Shown piece by piece: positions 1-64,000 of a DNA stretch of 64,000 nt. The position numbers and the translations under genes were made by a program. How positions within the stretch are numbered: position 1 is the stretch's first letter; the number at the start of each line of letters is the position of its first letter. The stretch lies in assembly GCA_937872315.1 (NCBI GenBank), contig CALMST010000252.1:1-64000 (forward strand), in the 5' to 3' direction. This DNA is from an uncultured Ignavibacteria bacterium (GTDB taxonomy: Bacteria > Bacteroidota > Ignavibacteria > Tepidaquicellales > Tepidaquicellaceae). The notes beneath the pieces are model-generated. The model was not told the origin of the DNA. It ran no database searches and worked only from the letters and a program-made list of their open reading frames with translations.

Positions 1-2477
1 TATTTCACAAAGACCATCTTTCTTGTCTCAGTGAAATTTTCTGCAGTTAGTTTATAAAAATAAATTCCGCTTGAAAGATTGTGTGGATTAAACTGAATAG
101 AGTTGTTTCCGCTTTCAACTTTTCCGCTTATGAGCGTTGCAACATTACTTCCTGAAATATCAAATACCTCAAGAGTAATATTCTGTGCTTTTGGCAAACT
201 AAATCTTATTATTGTTGAAGGATTGAAAGGATTCGGGAAATTCTGCTCGAGTTTATAATCATTCAAAGCTGTTACAGGATCATCAATCCCGATAAGGTCT
301 TCTGAACTTACCCTGGCATTAGTTTCCACTTCCGCCAGCCCGGATGAAGAAATATTATTAATGAGTCCGGAAAAACTTTTAATTATTATCTTTACACTGT
401 CTATAGTTGTAATAGGTGATACATTAACGGTCAGACCTTCAGTTGTAAGAGGTCCGGTTGAAGGGATCTGATTGACGACATTATTGTTTTTGTATAATAT
501 AAGTTCACAGTCAGTAACATGTATATCTGTATTTGTTGCTGCATTGGGCAATATATCGTAAAGTGTAAATCTTCTTACATCAATTGGAATTTCCCATTTC
601 AGCACTATGTATTCATCATTGCTTCCATTTGCTATCCAGTTAACTTTCAGATCAGTATTTCTTGCTTTTCTGTCAACTGCATTCTGCCCTATATAGCTGA
701 TATTGCCTGAAGTTCTATAACTGCTTTCTCTTACATCAGCTGATGTTGAAAGATTTGTAAATGCGCCTTCTGTCACATTTGGCGGAACTGTGATCATAGT
801 ATGTCCTGCGTGACATCCTACACATTTTGTTCCCGAGCCGTCATTTCCGAAATTCATCCCGAATACGTGAGCTATTTCTCCTGTCCTGTTTACAAGTACA
901 TGTTCATTGCTGTCCACTATCTGCTCAAACATTGAAACATTGGCAGGCATATCACCTTCAGCTATCTTTCCGTCCCTGTCAAGACTTATCTCTCTGAACA
1001 ATATCGGGTGATCCTGACCATTCTCGTCTTCTCTCTGAAAATTAAAAAAGAATCTGAATTTAGCATTTTTGGTGATGGGGGGAGCATTTTCAATAGGAGC
1101 ATCTACAGGCGCATTTGAATAAACATTCAGGCAGTCAAATCTGAATAATCCTCCCTGATAAAAAGTATTTGGATTTATTGTTGGAGGTACAAGATTAGTA
1201 TCAAAAGCTTCAAGATATTGCACTACAGGCGGAATTTTTTTAGGTATCAATAATTCAGCGTTTAACTCCAGTGTACCGGGCAGATCAATTATCTGAGTGA
1301 GTTCTCCGCCATTTAAATTACAGGTATAGATCCCGTAATCCTGCTCTGAAACAGAGGTTGCATATGAAAACAAAATTTTACCGTTGGAAAGCGGAAGAGG
1401 ATCAGTTGCATAAGGAGGCTGCATTGTTCCGAATGAAGGAGGATTTGTTATGAACAAGGGAGTAGTACTGTCAACGCCAATGACTTTCACTGCTTCTGAG
1501 AAACCTTTCTCATAAAATCTGATTCCGGGACTGCCGCTGTTGTCATATAAAGGAGTAGGAATAAAAACACTTACAAGATTTCCGTTTGGCATTACTCTTG
1601 GTCTGTATGAATAAAGACCTTTTCTGTTTCTGCTGTCAGTAGCATATTGTTTCAAAGCGTCACCATCGGGATTTATAATGTTTGTCTGCCATATATTTCC
1701 AATATCTGTAGTAAGTGCCTGTTCATCCAGCCTGGTCAATCCTGTTCCTGAAATATTACTGGGTCTGTCAATATTGACCCACCATCTCGAATATAGAATT
1801 CTCCCTGAGATCGGATCAATTGTGGGTTTTTCACCTCCGTTTCTTTCGGTTGTAACCCTGTGGATTATATTTGTAAGAGTATCAGTAATAAAAAGATTGG
1901 TTGTATTTACACCACCTATCTCAGCAAGAGTCGGAAATCTTGTGGAAGCAAAAATAATTTTACCATCCGGCAGATAAACCGGATCAATATCATCATACTT
2001 AATAAATTTATAAGCTGCATTTCCGAATTGAGTCAGGTCAGCGTTTCTGTTTGTAAATGTTATTTTAATCAGTCTAGTACCTTCAGTATTTATCTCATAT
2101 ATTCTCCAGTTACTGTCTCTGTTTTCAATTCCTGCAAACAATATTTTATGCCCGTACCAGTGAACACAAGGCTGCTGAACATCTATAAGCCTTATATTAC
2201 CAAACTGCATTGTGCTGTCAATCAAAGTTTGTATATTACCGGAGGCATCTCTTACCATAAGTTTACCGCCTACAACCTTAAATCTTGAATAAGAACCCAT
2301 TCCCGGAAGCAAACCTGCCTGAGGGTAATTCATATTTCCGTTCAATTCATGATTTCTGGAGACGAAAACAATGGGTGTATTAAATGTCTGAGAATAAATG
2401 GGAGGACTAATTATAATGTACAGAATAATATATATCAGGATAAATCTAATATTCAAAAGTGTAGAAAAGACCTTCAT
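1..2477 (-). CDS. Secreted T9SS cargo protein with beta-propeller-like repeats and one c-type haem motif (3' stop cut by window edge)
   Basis: I read this frame directly from the reverse strand. The ATG at 2477 is followed by a hydrophobic signal peptide, and 825 codons stay open to base 3; bases 1-2 are the first two letters of a TAA or TAG stop. The middle third carries repeated segments of the PD40/TolB propeller style (for example DGKIIFAST, SGRILYSRW, NGKILFSYA). Residues 552-556 read CVGCH, a CxxCH haem c attachment site. The last ~80 residues are a T9SS type A sorting domain (NFPNPFNPSTIIRFSLP, ending KMVFVK). Propeller plus CxxCH recalls the middle domain of hydrazine-synthase-alpha-like proteins, but that comparison is from memory. 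Exported, probably surface-attached or extracellular; substrate and redox partner are unknown. It is transcribed divergently from the next gene across a 142-bp gap. Confidence 0.8.
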   Translation of the reverse strand, partial: MKVFSTLLNIRFILIYIILYIIISPPIYSQTFNTPIVFVSRNHELNGNMNYPQAGLLPGMGSYSRFKVVGGKLMVRDASGNIQTLIDSTMQFGNIRLIDVQQPCVHWYGHKILFAGIENRDSNWRIYEINTEGTRLIKITFTNRNADLTQFGNAAYKFIKYDDIDPVYLPDGKIIFASTRFPTLAEIGGVNTTNLFITDTLTNIIHRVTTERNGGEKPTIDPISGRILYSRWWVNIDRPSNISGTGLTRLDEQALTTDIGNIWQTNIINPDGDALKQYATDSRNRKGLYSYRPRVMPNGNLVSVFIPTPLYDNSGSPGIRFYEKGFSEAVKVIGVDSTTPLFITNPPSFGTMQPPYATDPLPLSNGKILFSYATSVSEQDYGIYTCNLNGGELTQIIDLPGTLELNAELLIPKKIPPVVQYLEAFDTNLVPPTINPNTFYQGGLFRFDCLNVYSNAPVDAPIENAPPITKNAKFRFFFNFQREDENGQDHPILFREISLDRDGKIAEGDMPANVSMFEQIVDSNEHVLVNRTGEIAHVFGMNFGNDGSGTKCVGCHAGHTMITVPPNVTEGAFTNLSTSADVRESSYRTSGNISYIGQNAVDRKARNTDLKVNWIANGSNDEYIVLKWEIPIDVRRFTLYDILPNAATNTDIHVTDCELILYKNNNVVNQIPSTGPLTTEGLTVNVSPITTIDSVKIIIKSFSGLINNISSSGLAEVETNARVSSEDLIGIDDPVTALNDYKLEQNFPNPFNPSTIIRFSLPKAQNITLEVFDISGSNVATLISGKVESGNNSIQFNPHNLSSGIYFYKLTAENFTETRKMVFVK

Positions 2478-2619
2478 AAAAAAATTTTTCTTTAAAATAA
2501 TTATTTAAAAATTCAAATTAACTATAATTCTTACAACCGAATTGCAATTGATAATAAAATATGAATTATATAAGTTTCACTTCAAATTAACTGTCCAAAA
2601 CTAAAACAACTTTATCAAA

Positions 2620-4782
2620 ATGAAAAAATCCCTCCAATTTTTATTACTTATTTTTTTAGTAACTTTTTCAAACAAAACATTATTAGCTGAAGGCTTTAAC
2701 AGTGTTCATACATCAGACGGCAATTTTGTCATAGCCGGAGGTGATCAGGGACTGACTTTCCGCTCAGTTAATGGCGGTAATACATGGGCTTCATATACGG
2801 AACCATCAGTAAATTTTCAAAGTGTTTATACACTGGGAACTAAAGTATGGCTTTCAGGTGACAATGGAAAGATCTATTTGTCTTCAGTGGCTTCTTCCGT
2901 ACTTACACCCGTAATTACAGGAATATCAACTTCTATAAATTCCGTAAAATTTATTGATGCTAATACCGGATTCTTTTGCGGTGACAATGGAGTCTTGTAT
3001 AAATCTGTTGACGGCGGTATTAGCTGGACTTCTTCATCAAACGGAATTTCAAATGTTAAATTAAACACGGTCTCATTTTACGATGCACTATCAGGAGTGG
3101 CTGCCGGAGAAAACGGAAAAGTATTCGTAACTAATAACGGAGGAGCTTCATGGACTCCTGAAAATATTTCATCTGCCCGTAATATACTCAGCGCTGAATA
3201 TTTAACTGACGGGATTATATTAACCGGCGAATGGGGCACACTTATTTACAAGAACAACGGCGGATCATGGAGTTCTGTTGATACTAAAACCAATTCAGAC
3301 ATAAGAGGTATTTCTGGAACAACTCTCAGCAATGTTCATATTTGCGGTGGAGGAGGATTCATCAGAAATAATAGTTCAGGAAATTCAGCTTTTTTGAATT
3401 TTGAAAAAAATCCGATGCTTGCAGATCTTGTTGATATTGTCTATTCGGGAAATACAGGTTTCGCAGTCAGCAGTCTGAATAAAGCCATTATCCGGACAAC
3501 AGATAATGGTACAACCTGGACTTTACCTTCCGGTACTTCAGTTTCTTATGTGTGGGAAGCAAAACCAGGAGCAAGCGGCAGTTTCCTTGGTAATAATCTC
3601 TGTCTGCATCCTACTGACAGAAATGCTGTATTTATTGCATTTGCCGATCAGGTTTACAGAAGCGGTAATAAAGGTGATGCATGGACAAGTATCGGAACAT
3701 CCATTCCAAATGGAACCACTCCGCATTCTTTTTTTGTCAGTCCTGTTGATACAAATATCTGGATGGTTGCCACACAAAGTTCTCCTGATAAAGTATACAG
3801 GACATCAAATTACGGAGCGACCTGGACTGAAGTATTATCAATGAATTTCAGCAATTACGGACAACCTCTGGAAATGGATCAGAATGATCCGCATGTATTT
3901 TATTTTGCCCCTGATAACGGGGGGTTTTATAAATCAACAGATGACGGAGCAACATTCAATGAGATCAGTGGAAATTATCCTTTCAGAAGTCCGTGCGATA
4001 TTTTGGTGAAATGGGATAATTCTGATGTGATATTTTTAGCAGACGGAATTACAGGCAGCGGACAGGCAAAGCTATTCAAATCTGTGAACAAAGGAGTTAA
4101 CTGGACATTGGTTCATACTGCATCTGCCAGTGAGATCCCGTCTATGTGCTCAAACAGATTTGCACCTGAAACTATCTGGTGTACTGAATGGTCAGGAAGC
4201 AATATATACAGATCAACAGATGGCGGAGATACCTGGTCGACTAATCACTCAAATTCTTTTTCAGGATGGGGTTCTGATATTTGTCATGAAGATCCCAATA
4301 TGATGATTACCGGAAGCTGGAGTAACAGAGCAACATTATCTCTGGATAAAGGTCTTACATGGACTGATATAAGTTCAGGTCTCGGAGGACACGGCGGAGG
4401 AATTCTCATTCCCGAAAAAGGTTATATCTTAGCACATCAGGGATCTAATGTATATAAATTAAATATCAGTTACTCGGTGCTTACCGGTATCTCAGAAAAT
4501 ACTGTATCAGCAATAGCTTCAGAATATAAACTTTCACAGAACTATCCGAATCCTTTTAATCCGTCAACTAAGATCTCATATTCAATTCCTCTATCAGGAA
4601 ATGTATCCATTACTATTTTTAATGAACTTGGTAAAGAGATCAGATCGCTTGTAAACGGATATAAGAATGCGGGTAATTATGAAGTTAACTTCAATGCATC
4701 TGATCTGAGCTCGGGAATTTATTTCTACAAAATACAATCCGGCACATACGCTGAGACAAAGACAATGCTGTTAATTAAGTAA
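2620..4782 (+). CDS. Secreted YCF48/BNR-repeat beta-propeller protein with T9SS C-terminal sorting domain
   Basis: A 720-aa protein with an N-terminal signal peptide (hydrophobic residues 4-22, cleavage probably near LLAEG). At least ten repeats of the form 'xGGxTW' (GGNTWAS, GGISWTS, GGASWTP, YGATWTE, GGDTWST, KGLTWTD) are typical of YCF48-like or sialidase-like propellers that fold into one or two beta-propellers. The final ~85 residues are a T9SS type A sorting domain (QNYPNPFNPSTKISYSIP ... SSGIYFYKI ... MLLIK). Such proteins are exported through the outer membrane by T9SS and anchored or released; no catalytic residues could be assigned. It is a single-gene unit with a strong terminator right behind it. 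The leader is A-rich without a clear Shine-Dalgarno site, as is usual in this phylum. Confidence 0.85.
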   Translation: MKKSLQFLLLIFLVTFSNKTLLAEGFNSVHTSDGNFVIAGGDQGLTFRSVNGGNTWASYTEPSVNFQSVYTLGTKVWLSGDNGKIYLSSVASSVLTPVITGISTSINSVKFIDANTGFFCGDNGVLYKSVDGGISWTSSSNGISNVKLNTVSFYDALSGVAAGENGKVFVTNNGGASWTPENISSARNILSAEYLTDGIILTGEWGTLIYKNNGGSWSSVDTKTNSDIRGISGTTLSNVHICGGGGFIRNNSSGNSAFLNFEKNPMLADLVDIVYSGNTGFAVSSLNKAIIRTTDNGTTWTLPSGTSVSYVWEAKPGASGSFLGNNLCLHPTDRNAVFIAFADQVYRSGNKGDAWTSIGTSIPNGTTPHSFFVSPVDTNIWMVATQSSPDKVYRTSNYGATWTEVLSMNFSNYGQPLEMDQNDPHVFYFAPDNGGFYKSTDDGATFNEISGNYPFRSPCDILVKWDNSDVIFLADGITGSGQAKLFKSVNKGVNWTLVHTASASEIPSMCSNRFAPETIWCTEWSGSNIYRSTDGGDTWSTNHSNSFSGWGSDICHEDPNMMITGSWSNRATLSLDKGLTWTDISSGLGGHGGGILIPEKGYILAHQGSNVYKLNISYSVLTGISENTVSAIASEYKLSQNYPNPFNPSTKISYSIPLSGNVSITIFNELGKEIRSLVNGYKNAGNYEVNFNASDLSSGIYFYKIQSGTYAETKTMLLIK

Positions 4783-4794
4783 ATAACAACTTCG

Positions 4795-4830
4795 AAAAAG
4801 TTCAGACTGTTAATTCGGTCTGAACTTTTT
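4795..4830 (+). terminator. Rho-independent terminator after the YCF48-like gene
   Basis: A perfect 13-bp stem (AAAAAGTTCAGAC 4795-4807 with GTCTGAACTTTTT 4818-4830), a 10-nt loop and a T-run, starting 12 bp after the stop codon at 4782. Confidence 0.9.
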
Positions 4831-4888
4831 TATATAAATTTTAAATGTTAATAATGCAGGAAATATTTTTTAACCAATTAAAAAATTT

Positions 4889-5323
4889 ATGAAAACTCAA
4901 ACTTACAACAATCACAAGCGTTATGTTTTTGGTTTCCATGTAATAACATTTTCTTTATGTTTTTTACTTTTTCTGTCATCAGTTCTGAATCTTTACGTTT
5001 CAATAAAAAAGCGTACGGATATGAGGATTGCTGTAATGTTTTTAATTACTTCTCTCATTTTATTGCTGCTGTTTTATTATGCCCGAAGTTTTGCTTTAAA
5101 GGCTCAGGACAGAGCTATAAGAAATGAAGTCTGTTTAAGATATTTTGTGATTGCCGGAAAACTACCGGATGATAAATTATCAATGTCCAAGTTACTTGCT
5201 CTGAGATTTGCACCGGATGAAGAATTTCCTGATTTATACAATAAAACTTTAACTGAAAATTTAAGCAATAAGGATATTAAGAAAGCAATAAAAAACTGGA
5301 AAAGTGATTACCACAGAGTATGA
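4889..5323 (+). CDS. Small two-helix membrane protein, DUF6526-like
   Basis: A 144-aa protein with two transmembrane helices (about residues 15-37 and 47-66) and a soluble C-terminal half. The N-terminal 'YNNHKRYVFGFH', the central 'ARSFALKAQDRAIRNE' and the C-terminal 'ALRFAPDEEFPDL' and 'IKKAIKNWKSDYHRV' match my memory of the DUF6526 family, widespread in Bacteroidota and of unknown function. It stands alone between the strong terminator at 4795-4830 and a long A-rich gap. Confidence 0.75.
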   Translation: MKTQTYNNHKRYVFGFHVITFSLCFLLFLSSVLNLYVSIKKRTDMRIAVMFLITSLILLLLFYYARSFALKAQDRAIRNEVCLRYFVIAGKLPDDKLSMSKLLALRFAPDEEFPDLYNKTLTENLSNKDIKKAIKNWKSDYHRV

Positions 5324-6015
5324 AAAACCACAAAATATGATATAAATATTGTATTTAATTTATATTTTATTGAGAAGTTATTTCTAATTAATGATTAAAT
5401 GTGGTTTGGGATAATAAATATTTGAAGTGAAGGATGAATAAGAATTAATATTGTTTTAGAAAAATTATTCTTTTTTTAAAAAAAATAAAAAATTAGAAAG
5501 AAGTTAATCAAAGAAAAATATGTAAAAAATCCGCGGTAAAATTTATATTGAATGGAAATAAGAATTGGAGGGAGAAAAAATAAAAAACCGGAATAATTGC
5601 TGTCTTATAAAATAAACAATTCAGTAAGATAGAAGCAAAAATTCTGAATGAAAAAAGAAATAAAAATAAAAGAACAAATCAGTATTAAAAGGGCAAAAAA
5701 AAGAACGAAATCAGTAAAAAAAGAACAAATAAAACAAAAAAAATAACTTTACAATTATTAATATATTTTATATTTTGAACTTAATTGTGGCTATCCCAAA
5801 AAGTTCAATTACAAAGAAATAAACATAACATCCCTCAAGGCCGTTCAACCCCAAATTTTGAACGGTGAAAGGAGAAACGAGGGATGTTATTTTATTTAAT
5901 ATCCTGAGTTTTACTCTGTACCATTTCCTCATCATCCTGACATCGTTTCTGCACTCCGCCGGACGCTTTTAAATAAGGATTTACTTTAAACTCTTAAAAG
6001 TTGTTCAGTTAATTT
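5324..6015. other. Long A-rich intergenic region with imperfect repeats
   Basis: No convincing gene in 692 bp. Bases ~5440-5760 are strongly purine-rich and A-rich on the plus strand. They carry short imperfect direct repeats of AAAGAACAAATCAGTA type near 5670, 5701 and 5721. The right part holds two hairpins listed separately. No promoter could be assigned with confidence. Confidence 0.6.
5775..5890. other. Nested hairpins, possible structured RNA or bidirectional terminator
   Basis: Three stems are visible. TTGAACTT (5775-5782) pairs with AAGTTCAA (5801-5808). A 12-bp outer stem ATAACATCCCTC (5825-5836) pairs perfectly with GAGGGATGTTAT (5879-5890). It encloses CCGTTCAA (5841-5848) paired with TTGAACGG (5858-5865). 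The GTTCAA/TTGAAC core occurs in both units, so alternative pairings are possible. T-rich sequence follows on both strands, so it could terminate the small minus-strand gene at 6016-6234 or be a short RNA of its own. Confidence 0.45.
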
Positions 6016-6234
6016 TTATAACTCTTCAACTTTCATTACCAGAATGGAATCATTAATATAAACATTAATGTAGTGAACTCCATTTTCTACCGTTCTGACA
6101 ATTGTTATATCACATTTATTATTTGTGATCTGTGAACTTGAAGTTACGGCTGCTTCACTGGTATTAACACTGCCGAAACTCATTACCGCAACAAAACTTA
6201 GAATTACTAAAATTGATTTGAAAATTTTTTTCAT
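6016..6234 (-). CDS. Small secreted protein of unknown function
   Basis: A 72-aa protein. I chose the ATG at 6234 rather than the upstream in-frame ATG at 6336 because a typical signal peptide starts here (MKKIFKSILVILSFVAVMSF, cleavage likely after SEA) and a purine-rich GAAAGGGG lies 9-16 bases before it. The mature part is ~45 residues with a predicted beta pattern (CDITIVRTVENGVHYINVYI) and one cysteine. No family recognised. It is exported to the periplasm or beyond. Confidence 0.6.
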   Translation of the reverse strand: MKKIFKSILVILSFVAVMSFGSVNTSEAAVTSSSQITNNKCDITIVRTVENGVHYINVYINDSILVMKVEEL

Positions 6235-6445
6235 TTTTTTTTGCCCCTTTCTTACTGATTGTTTATGCAAATTAACAATAACCCTCTGACAAAACAAAGA
6301 AAATAATCGTGGTTTGTCGTGAATTTTTTGATACAATAAAATTTGCTATCCTTTGAAAATTGCTTATATAGATAATTTTCGCTATTTTTGACATGCTTAC
6401 TTCAAAATCATTGTCGCATTTTCGTTAATTAAATTAGATTAAATA

Positions 6446-7933
6446 ATGTATACACATCAGCTTATTGAACTGCTAAAAACCTTTTCAGAAAAAGAATTGA
6501 TGAAATTGTATAAATTCTTAAATTCACCATATTTCAATAACAGCAGGCGAATTGTAACTTTATTTCAGGTCCTGAAGAAATTTTATCCGGATTTTGAAAA
6601 AAGAAATTTTACCCGTGAATATATTTTTAAATTAGTTTATAAGAATTCTGAATACAATGACTCAACATTCAGAAACCTGATGTCCGATCTTCTGCAATTG
6701 ACCCTGAAATTTCTTATGATAGAGGGTATAGAGAAAAAGGAAGTGGAATCTTCATTTTATGTAACCCAGGAGTTATTCAGCAGAGGAAAAATAGATCTCT
6801 TTATATCCAAAATGAATAATATTGACAAAATTCTCAAGGATACCAGTAATCTTGACGGGGAATACTTTCATAATAAATTCAGAGCGGAAACGGATCATTT
6901 TTATGTAAACCTTCTTACAAAAAGAGTTTTAAAAAAACAAATTGTTGTCTCAGAATCTGAAAAGCTGATAAGTGGACTTGTTTCATTACTTAACTATTTT
7001 GTTCTTGAATCAATCAAGCATAACGATAATCTCTTTAATTATTCAAGGACCTATAACATAAAATCTAATATTGTTAAAGTAAATCAGTTTCTGGAAATAA
7101 TAAATTTTGAGAACCTCATTAAATATTTAAGGGAAAATTCCTCCAATGAGATACCAATAGTGGAACTCTATTACAATCTTTTAAAAGCATCAACTAATAT
7201 TGAAGAGGAAAAGTATTATTTCAGATTAAAGGAATCGGTTTTTAAATGTTCTGAACATCTTGGATTAAATGACAATAATTTTCTTCATTCACGATTGATA
7301 GACTATTGTGTAAAAAAAATAAATCTCGGGATACATTCGAGTTTTGATCTAAATGAAGAGATCTATGAACTTTATCAGATTTATGTCAAAAACGAATTTT
7401 ATAAAACATTATCAAATACAAATCTCCCCTTTGATGCATACAGGAATGTTTTAATAAACTGCATCACCACAAAAAAGCTAAAAGAAATGGAAGAATTTAT
7501 TAAAGTATATTCAAAAAAATTATTGCCTGCGCATATTGACAGTATTGTAAATTACAGTTACGCACTTCTGTTTTTCGAAAAAAAGCAGTTCAGCAAAGCA
7601 ATGGAATATCTTAATAAAATTAAATTCGACCAGTTTGTATTTAAACTTGATATGAAGAATTTACAACTCAAGTTAGCTTTCGAACTGGGATATTATGAAT
7701 CAGCGGTTTCTATAATTGACACTTACAAGCATTTCCTGAAAAACAACGCTTTGATCTCTGAGAGCAGAAGAATTATGCACAATAACTTCCTGAACTATGC
7801 AAACAAATTAATACAGTTTAAATTTGGCTCCAGTAAAGTTAATATCCCGTTCTTAAAAGAACAGCTTGAAAAATCGAAAGATGTATTCGATAAAGGCTGG
7901 CTGATAGAAAAAACCAAATTAAAGAAGAAATAG
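6446..7933 (+). CDS. Uncharacterised 495-aa helical protein
   Basis: Cytoplasmic by sequence: no signal peptide or membrane helix. It is almost entirely alpha-helical and rich in Lys, Asn, Leu, Phe and Tyr. It begins with 'LLKTFSEKELMKLYKFLNSPYFNNSRR', a pattern I remember from unnamed proteins of Bacteroidota and Ignavibacteria. The C-terminal half has regularly spaced aromatic and leucine residues that may form TPR-like helical repeats. No catalytic motif is visible. It is single-gene, closed by a strong terminator shared with the convergent gene at 8010-8441. I do not recognise its function. Confidence 0.75.
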   Translation: MYTHQLIELLKTFSEKELMKLYKFLNSPYFNNSRRIVTLFQVLKKFYPDFEKRNFTREYIFKLVYKNSEYNDSTFRNLMSDLLQLTLKFLMIEGIEKKEVESSFYVTQELFSRGKIDLFISKMNNIDKILKDTSNLDGEYFHNKFRAETDHFYVNLLTKRVLKKQIVVSESEKLISGLVSLLNYFVLESIKHNDNLFNYSRTYNIKSNIVKVNQFLEIINFENLIKYLRENSSNEIPIVELYYNLLKASTNIEEEKYYFRLKESVFKCSEHLGLNDNNFLHSRLIDYCVKKINLGIHSSFDLNEEIYELYQIYVKNEFYKTLSNTNLPFDAYRNVLINCITTKKLKEMEEFIKVYSKKLLPAHIDSIVNYSYALLFFEKKQFSKAMEYLNKIKFDQFVFKLDMKNLQLKLAFELGYYESAVSIIDTYKHFLKNNALISESRRIMHNNFLNYANKLIQFKFGSSKVNIPFLKEQLEKSKDVFDKGWLIEKTKLKKK

Positions 7934-7936
7934 AAT

Positions 7937-7976
7937 AAAAAAGTTTTCACTTATTGTTTACAGTGAAAACTTTTTT
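7937..7976. terminator. Bidirectional rho-independent terminator
   Basis: A 15-bp perfect stem (AAAAAAGTTTTCACT 7937-7951 with AGTGAAAACTTTTTT 7962-7976) with a 10-nt loop sits between convergent genes. A- and T-runs flank it on both sides, so it can serve both strands. Confidence 0.88.
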
Positions 7977-8009
7977 ATTTTATTCAACAACCGGCTTTAT
8001 TCCCTGATT

Positions 8010-8441
8010 TTATTTTGACTGATCCATACTTTTGTCATCCGGATCATTCTTGTTATCTCCTTTGCGATGACCTTTTCCTTTTTTATTTTTACGATCTGAT
8101 TTCATCTGATCCCATTTTTCAATTTGTTCTTTATTCAGGATCTCCCGGATCCGGGATTGAAATTTTTCCCGGTTTTGCTTTCTCATTTCTTTTCTGGCAG
8201 TCTTATCCATATCTTTATATTTTTCTTTATTGGATTTTCTTTCATTGGCTTTGTTCAGGAATAGATCATACATCTGCTTATACTGAGAATCTGAAAGAGA
8301 GAGATTTTTTTTCATCATGTCTGCTTTTTTCTGAGCAAATTCTTCCGGTGTCTTTTTAACTTTGTCCTGCTGCTGGCTATATGCACTTCCTGAAATTAGA
8401 ACAGCATTAAGAAGTAATATTACTATTGCGATTATTTTCAT
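8010..8441 (-). CDS. Small basic periplasmic protein, Spy/LTXXQ-like
   Basis: A 143-aa protein with a signal peptide (MKIIAIVILLLNAVLISGSA, cleavage near AYSQ). The mature part is helical, with 'KKNLSLSDSQYKQMYDLFLNKANERK' and 'REILNKEQIEKWDQMK', the spacing of the LTXXQ/Spy-CpxP periplasmic family. The C-terminus is a Lys/Asp-rich low-complexity tail. By analogy it could be a periplasmic stress or metal-binding protein, but the family match is weak. It is convergent with the gene at 6446-7933. Confidence 0.65.
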   Translation of the reverse strand: MKIIAIVILLLNAVLISGSAYSQQQDKVKKTPEEFAQKKADMMKKNLSLSDSQYKQMYDLFLNKANERKSNKEKYKDMDKTARKEMRKQNREKFQSRIREILNKEQIEKWDQMKSDRKNKKGKGHRKGDNKNDPDDKSMDQSK

Positions 8442-8566
8442 ATTCTTTTTTTTATTTTAATTTATGAAATACAAAAGGTAGACAATGCATATCAGCAAAG
8501 GTTTAATTTTTTAAAAGTGATAAGAGGATTAAAGGATGGATGAACATGATTTGGGAATAAAAACAA

Positions 8567-8599
8567 AAAGACCCCGTTAAATATATTAACGGGGTCTTT
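8567..8599 (-). terminator. Terminator of the initiator tRNA gene
   Basis: A 14-bp perfect stem (AAAGACCCCGTTAA 8567-8580 with TTAACGGGGTCTTT 8586-8599) and a 5-nt loop, followed on the minus strand by a T-rich run. It lies 7 bases beyond the 3' end of the tRNA. Confidence 0.88.
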
Positions 8600-8605
8600 C
8601 TTTTG

Positions 8606-8678
<73 letters not shown>

Positions 8679-8835
8679 GTATTTACAAATATAGTAAATA
8701 TAATCTGTTTCTTCAATTACTAAAATTGCGAAAAAATATTAAATTGATTTTACAGATTAATAGGATTAATTTTAAAAACTCTCAATTTTTATTTACTTTT
8801 TTAAATAATTCCTATAAAATTTAAAACATATATTA

Positions 8836-9585
8836 ATGAAGATAATTGTATGCGTATCCATAGTACCTGATAGTACAACTAAAGTAAAAATATCAGAAAA
8901 TGGCCGGTCTATAGATTCATCCGATGTGAGTTATATTTTAAATCCCTATGATGAATTTGCAGTGGAGGAAGCTCTTAAATTAAAAGAAAAAAACGGTGGT
9001 GAAGTTATTGCCGTTGCTTATGGAACTGACAGATCCAAAGAGGCATTAAAAAAATCATTTCAGATGGGAGCTGACAAAGGTGTTTTAATAAAATCAGCTG
9101 ATGATAATTTTGATTCATATACTGTTGCAAAGAATCTTTCGGAATACATCAAAGATCAGAATGCAGATGTTATTTTATTCGGAAAACAGTCAATTGATTT
9201 TGACGGATTGCTGGTTCCTTCTATGGTATCTGAAATCTTGAATTTACCATGTATAAGTGTGGTTGTAAAGCTTGAAATAGATAACGGAAAAGTTAAAGCT
9301 GAAAGAGAAATCGAAGGCGGTAAAGAAATTGTTGAATCTTCCCTACCTGTAATTATAGGCGCTCAGAAAGGCTTAAACGAACCGAGATATCCGAATTTAA
9401 AGAGTATAATGGCTGCAAAATCCAAGCCTATAGAAGAAGTATCAAATTTTTATTCCGGCAATAAAGCTGATATCATTGATATGAAACTTCCACCCGCTAA
9501 ATCAGGCGGCAAAATATTCACAAACGGGAAAGAAGATATTCCTGAACTGGTAAGACTTTTAAGAGAAGAAGCAAAAGTCATTTAA
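8836..9585 (+). CDS. etfB: Electron transfer flavoprotein beta subunit
   Basis: A 249-aa protein, the normal size for EtfB. It begins 'MKIIVCVSIVPDSTTKVKI' and contains 'LNPYDEFAVEEALKLKEK', the AMP-binding 'GKQSIDFDGLLVPSMVSEIL' region and the C-terminal recognition-loop stretch 'LPVIIGAQKGLNEPRYPNL'. EtfB and EtfA form a soluble heterodimer that accepts electrons from acyl-CoA and other flavin dehydrogenases and passes them to the quinone pool or to bifurcating partners. It is followed 33 bp later by etfA in the same operon. No dehydrogenase or EtfQO gene is in this window. The 157-bp leader after the tRNA contains only AT-rich sequence. Confidence 0.95.
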   Translation: MKIIVCVSIVPDSTTKVKISENGRSIDSSDVSYILNPYDEFAVEEALKLKEKNGGEVIAVAYGTDRSKEALKKSFQMGADKGVLIKSADDNFDSYTVAKNLSEYIKDQNADVILFGKQSIDFDGLLVPSMVSEILNLPCISVVVKLEIDNGKVKAEREIEGGKEIVESSLPVIIGAQKGLNEPRYPNLKSIMAAKSKPIEEVSNFYSGNKADIIDMKLPPAKSGGKIFTNGKEDIPELVRLLREEAKVI

Positions 9586-9618
9586 AAATTTATTAATTAA
9601 AAGAAATTACAAAAAAAT

Positions 9619-10632
9619 ATGTCCAATAAAATTTTAGCATTTATAGAATCCAAAGACGGGAAATTTAAAAACTCAGCTTTTGAAGTGATTACTGAAGCAT
9701 TAAAAATTGCAGAAGATTCAGGCTCGGAACTTGAAGTTCTCACCATTGGATCAGGACTTGAATCTGAGATAAATGAACTTTCTGTTTACGGTGCAAAAAA
9801 AATCAAAATTGTAGATCTTAACATTCTCAATAAAAAATACGACGGCGGGGAAATAAAATACTCTCCTTCCGCCTATGCAAAAGTCATAAGTGAAATTGCA
9901 AAAAATGCTGAAGCAAATATTATAATATTATCAGCTACATCACTTGGCAAAGACCTTGTCGGTAGGATAGCCGTAAAAACAGATTCTGCCGTCTTTAATG
10001 ACTGTATTGATATTAAACTATCTGACGGGAAGTTAACTGCCAGCAGACCTGTATATGCGGGAAAAAGTATAATTGATATTAATTCTTCTTCAGAAAAAAT
10101 TGTCATGACATTGAGACCGAATGTATTCAAACCGGAAAAAACAGAGAACAGTTCTATCGAAACTGAAAATACGGATATTGAAAATTTAGGTATTAGCGGA
10201 TCAGATTTTTCAACAGTAGTCACTGATGTTATTGTAAGCAATGAAAAACTTGATGTTGCGGAAGCAGACAAGATCGTTTCAGGAGGAAGAGGATTAAGAG
10301 GACCTGAAAATTTCAATTTAATTGAAGATCTTGCCGGATCAATAGGTGCTGCCACCGGAGCATCAAGAGCTGTAGTTGATGCAGGCTGGAGACCTCACTC
10401 TGAACAAGTAGGACAGACAGGTAAAACAGTTTCTCCGAGTTTATATATTGCTTGCGGTATTAGTGGTGCAATTCAGCACCTGGCAGGTATGTCCTCTTCC
10501 AAATGCATTGTTGCAATAAATAAGGATAAAGATGCTCCTATTTTTCAAATTGCAGATTACGGAATTGTCGGGGACGTTTTTGACATAGTTCCTTCGCTGA
10601 CTGAGGAATTCAAAAAAGTATTATCCAATTAA
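9619..10632 (+). CDS. etfA: Electron transfer flavoprotein alpha subunit
   Basis: A 337-aa protein. The N-terminal half is the EtfA alpha/beta domain. The C-terminal ~125 residues hold the FAD-binding signature 'GASRAVVDAGWRPHSEQVGQ' followed by 'TVSPSLYIACGISGAIQH' and 'IVAINKDKDAPIFQIADYG', where FAD sits at the subunit interface. No extra ferredoxin domain is present, so this is a plain EtfA. Located directly behind etfB with an A-rich leader and no strong Shine-Dalgarno site. Confidence 0.95.
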   Translation: MSNKILAFIESKDGKFKNSAFEVITEALKIAEDSGSELEVLTIGSGLESEINELSVYGAKKIKIVDLNILNKKYDGGEIKYSPSAYAKVISEIAKNAEANIIILSATSLGKDLVGRIAVKTDSAVFNDCIDIKLSDGKLTASRPVYAGKSIIDINSSSEKIVMTLRPNVFKPEKTENSSIETENTDIENLGISGSDFSTVVTDVIVSNEKLDVAEADKIVSGGRGLRGPENFNLIEDLAGSIGAATGASRAVVDAGWRPHSEQVGQTGKTVSPSLYIACGISGAIQHLAGMSSSKCIVAINKDKDAPIFQIADYGIVGDVFDIVPSLTEEFKKVLSN

Positions 10633-10710
10633 ATTTCTGATAATTATATTGAAAATTCGAAACTTTTAATTTAGCTTTATAGTAATTAAATTTAAAAAAA
10701 AGATTTACAA

Positions 10711-11367
10711 ATGGATAATTCTCAGGAAACAATACAGGTTGATATTTACGGACTTTCATTAACTCCTTCGATAAGTGGCGGCGGATATGCCATTATTCTG
10801 AAAGAAATCACCGGAAGCAGACGACTTCCCATTATCATAGGTCAATATGAAGCTCAATCCATTGCGCTGGAGCTTGAAGGTATAAAACCTCCGAGACCAC
10901 TGACCCATGACCTCTTAAAGGAAGTAATAGAAACATTCGGATATGCTGTAAATTATGTTGTGATAAATGAATTACGTGATTCGACTTTTTTTGCAAGAAT
11001 AAAATTTGACTCACCTACCGTTGAAGAAATGGATGCAAGACCTTCAGATGCTATTGCCATTGCTTTAAAATTCTCTTCACCAATATATGTAAATTCTGAG
11101 ATAATGGATGAAGTTGGCTTTGTTCCTGAATATGATGATCAGGTACTTCCAAAGCAGGAAACATCTTTTGAAGATCCTGAATCGTTATCTGAGGAAGATG
11201 AACAGATAAGATCAAAACAAATCGAGACGAAAAATCTTTCCAATAAAGAAAAAAAACTGATTCAGCTAAAGAATGACCTGGATGAAGCTATTACAAAAGA
11301 GGATTATGAAAAAGCTGCGCAGCTAAGAGATGAAATAAAAAAAATGGAAATTTCCAATTTAAATTAG
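10711..11367 (+). CDS. Bifunctional-nuclease-family (DUF151) protein with C-terminal UVR motif
   Basis: A 218-aa protein. Residues ~5-135 are the DUF151/BFN domain ('LPIIIGQYEAQSIALELEG', 'RPLTHDLLKEVIETFG', 'ARPSDAIAIALK'), named for a plant and bacterial protein reported to have RNase and DNase activity. After an acidic linker, residues ~175-215 form a UvrB/UvrC-type UVR coiled-coil motif ('DLDEAITKEDYEKAAQLRDEI'). The combination occurs in Bacteroidota and relatives. Substrate and role are unproven. It is 78 bp behind etfA and may be cotranscribed. Confidence 0.88.
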   Translation: MDNSQETIQVDIYGLSLTPSISGGGYAIILKEITGSRRLPIIIGQYEAQSIALELEGIKPPRPLTHDLLKEVIETFGYAVNYVVINELRDSTFFARIKFDSPTVEEMDARPSDAIAIALKFSSPIYVNSEIMDEVGFVPEYDDQVLPKQETSFEDPESLSEEDEQIRSKQIETKNLSNKEKKLIQLKNDLDEAITKEDYEKAAQLRDEIKKMEISNLN

Positions 11368-11409
11368 TATCAAAAAAAATATTATTAACTTCAAATTTAA
11401 TTATAATAA

Positions 11410-11988
11410 TTGAAAAAATACTCCGTAGCTCTGATCTTTTTTATAATCTTTAACTCATCGTTTTCTTTTTCTCAATATTCAGTAATCCCTGAACCATACA
11501 AATTAAATACTGATAGTAAAAAATCTTCTTTTTTAAAATCCGAGTTCAATCTGAATCCGGTAAAAAGCAGTTCTTCAGGCGCTTATGGCGGCTTTAATGT
11601 TGGTTTGGCTTTAATAGAAGGACAAGCCGGATTTGCTATAGGAGCTTTTGCTGAATTAGGCAACGGAAAAACGTCATTTGTCCCTCAGGCAAATTACTGG
11701 AATACCAGTGACGGCAGTAACTTTGAATTAGCGGGCCTTGCCAGATTCATGCTTGGTAAAACTGGTCCTAAACCTTATATTGACGGCGGTCTGGGTGTTA
11801 ATTTTTACAACTCTGATACTCTCGATTTTACAAAGCTAAGTATAATTATTGGAGGAGGAATCGAACTTGATAATGTAAGTTCATCTTTTACTCTTTTGTT
11901 TGACGGAAAATACAAACTCATAATAAATGATCCCGGGAATCTATCATGTTTTATTTTTACTGCGGGTATGAAATTCCCGTTTGAATAA
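11410..11988 (+). CDS. Predicted outer-membrane beta-barrel protein
   Basis: A 192-aa protein starting at TTG (no ATG is suitably placed) with a clear signal peptide (KKYSVALIFFIIFNSSFSFSQ). The rest alternates short beta strands with Gly-rich turns (GGFNVGLALIEGQAGFAIGAFAEL, PYIDGGLGVNFYNS) and ends in phenylalanine region 'KFPFE', as in small OmpA/OmpW-like barrels. No named family was recognised. It lies 42 bp after the BFN gene and is followed by a strong terminator. Confidence 0.7.
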   Translation: MKKYSVALIFFIIFNSSFSFSQYSVIPEPYKLNTDSKKSSFLKSEFNLNPVKSSSSGAYGGFNVGLALIEGQAGFAIGAFAELGNGKTSFVPQANYWNTSDGSNFELAGLARFMLGKTGPKPYIDGGLGVNFYNSDTLDFTKLSIIIGGGIELDNVSSSFTLLFDGKYKLIINDPGNLSCFIFTAGMKFPFE

Positions 11989-12011
11989 TTTAAATTCAGA
12001 AAAAATTTAAT

Positions 12012-12046
12012 TGCGTAAAAGCCCGAACTTTTACGCATTTTTTTTT
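12012..12046 (+). terminator. Rho-independent terminator just before coaX
   Basis: A 10-bp stem (TGCGTAAAAG 12012-12021 with CTTTTACGCA 12028-12037), a 6-nt loop and a run of nine T. It ends only a few bases before the coaX start at 12052, so coaX needs readthrough or a promoter overlapping the terminator. Confidence 0.85.
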
Positions 12047-12051
12047 ATTGT

Positions 12052-12792
12052 ATGAAAAATCTTATCATCGATGTCGGGAACTCTGCAATAAAAATATGTA
12101 CCGGAAATTCATTTTCATTAGCATTGCAGGATATCGTGAGTTGCCCTTATTCAAAAAAGGAATTTGAAAAGGAAGCGCGATTGTTTATCACAAATTATAT
12201 AAAAGGAAAATCCTTCAGCAGAATAGGCATATCAGTATTAAATAAAGATAAGAAAGAATTTCTTAAAGATCTTTTTTCAAATATTACAAAAACCAAACCG
12301 GATTTTATAAGCAGGGATACAGATCTTCCATTTAAGATCAGGTATAAAGAAGGTCTTGGAAACGACAGAATATGCAGCATTGCCGGCGCATTGGGTACTT
12401 TAAACAAATCAAGCATTCTTGTTATTGACTTTGGAACCGCAACTACTTATACATTAATGGTAAACAAAATCCTTACAGGAGGAGTAATCTCTCCCGGTAT
12501 AAATACTTCATTAAGATCATTGACATACAATACCGATCTTCCAGATATTTCATTGAAATTTCCCGTAAAAATTTTTACTAATAATACCAAAGATAATATC
12601 CGATCCGGGATTCTATATCAAACTTTGTTCGCTACAGAAGCATTCATTAAGGAATCACGTAAAAATCACCCCGGCATACTCGTTGCAGCTACCGGCGGTC
12701 TTTCAGATATCATTGCAAAAAAAACAGATCTGATTGATTGTACTGACAAGGATCTTGTTTTAAAAGGTATAAATTTTATTCTTCAAAGATGA
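12052..12792 (+). CDS. coaX: Type III pantothenate kinase
   Basis: A 246-aa protein of the CoaX family (ASKHA fold). Visible motifs are the phosphate-1 loop 'IIDVGNSAIKI', 'GLGNDRICSIAGAL' (the GxDR motif that binds pantothenate), 'ILVIDFGTATTYTLM' and 'GGVISPGINTSLRSL'. It phosphorylates pantothenate in the first step of coenzyme A synthesis. Length is normal. Its stop overlaps the start of the next gene by 4 bases (ATGA), which indicates translational coupling. Confidence 0.93.
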   Translation: MKNLIIDVGNSAIKICTGNSFSLALQDIVSCPYSKKEFEKEARLFITNYIKGKSFSRIGISVLNKDKKEFLKDLFSNITKTKPDFISRDTDLPFKIRYKEGLGNDRICSIAGALGTLNKSSILVIDFGTATTYTLMVNKILTGGVISPGINTSLRSLTYNTDLPDISLKFPVKIFTNNTKDNIRSGILYQTLFATEAFIKESRKNHPGILVAATGGLSDIIAKKTDLIDCTDKDLVLKGINFILQR

Positions 12793-13208
12793 AAATAATT
12801 ACAAAGGAAATAATTATTTCAACTGAGGGGAATTGCGACATTGTCAACATCACTGAAAATGTCCAGGAAATTTTAAGAGCCGGTAAACTTAAAGAAGGCA
12901 ATTGCTGTGTTTTTTCCATTGGCTCCACTGCATCTGTAACTACCATAGAATATGAACCCGGACTCATTAAAGACATTCCGAAGATCCTCGATAAACTGAT
13001 CCCGGTTTATTCCAGATATAACCATAATGATACGTGGGGTGACAACAACGGGCATTCACACATAAGATCAGCGCTGATAGGCACTTCATTCAATGTACCT
13101 TTTATCAAAAATGAGCTTATACTCGGCACATGGCAGCAAATTGTTTTAATTGACTTTGATAACAGAAAGCGGCACAGAAGGATCATTGTTCAATTAACCG
13201 GAGAATAA
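12789..13208 (+). CDS. YjbQ/UPF0047 family protein
   Basis: A 139-aa protein of the COG0432/UPF0047 (YjbQ) family. Family marks are 'GSTASVTTIEYEPGL', 'YNHNDTWGDNNGHSHIRSAL', 'PFIKNELILGTWQQIVLIDF' and 'RHRRIIVQLTGE'; the histidines in the HSH stretch belong to the metal-site region. The family has been reported to have weak thiamine-phosphate-synthase activity when expressed in E. coli, but its physiological role is not settled. It overlaps coaX by 4 bases. Confidence 0.9.
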   Translation: MKIITKEIIISTEGNCDIVNITENVQEILRAGKLKEGNCCVFSIGSTASVTTIEYEPGLIKDIPKILDKLIPVYSRYNHNDTWGDNNGHSHIRSALIGTSFNVPFIKNELILGTWQQIVLIDFDNRKRHRRIIVQLTGE

Positions 13209-13218
13209 GTAAATCATT

Positions 13219-14688
13219 TTGAAAACCAAAATTATTTTTTTTCTCATTATACTAGTTTCAGTTTTACTCAGAATTTATGGGATTGAAGATAAAAATCTCT
13301 GGTTCGATGAAGTATATTCCTGGAAATTATCCCGGTATAATTTAACCGATATTGTTTCTCTGACTTCAGGAGATATTCACCCTCCCCTCTTTTACATTTT
13401 ATTGAAATTCTGGACGGGTATTTTTTCAGACAGCATAGTATCAATGAGAATGCTGAGTGCTTTCTTTGGAGTATTAAGCATACTGTTCTTATACAAATTA
13501 TCAAAGATTTTTCTGAAAAATAATATTCAGATATTTTTTGTTGTTTTGATCTATATGGTTTCACCTCTGAATATTTTTTATTCACAGGAAGTCAGAATGC
13601 TGAACCTAAATTTATTTTTATGCCTGGGCTCAGTTTATTATTTCTTCAAATTTTCGGAAAATCAAAACTTTAAAACCGGTTCAATTTATGTTTTCTTTTC
13701 TGTTCTTGCAATTTATACTCATTACTTTGCATTACTGATCATTTTCTCACAACTGGTAATTGCAATTTCAAATTATTTTTTTAACGGAAAAGACAGAAAA
13801 TCTTTATTCCGCAGTTTAAAATATTTATTCACAATATTTATTTTTTACATTCCCTGGATCAGTGTTTTTATAGGTCAGGTAACCAAAGGTCAGCCATGGC
13901 GGACCGAGCAATCTATCCGTCAGGTTGGAAAAAATCTGCTCGATTATTTTAAGGATATTTTTTTCAGCAGTTATTTTACATTCGAAAGCAATGCTTTAAT
14001 GATATTTGCATCTATATTCAGCATTTTTATTTTACTGTTTCTGGTTTATTCTTTCATAAGAATTTTAAACGAAAGATCCTTTTTCAGCAGTAAAATCAAC
14101 ATGGTCCTGTTAATTTTCCTAATACCTTTAGCAATTGCTCTGATAATTTCATTCAGACAAAGCATAGTCTTATCTAGATACCTGAGTATAATTCTTCCAT
14201 ACCTGTTTATAGTTTTAGTGTATTTTATCTTTAAACAATTTAAACCTAAAGCTGCATACAGTCTTTGTATTTTTTTAATACTTGTAAGCTGTTACGGAAC
14301 TTATATAAATTACAATAACAAATTCAAGAATAATGATTACCGTAAAATCATTTCATATCTGGAAAAAAATTACAGCGCAGGTGATGTAATCATCGCAGAG
14401 CCTCATTTCATGGGCTGGAGCATAGATTATTATGTGGAACACAATGAGACAAATATTAGAAAACCTGAAGTACTCGGATGGGATCTAAATATGCAGATAG
14501 ATTCTTTAAAAAAACTGAACTATATAAATAATGTATGGGTTATCACAGACTATAGTTCTCTGGATAATACAAAATATGATTCGTTAAATAAACTGATGCA
14601 GGATCTTGATTTCACACAGAAACAGAAAAAATCATTTTATCTGATCCCTTCAAAAGTAAATGTTGAGTACTACACAAAATCACAATAA
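13219..14688 (+). CDS. GT39-like membrane glycosyltransferase
   Basis: A 489-aa multipass membrane protein (about ten helices) starting at TTG. The first periplasmic loop has the paired acidic residues D30-E31 in 'NLWFDEVYSW', followed by 'DIHPPLFYILLKFW' and 'SMRMLSAFFGVLSILFLY', the pattern of ArnT/PMT_2-type GT-C glycosyltransferases that use polyprenyl-phosphate sugars. The C-terminal ~130 residues are soluble and periplasmic. Likely target: a cell-surface lipid or protein; the acceptor is unknown. It starts 10 bp after the YjbQ-family gene and is probably in the same operon. Confidence 0.82.
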   Translation: MKTKIIFFLIILVSVLLRIYGIEDKNLWFDEVYSWKLSRYNLTDIVSLTSGDIHPPLFYILLKFWTGIFSDSIVSMRMLSAFFGVLSILFLYKLSKIFLKNNIQIFFVVLIYMVSPLNIFYSQEVRMLNLNLFLCLGSVYYFFKFSENQNFKTGSIYVFFSVLAIYTHYFALLIIFSQLVIAISNYFFNGKDRKSLFRSLKYLFTIFIFYIPWISVFIGQVTKGQPWRTEQSIRQVGKNLLDYFKDIFFSSYFTFESNALMIFASIFSIFILLFLVYSFIRILNERSFFSSKINMVLLIFLIPLAIALIISFRQSIVLSRYLSIILPYLFIVLVYFIFKQFKPKAAYSLCIFLILVSCYGTYINYNNKFKNNDYRKIISYLEKNYSAGDVIIAEPHFMGWSIDYYVEHNETNIRKPEVLGWDLNMQIDSLKKLNYINNVWVITDYSSLDNTKYDSLNKLMQDLDFTQKQKKSFYLIPSKVNVEYYTKSQ

Positions 14689-14817
14689 ATTTTTCATTAT
14701 ATTGCTAATAAATTATGACAATTATATAATGTTACATTAAATTCTTTATCTTTATTTTTAACTCTAAATGTCTTAAATTTCACAAAAAAATCATACACTA
14801 TATTTAAATTCATTTAA

Positions 14818-16941
14818 ATGCTCCCATATTATAAGATACTCTTTAAGAGGCTCTATTCTTTAAGAAATACCCGGAAATTATTCATTCTTTCAATAACAAC
14901 TCTTTCAATTCTAATAACTGCTTTTTATAATCCTTTAAATATTCAGGAAGATATTAATAATAAATATACCAATATCGGGAATATCGGATTAACAGTTACC
15001 AACTACGGTACTATAGGTAACGGCTTTTCCTCATTTCCGGAACAGCCTTCCTGCCAGTATCCGAAAGGTTCAGGTATAGAAAATCTTTTCATCGGAGGGA
15101 TCTGGATAGGTGGTGTAAAAGACGGTTTAATAAGCGTATCCACTGCTGCGGTCGATGTTTCAACATCCAACAGGACTGCCGGATTTGAATTCACAAATGC
15201 TCCAAGCTCTACAATTCTTGAAAGGTCTTCACTTCAGACTTCGCCAAATTACAGACCCGATGCGATTTCACACCAGGATTTTGTTTGTCAGTTTTTTGAT
15301 ACCAATGTCACATATAACGGTACCGTTATTCAGGATCATATACCTGTTGGATACAAAGTACTTTTGGAAACATATTGTTATGATTTTAACTTTGCAAACA
15401 ACTGGGTAATTCTAAATTATAAAATAGTCAATATCGGCTACAGAGGTTTAAATCAGCCAATTGACAGTATATATGTCGGAATGTGGTGTGACGGTGTTGT
15501 CAGGAATACCAACATTACTCCACCGGGCGGATCTTCTTTTTACAGTAAAGGCGCTGATGGTTATGACAGTACTTACAGAATGGCTTATGAATATGATTAT
15601 GACGGTGACCCCGGTTTTACAGATACATATGTTGCTTTTAAATTACTTGGAGTTACTCCAAGACCTGCCAATGAGAACATAAATGACAAGACACACTTCA
15701 CAATATGGCAGTTCAGAAATACAACCGATCCTTTATATTTTTCTCCTACGGTAGATAACAGTTCGGCTCCTGACGGCGCAGGCAAATACCAGAAATTACA
15801 GGGATATTTAAAGACAAATCCAAATGATTCTATCGATAATCCAACCGTGATTCCGTCCAGACTTGATGTATTAAGGCATACTCCGAGTAACAGATCAACA
15901 CTTGTTTCTTATGGTCCGGTCAGAAATGAAAATAACAGCAGTTATTCTCTCCGATATATCGAAGATACTTTGAATGTTGTATTTGCTGTTGTGTGTGCTA
16001 AAAAGACAGGAAGTGATCCTACGACATGGGATTCAGCTTATCAGAGAAATGATCTTAATGTTGCAGCCAGCTGGGCGCAAAGCGCATATGATAACGGTTA
16101 TAAACTTCCCTCCCCTCCAGATATTCCTGTTACAAAGACAGTAATAAAAGATAAGAATGTAACATTATACTGGTCAGCTAACGCTGAGAGATCAATAGAT
16201 CCTATATCAAATCTTGAAGACTTTGAAGGTTACAGAATATACAGAACAAATCCGGGAACTGATCTTAGTCTTAATCAGGACCTGACAAGTTTATTAAATC
16301 TGGTCGGAGAATTTGACAGTACGCGTAATAATGTCAGCAATAATACGGGATTCAATTTTATAAAACTTGACCAGCCAAAATATTTTGAGGGTGATACAAC
16401 TGCTTATTACTATACATTTGATTTTCCTAATCAGTTAAACGGATTTCAGTATGTTTATTCCGTAACGGCATTTGACAAAGGTGATATTTCACAGAATCTC
16501 GGTTCACTTGAAAGTTCTATTTTATCAAACGCGCAGAGAGTTATTGTAGGTACTCCGTCTAATGACGATCCGAATGCTGAAATTGGAGTATATCCAAATC
16601 CATACTATGGCAGTGCAGTATGGGATGGTAGCGGAAACAAACAGGAATTGTTAAGGAAAATTTATTTTTTTAATCTGCCTTCAAAATGTACTATCTCGAT
16701 ATGGTCTCTTTCAGGCGATCTTGTAGATCAGCTGTATCATGACGGTGCGACATATAACGGCGGAGACATAGAATGGTACAATACATACGCGGACGGAAGT
16801 CAGAAATTTGCCGGCGGTGAACACGCATGGGATCTTGTTACAAAAAGCGATCAGGCAATAGCTTCAGGACTTTATTTATTCACTGTCGAAGATCAGAATT
16901 CGGGTGAAGTGAAAAAGGGCAAATTTGTGATTGTAAAATAA
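14818..16941 (+). CDS. Large exported protein with FlgD/Ig-like C-terminal domain
   Basis: A 707-aa protein. The N-terminus is basic with one membrane or signal segment (about residues 20-40). The body begins with 'GNIGLTVTNYGTIGNGF' and 'IENLFIGGIWIGGVKDG', a signature I associate with large exported proteins of Ignavibacteria and Fibrobacter. A fibronectin-like region follows at ~430-545. The C-terminus (~565-707) contains 'IGVYPNPYYGSAVWD' and 'GLYLFTVEDQNSGEVKKGKFVIVK', related to FlgD-Ig and T9SS sorting domains but lacking the standard QNYPNPFNP. Probably surface-exposed; no enzymatic motif. The A/T-rich 129-bp gap upstream likely carries its promoter. Confidence 0.75.
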   Translation: MLPYYKILFKRLYSLRNTRKLFILSITTLSILITAFYNPLNIQEDINNKYTNIGNIGLTVTNYGTIGNGFSSFPEQPSCQYPKGSGIENLFIGGIWIGGVKDGLISVSTAAVDVSTSNRTAGFEFTNAPSSTILERSSLQTSPNYRPDAISHQDFVCQFFDTNVTYNGTVIQDHIPVGYKVLLETYCYDFNFANNWVILNYKIVNIGYRGLNQPIDSIYVGMWCDGVVRNTNITPPGGSSFYSKGADGYDSTYRMAYEYDYDGDPGFTDTYVAFKLLGVTPRPANENINDKTHFTIWQFRNTTDPLYFSPTVDNSSAPDGAGKYQKLQGYLKTNPNDSIDNPTVIPSRLDVLRHTPSNRSTLVSYGPVRNENNSSYSLRYIEDTLNVVFAVVCAKKTGSDPTTWDSAYQRNDLNVAASWAQSAYDNGYKLPSPPDIPVTKTVIKDKNVTLYWSANAERSIDPISNLEDFEGYRIYRTNPGTDLSLNQDLTSLLNLVGEFDSTRNNVSNNTGFNFIKLDQPKYFEGDTTAYYYTFDFPNQLNGFQYVYSVTAFDKGDISQNLGSLESSILSNAQRVIVGTPSNDDPNAEIGVYPNPYYGSAVWDGSGNKQELLRKIYFFNLPSKCTISIWSLSGDLVDQLYHDGATYNGGDIEWYNTYADGSQKFAGGEHAWDLVTKSDQAIASGLYLFTVEDQNSGEVKKGKFVIVK

Positions 16942-17048
16942 TCGGGTTTTTAAAAAATTTTTTTAATAAGTATAAACAAGCTCTTTTAGAATAAACAAAA
17001 TAATTAAAACCAAAAATTTAAATCAAAAATAATCTTATAAATTAAAAA

Positions 17049-19343
17049 ATGAAAAAGTTAAAATATTTACCAATTGTAATAATATCGGCATTTGTATTGT
17101 ATGCTCTTGGATTCAGTATCATGGAAGGCGGATTTACCAACGTTACTTTGCAGGAAATACAATTCAAGCCTAGTGATTCTCTTGCGCTTGGAAGAGATAA
17201 ATCAAATCTTCTGGATGATTCAGTTTCTTTTGTCGCCAGAGTCGTAGCACCGCCAAGAGTTTCACCAGCTAACAATGATTTCAGAACAATGATGAGAGGT
17301 TCAAACAGCTGGACATGTTATGTACAGGATACAGCTAACGGGGTGTTCGGAGGTATTGTAATCCGCCAGGGTTCCAGAGGACCGCAGACAGCCATAGATC
17401 TTCTTGATACAGGAGCCATTATAAGAGTTCAGGGTGTAATTCAGGAATTCGGTTCTACAGCAAGTAATAATTATGCCAATACGCTTACACAACTTGCTCT
17501 GGATACGGCAAATGGTTATACTGTATCCATTCTTGGAAATTCCCCAAAGAGACCTGATCCAAAACAGGTTCAAATTACTGATTTTGCCATCGGAGATTAT
17601 CCAAATGGCGGAACTATCAATTATGTTGACGGAGAAAAATATGAAGGAATGTATGTCGAGATCAGAAATGTAACTACAGCTGCAGGGATCGGTAACAGAC
17701 AGCCTTTCAGTATTGTAGATGAAAACGGAAACAGAATGTATATGAGAGATTTCTCTAACTGGTTCTCGGCTTCACCGTCAGGTGATACCTTAAGACCATG
17801 GACAGCTCCATCTATCGGAACATTTGTAAATTCCATCAGAGGAGTTATTATCAATGCTAATAATGAGGGTGCATTCGGAACACAACTTCCTTATGTGATC
17901 GTACCGATCTATCCTAACGATCTCAGTCTTGGAAATGCAACTCCGATTCTTTCCAGTCCAATAAGAAATCCGGGAGTTCCTACTCCGTCAGACAGTGTAA
18001 CCGTAACAGTTACGGCTACTGATCCGGGTGATTCACCTGTGACTATTCAGAACATGTCTGTATTATACAGATTCAACGGAGGAGCATTCACAAGTAAAAA
18101 CATGGATCTTGTCGCTGGAAATATTTATTCTACAAAAATGCCTCCGGCTTCACTTGGAACAACAGTTGAATATTTTATCCGCGCAGAAGATAATCAGAAC
18201 GGAATAAAATTATTACCTTCCGATACTTCAAGATCAAAACTTTTTTATATTGTAAGAACAAACGATTCGATGAGTATTCAGGATGTTCAGTACTGCCCGA
18301 ATAACGGAGGAAGATCAGCTTATGAAGGTTATGATGTAAGAGGTCTTGAAGGAATTGTAACTGCTGACACATCTGATATTCCGGGAATCAACTTTACGAG
18401 TTCTGCCGGAAACCAGACATCTCCAAGAAGAGTATACATCCAAAACGGAACCGGTGAATACAGCGGAATTTGGGTAGCAGGCGGACCAACAGATGCATTG
18501 CGTAAAGGTGATAAAGTAAGAGTAAAAGGAACCGTTGAAGAAAATTTCGGATGTACAAGAATTAACATTGTCACTCCTTCCAATATTGTATTGATCTCCT
18601 CAGGAAACACTCAGCCGCCGGCTGAAATTCTGAGCACAGGGCAGATCCCGAATTCAGCACAGGATGGTGACATAGAAGTGGAAAAATGGGAAAGTGTTTA
18701 CATAAGATTTAATACCGAAGTTGATATCAATTGTATCAATGCCGGTACCGGAATCTCATGTACAACTTCCGAACCACTCATTGATACAGTTTTCAGAAGA
18801 AATTACGGCGAGATACTTGTTGCAGACGGATCAGAAATCGATGCAAGAATTGAGCTTCAGGATGGAAATCATAATTATTCAAATAACTGGGACGGTCAGG
18901 GAAGTGTATCTCCTAACATACTTCTTACCAAAAATGACAAGATCTCTTATATAGAAGGTATTTTGTATTTTTCATTCAGTAATTATAAACTGACACCCAG
19001 AAAGAATGTTGATTTCGGAACAGTTACTCCGGTCGGAATTTCAAGTAATGGAATTGAATTAGTGAATGATTATGCTTTAATGCAGAATTATCCAAATCCT
19101 TTTAATCCGTCCACCAAGATCAACTTTAATATTCCTGTTTCCGGAAATGTAACTCTTAAGATTTATGATATGATCGGAAGAGAAGTCTCTCAGCTTGTTA
19201 ACAGCTTTGTTGCAGCAGGAAGTTATTCAGTTAATTTTGACGGAAGTAATTTATCAAGCGGTATTTATTTCTATAAGATTGAAGCAAATAATGCATCAGG
19301 AAAAAATTTCGTAAGCACCAAGAGAATGGTTCTTGTAAAATAA
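17049..19343 (+). CDS. Secreted multidomain OB-fold protein with T9SS sorting domain
   Basis: A 764-aa protein with an N-terminal signal anchor (residues 5-25). Two regions resemble the OB-fold-like domains found next to extracellular nucleases (DUF5689/YhcR-like). One is at about residues 55-180 ('SFVARVVAPPRV' ... 'AIIRVQGVIQEFG'), the other at about 420-520 ('GLEGIVTADTSD' ... 'KGDKVRVKGTVEENFG'). An Ig-like segment lies between them (~300-390). The last ~85 residues are a T9SS type A sorting domain (MQNYPNPFNPSTKINFNIP). No catalytic domain is visible, so it may be a binding or scaffold protein. It follows the 14818 gene by 107 bp and is closed by a terminator. Confidence 0.8.
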   Translation: MKKLKYLPIVIISAFVLYALGFSIMEGGFTNVTLQEIQFKPSDSLALGRDKSNLLDDSVSFVARVVAPPRVSPANNDFRTMMRGSNSWTCYVQDTANGVFGGIVIRQGSRGPQTAIDLLDTGAIIRVQGVIQEFGSTASNNYANTLTQLALDTANGYTVSILGNSPKRPDPKQVQITDFAIGDYPNGGTINYVDGEKYEGMYVEIRNVTTAAGIGNRQPFSIVDENGNRMYMRDFSNWFSASPSGDTLRPWTAPSIGTFVNSIRGVIINANNEGAFGTQLPYVIVPIYPNDLSLGNATPILSSPIRNPGVPTPSDSVTVTVTATDPGDSPVTIQNMSVLYRFNGGAFTSKNMDLVAGNIYSTKMPPASLGTTVEYFIRAEDNQNGIKLLPSDTSRSKLFYIVRTNDSMSIQDVQYCPNNGGRSAYEGYDVRGLEGIVTADTSDIPGINFTSSAGNQTSPRRVYIQNGTGEYSGIWVAGGPTDALRKGDKVRVKGTVEENFGCTRINIVTPSNIVLISSGNTQPPAEILSTGQIPNSAQDGDIEVEKWESVYIRFNTEVDINCINAGTGISCTTSEPLIDTVFRRNYGEILVADGSEIDARIELQDGNHNYSNNWDGQGSVSPNILLTKNDKISYIEGILYFSFSNYKLTPRKNVDFGTVTPVGISSNGIELVNDYALMQNYPNPFNPSTKINFNIPVSGNVTLKIYDMIGREVSQLVNSFVAAGSYSVNFDGSNLSSGIYFYKIEANNASGKNFVSTKRMVLVK

Positions 19344-19351
19344 AATTTAAT

Positions 19352-19391
19352 AACATACTCAGGGGAATTAATAATTGCCCCTGAGCATGTT
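19352..19391 (+). terminator. Terminator after the OB-fold T9SS gene
   Basis: The core CTCAGGGG (19358-19365) pairs with CCCCTGAG (19378-19385), extended by AACAT/ATGTT on the outside. The loop is AT-rich and TTTGTTTTT follows. Confidence 0.8.
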
Positions 19392-19739
19392 TGTTTTTAA
19401 AGTTTCTGAATGTTAAAACATACTGATATTCGATTAATAATAACAAATCAGATCAGTAAACTACTTTTCATTTGAGTTTATTTAACTTCATTTAATTAGT
19501 TTTCGAATTCAGGAATAAGATAATATAAACATCCCCGGTAATTGTAACCGTAGTTAATAATAATACGGAATTAGATTTGATATAAAGTTTACAAGGATTA
19601 ATATGTTCTTTTAAAATTCATATAATCCGGTTTTCACATTTTTAAAATCAATGTTTTAATAAAATTCATTTAAGTAGCAGAATATATTTATTGTAAAATG
19701 ATTTACTATACTAATTTTCTGTTTCTTATAAAATAATAC
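19392..19739. other. AT-rich gap before the lipoprotein gene
   Basis: About 350 bp with no gene. Only short weak inverted repeats (around 19535-19572) are visible. It probably contains the promoter of the 19740 gene and the following block, but I could not assign -10 and -35 type elements. Confidence 0.45.
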
Positions 19740-21089
19740 ATGATCAGAGCATTATTACTTATTATAATCACAACAGCGGGAATTTATTTTTATTCCTGCA
19801 GCGACCCCACAAGCGGCAATGTCGAAAATCTACCGCCTGATACATATCTTTCTTTGTTTCCCGACAGCACTATAGCCCCGGGATCAACTCTAAAAAGAAT
19901 CAACTGGTGGGGAGACGATCCTGACGGTTTGATCAGAGGTTTTTTTATTTCATTTGATTCAGTTAGCTGGGGTTATACTACAAAAAATGACAGCACTTTT
20001 TTGCTTTCGATAACCGGAAATGACAGTACATTCAGATTTTTTGTCGCTGCAGTTGATGATGAAGGTTTAATTGACCCTACACCGGCTACAAATTTATACC
20101 CTGTGCTGAATACACCTCCTTCAGTTACCTTTAATCAGGGAACCGAGCTGCCTGATACGACTTTTCCAATAGCTTCATTCAGATGGACAGGTACTGATCC
20201 GGACGGAAATGAAACGATCAGATATTATCAGTATTCAATGAATGATACGCTTAATTTCAGAAGGATATCAGGTACAACAAGTCTCCTTACACTTACTCAG
20301 GATAGCGGACTGGTTATAAATTCAGAAAATATATTTTATTTAAGAGCAGAAGATAATGCGGGAGCCCTGAGTCCTATTATAAGAATGCCGGATACTTCGG
20401 CTACCTGGTATGTAAGGCCAAACACTTCAAAGATACTGATGATCAGGGATCTGCCGGCCAATGATCTTCCAATTGCAACTCCTTATTTTGAAAATGCCTT
20501 TGATACAATTCATTATGACATATTTGATATCAAGTCAAATAACGGATCTTTAATACCAAATATAATTAATCCGATGTTTATTGAGACATTGAAATTATAT
20601 GATATTGTATTCTGGACAGGAGGGAATAATTCTGTTTCTTCAGCGGCAAATTTTGATCTTGCAAGACAGTCTCTTCCCTTTTACATACAAAGCGGCGGCA
20701 AAGTATTTTTTGCATCAGGTTTTCAGGGAGTTAATACACAGATCGAACCCGGATATATTAACTTTGCACCGATAGACAGTGTCACAAGTTGTTCAATTCC
20801 ATTTGTTAATACAAATCTTATAAACTCGGATATGAGTTATCCGGTGATAGGATCCAGCTCATTTGTTTTAGGGCTGAAAGGATTAATGGTTTCTACGGCG
20901 ACTGTCATATACAAACTTTATTCAAATTCAGGCTGCTTTGATACAATTAATGTGGGGATAAAAGATCTGCCTCCGCCCAGCAGTCCGAAAGTCATCTATT
21001 TTGCAATACCAATTTATTCTTATAATAATGATCCCGTTGCATCAAAGGAGTTATTCAGAGAGATATTTATAAATGAGTTTGGATATTAG
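19740..21089 (+). CDS. Lipoprotein with Ig/fibronectin-like domains
   Basis: A 449-aa protein with a lipoprotein signal: hydrophobic residues 4-18, then SCS with the lipid-modified cysteine at residue 20. Residues ~30-225 hold two Ig/FN3-like domains with repeated 'WWGDDPDG', 'FRWTGTDPDGNE' and 'VDDEGLIDPTPATN' motifs. The C-terminal half has 'KILMIRDL', 'YDIVFWTGGNNSV' and 'SLPFYIQSGGKVFFASGF', similar to glutamine-amidotransferase-like (ThuA-type) folds, but no catalytic triad could be assigned. Membrane-anchored, probably periplasm- or surface-facing. It precedes the TonB receptor by 182 bp in the same direction. Confidence 0.72.
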   Translation: MIRALLLIIITTAGIYFYSCSDPTSGNVENLPPDTYLSLFPDSTIAPGSTLKRINWWGDDPDGLIRGFFISFDSVSWGYTTKNDSTFLLSITGNDSTFRFFVAAVDDEGLIDPTPATNLYPVLNTPPSVTFNQGTELPDTTFPIASFRWTGTDPDGNETIRYYQYSMNDTLNFRRISGTTSLLTLTQDSGLVINSENIFYLRAEDNAGALSPIIRMPDTSATWYVRPNTSKILMIRDLPANDLPIATPYFENAFDTIHYDIFDIKSNNGSLIPNIINPMFIETLKLYDIVFWTGGNNSVSSAANFDLARQSLPFYIQSGGKVFFASGFQGVNTQIEPGYINFAPIDSVTSCSIPFVNTNLINSDMSYPVIGSSSFVLGLKGLMVSTATVIYKLYSNSGCFDTINVGIKDLPPPSSPKVIYFAIPIYSYNNDPVASKELFREIFINEFGY

Positions 21090-21271
21090 ATTCAAACATT
21101 CTTAGATCCGTTTCATAAAGATTAGCAATAATCATTATTCATTATTTGTTATTTTAAAATGGTTTTACTGATCATTCAAATTTTTAACGAACTGAAAAAT
21201 ATACATTAAATTATGATAAACGGTCAGAGCAATTACAGCCCAGAATTCTTTATATTAAAAGTTTAAGATAT

Positions 21272-24088
21272 ATGAAAAAAATTTTTACTGCATTATTATT
21301 TCTGATATTATTTAATTCAGCTAATCTTTATTCTCAGGATAATTTCGGATCTATAAGCGGGATCGTAACAGATTCCTCCGGGATACCACTTGACGGTGTA
21401 ATACTTAAACTGGTAGGAACTTATCTTGGAGCAATTTCCGATATTGAAGGATCTTACAATATACAGGAAATAGAGCCTGGAAATTACACTCTGAGAGTTG
21501 AAACAGAAGGATTTAAAACTGTAGAATATACAGATCTGAACATAGCAGCAAAACAGGAAAAGAAATTTAACATTATTTTAAAATCCACGTCGTTTACTGT
21601 TGATCAGGAAATAGAAGTCGTAGGTGACAGACCGTTAATGGATATCGAACAGACCAGCAGTAATCACATTGTCACGAGCGATGACATCAGTAAATCCATT
21701 GTATCAAATGTTACTGATATTGTAACCCAGCAGGCAGGTGTTGTTCAGGATGACAACGAGATACATATCAGAGGGGGAAGGAATTATGAGAATTCATATC
21801 TGATAGACGGAGTATCCGTGCAGGATCCTTTATCCGGAACCGGTTACGGATTGCAGCTGTCAGCAAATTCTCTTGAAGAAGTGGAAGTTATTACAGGAGG
21901 TTATAATGCAGAATATGGCCAGGCAACAAGCGGTGTTGTGAATGTAAGAACCAAGGAAGGTAAATATGATAACGTTAATTTTTATATGTCTTATCTCAGA
22001 GATAATTTCGGAACGGGAAAGAATTCAGGAACAAGTTTTAATACCGATGTAGTTGAAATGAATCTAAGCGGACCCGAACCTATCACAAAGTATTTACTGA
22101 ATGCGCTTAACATTAAAACTCCGGGAGAAATAACTTTATTCGGTAGTTTTTTCATGGGATTATCTGACGGTTTTTATGTAAATGAAGGCGGGCAGAAAGC
22201 CAGTCAGGTTTACTCTTCTACTTTTGGCGGAACGAAATTTGCTCCGAGACAGGATAATGCCTGGTACTGGCTTGGAAAATTAACTTGGCGGATGAATGAG
22301 ACCATGAAACTTGCTTATTCATATAATCAGTCTGTCTCTATCAATCAGAATTCATCTACGCTTCAGACAAATCTTGAATATCAGGAACCTTCACCGGGAT
22401 ATCAGTATGATTTTCAATACATTTTAGATAACGCACTTACATACACTCAAAACAGTAATTTTAATACAATTAACTGGAGTCAGACCACCAGTCCTAAAAG
22501 TTTTTATGAAATAAAACTGAACAAATTCTTTACTACCTTAAGAGTTGATGCCAATGGAAAAAACTGGGATGAATATCAGGAACCGATAGATGTAACGCGA
22601 CCTCCGTTTCAGTATTATTATATAGACAGTTTAAGAACAGGACTGATTCCCGGAGACGGATTTTATGATGTAGGAAATCCTCCAACATGGCATGACCATT
22701 ATGTGGAGGAATATTCTGGAAGGATAGATTACGTTTATAACTTCAGTCCGAAGAACAGGCTGAAAGCCGGAATAGAAGCAAGTTTTCAGAACATGCAGCT
22801 TATAGATATTTATCAGCCCTGGATTGAGCCGCTTGGATTAAATAATGATTTCTATCAGGTATATCCTGCATTTGGAAATATTTACGGGCAGCAGAGTCTG
22901 ACTTTTAAAGGAATGATCCTGAATTACGGATTGAGACTTGATTACTGGTTCCCCGGAAAGTATGTGGATGATGCAGTTGCAAATCCGGATGTAACCACAA
23001 TACCTGACAGGACAAGGGAACAATATTATGAAGATACTTACAATATATTCGGTCAGAGAGCGAAACTTAATTTCTCGCCAAGAATAGGTATTTCTCACCC
23101 GGTCACAAATAATCAAACCTTGTTTTTCTCATACGGACATTTTTCCAAAAGACCAAAACCGCAGTTCGTTTATGCCAAGCTTACTCCGGAATCTGCCCAG
23201 TCAACATTTCAGAAATTCGGAAATCCAAATCTGAATCCTGAAACAACAGTAGCTTATGAACTGGGTATCAGAAATCAATTCACCAATGATGATGTATTTA
23301 CGGTGACTGCTTATTATAAGAACATTTATGATTATGTAGCCACAAGATCCATAAGAATTAACAGCGGACGTCTTATCGGACAATCTTTTATTACTTACTT
23401 TAATCAGGATTATGCAAGATTAAGGGGTGTTGAGATCGAATATAAGAAAAGAATAAGTGACTGGTTCAACGGTAAATTCAATTTCACTTATGCAATTGCA
23501 ACGGGTAAGAGCTCAACTTCGGATCTGGGTTATTTAGTTGCCTCTACAGGAGCTTCTGAGACTTTGAATGAAATATATCTCTCATGGGATAAGCCTTTTC
23601 AGGCAAGCGCGAATTTATACTTCAACATAACAAAAGGTAAAGGCTTGTTTGGTTTCGGAAGAAATATACTCGATGATCTGAGCATTAAATCAAGGATATT
23701 TTTTCAATCAGGAAAAAGATATACACCTCAGACTCAGGTCGGAACTTTACCAAACGGCAGACCTGAATACAGATCTGATCTTGATAATATAAACGGCGCT
23801 ATAGGTTCAGACTGGTTCTGGGTTGACCTGGATATTGACAAATACTTCTATGTAAATTCTCTGGAATTTGTTGTTAATCTGTCAATAGATAACTTATTCA
23901 ATAATCTTAATTCAACAATTATCAATCCTGTAACTGGTACAGCTTATCAGTACGGAGACCCGACACCAAATTATATAAATGATCCATTGTATCCGGATCT
24001 CCAGGCTCCGATCACGCCATATCCTTATAATCCGTCAAGATATCTTGCACCGACGAATATTAAGTTTGGATTATCAATTAAATATTAA
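21272..24088 (+). CDS. TonB-dependent outer-membrane receptor with carboxypeptidase-regulatory-like domain
   Basis: A 938-aa protein. Signal peptide; residues ~25-105 are a CarboxypepD-reg-like domain (GSISGIVTDSSGIPLDGVIL ... GNYTLRVETEGFKTVEY). The plug domain (~125-235) follows, with 'HIRGGRNYENSYLIDGVSV' and 'YNAEYGQATSGVVNVRT'. The 22-stranded barrel runs to the C-terminal 'FGLSIKY', which ends in an aromatic residue. It resembles SusC-family and Oar-like receptors but has no SusD partner next to it; instead it is followed by PorV/Q-like and NHL lipoprotein genes. The substrate cannot be predicted from sequence. Confidence 0.9.
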   Translation: MKKIFTALLFLILFNSANLYSQDNFGSISGIVTDSSGIPLDGVILKLVGTYLGAISDIEGSYNIQEIEPGNYTLRVETEGFKTVEYTDLNIAAKQEKKFNIILKSTSFTVDQEIEVVGDRPLMDIEQTSSNHIVTSDDISKSIVSNVTDIVTQQAGVVQDDNEIHIRGGRNYENSYLIDGVSVQDPLSGTGYGLQLSANSLEEVEVITGGYNAEYGQATSGVVNVRTKEGKYDNVNFYMSYLRDNFGTGKNSGTSFNTDVVEMNLSGPEPITKYLLNALNIKTPGEITLFGSFFMGLSDGFYVNEGGQKASQVYSSTFGGTKFAPRQDNAWYWLGKLTWRMNETMKLAYSYNQSVSINQNSSTLQTNLEYQEPSPGYQYDFQYILDNALTYTQNSNFNTINWSQTTSPKSFYEIKLNKFFTTLRVDANGKNWDEYQEPIDVTRPPFQYYYIDSLRTGLIPGDGFYDVGNPPTWHDHYVEEYSGRIDYVYNFSPKNRLKAGIEASFQNMQLIDIYQPWIEPLGLNNDFYQVYPAFGNIYGQQSLTFKGMILNYGLRLDYWFPGKYVDDAVANPDVTTIPDRTREQYYEDTYNIFGQRAKLNFSPRIGISHPVTNNQTLFFSYGHFSKRPKPQFVYAKLTPESAQSTFQKFGNPNLNPETTVAYELGIRNQFTNDDVFTVTAYYKNIYDYVATRSIRINSGRLIGQSFITYFNQDYARLRGVEIEYKKRISDWFNGKFNFTYAIATGKSSTSDLGYLVASTGASETLNEIYLSWDKPFQASANLYFNITKGKGLFGFGRNILDDLSIKSRIFFQSGKRYTPQTQVGTLPNGRPEYRSDLDNINGAIGSDWFWVDLDIDKYFYVNSLEFVVNLSIDNLFNNLNSTIINPVTGTAYQYGDPTPNYINDPLYPDLQAPITPYPYNPSRYLAPTNIKFGLSIKY

Positions 24089-24141
24089 GGATTAAAAATT
24101 TTAAAACAATTTTATAATTATAAACAGGTTTACTGGATCAA

Positions 24142-25167
24142 ATGATTTTTAATAACAGAAATAATTTAAACAAAATCAGGAAAATACTTTTTAGTATGGT
24201 GGTAATTCTGATGTTCAATTCCGGGATATCATTCGCCCAGCTGTTTCCCAATCTGGGAGGCCAGCGATCCGGTACCACTTCGTTGCAGTTTCTAAAGATA
24301 GGAACTTCAGCAAGGGCTACAGGAATGGCCGAATCTTTTGTAGCTGTTTCAGATGACATAACATCTCTTTACTGGAATCCTGCAGGGCTTGTGTCTTTTA
24401 AAGAAAACGGAATTACAGCATCATACACACAATGGTTTGTTGATACGAAATTAATGAACTTCGGGGCAGTATATCATCTTGATGCCAACAATGCTCTAGG
24501 GATAAATGTAACTTCACTCAGCACGGAAGACATGAAAGTTACCACGGAATATCAGCCAAACGGAACGGGTGCATATTTCAGATTTTCAGATCTTTCCTTC
24601 GGACTTTCTTATGCCAGACAAATGACTGAGCAGTTTTCGTTCGGTGCCACTATAAAATATGTAAATGAAAATCTTGGTGAACTTCAGATGGAAGGTGTAC
24701 TTGGTGATCTCGCTACATTTTACAGAACCGGTCTCGGGACTTCAAGATTTGCAATCATGATCTCAAATTTCGGCGGGCAGATCAGTCCTGTCGGCCAGGT
24801 AACTCTTGTAAATGGTTCGACAGCATCTTCATTCCAGAAGTTTCCGCCGCCGACAAATTTCCAGCTTGGATTTGCAATGGAGCCCTGGATGAATAAAGAA
24901 AATCGCCTGACTACTTCTATTCAGCTTAACAGTCCGACCGATAATGCCGAGAATCTTGCATTCGGCGTAGAGTATGCTTATAAGAATTTTCTGTTTTTCA
25001 GAGGCGGTTTTAAAGTCAATGTCGATGATGAAAATTTTTCAGGCGGTTTAGGTTTCAATGTGCCGATATCATTTGCATATGCGCAGTTTGACTATTCACT
25101 TTCAAATTACAGCCAGCTCGGCTTAGCTCAGAGATTGACGGTAAATGTCTTATTTCCGAATAAATAG
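24142..25167 (+). CDS. PorV/PorQ family outer-membrane protein (T9SS-associated)
   Basis: A 341-aa protein with a signal peptide (cleavage near SFAQ). It is a FadL-like barrel with the PorV/PorQ start 'GTTSLQFLKIGTSARATG' and 'ESFVAVSDDITSLYWNPAGL'. PorV is the T9SS shuttle that carries cargo from the translocon to the attachment complex; PorQ is a related attachment-complex part. Several copies occur per genome in this group, so the exact paralogue is uncertain. It lies 53 bp behind the TonB receptor and 11 bp before the NHL lipoprotein, clearly one operon. Confidence 0.85.
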   Translation: MIFNNRNNLNKIRKILFSMVVILMFNSGISFAQLFPNLGGQRSGTTSLQFLKIGTSARATGMAESFVAVSDDITSLYWNPAGLVSFKENGITASYTQWFVDTKLMNFGAVYHLDANNALGINVTSLSTEDMKVTTEYQPNGTGAYFRFSDLSFGLSYARQMTEQFSFGATIKYVNENLGELQMEGVLGDLATFYRTGLGTSRFAIMISNFGGQISPVGQVTLVNGSTASSFQKFPPPTNFQLGFAMEPWMNKENRLTTSIQLNSPTDNAENLAFGVEYAYKNFLFFRGGFKVNVDDENFSGGLGFNVPISFAYAQFDYSLSNYSQLGLAQRLTVNVLFPNK

Positions 25168-25178
25168 AAAATAACTTT

Positions 25179-26252
25179 ATGAAATATATTATAATACTTT
25201 TTACTATATCTTTATTCACACTATCCTCCTGCACGGATAAAACGGATTTATCTCAGTTCCCTCTTACGGGTGAAGGCGGAGTTCCGTCACTGGACAGTGC
25301 GACTTATGTTCAGCAGGAACCAATATGGACAGGATACAATGAACCGAGAGCAATACTTCTTGGAAGGGAACCTTTAGTATATATTGCTGACACTAAAAAT
25401 GACCGTATCGTTCAGCTTGATCTTTCAGGTGCTGAAATTGGAAGCCTCGGAATAAGACGTCCTGTAGCTATTGCCCAGGATTATAATTATGATCTGCTGG
25501 TAATCGGCGATTCAATACTGCCAATTACAAATGACACAATAAACTTTTTATACAGGATAAAACTTGTGCCGGTAAACGGATTTTTATCACAGGCTTCACT
25601 TATACCATTAATGGGTAGTAACTACCCTACACCTCTGACAAGTAATAAAAGAAAATTTTCAGGGGTTGGAGTTTTTGCGGATAACGGATATATTCTGACA
25701 AGACGTGGTCCTGATAATACAAGTTCTCTAGATCCTGACAATGCTTTGCTTAAAGTGTATGGTGTGGATTCTGTTACCTCGGTGACATCACTGAGCGGAT
25801 TTCAGGTTACAGGCAACGGAGTATATTCAATTGACATGATGTCTGCGATCACGACATTTAATAATGAGTTAACTGATTTTATAATTACCAGAAATTCCGA
25901 AGGATTTGGTTTTAAAGTTCTATGGTTTGTCTATGATCAGTTGAAAGGCACTTATAATCCGAAATTTGTTCCATCAGAAAATGTTGATATTTTAAGTGTA
26001 CAGATAGGTACACCGGTAGGCATTACAGTTGATAATAATAAGAACATATATGTAGTAGATGATTCTAAAGACTCTCTCTATAAATATACCAGTCTTGGTA
26101 AACTAAAAAGCGAATCATTCGGCGGACCCGGTTCCGGTACAAAGCAGCTCAACATGCCTGCCGGAGTCTCATTTTTTGACAAGGTTCTGTACATAGCTGA
26201 TACCGGAAATAACAGAATTGTCAGATACAAATTATCCACGGATTTAAATTAA
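25179..26252 (+). CDS. NHL-repeat lipoprotein
   Basis: A 357-aa protein with a lipobox (LFTLSSC, Cys18 lipidated). NHL-type beta-propeller repeats are visible ('GREPLVYIADTKNDRIVQLD', 'PVGITVDNNKNIYVVDDSKD', 'PAGVSFFDKVLYIADTGNNR'), probably forming a six-bladed propeller used for protein or ligand binding. It lies between the PorV/Q-like gene and a multipass membrane protein whose TTG start follows only 1 bp after this stop codon, so the three are probably translated together. Confidence 0.83.
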   Translation: MKYIIILFTISLFTLSSCTDKTDLSQFPLTGEGGVPSLDSATYVQQEPIWTGYNEPRAILLGREPLVYIADTKNDRIVQLDLSGAEIGSLGIRRPVAIAQDYNYDLLVIGDSILPITNDTINFLYRIKLVPVNGFLSQASLIPLMGSNYPTPLTSNKRKFSGVGVFADNGYILTRRGPDNTSSLDPDNALLKVYGVDSVTSVTSLSGFQVTGNGVYSIDMMSAITTFNNELTDFIITRNSEGFGFKVLWFVYDQLKGTYNPKFVPSENVDILSVQIGTPVGITVDNNKNIYVVDDSKDSLYKYTSLGKLKSESFGGPGSGTKQLNMPAGVSFFDKVLYIADTGNNRIVRYKLSTDLN

Positions 26253-26253
26253 A

Positions 26254-28062
26254 TTGGCAAAGAAACAAAATAAATCTGTCCGGAAAAATTCCGCTTCAGA
26301 AGTAAAAAATGATTTAAAAGACAATCCGCTTTATAACTATGGATTGGTCATTCTTTTTTTTGTATTTCTGATCCTTCTTACGAGTTTTAAGATCACAGGC
26401 GATGATGATGTTTTCTGGCACCTGGCGACAGGCAGATATATAGTAGAGACTCATCATGTTCCGTCAACAGATATTTTTGGTTTTGTAACAGAAGGTCAGG
26501 AGTGGATGCCTTTTGAATGGGGCTGGGATGTAATCACTTATGGTTTGTATAATATCGGAGGATACAATGCCATACTTATTTTCAGGACATTGATCTTTGT
26601 GCTAATATTTTTATTGTTCTTTCTAATACTCCGGAAATTCAAAGTAAGTCATACACTGATATTCTTTTTCCTTACATTGCTTGCCTTTGGAATTATTGAC
26701 AGGCTCACTCCCCGTCCTCATATTATGTCCCTGTTGTTCTTTGTTATTCTCCTGTACATAATTATTGAATACAGATATTTTAAAAGGGAAAATTATAAGA
26801 TCCTTTTTTTCATTCCATTGATATTTCTGCTATGGGCAAATATTCATATGGGAATAATTGCCGGGATCTTTCTGATGGGAGTATATGTGTTATCGGAAAT
26901 ATTGATATTTCTCTATCCGGCAAAATTTTCCGGAAAAGAAATTCCGTCTCTTACAAAATCCGGGCTTTACAGGCTGATCATTATTTTTGTGATTTCAATT
27001 CTTGTTATGTTCATAAATCCTAATACTTATGCTACTTACATATACGCTTATGATCATACCAAAATGAAACTGCTCGAGACCATTAATGAATGGAGGTCTC
27101 CTTTTGATGAAATGTTTGGAGGTGGATTTGTCACAACCATATACAAAGTTTTTCTGTTCGGAGGAATTGTTATACTGTATTATGCCGTAAAGACCAGAGA
27201 TCTGTTTGCAGCATTGGTTTTTATATCTTTTGCTGTGTATTCAGTCAGAGCAGTCAGATTCACGGTTGATTATCTCATCATAATAACAATATTCCTTACG
27301 GTATCAGTAAGTTATATAATTACTAGCTCGAAAAATGAAGGTCTGAAAAGATTCTTCACTACCAATCCCGTTCCGAAAGTAGCACTGGAGATAATTTTAC
27401 TGTTCTTTATAATAAATCTTCCAAATGACAAGCTTTACATGGATCATTTAAAATATTACAGAGTATCCGGTTTCGGAATCAATTCTGATTTCATACCGGT
27501 CCAGATGTTTGACTTCATGAAGGAGAACAGGATACCGGAGACAGGTCAGAGACCGCTCAATCATTTTGGAAGCGGAGGTTATCTTGTCTGGAATTTTCCG
27601 GGAAGTAAGAATTTTATTGACAGCAGAAATCTAAATGATGAGATATTCAGTGAATACAACACACTGATGGCAATGAGACCGGGATTTGAGAATAAGCTAA
27701 AGAGTTATGACATAGATTATTCTTTATATCTTGCACCTGATCTTGTAAGAGCGCCGGCTGAGATGCAGCAGTCAATCATATCATATTACAGCAAGCATCC
27801 GGATGAATGGAAACTGGTATTCTGGGATGATAAATCTTTTTTATATGTTAAGAATCTGCCCAGGTTTGAAGATGTCATAGATAAGTATGAATATAAATAT
27901 GTAACACCTTACAATTTTTTATATCAGAAAAATGTTCTTGAAAATGCGGTAAAGGAAGATCCTGTCCGATTGAAGGAGGAGATAGGCAGAAAATTATCAG
28001 AAGATCCGGATGGTCTGATAATAAATTCAATTAACAGTACTTACTCAAACAGATTAAAATAA
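26254..28062 (+). CDS. Multipass membrane protein, possible GT-C glycosyltransferase
   Basis: A 602-aa protein starting at TTG directly behind the NHL gene. The cytoplasmic N-terminus is short and Lys/Asn-rich; about ten transmembrane helices span residues 30-390. The first large loop holds 'GDDDVFWHLATGRYIVETHH' and 'EWMPFEWGWDVITYGLYNIG'. The acidic motif after helix 1 suggests a GT-C fold, as in membrane glycosyltransferases that use polyprenyl donors. The soluble C-terminal part (~400-602) contains 'GSGGYLVWNFPGSKNFIDSR', a stretch also common in such enzymes. No family name can be given with confidence. Confidence 0.72.
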   Translation: MAKKQNKSVRKNSASEVKNDLKDNPLYNYGLVILFFVFLILLTSFKITGDDDVFWHLATGRYIVETHHVPSTDIFGFVTEGQEWMPFEWGWDVITYGLYNIGGYNAILIFRTLIFVLIFLLFFLILRKFKVSHTLIFFFLTLLAFGIIDRLTPRPHIMSLLFFVILLYIIIEYRYFKRENYKILFFIPLIFLLWANIHMGIIAGIFLMGVYVLSEILIFLYPAKFSGKEIPSLTKSGLYRLIIIFVISILVMFINPNTYATYIYAYDHTKMKLLETINEWRSPFDEMFGGGFVTTIYKVFLFGGIVILYYAVKTRDLFAALVFISFAVYSVRAVRFTVDYLIIITIFLTVSVSYIITSSKNEGLKRFFTTNPVPKVALEIILLFFIINLPNDKLYMDHLKYYRVSGFGINSDFIPVQMFDFMKENRIPETGQRPLNHFGSGGYLVWNFPGSKNFIDSRNLNDEIFSEYNTLMAMRPGFENKLKSYDIDYSLYLAPDLVRAPAEMQQSIISYYSKHPDEWKLVFWDDKSFLYVKNLPRFEDVIDKYEYKYVTPYNFLYQKNVLENAVKEDPVRLKEEIGRKLSEDPDGLIINSINSTYSNRLK

Positions 28063-28087
28063 TTTTTTTAATTAACTAAAATATATC

Positions 28088-30439
28088 ATGAAAAAAATAA
28101 TTTTCACAATTTGCATGATGATGATAGGACTCATTTCTCAGGCACAGGTTGTACCTATTTCATCAATCACAATAAATAATTCACAGGGTATTCCAATTGA
28201 TACAGGAGCATTTAAAACAGTCACCGGAATTGTAACCGCTGGCAACCAGTTCGGAGGTCCGGCTTATATGATGGATGCGACAGGCGGAATAGCTGTTTAC
28301 TATATTGATTTCTCGACTGCAGTTTCTATCGGAGACAGCGTGATAGTAACTGCTAAACTCAGCCAGTTTAACGGACTTACAGAGCTTGTGTTTTCTGAAG
28401 TCGGAGGAACTCCTTCATTTTCTATTATAAGCAGCGGTCATCCTGTTCCATCACCAGAAGTTATTACACTTCAGCAGTTGAATACACAGACCTGGAACGG
28501 GCATGAAGAATATGAAGGAAGTCTAATCAGAATAAACGGACTTACAATTTCAGGTACGGGAACTTTCCAGGCTAACACCAATTATACCGTGACTGATGCT
28601 TCAGGCACGGGGGAATTAAGAATTGATAACAATACTAATCTTGTGGGAACGGCAATACCATCGGGACCATTTGACTGCATTGCAGAAGCGGCTCAGTTTA
28701 TATTCAGTCCGCCATACAGCTCAGGATACCAGTTTCTGCCGAGATTCACTGCTGATATAATCCAAAGCGGAGGACCTGTTATATTAGTCCCTCCGACAGA
28801 ATCAAACATAGCTTCTTCCACTATTACGATATCATGGACTACACAAACTGCAGGAGACAGTAAATTAAGATATTTTCTTTCAGATTCGCTTAATCAGCCA
28901 ATAGTCTTTACTGATTCCATGTATAATGCAAATCCTACCACCGAACATAGTTTTAATTTAACCGGTCTTCAGCCTGGTAAAATATATTATGCCGTTGGAT
29001 CATCAACAAGCGGGTTAGGAACAAGTAACAGTTCTCCAAAATATTTTTCAACCTCATCAGATCCTGCTTCTACAGGCAGAACCGAAGTTTATTTTAACAA
29101 ACCGGTGGATAACTCTTTTGCAATGCCGGGAAATAATGCTGTTGGAAATGTTGATTTCAAGGTAAGACTGGGAGAAAGAATAGATTCTGCCGCAAGATCA
29201 ATTGATATTGCTATTTATTCATTCAATGAAATTACTCAGCTGCGGGATAAACTGATCAGTGCGCTTGTCAGAGGAGTAAAGATAAGAATGGTGTATGATC
29301 ACCGGGACGGAAATACTCAACAGCTTGTGGAAGATCTCAGGAATGCTGGAATATTGGTACAGCAAAGACCAATCAGCTCCAATATCATGCACAACAAATT
29401 TTTCATATTTGATGCAAGAGACAATGTTTCATATTCAGATGACTGGTTATGGACAGGTTCCGCTAACATTACAAACGAGCAGTTTTATGCAGATGCTCAG
29501 AATGTCATTTTCATTCAGGATCAGGCGCTTTGCAATACCTATACCAGAGAATTTGAGGAAATGTGGGGATCACACAATAATATTAATAATCCATCCAATG
29601 CAAAATTCGGATCCAACAAAAGTGACAATACTCCTCATAAGTTTGTAATAAACGGTAAAAATGTTGAGTGTTATTTTTCACCAAGTGACAATACCTCTAC
29701 AAAGATCGAAAATATGATCGCGGATTATACTGACAAATCTATTTACTTCTGCGCATTTGCTTTCACCAGATTCAATATTGCCAATAAAATGAAAGCGGAA
29801 TTCAATCCGCCGGATAAAATGGTAAGAGGAGTTTTTGATGATAATAATGGCACAGATCCTTCAAGTGTTTATCCTGAAATGAAAGGTATTGGAGGCAGCA
29901 GTCCATGGAATCCTCCGGCACCTGTTTATCTGGACGGCCAAACCGGTTTACTGCACAGTAAATACATTCTTATAGATGCTGATCTGCCTTCAAGCAATCC
30001 GATTGTTCAGACCGGTTCAATGAATTATTCTACAGCAGCTACAACAGGTAACGATGAGAATATTTTACTGATTTATGATTCACTCATTGCAAATATCTAT
30101 CTTCAGGATTTCGCGAAAAGATATTCTGAAGCCGGCGGAACCATTGGAGTCGAACAGATCTCAAATCTTGTACCTTCTGAATATGTACTGGATCAGAATT
30201 ATCCGAATCCATTCAATCCGAAGACAGTCATAAATTATTCGATTCCAAAGTCGGAAAAAGTTTCTTTGAAAATATTTGATGCTTTGGGTAGAGAAGTTAT
30301 GACACTTGTTAACGATATACAAACAAGCGGAACTTATAAAGTCACATTTGATGCAACGGCTCTCAGCAGCGGAATATATTTTTATACACTGACCACAAGT
30401 GAATTTATTCAGACAAAGAGAATGATGCTCATCAAGTAA
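28088..30439 (+). CDS. Secreted phospholipase-D-like protein with OB fold, FN3 and T9SS sorting domain
   Basis: A 783-aa protein. Signal peptide; an OB-fold-like domain (~25-225, 'TVTGIVTAGNQFGG' ... 'GDSVIVTAKLSQF'); an FN3 domain (~235-330); then a PLD-type region (~345-690). Both HKD motifs are present: H435-x-K437 in 'HNKFFIFD' with 'GSANIT', and H623-x-K625 in 'HSKYILID' with 'GSMNYS'. Two complete motifs predict an active phosphodiesterase (phospholipase or nuclease). The C-terminus is a T9SS type A sorting domain (DQNYPNPFNPKTVINYSIP). OB fold plus PLD suggests extracellular DNA as a possible substrate. Last gene of the block, followed by a strong terminator. Confidence 0.87.
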   Translation: MKKIIFTICMMMIGLISQAQVVPISSITINNSQGIPIDTGAFKTVTGIVTAGNQFGGPAYMMDATGGIAVYYIDFSTAVSIGDSVIVTAKLSQFNGLTELVFSEVGGTPSFSIISSGHPVPSPEVITLQQLNTQTWNGHEEYEGSLIRINGLTISGTGTFQANTNYTVTDASGTGELRIDNNTNLVGTAIPSGPFDCIAEAAQFIFSPPYSSGYQFLPRFTADIIQSGGPVILVPPTESNIASSTITISWTTQTAGDSKLRYFLSDSLNQPIVFTDSMYNANPTTEHSFNLTGLQPGKIYYAVGSSTSGLGTSNSSPKYFSTSSDPASTGRTEVYFNKPVDNSFAMPGNNAVGNVDFKVRLGERIDSAARSIDIAIYSFNEITQLRDKLISALVRGVKIRMVYDHRDGNTQQLVEDLRNAGILVQQRPISSNIMHNKFFIFDARDNVSYSDDWLWTGSANITNEQFYADAQNVIFIQDQALCNTYTREFEEMWGSHNNINNPSNAKFGSNKSDNTPHKFVINGKNVECYFSPSDNTSTKIENMIADYTDKSIYFCAFAFTRFNIANKMKAEFNPPDKMVRGVFDDNNGTDPSSVYPEMKGIGGSSPWNPPAPVYLDGQTGLLHSKYILIDADLPSSNPIVQTGSMNYSTAATTGNDENILLIYDSLIANIYLQDFAKRYSEAGGTIGVEQISNLVPSEYVLDQNYPNPFNPKTVINYSIPKSEKVSLKIFDALGREVMTLVNDIQTSGTYKVTFDATALSSGIYFYTLTTSEFIQTKRMMLIK

Positions 30440-30463
30440 ACTTTTTCTTAAGTGTTAATATTT

Positions 30464-30496
30464 AAAGCCGCAGGATCAGATATCTGCGGCTTTTTT
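30464..30496 (+). terminator. Rho-independent terminator after the PLD-like gene
   Basis: A GC-rich 10-bp stem (AAAGCCGCAG 30464-30473 with CTGCGGCTTT 30484-30493) with a 10-nt loop and a run of six T. Confidence 0.9.
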
Positions 30497-30632
30497 ATTT
30501 TAAATCTTTTTGAGGTTATTATACGTAACTTTCTTTATATATTCGAACATAATTTATCTTTTGTAGCATTTTTTACATAAAATTAGTATTTTTAAATTAA
30601 TTATTTTTATAAATCAGAAACGAATATTTATG

Positions 30633-30646
30633 GTAGAATGTTCTAC
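30633..30646. promoter_or_regulatory. Short inverted repeat upstream of the peptidase/propeller gene
   Basis: GTAGAA-TG-TTCTAC is a perfect 6-bp inverted repeat with a 2-bp spacer. It sits ~32 bp before the start at 30678, in the only sizeable leader of this block. It could be an operator or transcript leader hairpin; no regulator is assigned. Confidence 0.3.
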
Positions 30647-30677
30647 TTTTTAACTCCAAAACAAAAAACGGGTATTT

Positions 30678-33600
30678 ATGAAAACAAGAAGCATTTCCCT
30701 CATAATATTTTTAGCATTATTAACCGGAATATTATTCACAAGTAAAAACTCTCAATCACAATCAGCGGCAGTATTTGGACAAAACAAAGTTCAATATAAA
30801 ACTTTTCACTGGAAATATCTGAAGACAAAACATTTTGATGTATATTTTTACCAGGGCGGCAGAAAGCTTGCGGAGTTTGCTGCTCATGTGGCAGAAAAAT
30901 CATTAAAAAATCTTTCTGAAAATTTAGATTATAATATCAGCAACAGAATTCCATTTGTTGTATTCAATTCTCATAATGACTTCCAGCAAAATAATGTAAT
31001 TGATGAATATTTGCCGGAAGGTGTTGGGGGTGTCACAGAATTATTCAAAAACCGGATAAATGTTCCCTTCGAAGGTGATTATGAAAAATTCAGACATGTG
31101 ATTCATCATGAGCTATTACATGCATTCATGAATGATATGTTTTACGGAGGCACACTTCAGAATATCGTTTCGAGAAATATTTCACTCTCCTTCCCTCTCT
31201 GGTATACAGAAGGCATGGCAGAAGTTCAGAGTTTGTACGGTCTGGATAAGCAAACGGATATGTTCATGAGGGATGCAATTATTAATAATAACGTCCCTCC
31301 TCTTGATTACATCGGTGGATATTTTGCATACCGGGGCGGACAGAGTTTTTTTGCATATCTTATAGATACTTATGGAGAGGAGAAACTAGGTGTACTTATG
31401 AATAACATAAAAGCTTATAATGACGTCGATGTAGGATTCAAAGAGACTTATAAAATTTCTCTGGAGCAGCTTGGAGAGAACTGGCTGCTTTATCTTAAAA
31501 AAACCTACTGGCCGGATCTTAAAGCAAGAGAATTGGTAAAGGATTTTGCGACACAACTCACATTCCATGACAGAGACGGCGGTTCCTATAATGTAGCCCC
31601 TGTTATTTCTCCCGACGGGGAAAAATTCGCATTTATATCAAATCAGGATGATCAGTTTGATGTATTTATCGCGAAGACAAAGAATGGAGAAATCATTGAT
31701 GAAGTAGTATCCGGTAATACTTCATCCGATTTTGAAGAACTGCACATCCTTACTCCTGGACTAAGCTGGTCACCGGACGGTAAAAAAATTGCTTTAAGCG
31801 CTAAGGCAGGTGACAAGGATGTAATATATATTATTGACATCAAAACAGAAGAAAGAAAAACCCTTCCATTAAGTTTTGACATGATCAGTTATCTTAACTG
31901 GTCGCCTGTGGGAAATAAAATCGCATTTATAGGCAGCAGAAATGAGGAATCAAATCTTTTCACATACGACCTGTATAACAAAAAACTTGAAATGTTAACC
32001 GATGATATTTTTTCTGATTCAAATCCTACCTGGGCTCTGGACGGGAAAAGCATATTTTTTACTTCCGACCGCGGAGATTATACTGATCAGAATAATATGC
32101 CTAATGATATAAAAATGTGGGAGTATGATTTCAGTAATACTGACTATTACCGGATTGATATCGCAACAAGAGATATTGACAGATTAAGCAATACAAAAAA
32201 TTCGAAAGAAAGTTTTGGTCAGATAAGCCCGGACGGAAAAAAAGTACTTTATGTTTCTGATAAAAACGGGATCAGCAATATTTATTTAAGAGAACGGGAT
32301 TCTGCAGGAAACATAATTGACAGACCTATTACAAATTCACTTAGTCCGGTAGAACAGATCTCTATGTCAAGAGATGGTAAAAAACTATTATTCGTATCTC
32401 TGAACAAGGGCGGTTATGATATATTCATGCTTGAAAATCCTCTGGAGAGGGATCTTGGAGTTATGGAGCTTGAGCCTACTGAGTTTGCTTTAAAGATGGA
32501 TGATTATTCGGAAAAAATGGGAAGGGAAATATATTCCAAAAATGGCGAATCCGGGGATTCATTTCAGGAGGATAGTCTTAAAATAATGAGTTCTGATTCA
32601 GGTTCACTGGCAATTTCAGATTCATTAGCAGTAACGGATTCATCTGAAACCAATGTATTGAGTGAAACAACGGTGCAGGGTAATATTACTGATGAAACCA
32701 CCCTTGCTGAAAATGCGGTAATAGAAAATGATTCAATTGTCAGTGAATCTCAAACTGAGACTTCTGAGATCATGAAGGAGGAAAGCGATTCAGTTCAGCT
32801 TTATGGTGAGGATGTTAAAATTAGTTTTGAGGATATTGAAAGTAAAAGCAAAGCTGTCAACAATACAAAGGACAGTATGTATTCACTAAATCAGAATTTT
32901 AAGATTGAAGGAAATCAAAATCCTGACGGTACATATAAAGTAAAGGATTATAAAATTAAGTTTACCCCTGATCTTGTATTCGGAAATGCAAGTTATGCTT
33001 CTTTTTATGGAGTGCAGGGTATAGCTCAGATCGCTCTGAGCGATATGCTGGGAGATCACAGGATATACATACAGACTTCTCTAGTAATTGATCTTAAGAA
33101 CAGTGATTATGCTGTTGCTTATTATAATCTTGCCAACAGGATCGATTACGGATTTCAGTTATATCATACTGCCAGATTCATTACGTACGGTAATGGATTT
33201 TATAATTTTTTATACCGATACAGAACATTCGGCGGAAGTGTAATTGGCGCGTATCCTATCTCAAGATTTAACAGAATTGATGCCAGTCTTGGATTGCAGA
33301 ATATTTCCCGTGAGAATCTTGATATAGCTACAGAACCAACAACCTCAAAGACTATTCTGATACCATCTCTGAGTTATGTTCATGACAATACATCGTACGG
33401 ACCTTATTTTAATTTTCCTGTATCAGGAACAAGATATAATGTTACAGTAATGGGATCTCCTAAATTTGGTTCTGAGGGAATAGGATTTACTTCTGTGCTC
33501 GGTGATTTCAGAAGTTATTTTAAACTCTCTGACGATTATACTTTTGCTGGTAGATTTTCCGGCGGAATCAGTTTTGGCGCAAACCCAATGCAATTCTTTA

Positions 33601-34052
33601 TCGGAGGAACAGATAACTGGATAAACTATGAATATGCAAATTATAATCTTCCGGTTTCTAGTATTGAAGATTATGCTTTTCTTTCGCCCGGACTTCCATT
33701 AAGAGGATTTGATTATGATCAGTTGTCAGGTTCAAAATATTACATAATGAATCTTGAAATGAGATTTCCATTATTCAAATATCTTATCTTCGGAGCCTTG
33801 CCTCTTGGATTTGCAAACATTGAGGGAGTTACATTCCTTGATATGGGAACAGCTTTTAATGATTTCAATGAAGTTAATCTTTTCAGAAATGTGAACGGAT
33901 CTTCACAGACCAAAGATCTTTTGGTGGGAACAGGTCTTGGTGCAAGAGCAAATTTATTTGGTTTCCCGTTTAAGTTTGATGTTGCGTGGAGATATGATCT
34001 GGATAAATTTTCCAGTCCTAAATATTATATTTCTCTGGGATACGATTTCTAG
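30678..34052 (+). CDS. Metallopeptidase-like, PD40 beta-propeller and outer-membrane barrel fusion protein
   Basis: A 1,124-aa protein. Signal peptide, then a peptidase-MA-like domain (~40-290) with HELLH at residues 144-148 and a downstream 'WYTEGMAEVQSL' supplying the glutamate ligand, so the zinc site looks intact. Residues ~300-600 contain PD40/TolB propeller repeats ('SPDGEKFAFIS', 'SPDGKKIALSA', 'SPDGKKVLYVS', 'SRDGKKLLFVS'). A Ser/Glu-rich low-complexity linker (~625-740) follows. The C-terminal ~350 residues form a barrel resembling the bacterial surface antigen (Omp85/BamA-like) domain, ending 'YYISLGYDF'. The architecture is known from annotated genomes in Bacteroidota and Gemmatimonadota; function is unproven. 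It is monocistronic. Confidence 0.83.
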   Translation: MKTRSISLIIFLALLTGILFTSKNSQSQSAAVFGQNKVQYKTFHWKYLKTKHFDVYFYQGGRKLAEFAAHVAEKSLKNLSENLDYNISNRIPFVVFNSHNDFQQNNVIDEYLPEGVGGVTELFKNRINVPFEGDYEKFRHVIHHELLHAFMNDMFYGGTLQNIVSRNISLSFPLWYTEGMAEVQSLYGLDKQTDMFMRDAIINNNVPPLDYIGGYFAYRGGQSFFAYLIDTYGEEKLGVLMNNIKAYNDVDVGFKETYKISLEQLGENWLLYLKKTYWPDLKARELVKDFATQLTFHDRDGGSYNVAPVISPDGEKFAFISNQDDQFDVFIAKTKNGEIIDEVVSGNTSSDFEELHILTPGLSWSPDGKKIALSAKAGDKDVIYIIDIKTEERKTLPLSFDMISYLNWSPVGNKIAFIGSRNEESNLFTYDLYNKKLEMLTDDIFSDSNPTWALDGKSIFFTSDRGDYTDQNNMPNDIKMWEYDFSNTDYYRIDIATRDIDRLSNTKNSKESFGQISPDGKKVLYVSDKNGISNIYLRERDSAGNIIDRPITNSLSPVEQISMSRDGKKLLFVSLNKGGYDIFMLENPLERDLGVMELEPTEFALKMDDYSEKMGREIYSKNGESGDSFQEDSLKIMSSDSGSLAISDSLAVTDSSETNVLSETTVQGNITDETTLAENAVIENDSIVSESQTETSEIMKEESDSVQLYGEDVKISFEDIESKSKAVNNTKDSMYSLNQNFKIEGNQNPDGTYKVKDYKIKFTPDLVFGNASYASFYGVQGIAQIALSDMLGDHRIYIQTSLVIDLKNSDYAVAYYNLANRIDYGFQLYHTARFITYGNGFYNFLYRYRTFGGSVIGAYPISRFNRIDASLGLQNISRENLDIATEPTTSKTILIPSLSYVHDNTSYGPYFNFPVSGTRYNVTVMGSPKFGSEGIGFTSVLGDFRSYFKLSDDYTFAGRFSGGISFGANPMQFFIGGTDNWINYEYANYNLPVSSIEDYAFLSPGLPLRGFDYDQLSGSKYYIMNLEMRFPLFKYLIFGALPLGFANIEGVTFLDMGTAFNDFNEVNLFRNVNGSSQTKDLLVGTGLGARANLFGFPFKFDVAWRYDLDKFSSPKYYISLGYDF

Positions 34053-34073
34053 GAATGATTTTAATTCGGATAA

Positions 34074-34109
34074 AAAAAAACCCATAAAACATATTTTATG
34101 GGTTTTTTT
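34074..34109. terminator. Bidirectional terminator between the fusion-protein gene and rplI
   Basis: AAAAAAACCCATAAAA (34074-34089) pairs with TTTTATGGGTTTTTTT (34094-34109), with a 4-nt loop. Convergent genes end on both sides. Confidence 0.88.
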
Positions 34110-34132
34110 ATTTCTATATAAAATTTGATTTG

Positions 34133-34747
34133 TTATTCTGTAACTTTATTTTCATCCGGAGTGACAACTTCTGATTCATCTTTATTTTCAACTGCTTCAG
34201 CTTCTTCTTTTGTTTCTGAAATATTCTCATCATTGGATTCTGCAACAGCTTCAGATTTTAGCTCATCAGATTTAACTTCTGCTGTTTCTTCAGATGCGGA
34301 ATTTTCTTTAACTACATTAACTTTAATCAATGCAACCACTGAATGCTGAAGTTTAACTTCAACTTCATGTTCTCCCAATGATTTTATAGCTTCTTTAAGA
34401 ATTATTTTTTTTCTGTCAAGATTCTCAAATCCTTTTTCAACCAGTCTGTCAAAAATCATCTGCGATGTGACCGATCCAAAGATCTTATCTTCTTCACCGG
34501 TTTTCATTTCAAAAGTGATCACATTACTGGAAAGAGCTGAAGAAATTTTCTGAGCTTCATCTACAAGTTTTTGTACTTTTTTAGCTCTCTGTTTTTTTAT
34601 TTCTTCAAAACTTTTTAAGTTTGATTCATTAGCAATAGTAGCATAGCCTTTAGGAATTAAATAATTTCTGGCATAACCGTTCTTTACATTAAGGATCTGA
34701 CCTTCATCACCGAGAATTTCATGTTCTTTTTTTAAAATAATTTTCAT
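34133..34747 (-). CDS. rplI: 50S ribosomal protein L9 with acidic C-terminal extension
   Basis: A 204-aa protein. Residues 1-148 are canonical L9: N-terminal rRNA-binding domain with 'GDEGQILNVKNGYARNYLIP', the long connecting helix, and the C-terminal domain ('IFGSVTSQMIFDRL', 'GEHEVEVKLQHSVVALIKV'). Residues ~149-204 are an added Glu/Ser/Asp-rich tail of low complexity. It is last in the rpsF-ssb-rplI operon; the intergenic space before it carries a GGGTGG/CCACCC hairpin but no rpsR gene. Confidence 0.96.
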   Translation of the reverse strand: MKIILKKEHEILGDEGQILNVKNGYARNYLIPKGYATIANESNLKSFEEIKKQRAKKVQKLVDEAQKISSALSSNVITFEMKTGEEDKIFGSVTSQMIFDRLVEKGFENLDRKKIILKEAIKSLGEHEVEVKLQHSVVALIKVNVVKENSASEETAEVKSDELKSEAVAESNDENISETKEEAEAVENKDESEVVTPDENKVTE

Positions 34748-34774
34748 GTTACTTTTATGTTTATAAATAAATTA

Positions 34775-34797
34775 GGGTGGAAAATTTATTACCACCC
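34775..34797 (-). promoter_or_regulatory. Hairpin in the ssb-rplI intergenic space
   Basis: GGGTGG (34775-34780) and CCACCC (34792-34797) can pair around an 11-nt AT-rich loop, in the place where rpsR usually lies. On the minus strand it is followed by mixed AT sequence rather than a T-run, so it is more likely an mRNA processing or regulatory stem than a full terminator. Confidence 0.4.
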
Positions 34798-34820
34798 CGG
34801 CATTAATAAAATAAGATTAA

Positions 34821-35288
34821 TTAATTAGAATCACTTCCCTTGATGAGATCTGAATCTTCAGGAGAAAGCAAAGCGTCAAAAGATTCATCAGAAAATGTAT
34901 CAAGATCATCTTCCTTTTCATTGTCAGAATCCACAGAAGAACCTTTTTTGTTCAGGAACTGAATTCTTCTTGCTTTAATTTCAACAATAGTTCTGTTTGT
35001 ACCGTCATCAGTTTTAAAAGTTCTGCTTTGCAGCTCACCATCTACAAGCACAGCATTACCTTTTTTTAGTCTGTCCTTGCAGCTGTCTGCTAGTCTGTTC
35101 CATGCGACAATACCAACATAGCACACATCTTCTTTCCATTCTTCATTTTTATCTTTAAATCTTCTGTTGCTGGCAATAGAAAAATTTACAACCGGAGTTC
35201 CGGATGTTGTTTGTCTGAAGATTGGATCTTTTGTTAAATTTCCTGCTATTACAACTGAATTTAATTCGGGCATCTTGTAATCAGCCAT
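34821..35288 (-). CDS. ssb: Single-stranded DNA-binding protein
   Basis: A 155-aa protein. Residues ~9-112 are the SSB OB fold ('LNSVVIAGNLTKDPIFRQT', 'VVNFSIASNRRF', 'WNRLADSCKDRLKKG', 'VLVDGELQSRTF'). The C-terminal tail is acidic and serine-rich but ends '...DSDLIKGSDSN', not in the usual D-D-x-P-F tip that recruits replication and repair partners; an internal 'EDDLDTF' is the nearest match. Second gene of the rpsF operon. Unusually for this window it has a strong GGAGG Shine-Dalgarno site. Confidence 0.94.
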   Translation of the reverse strand: MADYKMPELNSVVIAGNLTKDPIFRQTTSGTPVVNFSIASNRRFKDKNEEWKEDVCYVGIVAWNRLADSCKDRLKKGNAVLVDGELQSRTFKTDDGTNRTIVEIKARRIQFLNKKGSSVDSDNEKEDDLDTFSDESFDALLSPEDSDLIKGSDSN

Positions 35289-35294
35289 GTTTTT

Positions 35295-35299
35295 CCTCC
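35295..35299 (-). promoter_or_regulatory. Strong Shine-Dalgarno site of ssb
   Basis: GGAGG on the minus strand, 6 bases before the ATG at 35288. Most other genes here have only A-rich leaders, so this site stands out. Confidence 0.7.
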
Positions 35300-35336
35300 G
35301 GGATTAATGAATATATTTTGTTTTTTAAATTATTGT

Positions 35337-35768
35337 TTAATTTTCTACGGGTTCAGAAACTTTAGAAGTCTCTTCCTCAGCAGCCTTTAAAGATTCCTGT
35401 TTCAATTTTTCTTCTTCATATTTTGACTGCAGAATAGCTTTATTCTTAAAATGCTCTTCTTTTTCTCTTTTAGTGATTGAAGTAATGAGAATTGTAAGGT
35501 GTCTTAAAATATTTTCATCAAGTACATATGCCCTTTCAATTTTCTTCAGGCTGTCAGCCGGAGCTGAAATTTCAAAACACACATAATATCCGTTTGATCT
35601 TTTATTGATCTGGTAAGCAAGTTTTTTTCTGCCTATCCTGTCAATATTATTTATAACAACATCATTCTTTTTAAGAAGATCTTCTGTTTTCTTAATTTCT
35701 TCTTCTATTGCAGCTTCTTCTAAATTACCGTCGATGATAATATATGATTCGTAATGCTTTTTAGACAA
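35337..35768 (-). CDS. rpsF: 30S ribosomal protein S6 with charged C-terminal extension
   Basis: A 143-aa protein. Residues 1-~95 are canonical S6 ('YESYIIIDGNLEEAAIE', 'NIDRIGRKKLAYQINKRSNG', 'YVLDENILRHLTILI'). The last ~45 residues are a Lys/Glu-rich helical tail. First gene of the rpsF-ssb-rplI operon; ssb starts 48 bp after its stop. It lies 87 bp downstream of the tRNA-Leu gene on the same strand. I see no S6:S18-type leader motif before it. Confidence 0.95.
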   Translation of the reverse strand: MSKKHYESYIIIDGNLEEAAIEEEIKKTEDLLKKNDVVINNIDRIGRKKLAYQINKRSNGYYVCFEISAPADSLKKIERAYVLDENILRHLTILITSITKREKEEHFKNKAILQSKYEEEKLKQESLKAAEEETSKVSEPVEN

Positions 35769-35855
35769 ATTAGTTTTGTTTATTTTTTTAATGAAAGATT
35801 ACAAATATATCTCGTATTTATAATAAAATCAATGTAATAAAATTGTAAATGTTAG

Positions 35856-35938
35856 TGCGGAAGGCGGGACTTGAACCCGCACGCCTTGTGAGCACCACCC
35901 CCTCAAGATGGCGTGTCTGCCAGTTTCACCACTTCCGC
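35856..35938 (-). tRNA. tRNA-Leu (GAG anticodon)
   Basis: An 83-nt class II tRNA on the minus strand with acceptor stem GCGGAAG/CTTCCGC and discriminator A. The anticodon stem-loop is CCATC-TTGAGGG-GGTGG (anticodon GAG), followed by a long variable arm (GTGCTCACAAGGC region) and the T arm GCGGG-TTCAAGT-CCCGC. CCA is not encoded. It may share a transcript with rpsF. Confidence 0.95.
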
Positions 35939-35980
35939 TTTTCAATCTTTATTCTTAAGGGAATTCCGATATTTTAAAAA

Positions 35981-36008
35981 TAACTGACAAAATTATAATT
36001 ATTCAGTT
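35981..36008 (-). terminator. Weak candidate terminator of the NRPS-exporter unit
   Basis: A 6-bp stem AACTGA (35982-35987) with TCAGTT (36003-36008), followed on the minus strand by ATTTTTAAA. It lies about 50 bp past the ABC gene's stop codon. The stem is weak, so readthrough is possible. Confidence 0.3.
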
Positions 36009-36060
36009 TAAATATCAATTCTTATCAATTAACCTATTTTTAAAAAATCCAATTTTAAAA

Positions 36061-37791
36061 TTATGCATTAAGAAATTGTTCACTTACTTCTTTCAGAACT
36101 CCTTTATGAAGAGTATAATAACTGTCAGCTTTTATCTTATGTGTTATTTTATGTCCTATGATAATTACAATTTTGTCTTTTACATGATTCTGCAGATTTT
36201 CAAAAAAATTATTTTCGGTAAGAAGGTCGATCGAACTCGTTGGTTCATCAAGAATGATTATCTGAGCGTCACTGTAAAATGCCCTTGCCAATGCTATTTT
36301 CTGCCACTGACCAATGCTTAGTTCTTCGCCATCCTTAAAGTGCTTACCTACAACAGTTTCATATTTCAGAGGATAATCTTCAACGAACTGGCTCGCTCCC
36401 GATAAATCAGCAACTTTCTCTACACTGTTATTCCTGTCGATTGCGCCGTACATAATATTCTCTCTCACAGTAAGATCATATTTACAATAATCCTGATATA
36501 TAATTCCTATATTCTTATGAAATGATTCTATATCAAGATCTTTTATATTAATATCATCAAATGTTATGGTTCCGGATGTACATTCATACATTCTGCAAAG
36601 CAGATTTATAAAAGTTGTTTTACCTGCCCCGTTCTTACCGGTTATAAGCACGGTTTCTCCTGGCTTTGCCGAAAATGAAACATCCTTCAATACGGTTTTT
36701 AATCCGTTCTCATAACGGAATGTAATGTTTTCAACTTTAATGCCTTTCTTTAGCTTTGGAAAAGGAATAGGATTTTCGATTTGTTTGATCTGAGGTTCAA
36801 GCTTTATAAAATCAAAAAGCGTGCTAAGGAATAATTTATTGCTGTATATCCCGGTAAGATTTGTCATAATACCTGAAAGATAAGTGTTGGCGCTTCTTAC
36901 TGCACCCAGAAACATTACAAAACCTCCTATCGTTACTTCCCCGGCATTATATTTATATGTCAGAAAAATTATAGCAAGCGACAGTGCCGCGACTTCAAAC
37001 AAGCTCGAAATTATATTTCCGCTTGTTTCGATTTTCAAAAATTTTATGACACTCTTTAATAATGATTCTCTTGTTTCATCATGTGTATTCTGTATGTGCT
37101 TTCCTAGTCTGAATATTCTTGTTTCCTTGGCAAAAAGTCTGTTTGTCATCAGATTACTGAAATAATTCACTTTTCTGTACAAACTCGTATTTTTCATTTT
37201 CCAGTCGAAAAACAATTTCGTTCTTCTGAACTTTATCACAAGAGCAGGTATTCCCGCAAGTATCATGATCAGCAATATGTAAATTGACAGTGAAGCCAGT
37301 ATTACCGCCACTCCGACAAAAGAAATAATACTTTTTATAAGTTCAGAAACACTCCCTACAATCTGCAAAGGTCTGCTAGTTGCTTCCTGCTGTGCACGGT
37401 GAAATGTATCATGATATTCTGCATTGTCATAATATGTCAGATCAAGTTCGAGTGATTTATTGTGCAGCAAATTATTCACAAAATTAACAACTCTGTGTCC
37501 GAGGATCTGGTAAACAACTGAATTGATTGAAATAGCTACCTGCATAAATAAAATTACCGAGCAGAATATAGCTATAACATACCAGACGTCATTCTGAACA
37601 TATCCGCCGGAGTTTGTAATACTGTCTATCAACACCTTCGTAAGATAAAGTACAATTAATGGAAGTGCTCCCATTATCACCAACAAAACCAGGCTAGCAT
37701 AACTTAACTTCTTATCACTCTCAAAAACAAATTTCATCGTTTTTGAGATATTGGAAAAATCAGATTTAAAACTCTTTAGATCAATTCTCAT
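36061..37791 (-). CDS. ABC exporter (fused membrane and ATPase domains), likely NRPS product exporter
   Basis: A 576-aa half-transporter: six transmembrane helices in residues ~25-330, then an ATPase domain. Walker A is GKNGAGKTT at residues 385-393; the signature is LSIGQ at 491-495 (third residue Ile rather than the usual Gly); Walker B is IIILDEPTSSID; the H-loop is 'IIIGHK'. Half-transporters of this type act as dimers and export peptides or lipids across the inner membrane. It is codirectional with the synthetases and starts 120 bp after the stop of the terminal NRPS gene, so export of the peptide is the natural guess. Confidence 0.87.
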   Translation of the reverse strand: MRIDLKSFKSDFSNISKTMKFVFESDKKLSYASLVLLVIMGALPLIVLYLTKVLIDSITNSGGYVQNDVWYVIAIFCSVILFMQVAISINSVVYQILGHRVVNFVNNLLHNKSLELDLTYYDNAEYHDTFHRAQQEATSRPLQIVGSVSELIKSIISFVGVAVILASLSIYILLIMILAGIPALVIKFRRTKLFFDWKMKNTSLYRKVNYFSNLMTNRLFAKETRIFRLGKHIQNTHDETRESLLKSVIKFLKIETSGNIISSLFEVAALSLAIIFLTYKYNAGEVTIGGFVMFLGAVRSANTYLSGIMTNLTGIYSNKLFLSTLFDFIKLEPQIKQIENPIPFPKLKKGIKVENITFRYENGLKTVLKDVSFSAKPGETVLITGKNGAGKTTFINLLCRMYECTSGTITFDDINIKDLDIESFHKNIGIIYQDYCKYDLTVRENIMYGAIDRNNSVEKVADLSGASQFVEDYPLKYETVVGKHFKDGEELSIGQWQKIALARAFYSDAQIIILDEPTSSIDLLTENNFFENLQNHVKDKIVIIIGHKITHKIKADSYYTLHKGVLKEVSEQFLNA

Positions 37792-37911
37792 TATTTGATA
37801 TACTGTATCGTATGTTTAAATTATTTATTTCTAAAATCTTTATTTTAAATTATTCGGGTGATTATTACCGGAAAAATATTAACAATCAATAAATATAATT
37901 TAGCCGGATCT

Positions 37912-40900
37912 TCACAAGACATCAGCATAGTTAATATTTTTTTTAGTTGGTTTTGAAACTGATCCATTTTTACCGGATCTGTTTTTTATTTCGTCATCAG
38001 TTTGCTTCAGAACTTCATTTAACTTTTCAGCAAAATCTCTGATATAGGGTTCAGTAACAATTGTTTTATGATCGGTTCCGGGTATAGTATATGATTCAAG
38101 TCCTCCACCCGCAAGTTCTTTCCACTTCTCCCTGGTTTCTTCTTTAAATGCTTCGCATTCGATCAGAGTAATTTTGCCGGGGTATTTTGTTGCGACATAT
38201 TCATCTTGAGCTTTGAAATGTATCAGTTTTATTTCTTCATATCTTCTTTGTCTGGAATCACTCATTAAATACCCAACAGTTTCCTTTATTTTTCTTTGCA
38301 TTTTCATAAATTTATTTACGGAATAATTTTTAGCTACCGTAAATAATTCACCCGATTTCAAATGATGAAATGATCTTTTTATAAAATGCTGCGCATCCCG
38401 TTTCTGTGGTATATGCTGCGGAGGTGGAGCAACAAACGGCGGCCATGTATCAAATATTGCAAGCAATGCTACCTCTTCGCCTGCAGCCATTAACTGCTGT
38501 GCCATTTCATAAACAACTCTTCCTCCAAAACATCTGCCGCAAAGCATATAAGGTCCCTTTGGCTGAAAAGTCCTAATTTCTTTATTATAGAATGCTGACA
38601 TCTCTTTAAGATCAGTGTGCGGTTTTTCAAGCCCATCCAGCCCTATAGATTCCAGTACATAGATCGGCTGTTCGGATGAAACATATTTTAGTAATTCCTG
38701 AAACTGTAAAGCTGTTCCCCCTGCATTTGGCACACAATATAATGGCATTCTGGAACCTCCCGGCTTGATCGGCACAAGTGATTTCCATGGCTGTACCCAA
38801 CCCTTGTCCTTTATGATTGCCGCAAGTTCTTTAATGGTCGGTGAATTGAATAAAGTTGATATCGGAAATTTTCTGCCTGATAATTTTTCGATACTTCCGA
38901 ACAACTGTAAAGCAAGCAAAGAATGACCGCCCAGCTCAAAGAAATTATCATTGATTCCGATGTTCTTTACATTCAATAATTCCTGCCAGATACCAACGAG
39001 CGCACCTTCAATTTCATTTGTCGGAGGCGCGTAATCATTGCTTAATAACTCCGATACATCCGGATCCGGTAATGACTTTCTGTCAATCTTTCCATTAGAA
39101 GTTAAAGGTAATTCATCCATTTCAACCCATAACAGAGGTACCATATATTCAGGTAATTTACTTTTCAGAAAGGTTATTAACTCCTGTTTGTCAAATTTAT
39201 CCGATCCATTTCCAACTACATATCCTATCAGACTCTTTATTCCGTGTTTATCTTCTTTTGCTATCACTACTGTGTTTTTTACCAAGCCGCTTTCCAGAAC
39301 TACACTTTCTATCTCGCCAAGCTCAATCCTGAATCCGCGGATCTTTACCTGCTCATCTATCCTGCCGAGATATTCCATTCTGCCGTCAGGATGCCATTTA
39401 CCAAGATCCCCTGATCTGTAAATTCTTTCACCAGTTGTAGCAATAAAGGGATTTGGTATGAATTTTTGTTTGCTTAACTCTTCAGCATTTAAATAACCGC
39501 GGGCCAGTCCGGCTCCACCTACATTGATCTCGCCCGGAACGCCGACAGGAACTAATTTAAGATTACTATCCAGTATATATGAATTCAAAGTTGGAATAGG
39601 TTTTCCAATAATACTGTTTCCTGATTTTAATTGCTCAGATCCGATTTCCTGAAAGGTCACATGAACAGTTGTCTCGGTAATACCATACATATTGATAAGT
39701 TTACAGTCCGGAAATGACTGCTTCCATGGCAGTAATTTGGACGGGTTAAGCGCTTCTCCGCCGAAGATCACATATCTAACTGCAATATTTTTTTCTTTGG
39801 AAGTAAGGTTTTCCTGAATCACATAAAATGCTGAAGGTGTCTGATTCATTACGGTTACATTTTCAGAAATGATCAGATCCGAATATAATGATGCATCCTT
39901 TGTAAGTTCTTTAGGTATAAGAATTAATTTCCCGCCATAAAATAAAGCACCGTACATTTCCCAAACAGAAAAATCAAAACAGAAAGAATGAAACATTGTC
40001 CAGACATCATTTTCATTAAAATCAAATAAAGGTGAATCATTCATGAATAATCTTACAACATTGTAGTGCTCGATCATTACTCCTTTTGGCTTTCCGGTCG
40101 AGCCGGAAGTATAGATCACATATGCCAGATTATGCGGTTTAATATTTAATCCGGGATTTTTTAAGGAAAGACCTTCCGGATAAGCAATGCTTTCTTCAAG
40201 AATAATTATTTCCTTATTTTCCGGGGAAGATATTCGCGAACTGCTTTCTTTACCGGTGATAACAATTGATGCATTAGTGTCTTCAATTACATAACGGATC
40301 CTGTCTTCAGGATATTCCGGATCCACAGGTACATAAACACCTCCGGCTTTCAAAATTCCCAAAATGCCAACGATCATTTCAAACCCACGTTCTATGCAGA
40401 TCGGAACAAATCCTTCCTCCTTTAATCCTTTGCTGATCAAATAATGCGCTAACCTGTTAGACCTTTCATTCAACTCTTTATAACTCATGGTTTTGTCTTT
40501 ATAGACAAGCGCAGTATTTCCGGGTGTCCTTTCTGCCTGTTCCTCAAACAGATCCACTATGGTTTTGTTTTTCGGATAATCAGTTTCTTTACCTTTAAAA
40601 TCACTGAGTATTTTATTCTCTTCAGATTCACTTAGCATTCTGAGCAATCCTGCCTTCTCATCAGGCTTGTTTACGATCGATCTTAATAATTCTTTGAAAT
40701 GAACTATCATTCTTTTAATAGTATCTTCAGAAAATAAATCAGTACAGTACTGAAAAGATCCCTGTAATCCTTTTTCAGTCTCAAACATATTCAGAGTAAA
40801 ATCAAACATGGAAGTTGTATATTCATATTCCTGAAATGTTAACTCAACATCACCTAATTGTAACTGCTTTGCCTCAGGTGTATTCTGAAATACAAACATT

Positions 40901-41940
40901 ACCTGGAAAAGCGGACTTCTGCTCTGGTCTCTTTGCTTTACTACGGATTCAACAACTTTCTCAAAAGGTACATCCTGATGTTCGTATGCCTCAAGAGTGG
41001 TTGTTTTTATTTTGTTTAATAATTCCGTAAAAGGAGTTTCATTATATACTTCATTTCTTAATGTAAGTGTATTAATGAAAAATCCGATCAGCTCTTCAGT
41101 CTCTTCCTGTAAACGGCCTGCTATCGGAGTTCCGACACTTATATCATTCTGACCGCTGTATCTGTAAAGCATAACATTAAATACCGCAAGCAATGTCATG
41201 AACAATGTAGCGCCATTTTCCTTTGATAATTTTTTTACCGCATCAGATAATTCTTTATCAATGCTGAAGCCATAAACCGCTCCATTTATACTTTGAACTG
41301 CCGGTCTTGTAAAATCAGTTGGTAACTCAAGCGGATCTACATATCGCAGCTGCTTTTTCCAGTAATCTGTTTTTTCTTCCAGTACTTCCGCGTTCAAATA
41401 ATTTTTCTGCCATATAGAAAAATCAGCATACTGAATCTTTAAAGGCTTTAGAATGGGTTCCCTGTTTTCTTCATATGATTTATAAAACTCCAAAAGTTCA
41501 TTTACAATAATCGATATCGACCAGCCATCAGATGCAATATGGTGCATAGTCATAACTAGTATATATTCATCTTCCTTAATTTTTATCAGATTACATCTCA
41601 GCATGTGATCCATAGTCAAATCGAATGGTGCTAAGATCAGTTTGTTTATCTGATCCTGTAATTCTTTCTTGTCACCTGTATATTTTGGATCATCAATGAT
41701 CTGAAGTTTCCAGGTATCTTTATCTTTAATCTTCTGATAACCTTTACCATTAACTTCCTGAATGACAGTCCTTATAACTTCATGTCTGTTTATAATGCTC
41801 TGTAAAGCTTTTTCCAGAGCTTCGGTATTAAGTTTGCCTTTTAGTTTTAAAACTGCGGGTAAATGATATTGAATACTTCCGACAAGTCTGTCAATAAACC
41901 ATAATCTTTCCTGACTGAATGAAAGCGGAATGAGCTCAGG
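37912..41940 (-). other. NRPS module 7: C-A(Thr)-T-TE
   Basis: C ~41930-40640; A ~40580-39050 with pocket D-F-W-N-I-G-M-V-H (FDFSVWEM, VTVMNQTP, YVIFGGEAL, NMYGITETTVHV), threonine; T ~39030-38800; TE ~38790-37912 with GRCFG (Cys codon at 38530-38532). Confidence 0.85.
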
Positions 41941-44900
41941 TCTTGTCTGAACTTCAACAGCAGGCAGTAATGACCTTTTCTTCTGAGTTTCAATATGCTC
42001 TGCAAGATCAGCAATATTCGGATTAAGGAACAGATCCTTAATGGCAAGTTCGGCTCCTATATCATTCCGGACTGAAGATATAACCCTCATCGCCAGTAAT
42101 GAATGTCCGCCCAGCTCAAAGAAGTTATCATGAATGCCAACCTTATCTATGTGAAGTAAATTTTTCCATATCCCGGCAAGCGCGGTCTCCATCTCATTCC
42201 GGGGAGCTGCATATTCTTTGCTCATCTGTTCACTTCCGTCTATATCCGGTAATGCGCGTCTGTCAACTTTTCCGTTCTTTGTCAATGGCAGCTTTTCCAT
42301 CTTTATCCACATCGCCGGTACCATGTAATCCGGTAATCTCTTGCTTAAATATTTTACTATCTCATCTTTTTCATATCCGCCTTCCGGAACCACATATCCG
42401 ACAAGTCTCTTGCTTCCTTCAGCACTCTGTTTTACAAGAACTGCTGCCTGCCTGACAAGCTCACATTCCTGAAGCGCATTCTCTATTTCTCCAAGCTCTA
42501 TTCTGTATCCGCGGATCTTTACCTGTTCGTCCGCTCTGCCGAGATATTCAATGTTTCCGTCAGCTTTCCATCTACCGAGATCTCCCGTTCTGTATAGTCT
42601 TGCGCCTTCTTTTTTACTGAACGGATCCTTTACAAATTTCTCTTTTGTAAGTTCTGGATTGTTCAGATATCCGTTTGATACTCCGTCTCCGCCTAAGTAT
42701 ACTTCACCCGTTATTCCTAACGGTGAAGGCTGCAGATTCTTATTCAAAACATAAGCTGTCCTGTTACTCAACGGCCGTCCAATCGGAATCAGCATTTTCT
42801 GTTTTGTCAGATCGGTTTCTTTTATGCTATATGTCAATGAGAATGTAGTATTCTCAGTCGGACCGTATCCGTTTATAATTTCTATCTCAGGATAAGTCTT
42901 TCTCATCTTTTCAATATGATATTCAGATAATTTCTCTCCTCCTGCAAGTATTGTCTTAAGATTTTTAAAGACTGTAATGTCATTATCAACAAGCTGATTG
43001 AACCAGCTGGAAGTAAACCACATCTTTGTCACTCCCCTGCTGTTAATTTCTTCTTTCAGAAGTTCGCTGTCGAGAAGTCTGCTCTCTGTGCAAAGAACAA
43101 GTTGCCCGCCGTTTAGCAGCATGCCCCAGTATTCAAATGTCGTTGCATCAAATGAAGTCGAACCTGTGGAAAGAAGTACATCGTCTTTTGTCAGTGTCAC
43201 ATAATCAACTCCTTTTACAAGGCTCACAACATTCTTCTGTGTGACCATCACGCCTTTCGGCCAGCCCGTCGAACCCGATGTGTAGATTATATATGCAAGA
43301 TCTTCCGGCTTGACCGATAAAGACAGTTTTTCCTTTGACTCTGCGCTTATCTTATCCCACTCTGTATCTATTTCAATTTTTGTGTACTCTTCAAGAGCAG
43401 GTAATTTTCCGGCACACTCACGGCTGCTGATAATTATTTTACTTCCCGTATCTTTCAGCATGAAACGAATCCGCTCTTCCGGATACTCCGGATCGATCGG
43501 TACATAGGCGCATCCTGCTTTTAAAACACCGAGTATTCCAACCATCAATGTCGCGCTTCTCTCTATGCATAGAGGAACCGGATAACCCTGCTCTGCTCCT
43601 TTGCTTCTGAGATAACGTGAAAACTGATCCGATCTTTCATCAAGATCTTTATATGTAAGCTTTTCATTCTCAAATAATACCGCGGGCGATTCCGGATTCA
43701 AGGATACCTGTTCTTCAAACAATTCAACAATTGATCTATCCGAAGGATATTCTGATGCCGTTTCATTAAACTCATTAACAACTTGATGCTCTTCCTCTTC
43801 TGACAGCATCTGAAGTGATCCCGTCTTCTGCTGAGGATCTCTGACTACTGACTCAAGTAGATTCTTAAAATGAATGATCATCTTTTTGATCGTTTCCTCT
43901 TTGAACAGATCTGTGCAGTATTCGACAATTCCGTGTAAGCCATCTTCAGTTTCAGTCAGACTATAAACAAGATCAAATTTGGATACTTTTTGTTCAGGAT
44001 CTTCGCCTTCCAGAATAAGTTCGCCGAGACGAAGTTCCGGAACTTTTGGTGTATTCTGAAGCGCAAAAGTTACCTGAAATACAGGACTTCTGCTCATGTC
44101 TCTTTGCTTTACAACTGAATCAACTATCTTTTCAAATGGTACATCCTGATGTTCAAAAGCTCCAAGTGAAGAAGATTTTACTTTTTGTAAAAGCTCTTCG
44201 AATGTCTCCTCTCCTGTAACTTCACTTCGCAATGCAAGAGTATTTATAAAGAATCCTATTAATGCTTCTGTCTCTTCCTGCTGTCTCCCTGCTACTGGAC
44301 TTCCGATGCTGAAATTTTCCTGACCGCTGTATCTGTAAAGCAATACATTGAAAGCCGAAAGCAAAGTCATGAAAAAGGTAACACCATTTTTCTTCGACAA
44401 TGAGTTTAATGAAACGGACAAATCCTTATCAATGCTGAATGAAGCGATTGCTCCTTTAGTACTTTGTATGGAAGGTCTCTCAAAATCCAATGGCAATTGC
44501 AGAGGTTCTGAATCAGATAATTTATTTTTCCAGTAAGCGAGTTTTTTCTCAAGCACTTCTCCCTGAAGATAATTTCGCTGCCACATGGAAAAATCAGCAT
44601 ACTGAACCGGTAAAGGTGAAAGACCGGCTTCGCGATTCTCTTCATGCGCTTTATAAAATTCTACAAGTTCTTTTACAATTATAGAAATTGACCAGCCGTC
44701 AGAAGCAATATGGTGAAGTGTAATTACAAGAATATGTTCATTCTCATTAATTCTTATAAGCGTAGCTCTCATCATATGATCTTCAGAGAGATCAAACGGA
44801 GAATTTATTATGTCATTAATATATTTATGTAAACCTTCAGCATTATCTTTATATACTGAACCGTCTATCTGTTCAAGTTTCCAGCTGTCTCTATCCTTAA

Positions 44901-45366
44901 CAATCTGGAATCCCAGACCTTCATTTTCTCTTATGACTGTTCTTAAGACTTCATGTCTGTTTACAATATTCCGCAACGCAAATTCAAGTGCTTCTTTATT
45001 CAGCTTTCCCTTTAATCTTAAAACTGCCGGGATATGATATTGTGAAGTCCCTTCCAGACGATCAATGAACAGCAATCGTTCCTGACTAAAAGACAATGGA
45101 ATTCTGGAATATGAAGCTCTGTCAAAAGGTATTATCTTTGCTTTTTCAGTATTGATCAGATCAAAATCACCAGATTCACTTTTCAGAAAATCTGAAATTT
45201 CCTCCTTATATTCACTAAGCTTTGCAATAAGACCTTTGTCTACAGCATCTTTGTTTATTTTTTTATCAATAGAATAACGCAGTTTTCCATTTTCATGAAA
45301 AACTGAAATCCCTTTTACCCTTGCTTCAGTTAAAAGATCAATAATGTTTTTGTTCGAAATAGTCAT
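37912..45366 (-). CDS. Non-ribosomal peptide synthetase, two modules plus thioesterase (docking-C-A-T-C-A-T-TE)
   Basis: A 2,484-aa protein. Residues 1-~60 match the TubC N-terminal docking domain (LLTEARVKGISVFHENGKLRYS). Then follow C (HHIASDGWS), A, T (FFELGGHS), C (HHIASDGWS), A, T (FFELGGHS) and a C-terminal type I thioesterase. First A pocket, read by eye against GrsA: D-A-F-W-L-G-G-T-F, valine-like. Second: D-F-W-N-I-G-M-V-H, the threonine code. The TE nucleophile motif is GRCFG with Cys2279 in place of the usual Ser; a downstream GTDH supplies the histidine. It adds the last two residues and releases the peptide. The ATG at 45366 follows the giant synthetase by 40 bp in the same operon, without a clear Shine-Dalgarno site. 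Confidence 0.95.
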   Translation of the reverse strand: MTISNKNIIDLLTEARVKGISVFHENGKLRYSIDKKINKDAVDKGLIAKLSEYKEEISDFLKSESGDFDLINTEKAKIIPFDRASYSRIPLSFSQERLLFIDRLEGTSQYHIPAVLRLKGKLNKEALEFALRNIVNRHEVLRTVIRENEGLGFQIVKDRDSWKLEQIDGSVYKDNAEGLHKYINDIINSPFDLSEDHMMRATLIRINENEHILVITLHHIASDGWSISIIVKELVEFYKAHEENREAGLSPLPVQYADFSMWQRNYLQGEVLEKKLAYWKNKLSDSEPLQLPLDFERPSIQSTKGAIASFSIDKDLSVSLNSLSKKNGVTFFMTLLSAFNVLLYRYSGQENFSIGSPVAGRQQEETEALIGFFINTLALRSEVTGEETFEELLQKVKSSSLGAFEHQDVPFEKIVDSVVKQRDMSRSPVFQVTFALQNTPKVPELRLGELILEGEDPEQKVSKFDLVYSLTETEDGLHGIVEYCTDLFKEETIKKMIIHFKNLLESVVRDPQQKTGSLQMLSEEEEHQVVNEFNETASEYPSDRSIVELFEEQVSLNPESPAVLFENEKLTYKDLDERSDQFSRYLRSKGAEQGYPVPLCIERSATLMVGILGVLKAGCAYVPIDPEYPEERIRFMLKDTGSKIIISSRECAGKLPALEEYTKIEIDTEWDKISAESKEKLSLSVKPEDLAYIIYTSGSTGWPKGVMVTQKNVVSLVKGVDYVTLTKDDVLLSTGSTSFDATTFEYWGMLLNGGQLVLCTESRLLDSELLKEEINSRGVTKMWFTSSWFNQLVDNDITVFKNLKTILAGGEKLSEYHIEKMRKTYPEIEIINGYGPTENTTFSLTYSIKETDLTKQKMLIPIGRPLSNRTAYVLNKNLQPSPLGITGEVYLGGDGVSNGYLNNPELTKEKFVKDPFSKKEGARLYRTGDLGRWKADGNIEYLGRADEQVKIRGYRIELGEIENALQECELVRQAAVLVKQSAEGSKRLVGYVVPEGGYEKDEIVKYLSKRLPDYMVPAMWIKMEKLPLTKNGKVDRRALPDIDGSEQMSKEYAAPRNEMETALAGIWKNLLHIDKVGIHDNFFELGGHSLLAMRVISSVRNDIGAELAIKDLFLNPNIADLAEHIETQKKRSLLPAVEVQTRPELIPLSFSQERLWFIDRLVGSIQYHLPAVLKLKGKLNTEALEKALQSIINRHEVIRTVIQEVNGKGYQKIKDKDTWKLQIIDDPKYTGDKKELQDQINKLILAPFDLTMDHMLRCNLIKIKEDEYILVMTMHHIASDGWSISIIVNELLEFYKSYEENREPILKPLKIQYADFSIWQKNYLNAEVLEEKTDYWKKQLRYVDPLELPTDFTRPAVQSINGAVYGFSIDKELSDAVKKLSKENGATLFMTLLAVFNVMLYRYSGQNDISVGTPIAGRLQEETEELIGFFINTLTLRNEVYNETPFTELLNKIKTTTLEAYEHQDVPFEKVVESVVKQRDQSRSPLFQVMFVFQNTPEAKQLQLGDVELTFQEYEYTTSMFDFTLNMFETEKGLQGSFQYCTDLFSEDTIKRMIVHFKELLRSIVNKPDEKAGLLRMLSESEENKILSDFKGKETDYPKNKTIVDLFEEQAERTPGNTALVYKDKTMSYKELNERSNRLAHYLISKGLKEEGFVPICIERGFEMIVGILGILKAGGVYVPVDPEYPEDRIRYVIEDTNASIVITGKESSSRISSPENKEIIILEESIAYPEGLSLKNPGLNIKPHNLAYVIYTSGSTGKPKGVMIEHYNVVRLFMNDSPLFDFNENDVWTMFHSFCFDFSVWEMYGALFYGGKLILIPKELTKDASLYSDLIISENVTVMNQTPSAFYVIQENLTSKEKNIAVRYVIFGGEALNPSKLLPWKQSFPDCKLINMYGITETTVHVTFQEIGSEQLKSGNSIIGKPIPTLNSYILDSNLKLVPVGVPGEINVGGAGLARGYLNAEELSKQKFIPNPFIATTGERIYRSGDLGKWHPDGRMEYLGRIDEQVKIRGFRIELGEIESVVLESGLVKNTVVIAKEDKHGIKSLIGYVVGNGSDKFDKQELITFLKSKLPEYMVPLLWVEMDELPLTSNGKIDRKSLPDPDVSELLSNDYAPPTNEIEGALVGIWQELLNVKNIGINDNFFELGGHSLLALQLFGSIEKLSGRKFPISTLFNSPTIKELAAIIKDKGWVQPWKSLVPIKPGGSRMPLYCVPNAGGTALQFQELLKYVSSEQPIYVLESIGLDGLEKPHTDLKEMSAFYNKEIRTFQPKGPYMLCGRCFGGRVVYEMAQQLMAAGEEVALLAIFDTWPPFVAPPPQHIPQKRDAQHFIKRSFHHLKSGELFTVAKNYSVNKFMKMQRKIKETVGYLMSDSRQRRYEEIKLIHFKAQDEYVATKYPGKITLIECEAFKEETREKWKELAGGGLESYTIPGTDHKTIVTEPYIRDFAEKLNEVLKQTDDEIKNRSGKNGSVSKPTKKNINYADVL
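41990..45366 (-). other. NRPS module 6: TubC-like docking-C-A(Val)-T
   Basis: Docking domain ~45366-45187; C ~45110-43800; A ~43760-42240 with the same amino-acid sequence as the A domain of module 4 (pocket D-A-F-W-L-G-G-T-F); T ~42220-41990 with GGHS and no E domain. The predicted residue is L-valine. Confidence 0.85.
42107..43926 (-). repeat. Copy 1 of a 1,820-bp identical repeat (module 6)
   Basis: Direct repeat with 50175-51994 at a constant offset of 8,068 bp; line-by-line reading shows no mismatch or indel. It covers the last ~40 residues of C, the whole A domain and T up to the two glycines before the active serine. The flanks diverge at once. Confidence 0.93.
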
Positions 45367-45406
45367 TTAACTTTGAAATTAAAAAATACTTTTACCCAAT
45401 TTGTAA

Positions 45407-48400
45407 TTACAGATCAAATGCTTCTGATTCGTCATCTTTTTCTTTATTCGATTTAATTAAATCAATATACTTTCCGAGATCAGCAATGCTTGTAAATTCA
45501 AATAATGATTTGATCGGAATATTTACCGAGAACTGTTTTCTTATAGCAGATACAGCCCTTGTAGCCAGTAAAGAATGACCGCCCAGTTCAAAGAAATTAT
45601 CATGAATACCTATCTTACCTGATCCGAGAAGATCCTGCCATATTAAAGCCAGTTTCTCTTCGGTTTCATTTCTCGGCTCTTCGTAATTTCCGCTTATTCC
45701 TGCAGTAATATCCGGATCAGGTAATGCTCTTTTATCGACTTTACCGTTTGGAGTTAATGGAATTTCTTCCACTTCAACCCACAAAGAAGGAACCATATAC
45801 TCGGGAAGTTTGGCTTTAATATATGAAATTATTTCCTCTTTATCAAAATTATCTTCCGGCACCACATAAGCCGCTAATCTCTTGTTTCCGGTATTATCTT
45901 CTTTTGCCAGAGTTACCGCTTTTCTTACTGATTTATGCTGTTGTATGATACTTTCGATTTCACCGAGCTCGACCCTGTAACCGCGAATCTTTATCTGATC
46001 ATCTGCTCTTCCGGTATATTCTATATTTCCGTCAGAAAGCCATCTTGCCGTGTCTCCTGTCCTGTATAATCTTGCATCCGGATCTTTACTGAACGGATCC
46101 TTGATGAAACTCCTGTTTGTAAGTTCAGGCAGGTTCAAATATCCTCTTGCGATCTGAATGCCACCGATATATAATTCACCTTTTACTCCAACAGGAACCG
46201 GTTTCTGATCTTCATTTAAAATATAAAGCTGTGTATTGAAGATCGGTTTTCCAATTGGCGGCAGAACCGGAAGATCTCTGCTGTTAACAAGTGTATAACT
46301 GCTTACCACATGCGCTTCTGTAGGACCGTATTGGTTTACTATTGATATACCTTTATCTAAAATTGCCTTTATATCTTCAGTAATTTTTAACTGCTCTCCT
46401 GCTGTGATGATCTGCTCAAGTGGTAAATTATCTCCGGATCTTTCCCTGAGTATTTCAGATAAATTTTTCAGTACAATGTATGGAACGAATAAATGTGTAA
46501 TTCCATATTTAGCTATATCGTTTGTAACTTCTTCCATATCAATTCTTCGGTCAGCACTAATAAGACATAATGTACTGCCATAACAAAGTGTGGAGAATAT
46601 TTCCTGAAAGCTCACATCAAAATTCAGACTGGTAAACTGAAGGACTTTCCTTTTCTTATTTTTAAATTGTCTGTCCTGCCATGAAAGCAAATTAACCAGT
46701 CCTCTTCCCGGCATCCTCACACCTTTCGGATTACCTGTTGACCCTGATGTGTATAGGACATAAGTGAGATTATCAGGTTTTACTCTTTCATCCGGGTTTG
46801 AATCCTTCTGTGAATTCAGCACGGAGTTATTCTCATCAATTTCTATGACTTTAACATTACTTCCAAAATTTATCCTGTCATTAATAAGTTTGCTGCTTAA
46901 AATTATCTTTGCGCCTGTATCATCCAGCATGAAATTTATTCTTTCCTGCGGATACTCCGGATCGATCGGCACATAAGCTCCGCCAGCTTTTAATGTTCCT
47001 ATAATACCTGCTATCATATTTACCGAACGCTCCATACATACAGGAACAAGCGTTTCCTCTTTCACTCCCTCTGACCTTAATAAATGAGCAATACGATTGG
47101 ACAGCTCATTTAACTCTTTATATGACACTATCTTTTCTTCAAATTCAACTGCCGTTGTTTCCGGATTCTTTGCAGCCTGCTCTTCAAACAGATCAACAAG
47201 ACTCTTGTCTTTTGGATAATCTGCTTCAGTATTATTAAATCCGGCTATGACCTGTCTCTCTTCTTCATGAGAAAGTAACTTAATGTCATTTATTATTTCA
47301 GCTTCATTACTGATGATCTGCATAAGCACATTTTCAAAATGCTCTCTTATCTCAGATGCAAATTCATCTTTTAATATCTCTTTATTATAATTGAAATTAA
47401 CATTGATCTCCTGAACACCACCAACCAAAACTGTCATCGGATAATTTGTCTGATCTTTCATTTTTACATCATCGATCTTCAATGTCCATTCCTGCGACAT
47501 TATAATATCACTTACCGGATAGTTCTCAAACACTAGTATGCTGTCAAAAAGGTCACCGCTCACGCCAGTCCAGCTCTGTATTTCCTGTAACGGCGTGTAC
47601 TGATATTGTCTTGAAGAAACCTGGTCTTTCTGAATATCCTGTAACCAGCTTTCTGTCCTCTTTCCTTTTTCCAGTATAGAATGTAAAGGAAGAGTATTGA
47701 TGTACAATCCGACACGCTGTTCTATTCCCTGAAAATCATCAGGTCGTCCGGAAACTATAACGCCAAATGTAATATCTTTATTTCCTGTATAAGCATGAAG
47801 AAGATAAGACCATACTCCCTGAATTAATGTATTCAATGTAATGCGATGACTCTGCGCATAATTTTCAGCTTTTGAAGTTGTTTCTTTATCAAGCTTCAGT
47901 AATATATTTCCATATTCACCAACACCTTTCGTTCTGTCTGAAGTGCTGCCAATGAACGGAAGCAATGTGCTTTCTTCAACACCTCTCATGTATTCTCGCC
48001 AGTATTTTTCCTGCTGAACTTTATCTGACCTTTCCAGATATCTGATATAATCCTCAAACCTGTCTTCAACCCGCTCTTCAGGTATTTTGCCTGATAACAA
48101 TATTTCATAATTATTCAAAAACTCACCCATCAATATTGACAAAGACCAACCGTCAAACAAAATATGATGAGATGTCCATAACATTTTATATCTGTTCTCT
48201 TCAAGTTTTATCAGAGTGATCCTCATCAATGGTACTTCTTTAAAATCAAATCCCTTTGAGTGATCTGTTTCCTCAAGTTCTTTAAGAGCTGCAGCCTGTT
48301 CATCTGAATTCATGTTACTGTAATCCAAAACCGTTAATGGCAGCTCGGCATTTTTATAAACACACTGTACCGGAACTGAGAATTCCTCATAATAAAATCC

Positions 48401-48575
48401 GCTTCGCAATATGCTGTGATCCTTTAATAAATAATTCCAGCTCTTCTTCAGAATATCCATGTCAGGTTTATTCATATAACAGCTCAGCTGCTCGGTATAA
48501 GCACCTGATTCGGAATCGTATAAAGCATGAAAAAGCATTCCCTGCTGCAATCCGCTGAGTCTGTAAATACTTTCA
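45407..48575 (-). other. NRPS module 5: C(D-L)-A(proline-like)-T with docking tail
   Basis: C ~48570-47290 (HHILFDGWS). The A pocket read by eye is D-V-Q-F-I-A-Q-V-V (FDVSFQEIF, THLFVPY, IITAGEQL, VNQYGPTEAHVV), close to proline codes such as DVQFIAHVV but with Gln instead of His at one site. T ~45690-45470 (FFELGGHS), then a short Lys/Glu/Asp-rich tail. Confidence 0.75.
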
Positions 48576-51500
48576 AGAGTTTCCCTTCTTGAATTTCCTT
48601 CATAATCTTCATCCAGAAATTTATCCAGTTCATCATAACTGATCTCATTACCCAGTCCGTAATCAGATGGTGTAAATTCAGATCCCGATTTCTGCTGTTC
48701 CATACAGTGAGAGATCAATGCTTCCAGATTCTCTTTGTATTTTTCAGCTAAACTTGCTATCGTTTCCTCTTTGAAAAATTTATCACTGTATGTCCAGTTG
48801 ACAAGTAACTCTCCTCCCCTGATCATTCCGTTAACTGATAGTTTCTCACTTATGATCTGCTCCGGACTTCTGAATTCACCGGCTGACTCACCTGCTCCTG
48901 AGAACCATTTACTTCCGCTTACAGCCTGATCAAGCTGTCCGAGATAATTGAATACAATATCCCAGTAAGCTTTTTCTGAATATTTTTTTTCTTTGTTAAT
49001 ATATTTCAGTACACCAAATCCGAGACCTTTGTCAGGTACTCTTCTCAGCTGTTCTTTAACACTCTTTATAGAACCGGAAATACTCAAGCCTTTATTCAGC
49101 TCAATCAAAACAGGATACAGACTGGTAAACCATCCCACAGTCCTGCTTGTATCTGTATTTTCTATGACGCTTTCCGAAATACTCTCTCTTCCATGACCTT
49201 CCATTCCTATTATTACTTTCTCATTCGAATTCCATTCGCTTATTGTCATAGAAAGTGCGCAAAGCAGTATATCATTTATTTCTGTATGGTAAACTCCCGG
49301 TACTTCAGACAATAACAATCTGGTTCTCTTTTCATCGAGTTTGGTAATGCTGCTCTTAATATCCTTTGCCCTGACTGCGCCGTCATATTCTTTATCGGTT
49401 TTTACAGGCTCATAGCTCTCAATTGTTTTAGTCCAGTATTTATCCTGTAATAGTAATTCTTTACTCTTTCCGTACTGCTCCAGAACCTTAAACCACTGTC
49501 TGTATGAACTTGTTTTTTTGCCAAGATCAGTTTCCCTGTTTTCCGAAAGTCCTGTCAGAATTATCTCCAGGTCTTCAAGGATAATTCTCCATGAGACACC
49601 GTCAATAGCAAGGTGATGGATGATAAGTAACAATCTGTTTTCTTTTCCGGATTCAGGTGTCTGAATTAATACGAACTTAACTATTTCTCCTTTTTCAATA
49701 TCAAGCGCTGCCTGATATCTGTCACCGGTTTTTTTAATACGGTTTTCAAAATCATCATTACTTACCGACCTGATATCTTCTGTTATAAATTCTCCAAAGT
49801 TTGTTCCGTATTCCTGCGACCAGATTCCATCTGAATTTTTATAAATAAATCTTAAAGCATCATGATGCGATGTCAACTGTTTCATCGCTTTTTCAAGCAT
49901 CTCAGGAGTTGCATCTTTATTTACAGATAACAAAATGCTTTGATTAAAATGTGATACATTTTCATTCTCTTCTTCAAAATACCATTGCTGAATCGGCAGA
50001 AGACCTGCTTCACCTTTAAGTTCACCCTGTTCACCGGTTACAGCTGATAAAGTTCTTTCAGCCAGCACTTCTGATAATCCTGCGATAGTCTGATGAATGA
50101 AAATATCTTTTGGTTTCAGTTCATATCCGAGACGTCTAGACCGGCTGAGTACCTGAATTGTAATTATTGAATCACCGCCCAGCTCAAAGAAGTTATCATG
50201 AATGCCAACCTTATCTATGTGAAGTAAATTTTTCCATATCCCGGCAAGCGCGGTCTCCATCTCATTCCGGGGAGCTGCATATTCTTTGCTCATCTGTTCA
50301 CTTCCGTCTATATCCGGTAATGCGCGTCTGTCAACTTTTCCGTTCTTTGTCAATGGCAGCTTTTCCATCTTTATCCACATCGCCGGTACCATGTAATCCG
50401 GTAATCTCTTGCTTAAATATTTTACTATCTCATCTTTTTCATATCCGCCTTCCGGAACCACATATCCGACAAGTCTCTTGCTTCCTTCAGCACTCTGTTT
50501 TACAAGAACTGCTGCCTGCCTGACAAGCTCACATTCCTGAAGCGCATTCTCTATTTCTCCAAGCTCTATTCTGTATCCGCGGATCTTTACCTGTTCGTCC
50601 GCTCTGCCGAGATATTCAATGTTTCCGTCAGCTTTCCATCTACCGAGATCTCCCGTTCTGTATAGTCTTGCGCCTTCTTTTTTACTGAACGGATCCTTTA
50701 CAAATTTCTCTTTTGTAAGTTCTGGATTGTTCAGATATCCGTTTGATACTCCGTCTCCGCCTAAGTATACTTCACCCGTTATTCCTAACGGTGAAGGCTG
50801 CAGATTCTTATTCAAAACATAAGCTGTCCTGTTACTCAACGGCCGTCCAATCGGAATCAGCATTTTCTGTTTTGTCAGATCGGTTTCTTTTATGCTATAT
50901 GTCAATGAGAATGTAGTATTCTCAGTCGGACCGTATCCGTTTATAATTTCTATCTCAGGATAAGTCTTTCTCATCTTTTCAATATGATATTCAGATAATT
51001 TCTCTCCTCCTGCAAGTATTGTCTTAAGATTTTTAAAGACTGTAATGTCATTATCAACAAGCTGATTGAACCAGCTGGAAGTAAACCACATCTTTGTCAC
51101 TCCCCTGCTGTTAATTTCTTCTTTCAGAAGTTCGCTGTCGAGAAGTCTGCTCTCTGTGCAAAGAACAAGTTGCCCGCCGTTTAGCAGCATGCCCCAGTAT
51201 TCAAATGTCGTTGCATCAAATGAAGTCGAACCTGTGGAAAGAAGTACATCGTCTTTTGTCAGTGTCACATAATCAACTCCTTTTACAAGGCTCACAACAT
51301 TCTTCTGTGTGACCATCACGCCTTTCGGCCAGCCCGTCGAACCCGATGTGTAGATTATATATGCAAGATCTTCCGGCTTGACCGATAAAGACAGTTTTTC
51401 CTTTGACTCTGCGCTTATCTTATCCCACTCTGTATCTATTTCAATTTTTGTGTACTCTTCAAGAGCAGGTAATTTTCCGGCACACTCACGGCTGCTGATA

Positions 51501-54500
51501 ATTATTTTACTTCCCGTATCTTTCAGCATGAAACGAATCCGCTCTTCCGGATACTCCGGATCGATCGGTACATAGGCGCATCCTGCTTTTAAAACACCGA
51601 GTATTCCAACCATCAATGTCGCGCTTCTCTCTATGCATAGAGGAACCGGATAACCCTGCTCTGCTCCTTTGCTTCTGAGATAACGTGAAAACTGATCCGA
51701 TCTTTCATCAAGATCTTTATATGTAAGCTTTTCATTCTCAAATAATACCGCGGGCGATTCCGGATTCAAGGATACCTGTTCTTCAAACAATTCAACAATT
51801 GATCTATCCGAAGGATATTCTGATGCCGTTTCATTAAACTCATTAACAACTTGATGCTCTTCCTCTTCTGACAGCATCTGAAGTGATCCCGTCTTCTGCT
51901 GAGGATCTCTGACTACTGACTCAAGTAGATTCTTAAAATGAATGATCATCTTTTTGATCGTTTCCTCTTTGAACAGATCTGTGCAGTATTCGACCGAACC
52001 CATTATTCCTTCGGGAGTCTCCACCGTAAAGAATGTCAGATCAAATTTCGAATTTACATTCGGGAAAACTTCATTGGATAATTTTACATCTCCTAGATTC
52101 AGCTCAGGTACATCCGGTGTATTCTGCAGCGCGAAAATGATCTGGAATAAAGGACTTCTCGTCATATCCCTTTGCTTTGCCACAGTGTCAACTATTTTTT
52201 CAAAAGGCACATCCTGATAATCATAAGCCTCAAGTGTAGTTGATCTGACCTGCCTGAGCAGTTCAAGAAATGAAGCTTCATTATCTATTTCATTTCGCAG
52301 CGTAAGCGTATTGACAAAAAATCCGATCAGCTTTTCAACTTCTTCCTGCTGTCTTCCGGCTATCGGAGTTCCGACGCTGATATTTTCCTGACCGCTGTAT
52401 CTGTTTAGTAATACATTAAATGCCGCGAGCAATGTCATGAACAATGTCGCCCCGTTCTGCTTTGATATATTCTGCAATGAATCAGAGAGATCTTTACTAA
52501 TCTCAAAATTTACATTCGCTCCTTTGATACTCTGCACAGCCGGTCTCTCAAAATCGATCGGGAGTTGTATCGGCTCAACATCAGCAAGCTTATCTCTCCA
52601 GTATTCAAGCTTCCTGTCAAGCATCTCTCCCTGCAAATGCTTCCTCTGCCATACAGCAAAATCCGCGTACTGAACTTCAAGAGCCGGAAGTTTTGAATCC
52701 AGATTTTTATCAAATGCTTCATAAAGTTCGGCAAGTTCGTTTACAATAACCGATACCGACCAGCCGTCTGAAGCTATATGATGCATTGTTATTACTAGTA
52801 TGTTCTCATCTTCACTTAATCTGATCAGATGAATTCTCATCATATGATCCTTGGAAAGATCAAAAGGTTTTCCGATCAGTTTTAAAATATTACTCTGTAA
52901 ATTTTCCGGCGAATCTTTATACTTTCCTCCGTCAATGATCTCAAGATCCCAGTTGTCCTTTTCCTGAACGACCTGATATCCCGCGCCGTCTTCCTGTAAA
53001 ATTACCGAGCGTAAAACTTCATGCCTGTTAATGATCGTCTGAAGTGACCTTGCTAAAGCATCAGTATTCAGCTTTCCTTTTAATCTTAATACCGCAGGCA
53101 CGTGATACTGCACGCTTCCTTCAAGCTGATCAATAAACCATAATCTTTCCTGACTGTATGACAATGGTATCCTGTCAGGTCTCTGTCCGGCAGTGACAGG
53201 TGGAAGGATCAGACCTTTGCTTAATGTATCCAGATATCTTGAAAGTTCTGATACAGTCGGATAAACAAACAGGTCCTTGATCGCGATCTCGGAATCCATT
53301 TTCTTTCTGATTGCTGATATTACTCGCATTCCCAGAAGCGAATGTCCGCCAAGTTCAAAGAAATTATCATGAACACCAATTTTGTCTGTACCAAGCAGGT
53401 CCTGCCATATATCCGTAAGTTTCTTTTCCGTTTCGGTTTCAGGAGCTATATAATTCAGCTTATCAACTTCTATTACATCCTCTCTCTGACTTAAGAATTT
53501 ACGGTCAACTTTTCCGTTATTTGTCAGCGGCAACTCATTCAGTACAATTAATTCCGATGGTATCATATAATCAGGAAGACTTTCCTGAAGCATATTCCTT
53601 ATATCTTTCTTCAGCAGCAGACTAATATCATTCATCAATGGAATATTAGTGTTTGCCGATTTTAATGCCCTTTTCTTTTCAATAAACGGCTGCTTTATAA
53701 ATTTGCCTTCCAATACTGAAGGATCCGATTCAAGTATAAGATCTATCAGCAAAGGATCTTCATTAAGTAAAAATCTGTATGTGTAACCTTTTGAAACAGC
53801 TAATTCCAGCAGCTCCTGAGCTCTCTTACTTTCCTGATCCGTACTGTTCATTACTTCAAGAATGTCACCTACATTATTTACATCTTTATCATTTAATGCT
53901 TTGCTCATAAGCCGTTCCTTTACGAGTCGGGGATTTGGGACATTCATGATCGCTATCAAACTCTTACCTTCACTGATCTCATCCAGGACTGATGTTTCAT
54001 TCAATTCATTCCAGTCCTGCCATTTCGGATCTGCTGCTTCTATACCATTTTTATCTCCAACGTGAATCACAGCAGTGTATCTGTATAATGATAATTCATT
54101 TATATAAGATGCCTGTTTCCATTTTATTTCAATGTTTGATATCTCCGGATAAAGTGATCTCAGTTTTACAAAATATTCAGGATCAAAACAAAGCTCTTCT
54201 TCTTTAATGACATCCTGTTCTAAAGTCCATTTAAATTCTTTTACTGAAGCCGAATGATTTAATCTGTTGATATGAAGTCGTCCTTTGAAATACCCCAGTA
54301 ATCTGTTATCTCGCACATCACCAATGATGATCCTGCCATTTCCTTTCAGCACAGATATACCTTTGCCAATCACCTGATCCATATAATCTTCACCGGGAAA
54401 ATACTGGACTATGGAGTTAAGAATTACCGTATCAATATTCTCATCATCACTGATCTCGATCTCATGAGCAGAAACAATTCTTAGATCAGTCTCGCAGTAA

Positions 54501-57500
54501 TTTCTTAAACCTTTACTGATCTGCTTTCTGATCTGATCCATGGAAGATCTTGAAAAGTCAGTTCCGATATATTTTTTTACTTTCTCCGCTAATTCATAAT
54601 AAATCAGTCCTGTACCCGAACCGATCTCAAGAACATTCACTGGTTTCTCCGATAATATCACATCGACAATATCATCTCTCCATGCGCGCATTTCTTCCGG
54701 TTCAATAATACCGCCTGTAAAACTGTCATTCCATCCTATTATATTAAATTCAACATCTTCAATCTCAATATCCTCTGTCTGTGAATATTCTGTATCATAC
54801 AGCTCTTTCCATCCCGCGATCTGTCTCTGGTAAAGTTCATGTTCTTTCTTTTTCACATATTCCGGTTCCGGCACATAATATCCGATGATCCTGTTTTCTT
54901 TTCCTGTCCTTAGAACGATACAACTTACTTTCACAGACTCAAGATTATTTATGACATTCTCAATTTCACCCAGCTCAATTCTGTATCCGCGGATCTTTAC
55001 CTGATCATCGAGCCTTCCGGAGAATTCAATATTTCCGTCAGGAAGCCATCTTCCGAGATCACCTGTTCTGTACATTCTCGAGAATTCTTTTTCATTGAAT
55101 GTATCAGCAACAAATTTTTCTGTTGTAAGCTCAGCTCTGTTTAAATAGCCCCTTGCAAGCTGCGCTCCGCCAATGTTGATCTCACCGATAACTCCGACAG
55201 GTACAAGTTCTCCGTCTTTACTAAGAATATGTACAACTGAATTGGCGATCGGTTTTCCTATCGGTGGAACTGAATATTTTTCTTTTGCTCCGTCGGCAAA
55301 CAAAGGATAATTACAGGTTACGACCGTATTCTCTGTCGGACCGTAATTATTCACAAACTTATAATTAATCCCTTCACTGCTGACTGCCGATAGTTTATCT
55401 CCGCCGGTCAGTAAATATTTAAGTGAAGTTAATTTATGTCTCGAAGCATTTATAAAATCCTGAATGATAGCAGTTGACATGAAACTGTGAGTCATTTCAT
55501 TCTCATTAAAATACTCTGTCAAAGCTTCAGGATTTACACGAAGATCATCATTGATAATATATAAACCTGCTCCGACAGATAAGTACGGCCAGATCTCCCA
55601 GCCAAATGCGTCAAAACCGATCCCTGCCATGGTTGTAGTCCTGCTGTCAGGTGTAACTTCATATTCCCTGTTATGCCACATCACAAGATTCAAAAGTGAT
55701 CTGTGTTCTATCATAACACCTTTCGGCTTCCCGGTCGATCCGGATGTATAGATCACATATGCTAAATTATCCGGCTCAATTTTTATTCCCGGATTTTTCT
55801 GATCTGATTTAAAACCGGCTGACCAGTCTCCGTCAACTTCTATAACTTCTAACTTCCCTGATTCCGGTAATTTTGAAGAACTTCCTTTGCTGCTTAAAAT
55901 TATTTTTGCTTCTGTATCCTCAAGCATGAAACTGATTCTGTCCGGAGGATAATCCGGATCGATCGGCACATATACGCCGCCTGCCTTCAATACAGCGAGT
56001 ACTCCGGCAATCAGCTCAATGCTTCTGTCAATGAAAACAGGAACAAGTGTTTCTTTTTTAATTCCTTTGCTTATCAGATAATTTGCAAGCCTGTTTGAGA
56101 TTTCATTGAGCTCATAATATGTAACATGTGTATCTTCAATGATCAGCGCGTGTGAATGAGGTCTGCTGACTGCCAATCCCTCAATCAGTTCCACTACATT
56201 CGTATTCTCAGGAAATGCCGCAAAAGTATCATTAAAGCCATAAAGAAGCTGCTGTTTCTCAATTGCTGCAAGCATAGGTATTGTTCCTATACTGCACTCG
56301 GGATCCTTAACGACCGAATTAAGCAATTCCATATAATGACCGATCATTCTCCTTATGGTCTCCGGGCTGAAAAGATCTGTAGCATATTCAAATCCGGCTT
56401 CAATGCCTTCAGGAATTTCATTTGTATAAAGTGTAAGATCAAACTTTGATGTCGTATGCTCTACTCCTGCGTTTGATAAAGTCAGTTTGTCAAAATCAAC
56501 TTTCTCAACTGTTGGCGTATTCTGAAGAACCATTGAAACCTGAACCAGCGGATTCTTGCTCATGTCCCTGTCACCTACTACTGTATCAACTACTTTCTCA
56601 AAAGGCACTTCCTGATTTTCATATGCTTCCATCGTTGTTTTCCTGACGTCATTCAACATTTCGATAAAAGAATTTCCTGATCTGATCTCACTTCTTAAAG
56701 CCAGTGTATTCACAAAGAATCCGATCAGTTCTTCCATCTCTTTTGACTGACGGCCCGCTATACCAATTCCCACAACAAGATCTTCCTGCCCTGTATATCT
56801 GTAAAGTAAAACTTTGAAAGCAGCCAGCAGGGTCATGAATAAAGTAGCTCCCTGTTTCTGGCTGAGACTCTGCAGCTTCCCGCTTAATTCTTTATCAATA
56901 TTGAATAACTCTATAGCGCCTTTGTTACTTTGAATTGCCGGTCTTGCAAAATCAGTAGGCAATGTTAATGGCTCTGCCTCATTAAGCTTTTGCTTCCAGT
57001 AATTTAATTTCCTGTCAAAGATCTCACCCTGCAGATGTCTTCTCTGCCATATTGCATAATCAATGTATTGAATTGCCAGAGGTTCAAGATCCGGCTTTCT
57101 GTTTTGTGAATATGCCGCATAAAGCTCAACCATCTCTTTAACCAGAACTGACATCGACCATCCGTCCGATGCAATATGATGCATCGTAACTTCAAGTATG
57201 TGTTCGTCTTCACTCAGACTTATCAGATGTCCTCTGATCATGTAATCCTGCGAAAGATCAAACGGTACGCTTATCAGATCCTGTAAATATTTATCAAGCC
57301 CTTCCTTATCATCTTTATAAACTGACCCGTCAATATAATCCAGATCCCAGTTGTTTTCATCTTTGACATACTGATAGCCGACACCTTCTTCTTCCCGGAT
57401 CATCGTCCTGAGAATTTCATGACGGTTGATTATTGTCTGTAATGCCTTTGAAAGAAATTCTTTATTCAGAAGTCCTTTGAATCTAAGAACTACCGGCATA

Positions 57501-60500
57501 TGATACTGAATACTTCCCTCAAATCTGTCAATGAACCATAACCTTTCCTGACTGAATGAAAGCTGTATCTTCTCAGGTCTGTCCTGTTTTCGAATTACAG
57601 GTAATAATAGACCTTTATTTTCATTATTAATAATGTCAGCAAGTTCAGCAATGGTCGGATGGACAAAAATATCTTTTATTGCAAGTTCGGATTCGAGTTC
57701 TTTTCTTATGGAAGAAATTACTCTCATGGCAAGAAGCGAGTGTCCGCCGAGTTCGAAAAAGTTGTCGTTAATACCGACCCGCTCTACATTCAGAACTTCT
57801 TTCCAGACTGCTGCGATCTTCTTTTCAACTTCATTTCGCGGTTCTACATATTCATTCAATATAAGTGTACTTGCATCCGGATCGGGTAATGCTTTTTTGT
57901 TTATCTTACCGCTTGCCGCAAACGGGAAACTTTCCATGCTTACATACAATGCAGGTACCATATAATCAGGCAGTTTGCCTCTGAGATAATTGATTATCTC
58001 TTCCCTGTTAAATTCACCTTCAGAAACTATGTATGCCACTAAATACCTGATTCCCTGTTTGTCTTCTTTTGCCAGAACTATTGCCTGACGCACGGAATCA
58101 AATTCATTCAGCACGCTTTCAATTTCACCAAGCTCTATTCTGTAACCGCGTATCTTTACCTGCTCATCTATTCTGCCGAGATACTCAATATTTCCGTCAG
58201 GCAGTCTCTTACCGAGATCTCCGGATCTGTATAATCTTGCATCCGGATCATCACTGAATATGTTTTTTATGAATCTTTCTTTTGTTAATTCAGGTCTGTT
58301 AAGATATCCTGCCGCCAATCCCGCACCGCCGACACACAACTCTCCGGCGACTCCCGCAGGCAAAAGCTTCTGATCTTTATCTAAGATATATAAACTTAAT
58401 GTCGGTATAGGTTTTCCGATTATGCTGTTCCCGGATTCAATGTGCTTTTGTTCGATTTCCTGATAAGTAACATGAACGGTTGTTTCAGTTATTCCGTACA
58501 TGTTGATCAGTTTGCAATCAGGATATATTCTCTTCCAATTTTTTAATTTAGCAGGATCAAGCGCTTCACCTCCGAAAATCACATACTTAACTTTCAGCGG
58601 TAATTTCTGTTCGAGTATTGTTTCCTGTAAAGCATAAAATGATGAAGGTATCTGATTTAGTACTGTTACATTTTCTTTTAACAGTAATTCAGAAAACAAT
58701 TCAGGATCCTTTGCTGTATCTCTCGGCACAATCACCAGCCTGCCTCCAAACAGCAATGCACCATACATTTCCCATACTGTAAAATCAAATGTAAATGAAT
58801 GGAACATAGACCATACGTCTTTTTCGGAAAAATCAAATAAAGGCGCATCGGTCATGAATAATCTGACTACATTGTAATGCTGTATAAGTACGCCCTTGGG
58901 TTTGCCTGTCGATCCTGATGTATAGATCACATATGCGAAATTGCCCGGCTTAATTTTTACTTTAAGATTTTCTTTTGAAAGTTTTTCAATTTCAGAATTA
59001 TCAGAATCAATTTTAACAACTTCGAAATTTTCAGATACGGGTATTTTCGAACTGCTTAATTCGCTGCTGACAACTAATGAAGCAGATGTGTCTTCAAGTA
59101 TAAATGCTATTCTCTCTTCCGGATATTCAGGATCTACCGGCACATATGCCCCGCCGGCTTTTAAAATTGCAAGAAGCGCGGTTATCATGTCAAATCCTCT
59201 TTCAATACAAACCGGTATCAGATCGTTTTCCTTCACTCCTCTGCTGATCAGATAATTTGCGAGTCTGTTTGATCTTTCGTTCAGCTCTTTGTATGACATC
59301 TTTTCAGATCCGGAGACAACAGCCGTATTATCAGGAGTTTTCGAAGCCTGTTCATTGAAAAGATCTACAATGGTCTTTTCCTTTGGATAGCCAACAGTAA
59401 GATCATTTAATTCTTTTACTAATCTGTTCTCCTCCTGCCTGGTGAGCAGTTTAATCTCATCCGGTCCATGCGCTTCATTATTAATTATCTGAAGCAATAC
59501 ATTCTCAAAATGACCGCAGATCTCATTTACATATTCAGGACTTAATATTTCAGAATTATAGCTGAAATGAATATCAATTTCTTCAGCGCTGCCGACTGTT
59601 ATCGTCAAAGGATAATTTGTCTGCTCCTGCATCTGAATATTGTCTATCTTCAGACTCCACTCTTTCGAACCAACAACCTCGCTTACAGGGTAATTCTCAA
59701 AAACCAGTATGCTGTCAAAAAGATCACCGCTCACTCCCGTAATGCTTTGTATCTCCTGCAACGGTGTGTACTGATACTGAGTTGAATTCACCTGCCTTGT
59801 CTGTATGTCATTAAGCCAGTGAACAATTCCGTGACTCTTATTTTCTTCATTTAAAACTGAATGAAGAGGAAGTGTATTTATATACATTCCTACGCGATGC
59901 TCTATACCCGGAAGATCAGCCGGTCTGCCTGACACAACTATTCCGTATACAATGTTTTCATTACCGGTATATTTATGTAAAAGATATGACCAGACTCCCT
60001 GAATAACTGTATTAACCGTAAGATGATTTTTCTGTGCAAACGCATTGAATTGTTCCGTTAATTTCCTGCCGAGATTAACCGCTTCTGTTTTATATTCACC
60101 GACACCTTTTGTCCGCTGGGAAGTTGCCTCTATAAAAGGAAGCAAAGTGCTCTGCTCAACACCTTTCATATAATTCTTCCAGTATGATCCCTGCTCGAAA
60201 GTATTTATGTTTTCTACATATCTAATGTAATCTTCAAACTTATCGGCTTCCCTGTACTCCGGTTCGCTTCCGCTCAGCAATGATTCATAATTACTCAAAA
60301 ACTCTCCGAGCATCACAGGTAATGACCAGCCGTCAGAAAGAATATGATGTGAAGTCCAGATCATTCTGTACCGGTCTTTACTCAATTTTATAAGTGCAAT
60401 TCGCATCAAAGGCACGGTTTTAAAATCAAATCCTTTCAGTCTGTCAGCATCTTTGTATTTTTCAATTGCCGCTGTTTGTTCATTTTCATTCATCTCACTG

Positions 60501-63500
60501 AAGTCAAGAACATTGACGGGAATTTCTACCTCGCTATATACACATTGCACCGGCACATTGAATTGATCATAATAAAATCCACTTCGCAGAATAGTGTGAT
60601 CTTTTATTACATGATTCCAGCTCTTTGCTATAAGCTGAATATCAGGATCTGAAATATCACAGCTTAACTGTTCCGTGTAAGCTCCGGCATTCGAGTCATA
60701 AAGAGAATGAAAAAGCATTCCCTGCTGAAGACCGCTGAGTCTGTATAAACCTTCGACCAGTTCTTTTCTCGGCTTTCCGTTTATACTTTCATTCATAAAA
60801 CTGTCGAGCTCTTCAACGCTTATCTCTTTGCCTAATCCATAATCTGATGGAGTGTAAACGCTTCCAAGTCTCTTCTGATCTATGCAATGAGAAATAATTT
60901 TTTCTATGATAGATTTATATCTGTCTCCAAGTTGAGTAATTGAATCAGACTCAAAATGCCGGCTGCTGAAACTCCAGTTCAATAAGAGCTCACCACCCTG
61001 CACCATACTGTTGATCGATATGATCTCCCGAACATTTTCATCCTCACTTCTGAAACTGCCTGATGATTCATCTGCTCCGGAGAACCATTTACTTCCGCCT
61101 ACTATGTTATCAAGCTGTCCTAAATAATTGAATACAATATCCCAGCAGTCCTTACTTCCGCCAATATTCAAATTTTCATCATTATTAATATACTTCAGGA
61201 CTCCGTAACCAAGCCCTTTGTCAGGCACATTTCTAAGCTGCTCTTTAATGCTTTTTATGGAAAAGTCTAAGTCACTGCCTGATTTAATCTCAAGTAAAAC
61301 AGGATATAAACTTGTAAACCATCCGGCTGTTCTGCTGGTATCAATTCCCGCTTCAGGATTTACTGAAATACTTTCACGACCGTGACCTTCAAGTCCTATT
61401 GTTATTCCTTCACCGGAGATCTTTTCACCGAAAGTAAGCGCGAGCGCGCATAGTAAAATATCATTTATTTCCGTGTGATAAACTGAAGGCACTTCCTGTA
61501 ACAATAATTGCGTGTGCGCTGCATCCAGCTTTACTGAATGAGTTTTAATATCCCTGGCTGTAACATTGCCATCATAAACTTTATCTGTTAATAATGGATG
61601 ATAACTTCCGGCAACTCTCTCCCAGTATTTTTTCTGTGATAATAATCTCGGACTGCTGCTGTATTCAACAAGTGTGTCATACCACTGGCGGTATGAACTT
61701 CCTTTTGTACCCAGCTCTGCATTCTCACCTTTAACCAATCCATTCAACAACACTTCAAGATCATCAAAGATCAATCTCCATGATACGCCGTCAACAGCCA
61801 GATGGTGAATGACTATCAGTATCCTGTTGTGAGTTTCACCATCCGGAGTCTGCATTAATGCAAATTTTACGATCTCCCCGTTTTCAATATTCAGACTGTT
61901 CTGGATTTCATCAGCTTTCTTTTCAATGAGTGTACCTGTTTCCTTTTTATCAGAATTACTCAGATCTGTAATCAGAACTTTCGGAATTTTCTCTCCGTAT
62001 TCCTGTATCCATTTTCCGTTATCTATTTTATATCTGAATCTTAATGCATCATGATGTGAAAGTAATTTCTCTGTCGCCTGATTCAATATTTCAGGTGTTA
62101 TTTTTTTATCGATTGATAACAATACTGCCTGATTGAAATGCGATACATTTACATTTTCACTGTTAAGATACCATTGCTGAATAGGAAGCAGTCCGCTTTC
62201 ACCGGTTAAAATTCCCTGCTCACCTGTCTGAAGTGATTCTGTTCTCTCTGATATGGCAGCAGACATTCTTTCAATTGTCTGATACATAAAGAAGTCTTTG
62301 GGTTTCAGTTCATATCCAAGACGTCTTGCCCTGCTGATGATCTGAATTGTGATCATCGAATCTCCGCCAAGTTCAAAGAAATTATCTTTTATTCCGACAC
62401 GCTCAACGTGAAGAAGTTCTTTCCATACAGATGCAAGGTCTTCCTCATATTTATTCCGTGGCGCTTCATAAATGCTTCCCGAAAGTTCGGTGGAATCCGG
62501 ATCAGGTAAGGCTTTAACATTTAATTTCCCGTTAGCCGTCAGAGGAAACTCTTCCATGAAAATTATCTTGGATGGCACCATATAATCAGGCAAACTCTTC
62601 TCGGCAATAATTCTTATCTCCCTGCCAAAGTCAGGCGGATTAATCCAGCCTTTAAGTCTTTGCTCAAGATTCCTTTTTTCCGTGTCCCCAAAACCTGTAA
62701 TTATATTTCCGCTGACTTTCTTTTTATCATCACTTTTTCTTAATGCATAAAGATTGTAAAGCACTGCATCTTTTGACAGCATTTTTTCTTTCTCAACATT
62801 TGTACTGAATCCTTTTTTCTCAAGCAGATCCCTGATGCTGTTAAGTCTGCCGTCAACATCGTGTATCTCAATTATCAGACTCTCAACTTTAGACCAGTCT
62901 TTATCATCAAGTCCTGCAAGTACAAGATGCTCCGAATTTTCAACATCAATTTTAAGAAGATCTATCTTTGATATTTTTTCTTCCGAAATTATATCCGAAA
63001 GTCTTCTTGCTTTGATCTGAATTTTCCTGCTTTCAAGTTTTGCCTCAAGCAGTGATTCCATTTCCTGCGAACCGATATCCTCTGTCTCAGAAGTGTCAAT
63101 ATATGATCTCACAACATCTTTTACATTTCCTTTATCCCCGGTAATACCCGACAGGATTGACATCGAAGGATAATATATGAATTCAATATCCTGCTCTTTA
63201 TCGAGCAACGCCAGCTGAAAACCTTTACCTTTTATATTATATAAACTCCTGTTTGCATCAAGATAATTATAAACATCCGGTACCGGTTCAAATGAATAAA
63301 CCTTAATATCTTCACTGAGCATATTCAGAAAGACTGTGAAAAATCCGACGTTTGCACCTATGTCAATCACTGTGCTGTCTTTATTCAGAGTAATTCCGTG
63401 TTTTAAATAATACTGATCCTCAAAGATCTCATTATATAAAAATTTAACTTCATTCTGATTTGCCGCAAATACGGGCATTTCATTCGGCAGGATATGTATC

Positions 63501-64000
63501 TCTGATCGATGAAAATTCTTTTTATCTGTTAAATGCTGATAGTTGCTTAAAATAGGAAGTTTCTCTTTATCTATCTGAAGGTATGCATTTAACTTTTTGT
63601 CATCAGAGTTTTTACTCTCCATCATTACAACTTTTGAATCTTTGATTCCGTCTATCGATGTCAGACAGGTTTCGATCTCACCAAGCTCGATCCTGTTTCC
63701 CCGTATCTTAACCTGATCATCCAGTCTTCCCAGATATTCAATATTCCCGTCAGACAGCCATCTTCCTGTATCACCGGTTCTGTACATTCTCGATCCTGCC
63801 TTTTTATTGAAAGGATCATCTACAAAATTTTTCTCAGTGAGTTCTGGACGATTCAGATATCCTCTCGCAACCTGCACTCCGCCTATGTGCAATTGACCTG
63901 TTCCGCCTAACGGAACAAGTCCGTCCCATTCATCAAGTATATACATCGAAGTATTGGCAACAGGTTTGCCTATTGGGACAACTTCCACTGTCTCTTTACT
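45407..64000 (-). CDS. Giant non-ribosomal peptide synthetase, 5' end outside the window (>6,190 aa)
   Basis: The frame is open to the right edge; the GTG at 63988 is inside an adenylation domain, so the true start lies beyond base 64000. Order: partial A (motifs A6-A8) with inserted FkbM-type methyltransferase, T, E; C-A-T; C-A with inserted N-methyltransferase, T; C-A-T-E; C-A-T. All visible T domains keep the GG(H/D)S phosphopantetheine serine, all C domains keep HHxxxDG, and both E domains keep HHLAxDGVSWR and EGHGRE. The two C domains that follow E start 'SGLQQGMLFH' (D-L type); the others start 'SFSQERLWFID' or similar (L-L type). The protein ends after the last T with the acidic tail KDDESEAFDL, a likely docking motif for the next synthetase. 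Confidence 0.95.
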   Translation of the reverse strand, partial: SKETVEVVPIGKPVANTSMYILDEWDGLVPLGGTGQLHIGGVQVARGYLNRPELTEKNFVDDPFNKKAGSRMYRTGDTGRWLSDGNIEYLGRLDDQVKIRGNRIELGEIETCLTSIDGIKDSKVVMMESKNSDDKKLNAYLQIDKEKLPILSNYQHLTDKKNFHRSEIHILPNEMPVFAANQNEVKFLYNEIFEDQYYLKHGITLNKDSTVIDIGANVGFFTVFLNMLSEDIKVYSFEPVPDVYNYLDANRSLYNIKGKGFQLALLDKEQDIEFIYYPSMSILSGITGDKGNVKDVVRSYIDTSETEDIGSQEMESLLEAKLESRKIQIKARRLSDIISEEKISKIDLLKIDVENSEHLVLAGLDDKDWSKVESLIIEIHDVDGRLNSIRDLLEKKGFSTNVEKEKMLSKDAVLYNLYALRKSDDKKKVSGNIITGFGDTEKRNLEQRLKGWINPPDFGREIRIIAEKSLPDYMVPSKIIFMEEFPLTANGKLNVKALPDPDSTELSGSIYEAPRNKYEEDLASVWKELLHVERVGIKDNFFELGGDSMITIQIISRARRLGYELKPKDFFMYQTIERMSAAISERTESLQTGEQGILTGESGLLPIQQWYLNSENVNVSHFNQAVLLSIDKKITPEILNQATEKLLSHHDALRFRYKIDNGKWIQEYGEKIPKVLITDLSNSDKKETGTLIEKKADEIQNSLNIENGEIVKFALMQTPDGETHNRILIVIHHLAVDGVSWRLIFDDLEVLLNGLVKGENAELGTKGSSYRQWYDTLVEYSSSPRLLSQKKYWERVAGSYHPLLTDKVYDGNVTARDIKTHSVKLDAAHTQLLLQEVPSVYHTEINDILLCALALTFGEKISGEGITIGLEGHGRESISVNPEAGIDTSRTAGWFTSLYPVLLEIKSGSDLDFSIKSIKEQLRNVPDKGLGYGVLKYINNDENLNIGGSKDCWDIVFNYLGQLDNIVGGSKWFSGADESSGSFRSEDENVREIISINSMVQGGELLLNWSFSSRHFESDSITQLGDRYKSIIEKIISHCIDQKRLGSVYTPSDYGLGKEISVEELDSFMNESINGKPRKELVEGLYRLSGLQQGMLFHSLYDSNAGAYTEQLSCDISDPDIQLIAKSWNHVIKDHTILRSGFYYDQFNVPVQCVYSEVEIPVNVLDFSEMNENEQTAAIEKYKDADRLKGFDFKTVPLMRIALIKLSKDRYRMIWTSHHILSDGWSLPVMLGEFLSNYESLLSGSEPEYREADKFEDYIRYVENINTFEQGSYWKNYMKGVEQSTLLPFIEATSQRTKGVGEYKTEAVNLGRKLTEQFNAFAQKNHLTVNTVIQGVWSYLLHKYTGNENIVYGIVVSGRPADLPGIEHRVGMYINTLPLHSVLNEENKSHGIVHWLNDIQTRQVNSTQYQYTPLQEIQSITGVSGDLFDSILVFENYPVSEVVGSKEWSLKIDNIQMQEQTNYPLTITVGSAEEIDIHFSYNSEILSPEYVNEICGHFENVLLQIINNEAHGPDEIKLLTRQEENRLVKELNDLTVGYPKEKTIVDLFNEQASKTPDNTAVVSGSEKMSYKELNERSNRLANYLISRGVKENDLIPVCIERGFDMITALLAILKAGGAYVPVDPEYPEERIAFILEDTSASLVVSSELSSSKIPVSENFEVVKIDSDNSEIEKLSKENLKVKIKPGNFAYVIYTSGSTGKPKGVLIQHYNVVRLFMTDAPLFDFSEKDVWSMFHSFTFDFTVWEMYGALLFGGRLVIVPRDTAKDPELFSELLLKENVTVLNQIPSSFYALQETILEQKLPLKVKYVIFGGEALDPAKLKNWKRIYPDCKLINMYGITETTVHVTYQEIEQKHIESGNSIIGKPIPTLSLYILDKDQKLLPAGVAGELCVGGAGLAAGYLNRPELTKERFIKNIFSDDPDARLYRSGDLGKRLPDGNIEYLGRIDEQVKIRGYRIELGEIESVLNEFDSVRQAIVLAKEDKQGIRYLVAYIVSEGEFNREEIINYLRGKLPDYMVPALYVSMESFPFAASGKINKKALPDPDASTLILNEYVEPRNEVEKKIAAVWKEVLNVERVGINDNFFELGGHSLLAMRVISSIRKELESELAIKDIFVHPTIAELADIINNENKGLLLPVIRKQDRPEKIQLSFSQERLWFIDRFEGSIQYHMPVVLRFKGLLNKEFLSKALQTIINRHEILRTMIREEEGVGYQYVKDENNWDLDYIDGSVYKDDKEGLDKYLQDLISVPFDLSQDYMIRGHLISLSEDEHILEVTMHHIASDGWSMSVLVKEMVELYAAYSQNRKPDLEPLAIQYIDYAIWQRRHLQGEIFDRKLNYWKQKLNEAEPLTLPTDFARPAIQSNKGAIELFNIDKELSGKLQSLSQKQGATLFMTLLAAFKVLLYRYTGQEDLVVGIGIAGRQSKEMEELIGFFVNTLALRSEIRSGNSFIEMLNDVRKTTMEAYENQEVPFEKVVDTVVGDRDMSKNPLVQVSMVLQNTPTVEKVDFDKLTLSNAGVEHTTSKFDLTLYTNEIPEGIEAGFEYATDLFSPETIRRMIGHYMELLNSVVKDPECSIGTIPMLAAIEKQQLLYGFNDTFAAFPENTNVVELIEGLAVSRPHSHALIIEDTHVTYYELNEISNRLANYLISKGIKKETLVPVFIDRSIELIAGVLAVLKAGGVYVPIDPDYPPDRISFMLEDTEAKIILSSKGSSSKLPESGKLEVIEVDGDWSAGFKSDQKNPGIKIEPDNLAYVIYTSGSTGKPKGVMIEHRSLLNLVMWHNREYEVTPDSRTTTMAGIGFDAFGWEIWPYLSVGAGLYIINDDLRVNPEALTEYFNENEMTHSFMSTAIIQDFINASRHKLTSLKYLLTGGDKLSAVSSEGINYKFVNNYGPTENTVVTCNYPLFADGAKEKYSVPPIGKPIANSVVHILSKDGELVPVGVIGEINIGGAQLARGYLNRAELTTEKFVADTFNEKEFSRMYRTGDLGRWLPDGNIEFSGRLDDQVKIRGYRIELGEIENVINNLESVKVSCIVLRTGKENRIIGYYVPEPEYVKKKEHELYQRQIAGWKELYDTEYSQTEDIEIEDVEFNIIGWNDSFTGGIIEPEEMRAWRDDIVDVILSEKPVNVLEIGSGTGLIYYELAEKVKKYIGTDFSRSSMDQIRKQISKGLRNYCETDLRIVSAHEIEISDDENIDTVILNSIVQYFPGEDYMDQVIGKGISVLKGNGRIIIGDVRDNRLLGYFKGRLHINRLNHSASVKEFKWTLEQDVIKEEELCFDPEYFVKLRSLYPEISNIEIKWKQASYINELSLYRYTAVIHVGDKNGIEAADPKWQDWNELNETSVLDEISEGKSLIAIMNVPNPRLVKERLMSKALNDKDVNNVGDILEVMNSTDQESKRAQELLELAVSKGYTYRFLLNEDPLLIDLILESDPSVLEGKFIKQPFIEKKRALKSANTNIPLMNDISLLLKKDIRNMLQESLPDYMIPSELIVLNELPLTNNGKVDRKFLSQREDVIEVDKLNYIAPETETEKKLTDIWQDLLGTDKIGVHDNFFELGGHSLLGMRVISAIRKKMDSEIAIKDLFVYPTVSELSRYLDTLSKGLILPPVTAGQRPDRIPLSYSQERLWFIDQLEGSVQYHVPAVLRLKGKLNTDALARSLQTIINRHEVLRSVILQEDGAGYQVVQEKDNWDLEIIDGGKYKDSPENLQSNILKLIGKPFDLSKDHMMRIHLIRLSEDENILVITMHHIASDGWSVSVIVNELAELYEAFDKNLDSKLPALEVQYADFAVWQRKHLQGEMLDRKLEYWRDKLADVEPIQLPIDFERPAVQSIKGANVNFEISKDLSDSLQNISKQNGATLFMTLLAAFNVLLNRYSGQENISVGTPIAGRQQEEVEKLIGFFVNTLTLRNEIDNEASFLELLRQVRSTTLEAYDYQDVPFEKIVDTVAKQRDMTRSPLFQIIFALQNTPDVPELNLGDVKLSNEVFPNVNSKFDLTFFTVETPEGIMGSVEYCTDLFKEETIKKMIIHFKNLLESVVRDPQQKTGSLQMLSEEEEHQVVNEFNETASEYPSDRSIVELFEEQVSLNPESPAVLFENEKLTYKDLDERSDQFSRYLRSKGAEQGYPVPLCIERSATLMVGILGVLKAGCAYVPIDPEYPEERIRFMLKDTGSKIIISSRECAGKLPALEEYTKIEIDTEWDKISAESKEKLSLSVKPEDLAYIIYTSGSTGWPKGVMVTQKNVVSLVKGVDYVTLTKDDVLLSTGSTSFDATTFEYWGMLLNGGQLVLCTESRLLDSELLKEEINSRGVTKMWFTSSWFNQLVDNDITVFKNLKTILAGGEKLSEYHIEKMRKTYPEIEIINGYGPTENTTFSLTYSIKETDLTKQKMLIPIGRPLSNRTAYVLNKNLQPSPLGITGEVYLGGDGVSNGYLNNPELTKEKFVKDPFSKKEGARLYRTGDLGRWKADGNIEYLGRADEQVKIRGYRIELGEIENALQECELVRQAAVLVKQSAEGSKRLVGYVVPEGGYEKDEIVKYLSKRLPDYMVPAMWIKMEKLPLTKNGKVDRRALPDIDGSEQMSKEYAAPRNEMETALAGIWKNLLHIDKVGIHDNFFELGGDSIITIQVLSRSRRLGYELKPKDIFIHQTIAGLSEVLAERTLSAVTGEQGELKGEAGLLPIQQWYFEEENENVSHFNQSILLSVNKDATPEMLEKAMKQLTSHHDALRFIYKNSDGIWSQEYGTNFGEFITEDIRSVSNDDFENRIKKTGDRYQAALDIEKGEIVKFVLIQTPESGKENRLLLIIHHLAIDGVSWRIILEDLEIILTGLSENRETDLGKKTSSYRQWFKVLEQYGKSKELLLQDKYWTKTIESYEPVKTDKEYDGAVRAKDIKSSITKLDEKRTRLLLSEVPGVYHTEINDILLCALSMTISEWNSNEKVIIGMEGHGRESISESVIENTDTSRTVGWFTSLYPVLIELNKGLSISGSIKSVKEQLRRVPDKGLGFGVLKYINKEKKYSEKAYWDIVFNYLGQLDQAVSGSKWFSGAGESAGEFRSPEQIISEKLSVNGMIRGGELLVNWTYSDKFFKEETIASLAEKYKENLEALISHCMEQQKSGSEFTPSDYGLGNEISYDELDKFLDEDYEGNSRRETLESIYRLSGLQQGMLFHALYDSESGAYTEQLSCYMNKPDMDILKKSWNYLLKDHSILRSGFYYEEFSVPVQCVYKNAELPLTVLDYSNMNSDEQAAALKELEETDHSKGFDFKEVPLMRITLIKLEENRYKMLWTSHHILFDGWSLSILMGEFLNNYEILLSGKIPEERVEDRFEDYIRYLERSDKVQQEKYWREYMRGVEESTLLPFIGSTSDRTKGVGEYGNILLKLDKETTSKAENYAQSHRITLNTLIQGVWSYLLHAYTGNKDITFGVIVSGRPDDFQGIEQRVGLYINTLPLHSILEKGKRTESWLQDIQKDQVSSRQYQYTPLQEIQSWTGVSGDLFDSILVFENYPVSDIIMSQEWTLKIDDVKMKDQTNYPMTVLVGGVQEINVNFNYNKEILKDEFASEIREHFENVLMQIISNEAEIINDIKLLSHEEERQVIAGFNNTEADYPKDKSLVDLFEEQAAKNPETTAVEFEEKIVSYKELNELSNRIAHLLRSEGVKEETLVPVCMERSVNMIAGIIGTLKAGGAYVPIDPEYPQERINFMLDDTGAKIILSSKLINDRINFGSNVKVIEIDENNSVLNSQKDSNPDERVKPDNLTYVLYTSGSTGNPKGVRMPGRGLVNLLSWQDRQFKNKKRKVLQFTSLNFDVSFQEIFSTLCYGSTLCLISADRRIDMEEVTNDIAKYGITHLFVPYIVLKNLSEILRERSGDNLPLEQIITAGEQLKITEDIKAILDKGISIVNQYGPTEAHVVSSYTLVNSRDLPVLPPIGKPIFNTQLYILNEDQKPVPVGVKGELYIGGIQIARGYLNLPELTNRSFIKDPFSKDPDARLYRTGDTARWLSDGNIEYTGRADDQIKIRGYRVELGEIESIIQQHKSVRKAVTLAKEDNTGNKRLAAYVVPEDNFDKEEIISYIKAKLPEYMVPSLWVEVEEIPLTPNGKVDKRALPDPDITAGISGNYEEPRNETEEKLALIWQDLLGSGKIGIHDNFFELGGHSLLATRAVSAIRKQFSVNIPIKSLFEFTSIADLGKYIDLIKSNKEKDDESEAFDL
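48640..53180 (-). other. NRPS module 4: C-A(Val)-T-E
   Basis: C ~53180-51870. A pocket D-A-F-W-L-G-G-T-F (FDATTFEYW, TKMWFTSS, ILAGGEKL, NGYGPTENTTF), one change from the classic valine code DAFWIGGTF. T with GGDS (~50290-50070), then an E domain (~50000-48650, HHLAIDGVSWR). The predicted residue is D-valine. Most of this A-T unit is inside the 1,820-bp exact repeat. Confidence 0.85.
50175..51994 (-). repeat. Copy 2 of a 1,820-bp identical repeat (module 4)
   Basis: Partner of 42107-43926. Immediately outside, the T core changes from GGHS to GGDS and the C domain sequence becomes distinct, so only the adenylation cassette is shared. Confidence 0.93.
53220..57590 (-). other. NRPS module 3: C-A(Leu)-N-methyltransferase-T
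   Basis: C ~57580-56290. The A pocket read by eye is D-A-W-F-L-G-N-V-V (FDAFGWEIW, THSFMST, YLLTGGDKL, VNNYGPTENTVV), the established leucine code. After A8 (~55030-54950) an N-methyltransferase domain is inserted: 'IAGWKELYDTEYS', motif I VLEIGSGTGLIYYEL (~54600-54640) and 'YIGTDFS'. The A domain resumes at ~53590. T (GGHS) at ~53450-53220. The predicted residue is N-methyl-leucine. Confidence 0.87.
57640..60755 (-). other. NRPS module 2: C(D-L)-A(Thr)-T
   Basis: C domain 60750 to ~59440 with HHILSDGWS. A domain ~59400-57890: FDFTVWEM, VTVLNQIP, YVIFGGEAL, NMYGITETTVHVT give D-F-W-N-I-G-M-V-H by manual alignment to GrsA, the established threonine code. T domain ~57860-57640 with FFELGGHS. 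Confidence 0.85.
60760..64000 (-). other. NRPS module 1 (partial): A with inserted FkbM methyltransferase, T, E
   Basis: The visible A domain begins after its specificity pocket, so the substrate cannot be read. A8 ('LGRLDDQVKIRGNRIELGEI') at ~63740-63660 is followed by a SAM methyltransferase insert (~63500-62740; motif I VIDIGANVGFFTVF at ~63330-63375). The A domain then resumes with 'SLPDYMVPSKIIF ... NGKL' (~62620-62530). T (GGDS) lies at ~62460-62260 and the epimerisation domain at ~62220-60880. The product residue should therefore be D-configured and possibly methylated. Confidence 0.85.

Follow-up and report, generated by a model that had tools for sequence, protein, structure and literature searches.

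In hydrazine synthase (HZS), His587 of the CxxCH motif is described as binding zinc and Tyr591 as binding the iron (PMC12607021, PMC12758564), while Cys303 is reported to share the zinc and to be lacking even in part of the anammox HZS (PMC12758564). HZS alpha (HzsA; 5c2v/5c2w, NF052339) consists of a propeller followed by a middle domain that carries CxxCH at the haem alpha-I site. Over 600 structural matches to HZS alpha and four homologue clades are set out in PMC12758564, which argues against hydrazine production by them; in the homologues studied in that paper Cys303 is not conserved and a gap is found at Ser590/Tyr591. A broad family of HZS-like enzymes acting on other substrates is suggested in PMC10732223. 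The non-anammox PF18582 proteins treated in PMC12758564 combine a propeller with the PF18582 haem motif, several such proteins identified in the present analysis also having a tail for the type IX secretion system (T9SS), and it is with these and with HzsA that we compare a protein from an uncultured Ignavibacteria bacterium.

The DNA analysed, referred to here as the window, is a stretch of 64,000 nucleotides from contig CALMST010000252.1. The minus-strand frame at 3-2477 codes for a protein of 825 residues, hereafter the haem protein, the stop codon of which is not visible because window position 1 is also the start of the contig. The gene and its parts are as follows.

3-2477, minus strand: HZS-alpha-like haem propeller protein, 825 aa, assigned by homology; stop codon off the contig
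2391-2477, minus strand: probable signal peptide, residues 1-29, a hydrophobic N-terminus judged by eye
1188-2372, minus strand: propeller region, about residues 36-430, with NF052339 and 5c2v_A similarity at residues 100-141
1638-1640, minus strand: codon of Thr280, at the alignment position where ordinary PF18582 proteins have an invariant His and HZS alpha has Cys303
798-1187, minus strand: HZS-alpha middle (haem) domain, about residues 431-560, from a sub-cut-off PF18582 match and hhalign
867-869, minus strand: codon of His537, candidate distal ligand, within a family-specific 7-residue insertion
810-824, minus strand: CVGCH haem-attachment motif, residues 552-556, from sequence and family conservation
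801-803, minus strand: codon of His559, the last residue of CxxCHxGH, conserved throughout the family and adjoining the HZS Tyr591 position
324-755, minus strand: DUF7402 domain, residues 575-718, PF24135 at 19.4 bits, below cut-off
12-239, minus strand: T9SS type A sorting domain, residues 747-822, TIGR04183 at 46.6 bits (cut-off 23) and PF18962 at E 1.9e-11

An earlier note on this DNA had described a PD40-like propeller protein with a haem motif within 801-840 and a C-terminal T9SS sorting domain. Both the motif and the sorting domain were recovered where they had been placed. The PD40 label is fair for the family, in which a match at E ≤ 0.1 was obtained for 10 of 24 members, but the domain search of the haem protein itself reported no PD40 match. 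DUF7402, which would be a discoidin-like beta-sandwich, was matched at E ≤ 0.1 in 20 of the 24 members, and no open-access paper mentioning this domain was found. Elsewhere in the window, one uninterrupted frame of 6197 aa or more (45407-64000, minus strand) runs off its end and adjoins a 2484-aa frame at 37912-45366.

The tie to hydrazine-synthase-alpha-like propellers, for which the earlier note had proposed an HMM search, was supported by several comparisons. Aligned by hhalign with 11 PF18582 proteins, the 24 family members, whose identity to the haem protein goes down to 44%, gave an E value of 7.4e-31 and a probability of 99.85, with CxxCH falling on CxxCH. When a profile of the same 24 members was searched against the PDB, only HZS alpha was found (5c2v_A/5c2w, E 6.2e-8); near the motif this alignment, which lays CVGCHAGHT on CSGCHYGSY, is insignificant by itself (domain 4, -1.9 bits). 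The haem protein alone matched 5c2v_A at E 0.0019 and the NF052339 model hydrazine_alpha at E 3.4e-7, the latter reaching 5.7e-12 in a relative. Matches to PF18582 were weaker: that of the haem protein (model positions 48-97, window 810-983) scored 12.5 bits against a cut-off of 26.6, and 11 of the 24 members were matched at E ≤ 0.1, with a best E value of 5.8e-4. At E ≤ 1 the haem protein was nevertheless the sole PF18582 match in its own genome, and at E ≤ 0.001 this model had matches in 13 of 296 genomes. Taken together, these results place the family as HZS-alpha-like, yet outside the reach of the curated model.

Homologues of the haem protein at E ≤ 1e-5 were present in 38 of 99 genomes, its own included, 35 of them with strong matches. 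Conservation was assessed on 37 aligned rows, 2 or 3 of which end upstream of the motif; the distant PF18582 proteins L058, L059 and L061 were kept apart from this alignment, as were the copies of G041 and G043, which are fragments only, and the fragment G033:C33. Counted over the rows that reach each site, Cys552 is conserved in all 35, and Cys555, His556 and His559 are each conserved in all 34. These 34 copies, which span three families, have one CxxCH each and share the consensus CxGCHxGH, with a second His three residues past the haem His. His537 is likewise His in 33 copies out of 34, the remaining one having Gln, while the position of Met541 is Met in 23/34 and the family has no invariant Met. 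Two further cysteines, Cys449 (32/35) and Cys657 (34/34), are also conserved. Composition shuffling of the haem protein yielded a CxxCH in 110 of 200,000 sequences, and a chance origin of the motif was rejected on its conservation across the family. Loss of CxxCH in homologues had been named in the earlier note as the observation that would count against a haem site; as no family copy that covers the motif has lost it, this objection falls away. The identification as a c-type protein with one haem, belonging to the HZS-alpha-like superfamily and probably exported by Sec, is well supported.

It is around the haem site that the family departs from its relatives. The iron ligand Tyr591 of HzsA is replaced by Thr or Ser in 34/34 family copies and the zinc ligand Cys303 by Thr, Ser or Gly in 24/24 members; the haem alpha-II domain is absent, with DUF7402 and a T9SS tail found instead. 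In a joint alignment in which the Cys303 site was placed through the alignment to 5c2v, all 11 sampled ordinary PF18582 proteins have a propeller His there, as opposed to the Thr, Ser or Gly of the family. Conversely, the His three residues past the haem His is present in 24/24 family members and in 2/11 PF18582 proteins, and the seven-residue insertion with His537 occurs in the family and not in the ordinary PF18582 proteins; both residues are extra relative to HzsA, His559 sitting at HZS Ser590, next to Tyr591. This pattern suggests that the haem domain has taken over a ligand role from the propeller, and the loss of the propeller His together with the gain of His559 and of the His537 insertion beside the haem looks new. 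AlphaFold models, for which three sequences (the window's protein, L051 and L052) were used as input, had a mean pLDDT of 32 for the whole protein and of 38 for residues 431-722, and with both predictions of too low confidence we can only infer the ligation. T9SS tails are found on other PF18582 proteins of the phylum too (L058, L114, L117 and L122 over cut-off, L059 below it), and the C-terminal domains of PF18582 proteins of this kind differ from those of the haem protein.

Divergently transcribed from the haem gene is a second propeller gene.

2620-4782, plus strand: conserved partner, a Vps10/Ycf48-like BNR propeller protein with a T9SS tail, 720 aa

The partner matches PF15902 and PF14870 and has no CxxCH motif. 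Its sequence similarity to the BNR propellers of the Ycf48/Vps10 type (PDB 2xbg, 5oj5) is weak, and it differs from them in its T9SS tail and in its linkage to the haem protein; a weak similarity to the glycosylhydrolase model NF045728 stayed below cut-off. Strong relatives of the partner are present in 36 of the 99 genomes and the haem protein in 35, all of which have both, so that the partner stands alone only in G042 (co-occurrence 35/36). This tally leaves aside the haem-protein rows of G048, G088, G096 and G064:C30, with E values of roughly 1e-7 to 1e-10, and the ten partner rows that matched least well (E 3e-56 or worse), with which G006, G060, G087 and G098 are lost as partner genomes; presence of the partner was judged among at most 13 scored candidates per genome, which makes absence less firm than presence. 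Nine genomes of family f1 are without the haem protein, and eight of these show no partner, with a weak match only in G006.

The two genes also lie close together, at most 1.1 kb apart in 21/21 copies from 20 genomes of the same family, and the partner adjoins the haem gene at G064, from another family, and at G031:C79 as well. In the sister family f2 the arrangement is different, the partner adjoining the haem gene in one of 16 copies and lying apart from it in 15. A single clade, made up of the G012 copy and the second copies of G010 and G031, spans two families and has the partner alongside each copy, which suggests that the haem gene and its partner have been transferred as a pair. The conserved linkage of a second T9SS propeller protein to the haem gene looks new. 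Since the group to which the partner belongs has up to eight matches per genome, the partner may have further roles too; at two loci (L130 in G000:C347 and L133 in G014:C109) partner paralogues are clustered, some of them about 1100 aa long and without the usual tail motif.

Other neighbours are less closely tied to the haem gene. A choice-of-anchor V protein adjoins the partner in 20 genomes, and because it is present in 64 of the 99 genomes, also where the haem gene is absent, it is merely a possible third component. Those examined mostly have a shortened CxCH (GCxCH) with a conserved ELTH..PK, and T9SS tails were seen on four of these proteins (L137:11315-12133, L139:3590-4411, L158:79-909 and L156:14206-15087). 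Six f2 loci of the haem gene (L073-L075, L077, L078 and L082) show, by eye, an Rrf2-like regulator and small lipoprotein-like frames, along with an IscA-type protein; five of these loci also have an Fe/Mn superoxide dismutase. Because neither the dismutase nor the Fe-S neighbours recur beside the haem gene in f1, they were rejected as functional partners.

The genome of the organism encodes the machinery that export of such a protein would call on. SprA_N of the T9SS translocon was matched over cut-off, at least 149 other matches to the T9SS tail of the haem protein were found, and three PF01578 (CytC_asm) matches over cut-off point to cytochrome c assembly; with all three in place, haem attachment followed by type IX export would be possible. 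A scan of viral contigs with the haem protein gave 28 loci, which were dropped as all matches start from query residue 681 and cover only the T9SS tail region. Our literature search covered open-access papers, with subscription papers and preprints lying outside it. Within that scope no paper was found that joins the CXXCH motif to the type IX secretion system, or type IX secretion to cytochromes, heme and extracellular electron transfer taken together, and the search returned no description of the haem protein family.

The suggestion of the earlier note that such a haem might be relevant to extracellular electron transfer is weakly supported. As a member of such a chain, the protein would use its haem as a surface electron relay to minerals or partner cells, and the genome does contain a T9SS-tailed haem protein: a 715-aa protein with nine CxxCH motifs and MtrC/MtrF-like and c7 matches, encoded on another contig, C187 (L156:11851-13995, minus strand), and a candidate, by its sequence, for a type IX-exported electron-transfer cytochrome. 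It belongs to a cluster of frames with 6, 12, 3, 3, 17 and 18 CxxCH motifs and a cytochrome b561-like protein, the neighbouring cytochromes lying at 58-9728 of the same locus; the choice-of-anchor V protein inside this cluster has CxxCH. The haem protein would resemble the multihaem MtrC/MtrF-like cytochromes in exposing haem at the surface, but it has a single haem motif and its domain search gave no c7 or MtrC match. The several close haems or cytochrome neighbours of an electron conduit are likewise missing: among the window's frames of at least 80 aa no other contains CxxCH, and the conserved neighbour is a propeller without the motif. If the organism moves electrons outward, the C187 cluster is the better candidate; the haem protein is unlikely to be the cell's outward route, and we consider the relay reading very improbable.

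Closer to the known chemistry of the superfamily, the haem could be catalytic in the manner of HZS haem alpha-I, with His556 binding a metal, His559 replacing Tyr591 as iron ligand and an open distal side acting on a small nitrogen compound. The alignment with 5c2v puts the invariant His559 at Ser590, next to Tyr591, and in HZS His587 binds zinc and Tyr591 the iron (PMC12607021), but nothing corresponds to Cys303, the other zinc ligand, and no CCP/MauG protein (HZS gamma-like, PF03150) was matched in the genome, which is 96% complete. We hold this reading to be unlikely, and hydrazine synthase itself was rejected, the Tyr591 and Cys303 ligands, the second haem domain and the gamma partner all being missing. 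Four potential ligands in eight residues, together with the conserved Cys449 and Cys657, could instead form a site for zinc or another metal with no haem at all. Such a site is made highly improbable by the homology of the motif to a proven haem site and by the cytochrome c assembly proteins of the genome, and the extra His is absent from most of the ordinary PF18582 relatives, which keep CxxCH. A structural or binding protein, in which the discoidin-like domain and the two propellers would bind surface glycans and the haem would merely stabilise the fold, agrees with the DUF7402 and propeller domains and with the sub-cut-off NF045728 similarity of the partner; it sits poorly with His559 and His537, which are strictly and near-strictly conserved beyond what attachment uses, and we do not think it likely.

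As a whole, the best explanation is in our judgement a surface single-haem HZS-alpha-like protein with a relocated ligand and a partner propeller, which we regard as rather probable; that the protein is a distant, haem-carrying and surface-displayed relative of HZS alpha is very probable. The conservation of the motif, the homology, the loss of the propeller His and gain of two others, the T9SS tail and the linkage to the partner are read directly from the sequences, and it is from there that we infer haem attachment, export, ligation and chemistry. A beta-propeller would adjoin a small domain whose haem takes the position of haem alpha-I in HZS. Sec export would be followed by haem attachment in the periplasm, and the type IX system would next carry the protein out to the cell surface, where it would be retained in the company of its discoidin-like domain and of the second T9SS propeller protein (window 2620-4782). 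His556 would be the proximal ligand, and a distal or auxiliary ligand, possibly propeller-derived in ordinary PF18582 proteins, would have moved to His537 and/or His559. The haem may then serve as a surface redox or small-molecule-binding site, with a nitrogen oxide or peroxide as our guess, and the partner propeller could be a substrate-docking or assembly subunit. More tentatively still, and with a rather low expectation that all its parts hold together, we propose an offshoot of the HZS-alpha fold whose haem site was rebuilt (CxxCHxGH/His537) and which works as an obligate two-propeller unit, an undescribed extracellular haem enzyme that in some genomes would include a third T9SS protein bearing the CxCH motif.

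As far as the open literature cited here goes, HZS-alpha-like proteins from outside the anammox bacteria are sequences without a tested function. The present family is a defined, conserved and probably surface-exported version of them. Its ligand set has changed and its partner gene has been named, which makes the role of these cousins of hydrazine synthase a question that can be tested on a unit of two genes. The family further suggests that covalent-haem proteins are among the cargo of the type IX system.

Follow-up and report, generated by a model that had tools for sequence, protein, structure and literature searches.

The window, i.e., the 64,000-nucleotide stretch of DNA analysed here, belongs to a contig of 137,693 bases from an uncultured Ignavibacteria bacterium and carries the terminal part of an NRPS line that extends past it. 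Four minus-strand genes, designated N1, N2, N3 and N4 in their order of action, account for 14 building blocks when their motifs are counted. These genes, the domains relevant to chain release and the adjoining functions are as follows.

Contig 91647-85423 (L006), minus strand: N1, C-A-PCP-C-FkbH
Contig 85416-69547, minus strand: N2, which starts with a PCP
45407..64000 of the window, continuing up to contig position 69532, minus strand: N3, 8041 aa, modules 7-12
57893..59377, minus strand: module 9, adenylation domain (DFWNIGMVH(K), Thr); its Thr is a candidate for closing the ring
37912..45366, minus strand: N4, terminal NRPS gene, 2484 aa, TubC_N docking-C-A(Val)-PCP-C-A(Thr)-PCP-TE (ORF and domain calls)
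45181..45345, minus strand: TubC_N-like docking domain of N4 (23.7 bits, slightly below the 26-bit cut-off)
42028..45141, minus strand: module 13 (C-A-PCP), A code DAFWLGGTF(K), Val
40606..41931, minus strand: condensation domain of module 14 (PF00668, aa 1146-1587)
39070..40548, minus strand: module 14, adenylation domain (DFWNIGMVH(K), Thr)
38815..39003, minus strand: terminal PCP of module 14 (PF00550, aa 2122-2184)
38002..38799, minus strand: type I thioesterase (TE), 266 aa modelled (PF00975, AlphaFold, Foldseek)
38530..38532, minus strand: TGT codon of Cys2279, nucleophile of GRCFGG, directly after beta5 (sequence and model)
38449..38451, minus strand: codon of Asp2306, acid of the triad, immediately behind beta6 and hence at position I (sequence and model; position I/II as defined in PMC11298585)
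38068..38070, minus strand: codon of His2433, triad base within PGTDHKT, after beta8 (sequence and model)
36061..37791, minus strand: MsbA-like ABC exporter, 576 aa, directly downstream of N4
C252:93781-96246 (L006:9781-12246), beside N1: penicillin-amidase family protein (637 bits, weak PvdQ match)
C119:8217-9011, same genome: paralogous TE with GRCFGG and PGTDH, 56% identical to the N4 TE

The other modules are given below; all residue assignments are predictions that follow the Stachelhaus codes, and the codes of the Val modules and of module 6 were read by eye from an alignment with gaps.

Module 1: DAEHIGEVT, perhaps basic (low confidence)
Module 2: glycerate (predicted), FkbH/PCP split module
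Module 3: DAEHIGEVT, with E, basic side chain predicted
Module 4: DGYFLGVTY, Ile-like
Module 5: DVWHVSLIE, Ser
Module 6: DAYTVAAVC, with E, aromatic
Module 7: DVQFIAQVV, Pro-like
Module 8: DVWHVSLID, with E and an FkbM methyltransferase insert, Ser
Module 10: DAWFLGNVV, with a methyltransferase-type insert, Leu
Module 11: DAFWLGGTF, with E, Val
Module 12: Pro-like

The FkbH domain at the C-terminus of N1 (TIGR01686, 295 bits) has its matching PCP at the opening of N2; together they form a split module for which the loading of glycerate is predicted, and glycerate as an internal unit of an NRPS chain in turn predicts an ester bond. Since the line opens with a C domain, the first residue probably carries an N-terminal acyl group, and the predicted product is hence an N-acylated 14-unit depsipeptide with glycerate at position 2. 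Within N3, an FkbM-family methyltransferase (window 62804-63364) is inserted into the Ser-type A domain of module 8, where it replaces the usual N-methyltransferase; it might O-methylate the serine.

Beyond the exporter downstream of N4, ribosomal and SSB genes follow, while N1 is adjoined by a JmjC/Cupin_8 protein, a type II TE with a Ser nucleophile (GHSMGG) and the penicillin-amidase family protein, which may cleave off the fatty acyl group once the product has been exported. An exact direct repeat of 1805 bp with sharp edges (window 42111-43915 and 50179-51983) covers the Val A domain of modules 13 and 11; we interpret it as a recent conversion or duplication of the A domain, and it is a risk point for the assembly of this genome, which is present in 386 contigs. 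The contigs of two Ignavibacteria MAGs (L040 and L041) both start near this repeat. Because the repeat joins modules 11 and 13 and these contigs start there, the order of the modules upstream of module 14 is assembly-dependent; the Thr14-TE end of the line is unaffected by this doubt.

The TE domain of N4 matches PF00975 with 74 bits (cut-off 26.4) at aa 2208-2338, C-terminal to the PCP. An earlier note on this DNA had placed a Cys nucleophile, Cys2279, in a GRCFG motif at 38500-38560, and both the codon and the surrounding GRCFGG motif bear this out. The AlphaFold model (41-row alignment; mean pLDDT 87.6; pTM 0.81; lid ill-defined) depicts an alpha/beta-hydrolase in which the Cys (C90 in the numbering of the domain) follows beta5 (84-89), the Asp (D117) directly follows beta6 (110-116) and the His (H244) is positioned after beta8 (234-239). 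A GxSxG/GxCxG elbow, an Asp after beta6 and a His after beta8 fit a type I NRPS thioesterase, and sequence and model together identify the N4 TE as such an enzyme, of ordinary fold and with Cys2279 as its nucleophile. In the segment after beta7 (ECEAFKEE) we looked for an Asp, which is absent, and the domain search disclosed no MbtH-like domain joined to the TE.

The corresponding TEs of L040 and L041 are 97% and 93% identical to that of N4, and each keeps the Cys, the Asp and the His. The comparison with L040 gave a dN of 0.017 and a dS of 0.71 (dN/dS about 0.024), that with L041 a dN of 0.041 and a dS of 1.62 (dN/dS about 0.025). Purifying selection on the N4 TE is strong and exceeds that on the remainder of the aligned module, for which dN/dS is 0.07-0.09. 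The MsbA-like exporter located 3' of the N4 TE is also present in both MAGs. Since the triad is kept in L040 and L041 as well as in the paralogous TE of the same genome, which also reads GRCFGG, Cys2279 is neither a sequencing error nor a chance event. This paralogue has a near-orthologue (L042) in which GRCFGG and PGTDH are kept, and both are 56-57% identical to the N4 TE, from which they differ in following the Pro module of a FAAL-PKS-NRPS line. The second gene cluster of the genome (C119:8109-25681; L008, L039) has the organization FAAL-ACP-KS-AT-DH-MT-KR-ACP, C-A(Gln)-PCP-E, C-A(Pro)-PCP-TE(Cys) and is followed by an Sfp-type phosphopantetheinyl transferase.

The earlier note had likened the N4 TE to ObiF, in which case the beta-hydroxyl of Thr14 would attack its own acyl-Cys bond and the product would be a peptide with a C-terminal beta-lactone. 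Two features speak for this: the Cys nucleophile and the terminal Thr, the latter predicted in the earlier note and upheld by the code of module 14; ObiF shares the Cys with SulM and likewise handles a beta-hydroxy last residue. However, the catalytic Asp of TEs occupies either position I after beta6 or position II after beta7, and ObiF and SulM, which form four-membered rings and fall among the type II TEs, carry it at position II (PMC11298585, PMC6668435), whereas Asp2306 is at position I. ObiF matched the N4 TE only marginally (18 bits, E 0.009) but gave a clear match to the type II TE of the same cluster (32 bits, E 1e-6). The products of ObiF and SulM are small, and the Gln-Cys-Asn motif of SulM, a beta-lactam TE, is absent from the N4 TE, which reads Arg-Cys-Phe; also missing is a fused MbtH-like domain.

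Kinship points in the same direction. In PDB sequence searches with the N4 TE, 7crn, AB3403 and other type I TEs ranked first, and a profile search agreed with the fold search, with 7crn and AB3403 among the leading matches. Foldseek returned 7dxo/7crn, an epimerising and cyclising TE, as the best PDB match, followed by 4zxh (AB3403) and Vlm2; neither ObiF nor SulM was among the 50 matches listed. All best matches being type I TEs, the N4 TE does not group with the type II enzymes by this measure, ObiF itself lying outside the tree described below. Asp position and sequence kinship rule out membership of the ObiF-type beta-lactone class, and we regard an ObiF-like beta-lactone as very unlikely. 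It is exceedingly unlikely that a position-I triad closes a beta-lactone on Thr14 by an origin independent of ObiF; if it did, the product would be a large lipodepsipeptide whose C terminus carries an electrophilic warhead.

Enzymes with the arrangement of the N4 TE are known. AB3403 of A. baumannii also combines a Cys nucleophile with a position-I Asp (PMC11298585, PMC6668435), and it resembles the N4 TE further in its GWCFGG motif and in a His within PGDH, but it serves a single Gly-specific module and is placed far away in the tree. The TE of BulbE (bulbiferamide, Microbulbifer), compared here by its published description, is an NRPS-terminal type I TE with Cys, an Asp at beta6 and His; it macrocyclises onto the indole N of Trp, and its C-to-S mutant only hydrolyses (PMC11536411). 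It differs from the N4 line in closing a 15-atom macrolactam on a hexapeptide, and since Cys arises repeatedly in the TE family, the Cys common to BulbE and the N4 TE is no proof of common descent. The macrocyclising 7crn/7dxo and didemnin TEs share the fold and the position-I Asp with the N4 TE; they are distant and use a Ser nucleophile (GWSLGS and GWSFGG, respectively).

How widespread are Cys nucleophiles among related TEs? We collected 117 sequences with patterns that did not include the nucleophile motif, although the ranking by similarity may slightly favour Cys; 31 of them carry Cys and 85 carry Ser. In a phylum-wide sample outside this genome, the number was four out of about 30. The label 'unusual' that the earlier note had attached to the product was consequently too strong, and little was found in the literature on a census of Cys TEs. 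The Cys enzymes fall into several separate lineages, mostly behind residues lacking a beta-hydroxyl; apart from Thr (N4) and Pro (the C119 paralogue), the codes upstream of them include Leu, Val, Ile, Gly and Cys types, and a Thr or Ser code also precedes some Ser TEs (L114, L113, L068). The Pro paralogue and the other Cys TEs rule out the Cys nucleophile as a marker of a terminal beta-hydroxy residue. Cys thus does not predict a beta-lactone, and this lack of correspondence speaks further against such a ring on Thr14.

The catalytic His is missing from 11 of the 31 Cys TEs (L050, L066, L079, L022, L024, L095, L096, L097, L105, L108 and L117) and from none of the 85 Ser TEs. At the site of the missing His, motifs such as APGDDSG, LPSNPGG and IAATDSG are found, and five of the 11 lack the position-I Asp as well. 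These proteins come from several phyla and more than one clade and constitute a His-less, Cys TE-like class.

A tree of 43 TEs (careful alignment, nucleophile masked; BulbE, SulM and ObiF not included) requires about 12 changes between Cys and Ser, and in one sister pair supported at 100/98, L051 has Cys and L072 has Ser. The AU test rejects a single origin of the Cys TEs (p 0.017), although this group was defined by the very trait at issue and the tree contains long branches. The clade that holds the N4 TE consists of Ignavibacteria sequences only (support 100/100); that a KSB1 TE which also reads GRCFGG (L043) belongs to it is neither supported nor rejected (AU p 0.48). This repeated exchange would be expected if Cys were a substitution at the level of lineages with no special chemistry, in which case the N4 TE would hydrolyse its acyl-Cys intermediate and release a linear 14-residue lipopeptide acid. 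The same-genome paralogue argues likewise: its short FAAL-PKS-D-Gln-Pro line ends in a residue without a beta-hydroxyl, and the predicted product offers just a poor amide nucleophile unless a hydroxyl from the PKS survives, so that the clade of the N4 TE may simply hydrolyse. Against hydrolysis, chains this long that contain Thr or Ser in their interior generally undergo cyclisation. Moreover, the three NRPS Cys TEs of tested chemistry that we found in the literature, BulbE, SulM and ObiF, all cyclise (PMC11536411, PMC11298585), which agrees with the general idea of the earlier note that Cys TEs favour cyclisation, and exchange of Cys for Ser in BulbE and SulM switches the enzyme to hydrolysis (PMC11536411, PMC11298585). 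We treat hydrolysis as a serious alternative, though as one less likely than cyclisation.

On balance, our preferred reading, which we take to be somewhat more likely than not, is that the N4 line loads its chain onto Cys2279 and discharges it through macrocyclisation, with a macrolactone at Thr9 as the most plausible form. The observed ground for this proposal consists of the order of the genes, their domains and codes, the residues of the triad, the conservation and the fold. If the TE acts at all, Cys2279 is very likely acylated: the finished chain would pass from the carrier protein of Thr14 to Cys2279, yielding an acyl-thioester enzyme, and a nucleophile within the chain would then displace the thioester and set the macrocycle free. 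Macrocyclisation as the mode of release is moderately likely, since Cys TEs with tested chemistry cyclise, the long chain offers several internal nucleophiles and its N terminus seems blocked; this apparent acylation disfavours a head-to-tail closure. The complete triad in a hydrolase model, the fold matches to 7dxo/7crn, AB3403 and Vlm2, and the constraint on the TE are further points in its favour. As ring-closing nucleophile, Thr9 is weakly favoured; attack by its hydroxyl would give a six-residue macrolactone. The earlier note had already proposed such a closure by a second Thr; the module in question (about 57893-59377), which it numbered 2 because the window cuts N3, is the third module of N3 and number nine in the complete line. 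Alternatives to Thr9 are Ser5, the free glycerate hydroxyl and the side chain of residue 3, which is predicted to be basic.

Counting against macrocyclisation, the clade of the N4 TE contains no characterised enzyme, and AB3403, although solved, is a Cys/position-I TE without established release chemistry (PMC11298585, PMC5376624). In addition, natural Ser TEs macrocyclise too, and in RufT an S-to-C exchange raised hydrolysis, not cyclisation (PMC11934086). Transfer of the chain to an external nucleophile (an amine, an alcohol or a second chain) would produce an amide, an ester or a dimer. Acyl-thioesters have been argued to be far more reactive toward amines than acyl-oxyesters (PMC11536411), and some TEs dimerise their substrates (PMC11735501); however, no dedicated amine-supplying gene was seen adjoining the NRPS line, and we deem such a transfer very unlikely.

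Of the interpretation offered in the earlier note, the Cys nucleophile, the terminal Thr, the macrolactone option and the tendency to cyclise stand, while the likeness to ObiF does not. Cys TEs are fairly common, and the N4 TE is built differently from the beta-lactone-forming ObiF. A Cys nucleophile alone is a weak predictor of the product of a terminal TE: Cys and Ser replace one another repeatedly in the family, and it is the placement of the Asp that separates the makers of beta-rings from the others. The two sister Cys TEs of this genome, one behind Thr at the end of 14 modules and one behind Pro at the end of a short line, constitute a natural test for the role of Cys in release. Given the sparse open-access literature that joins Ignavibacteria, NRPS and gene clusters, the product of the N4 line would represent new chemistry from a little-studied phylum.
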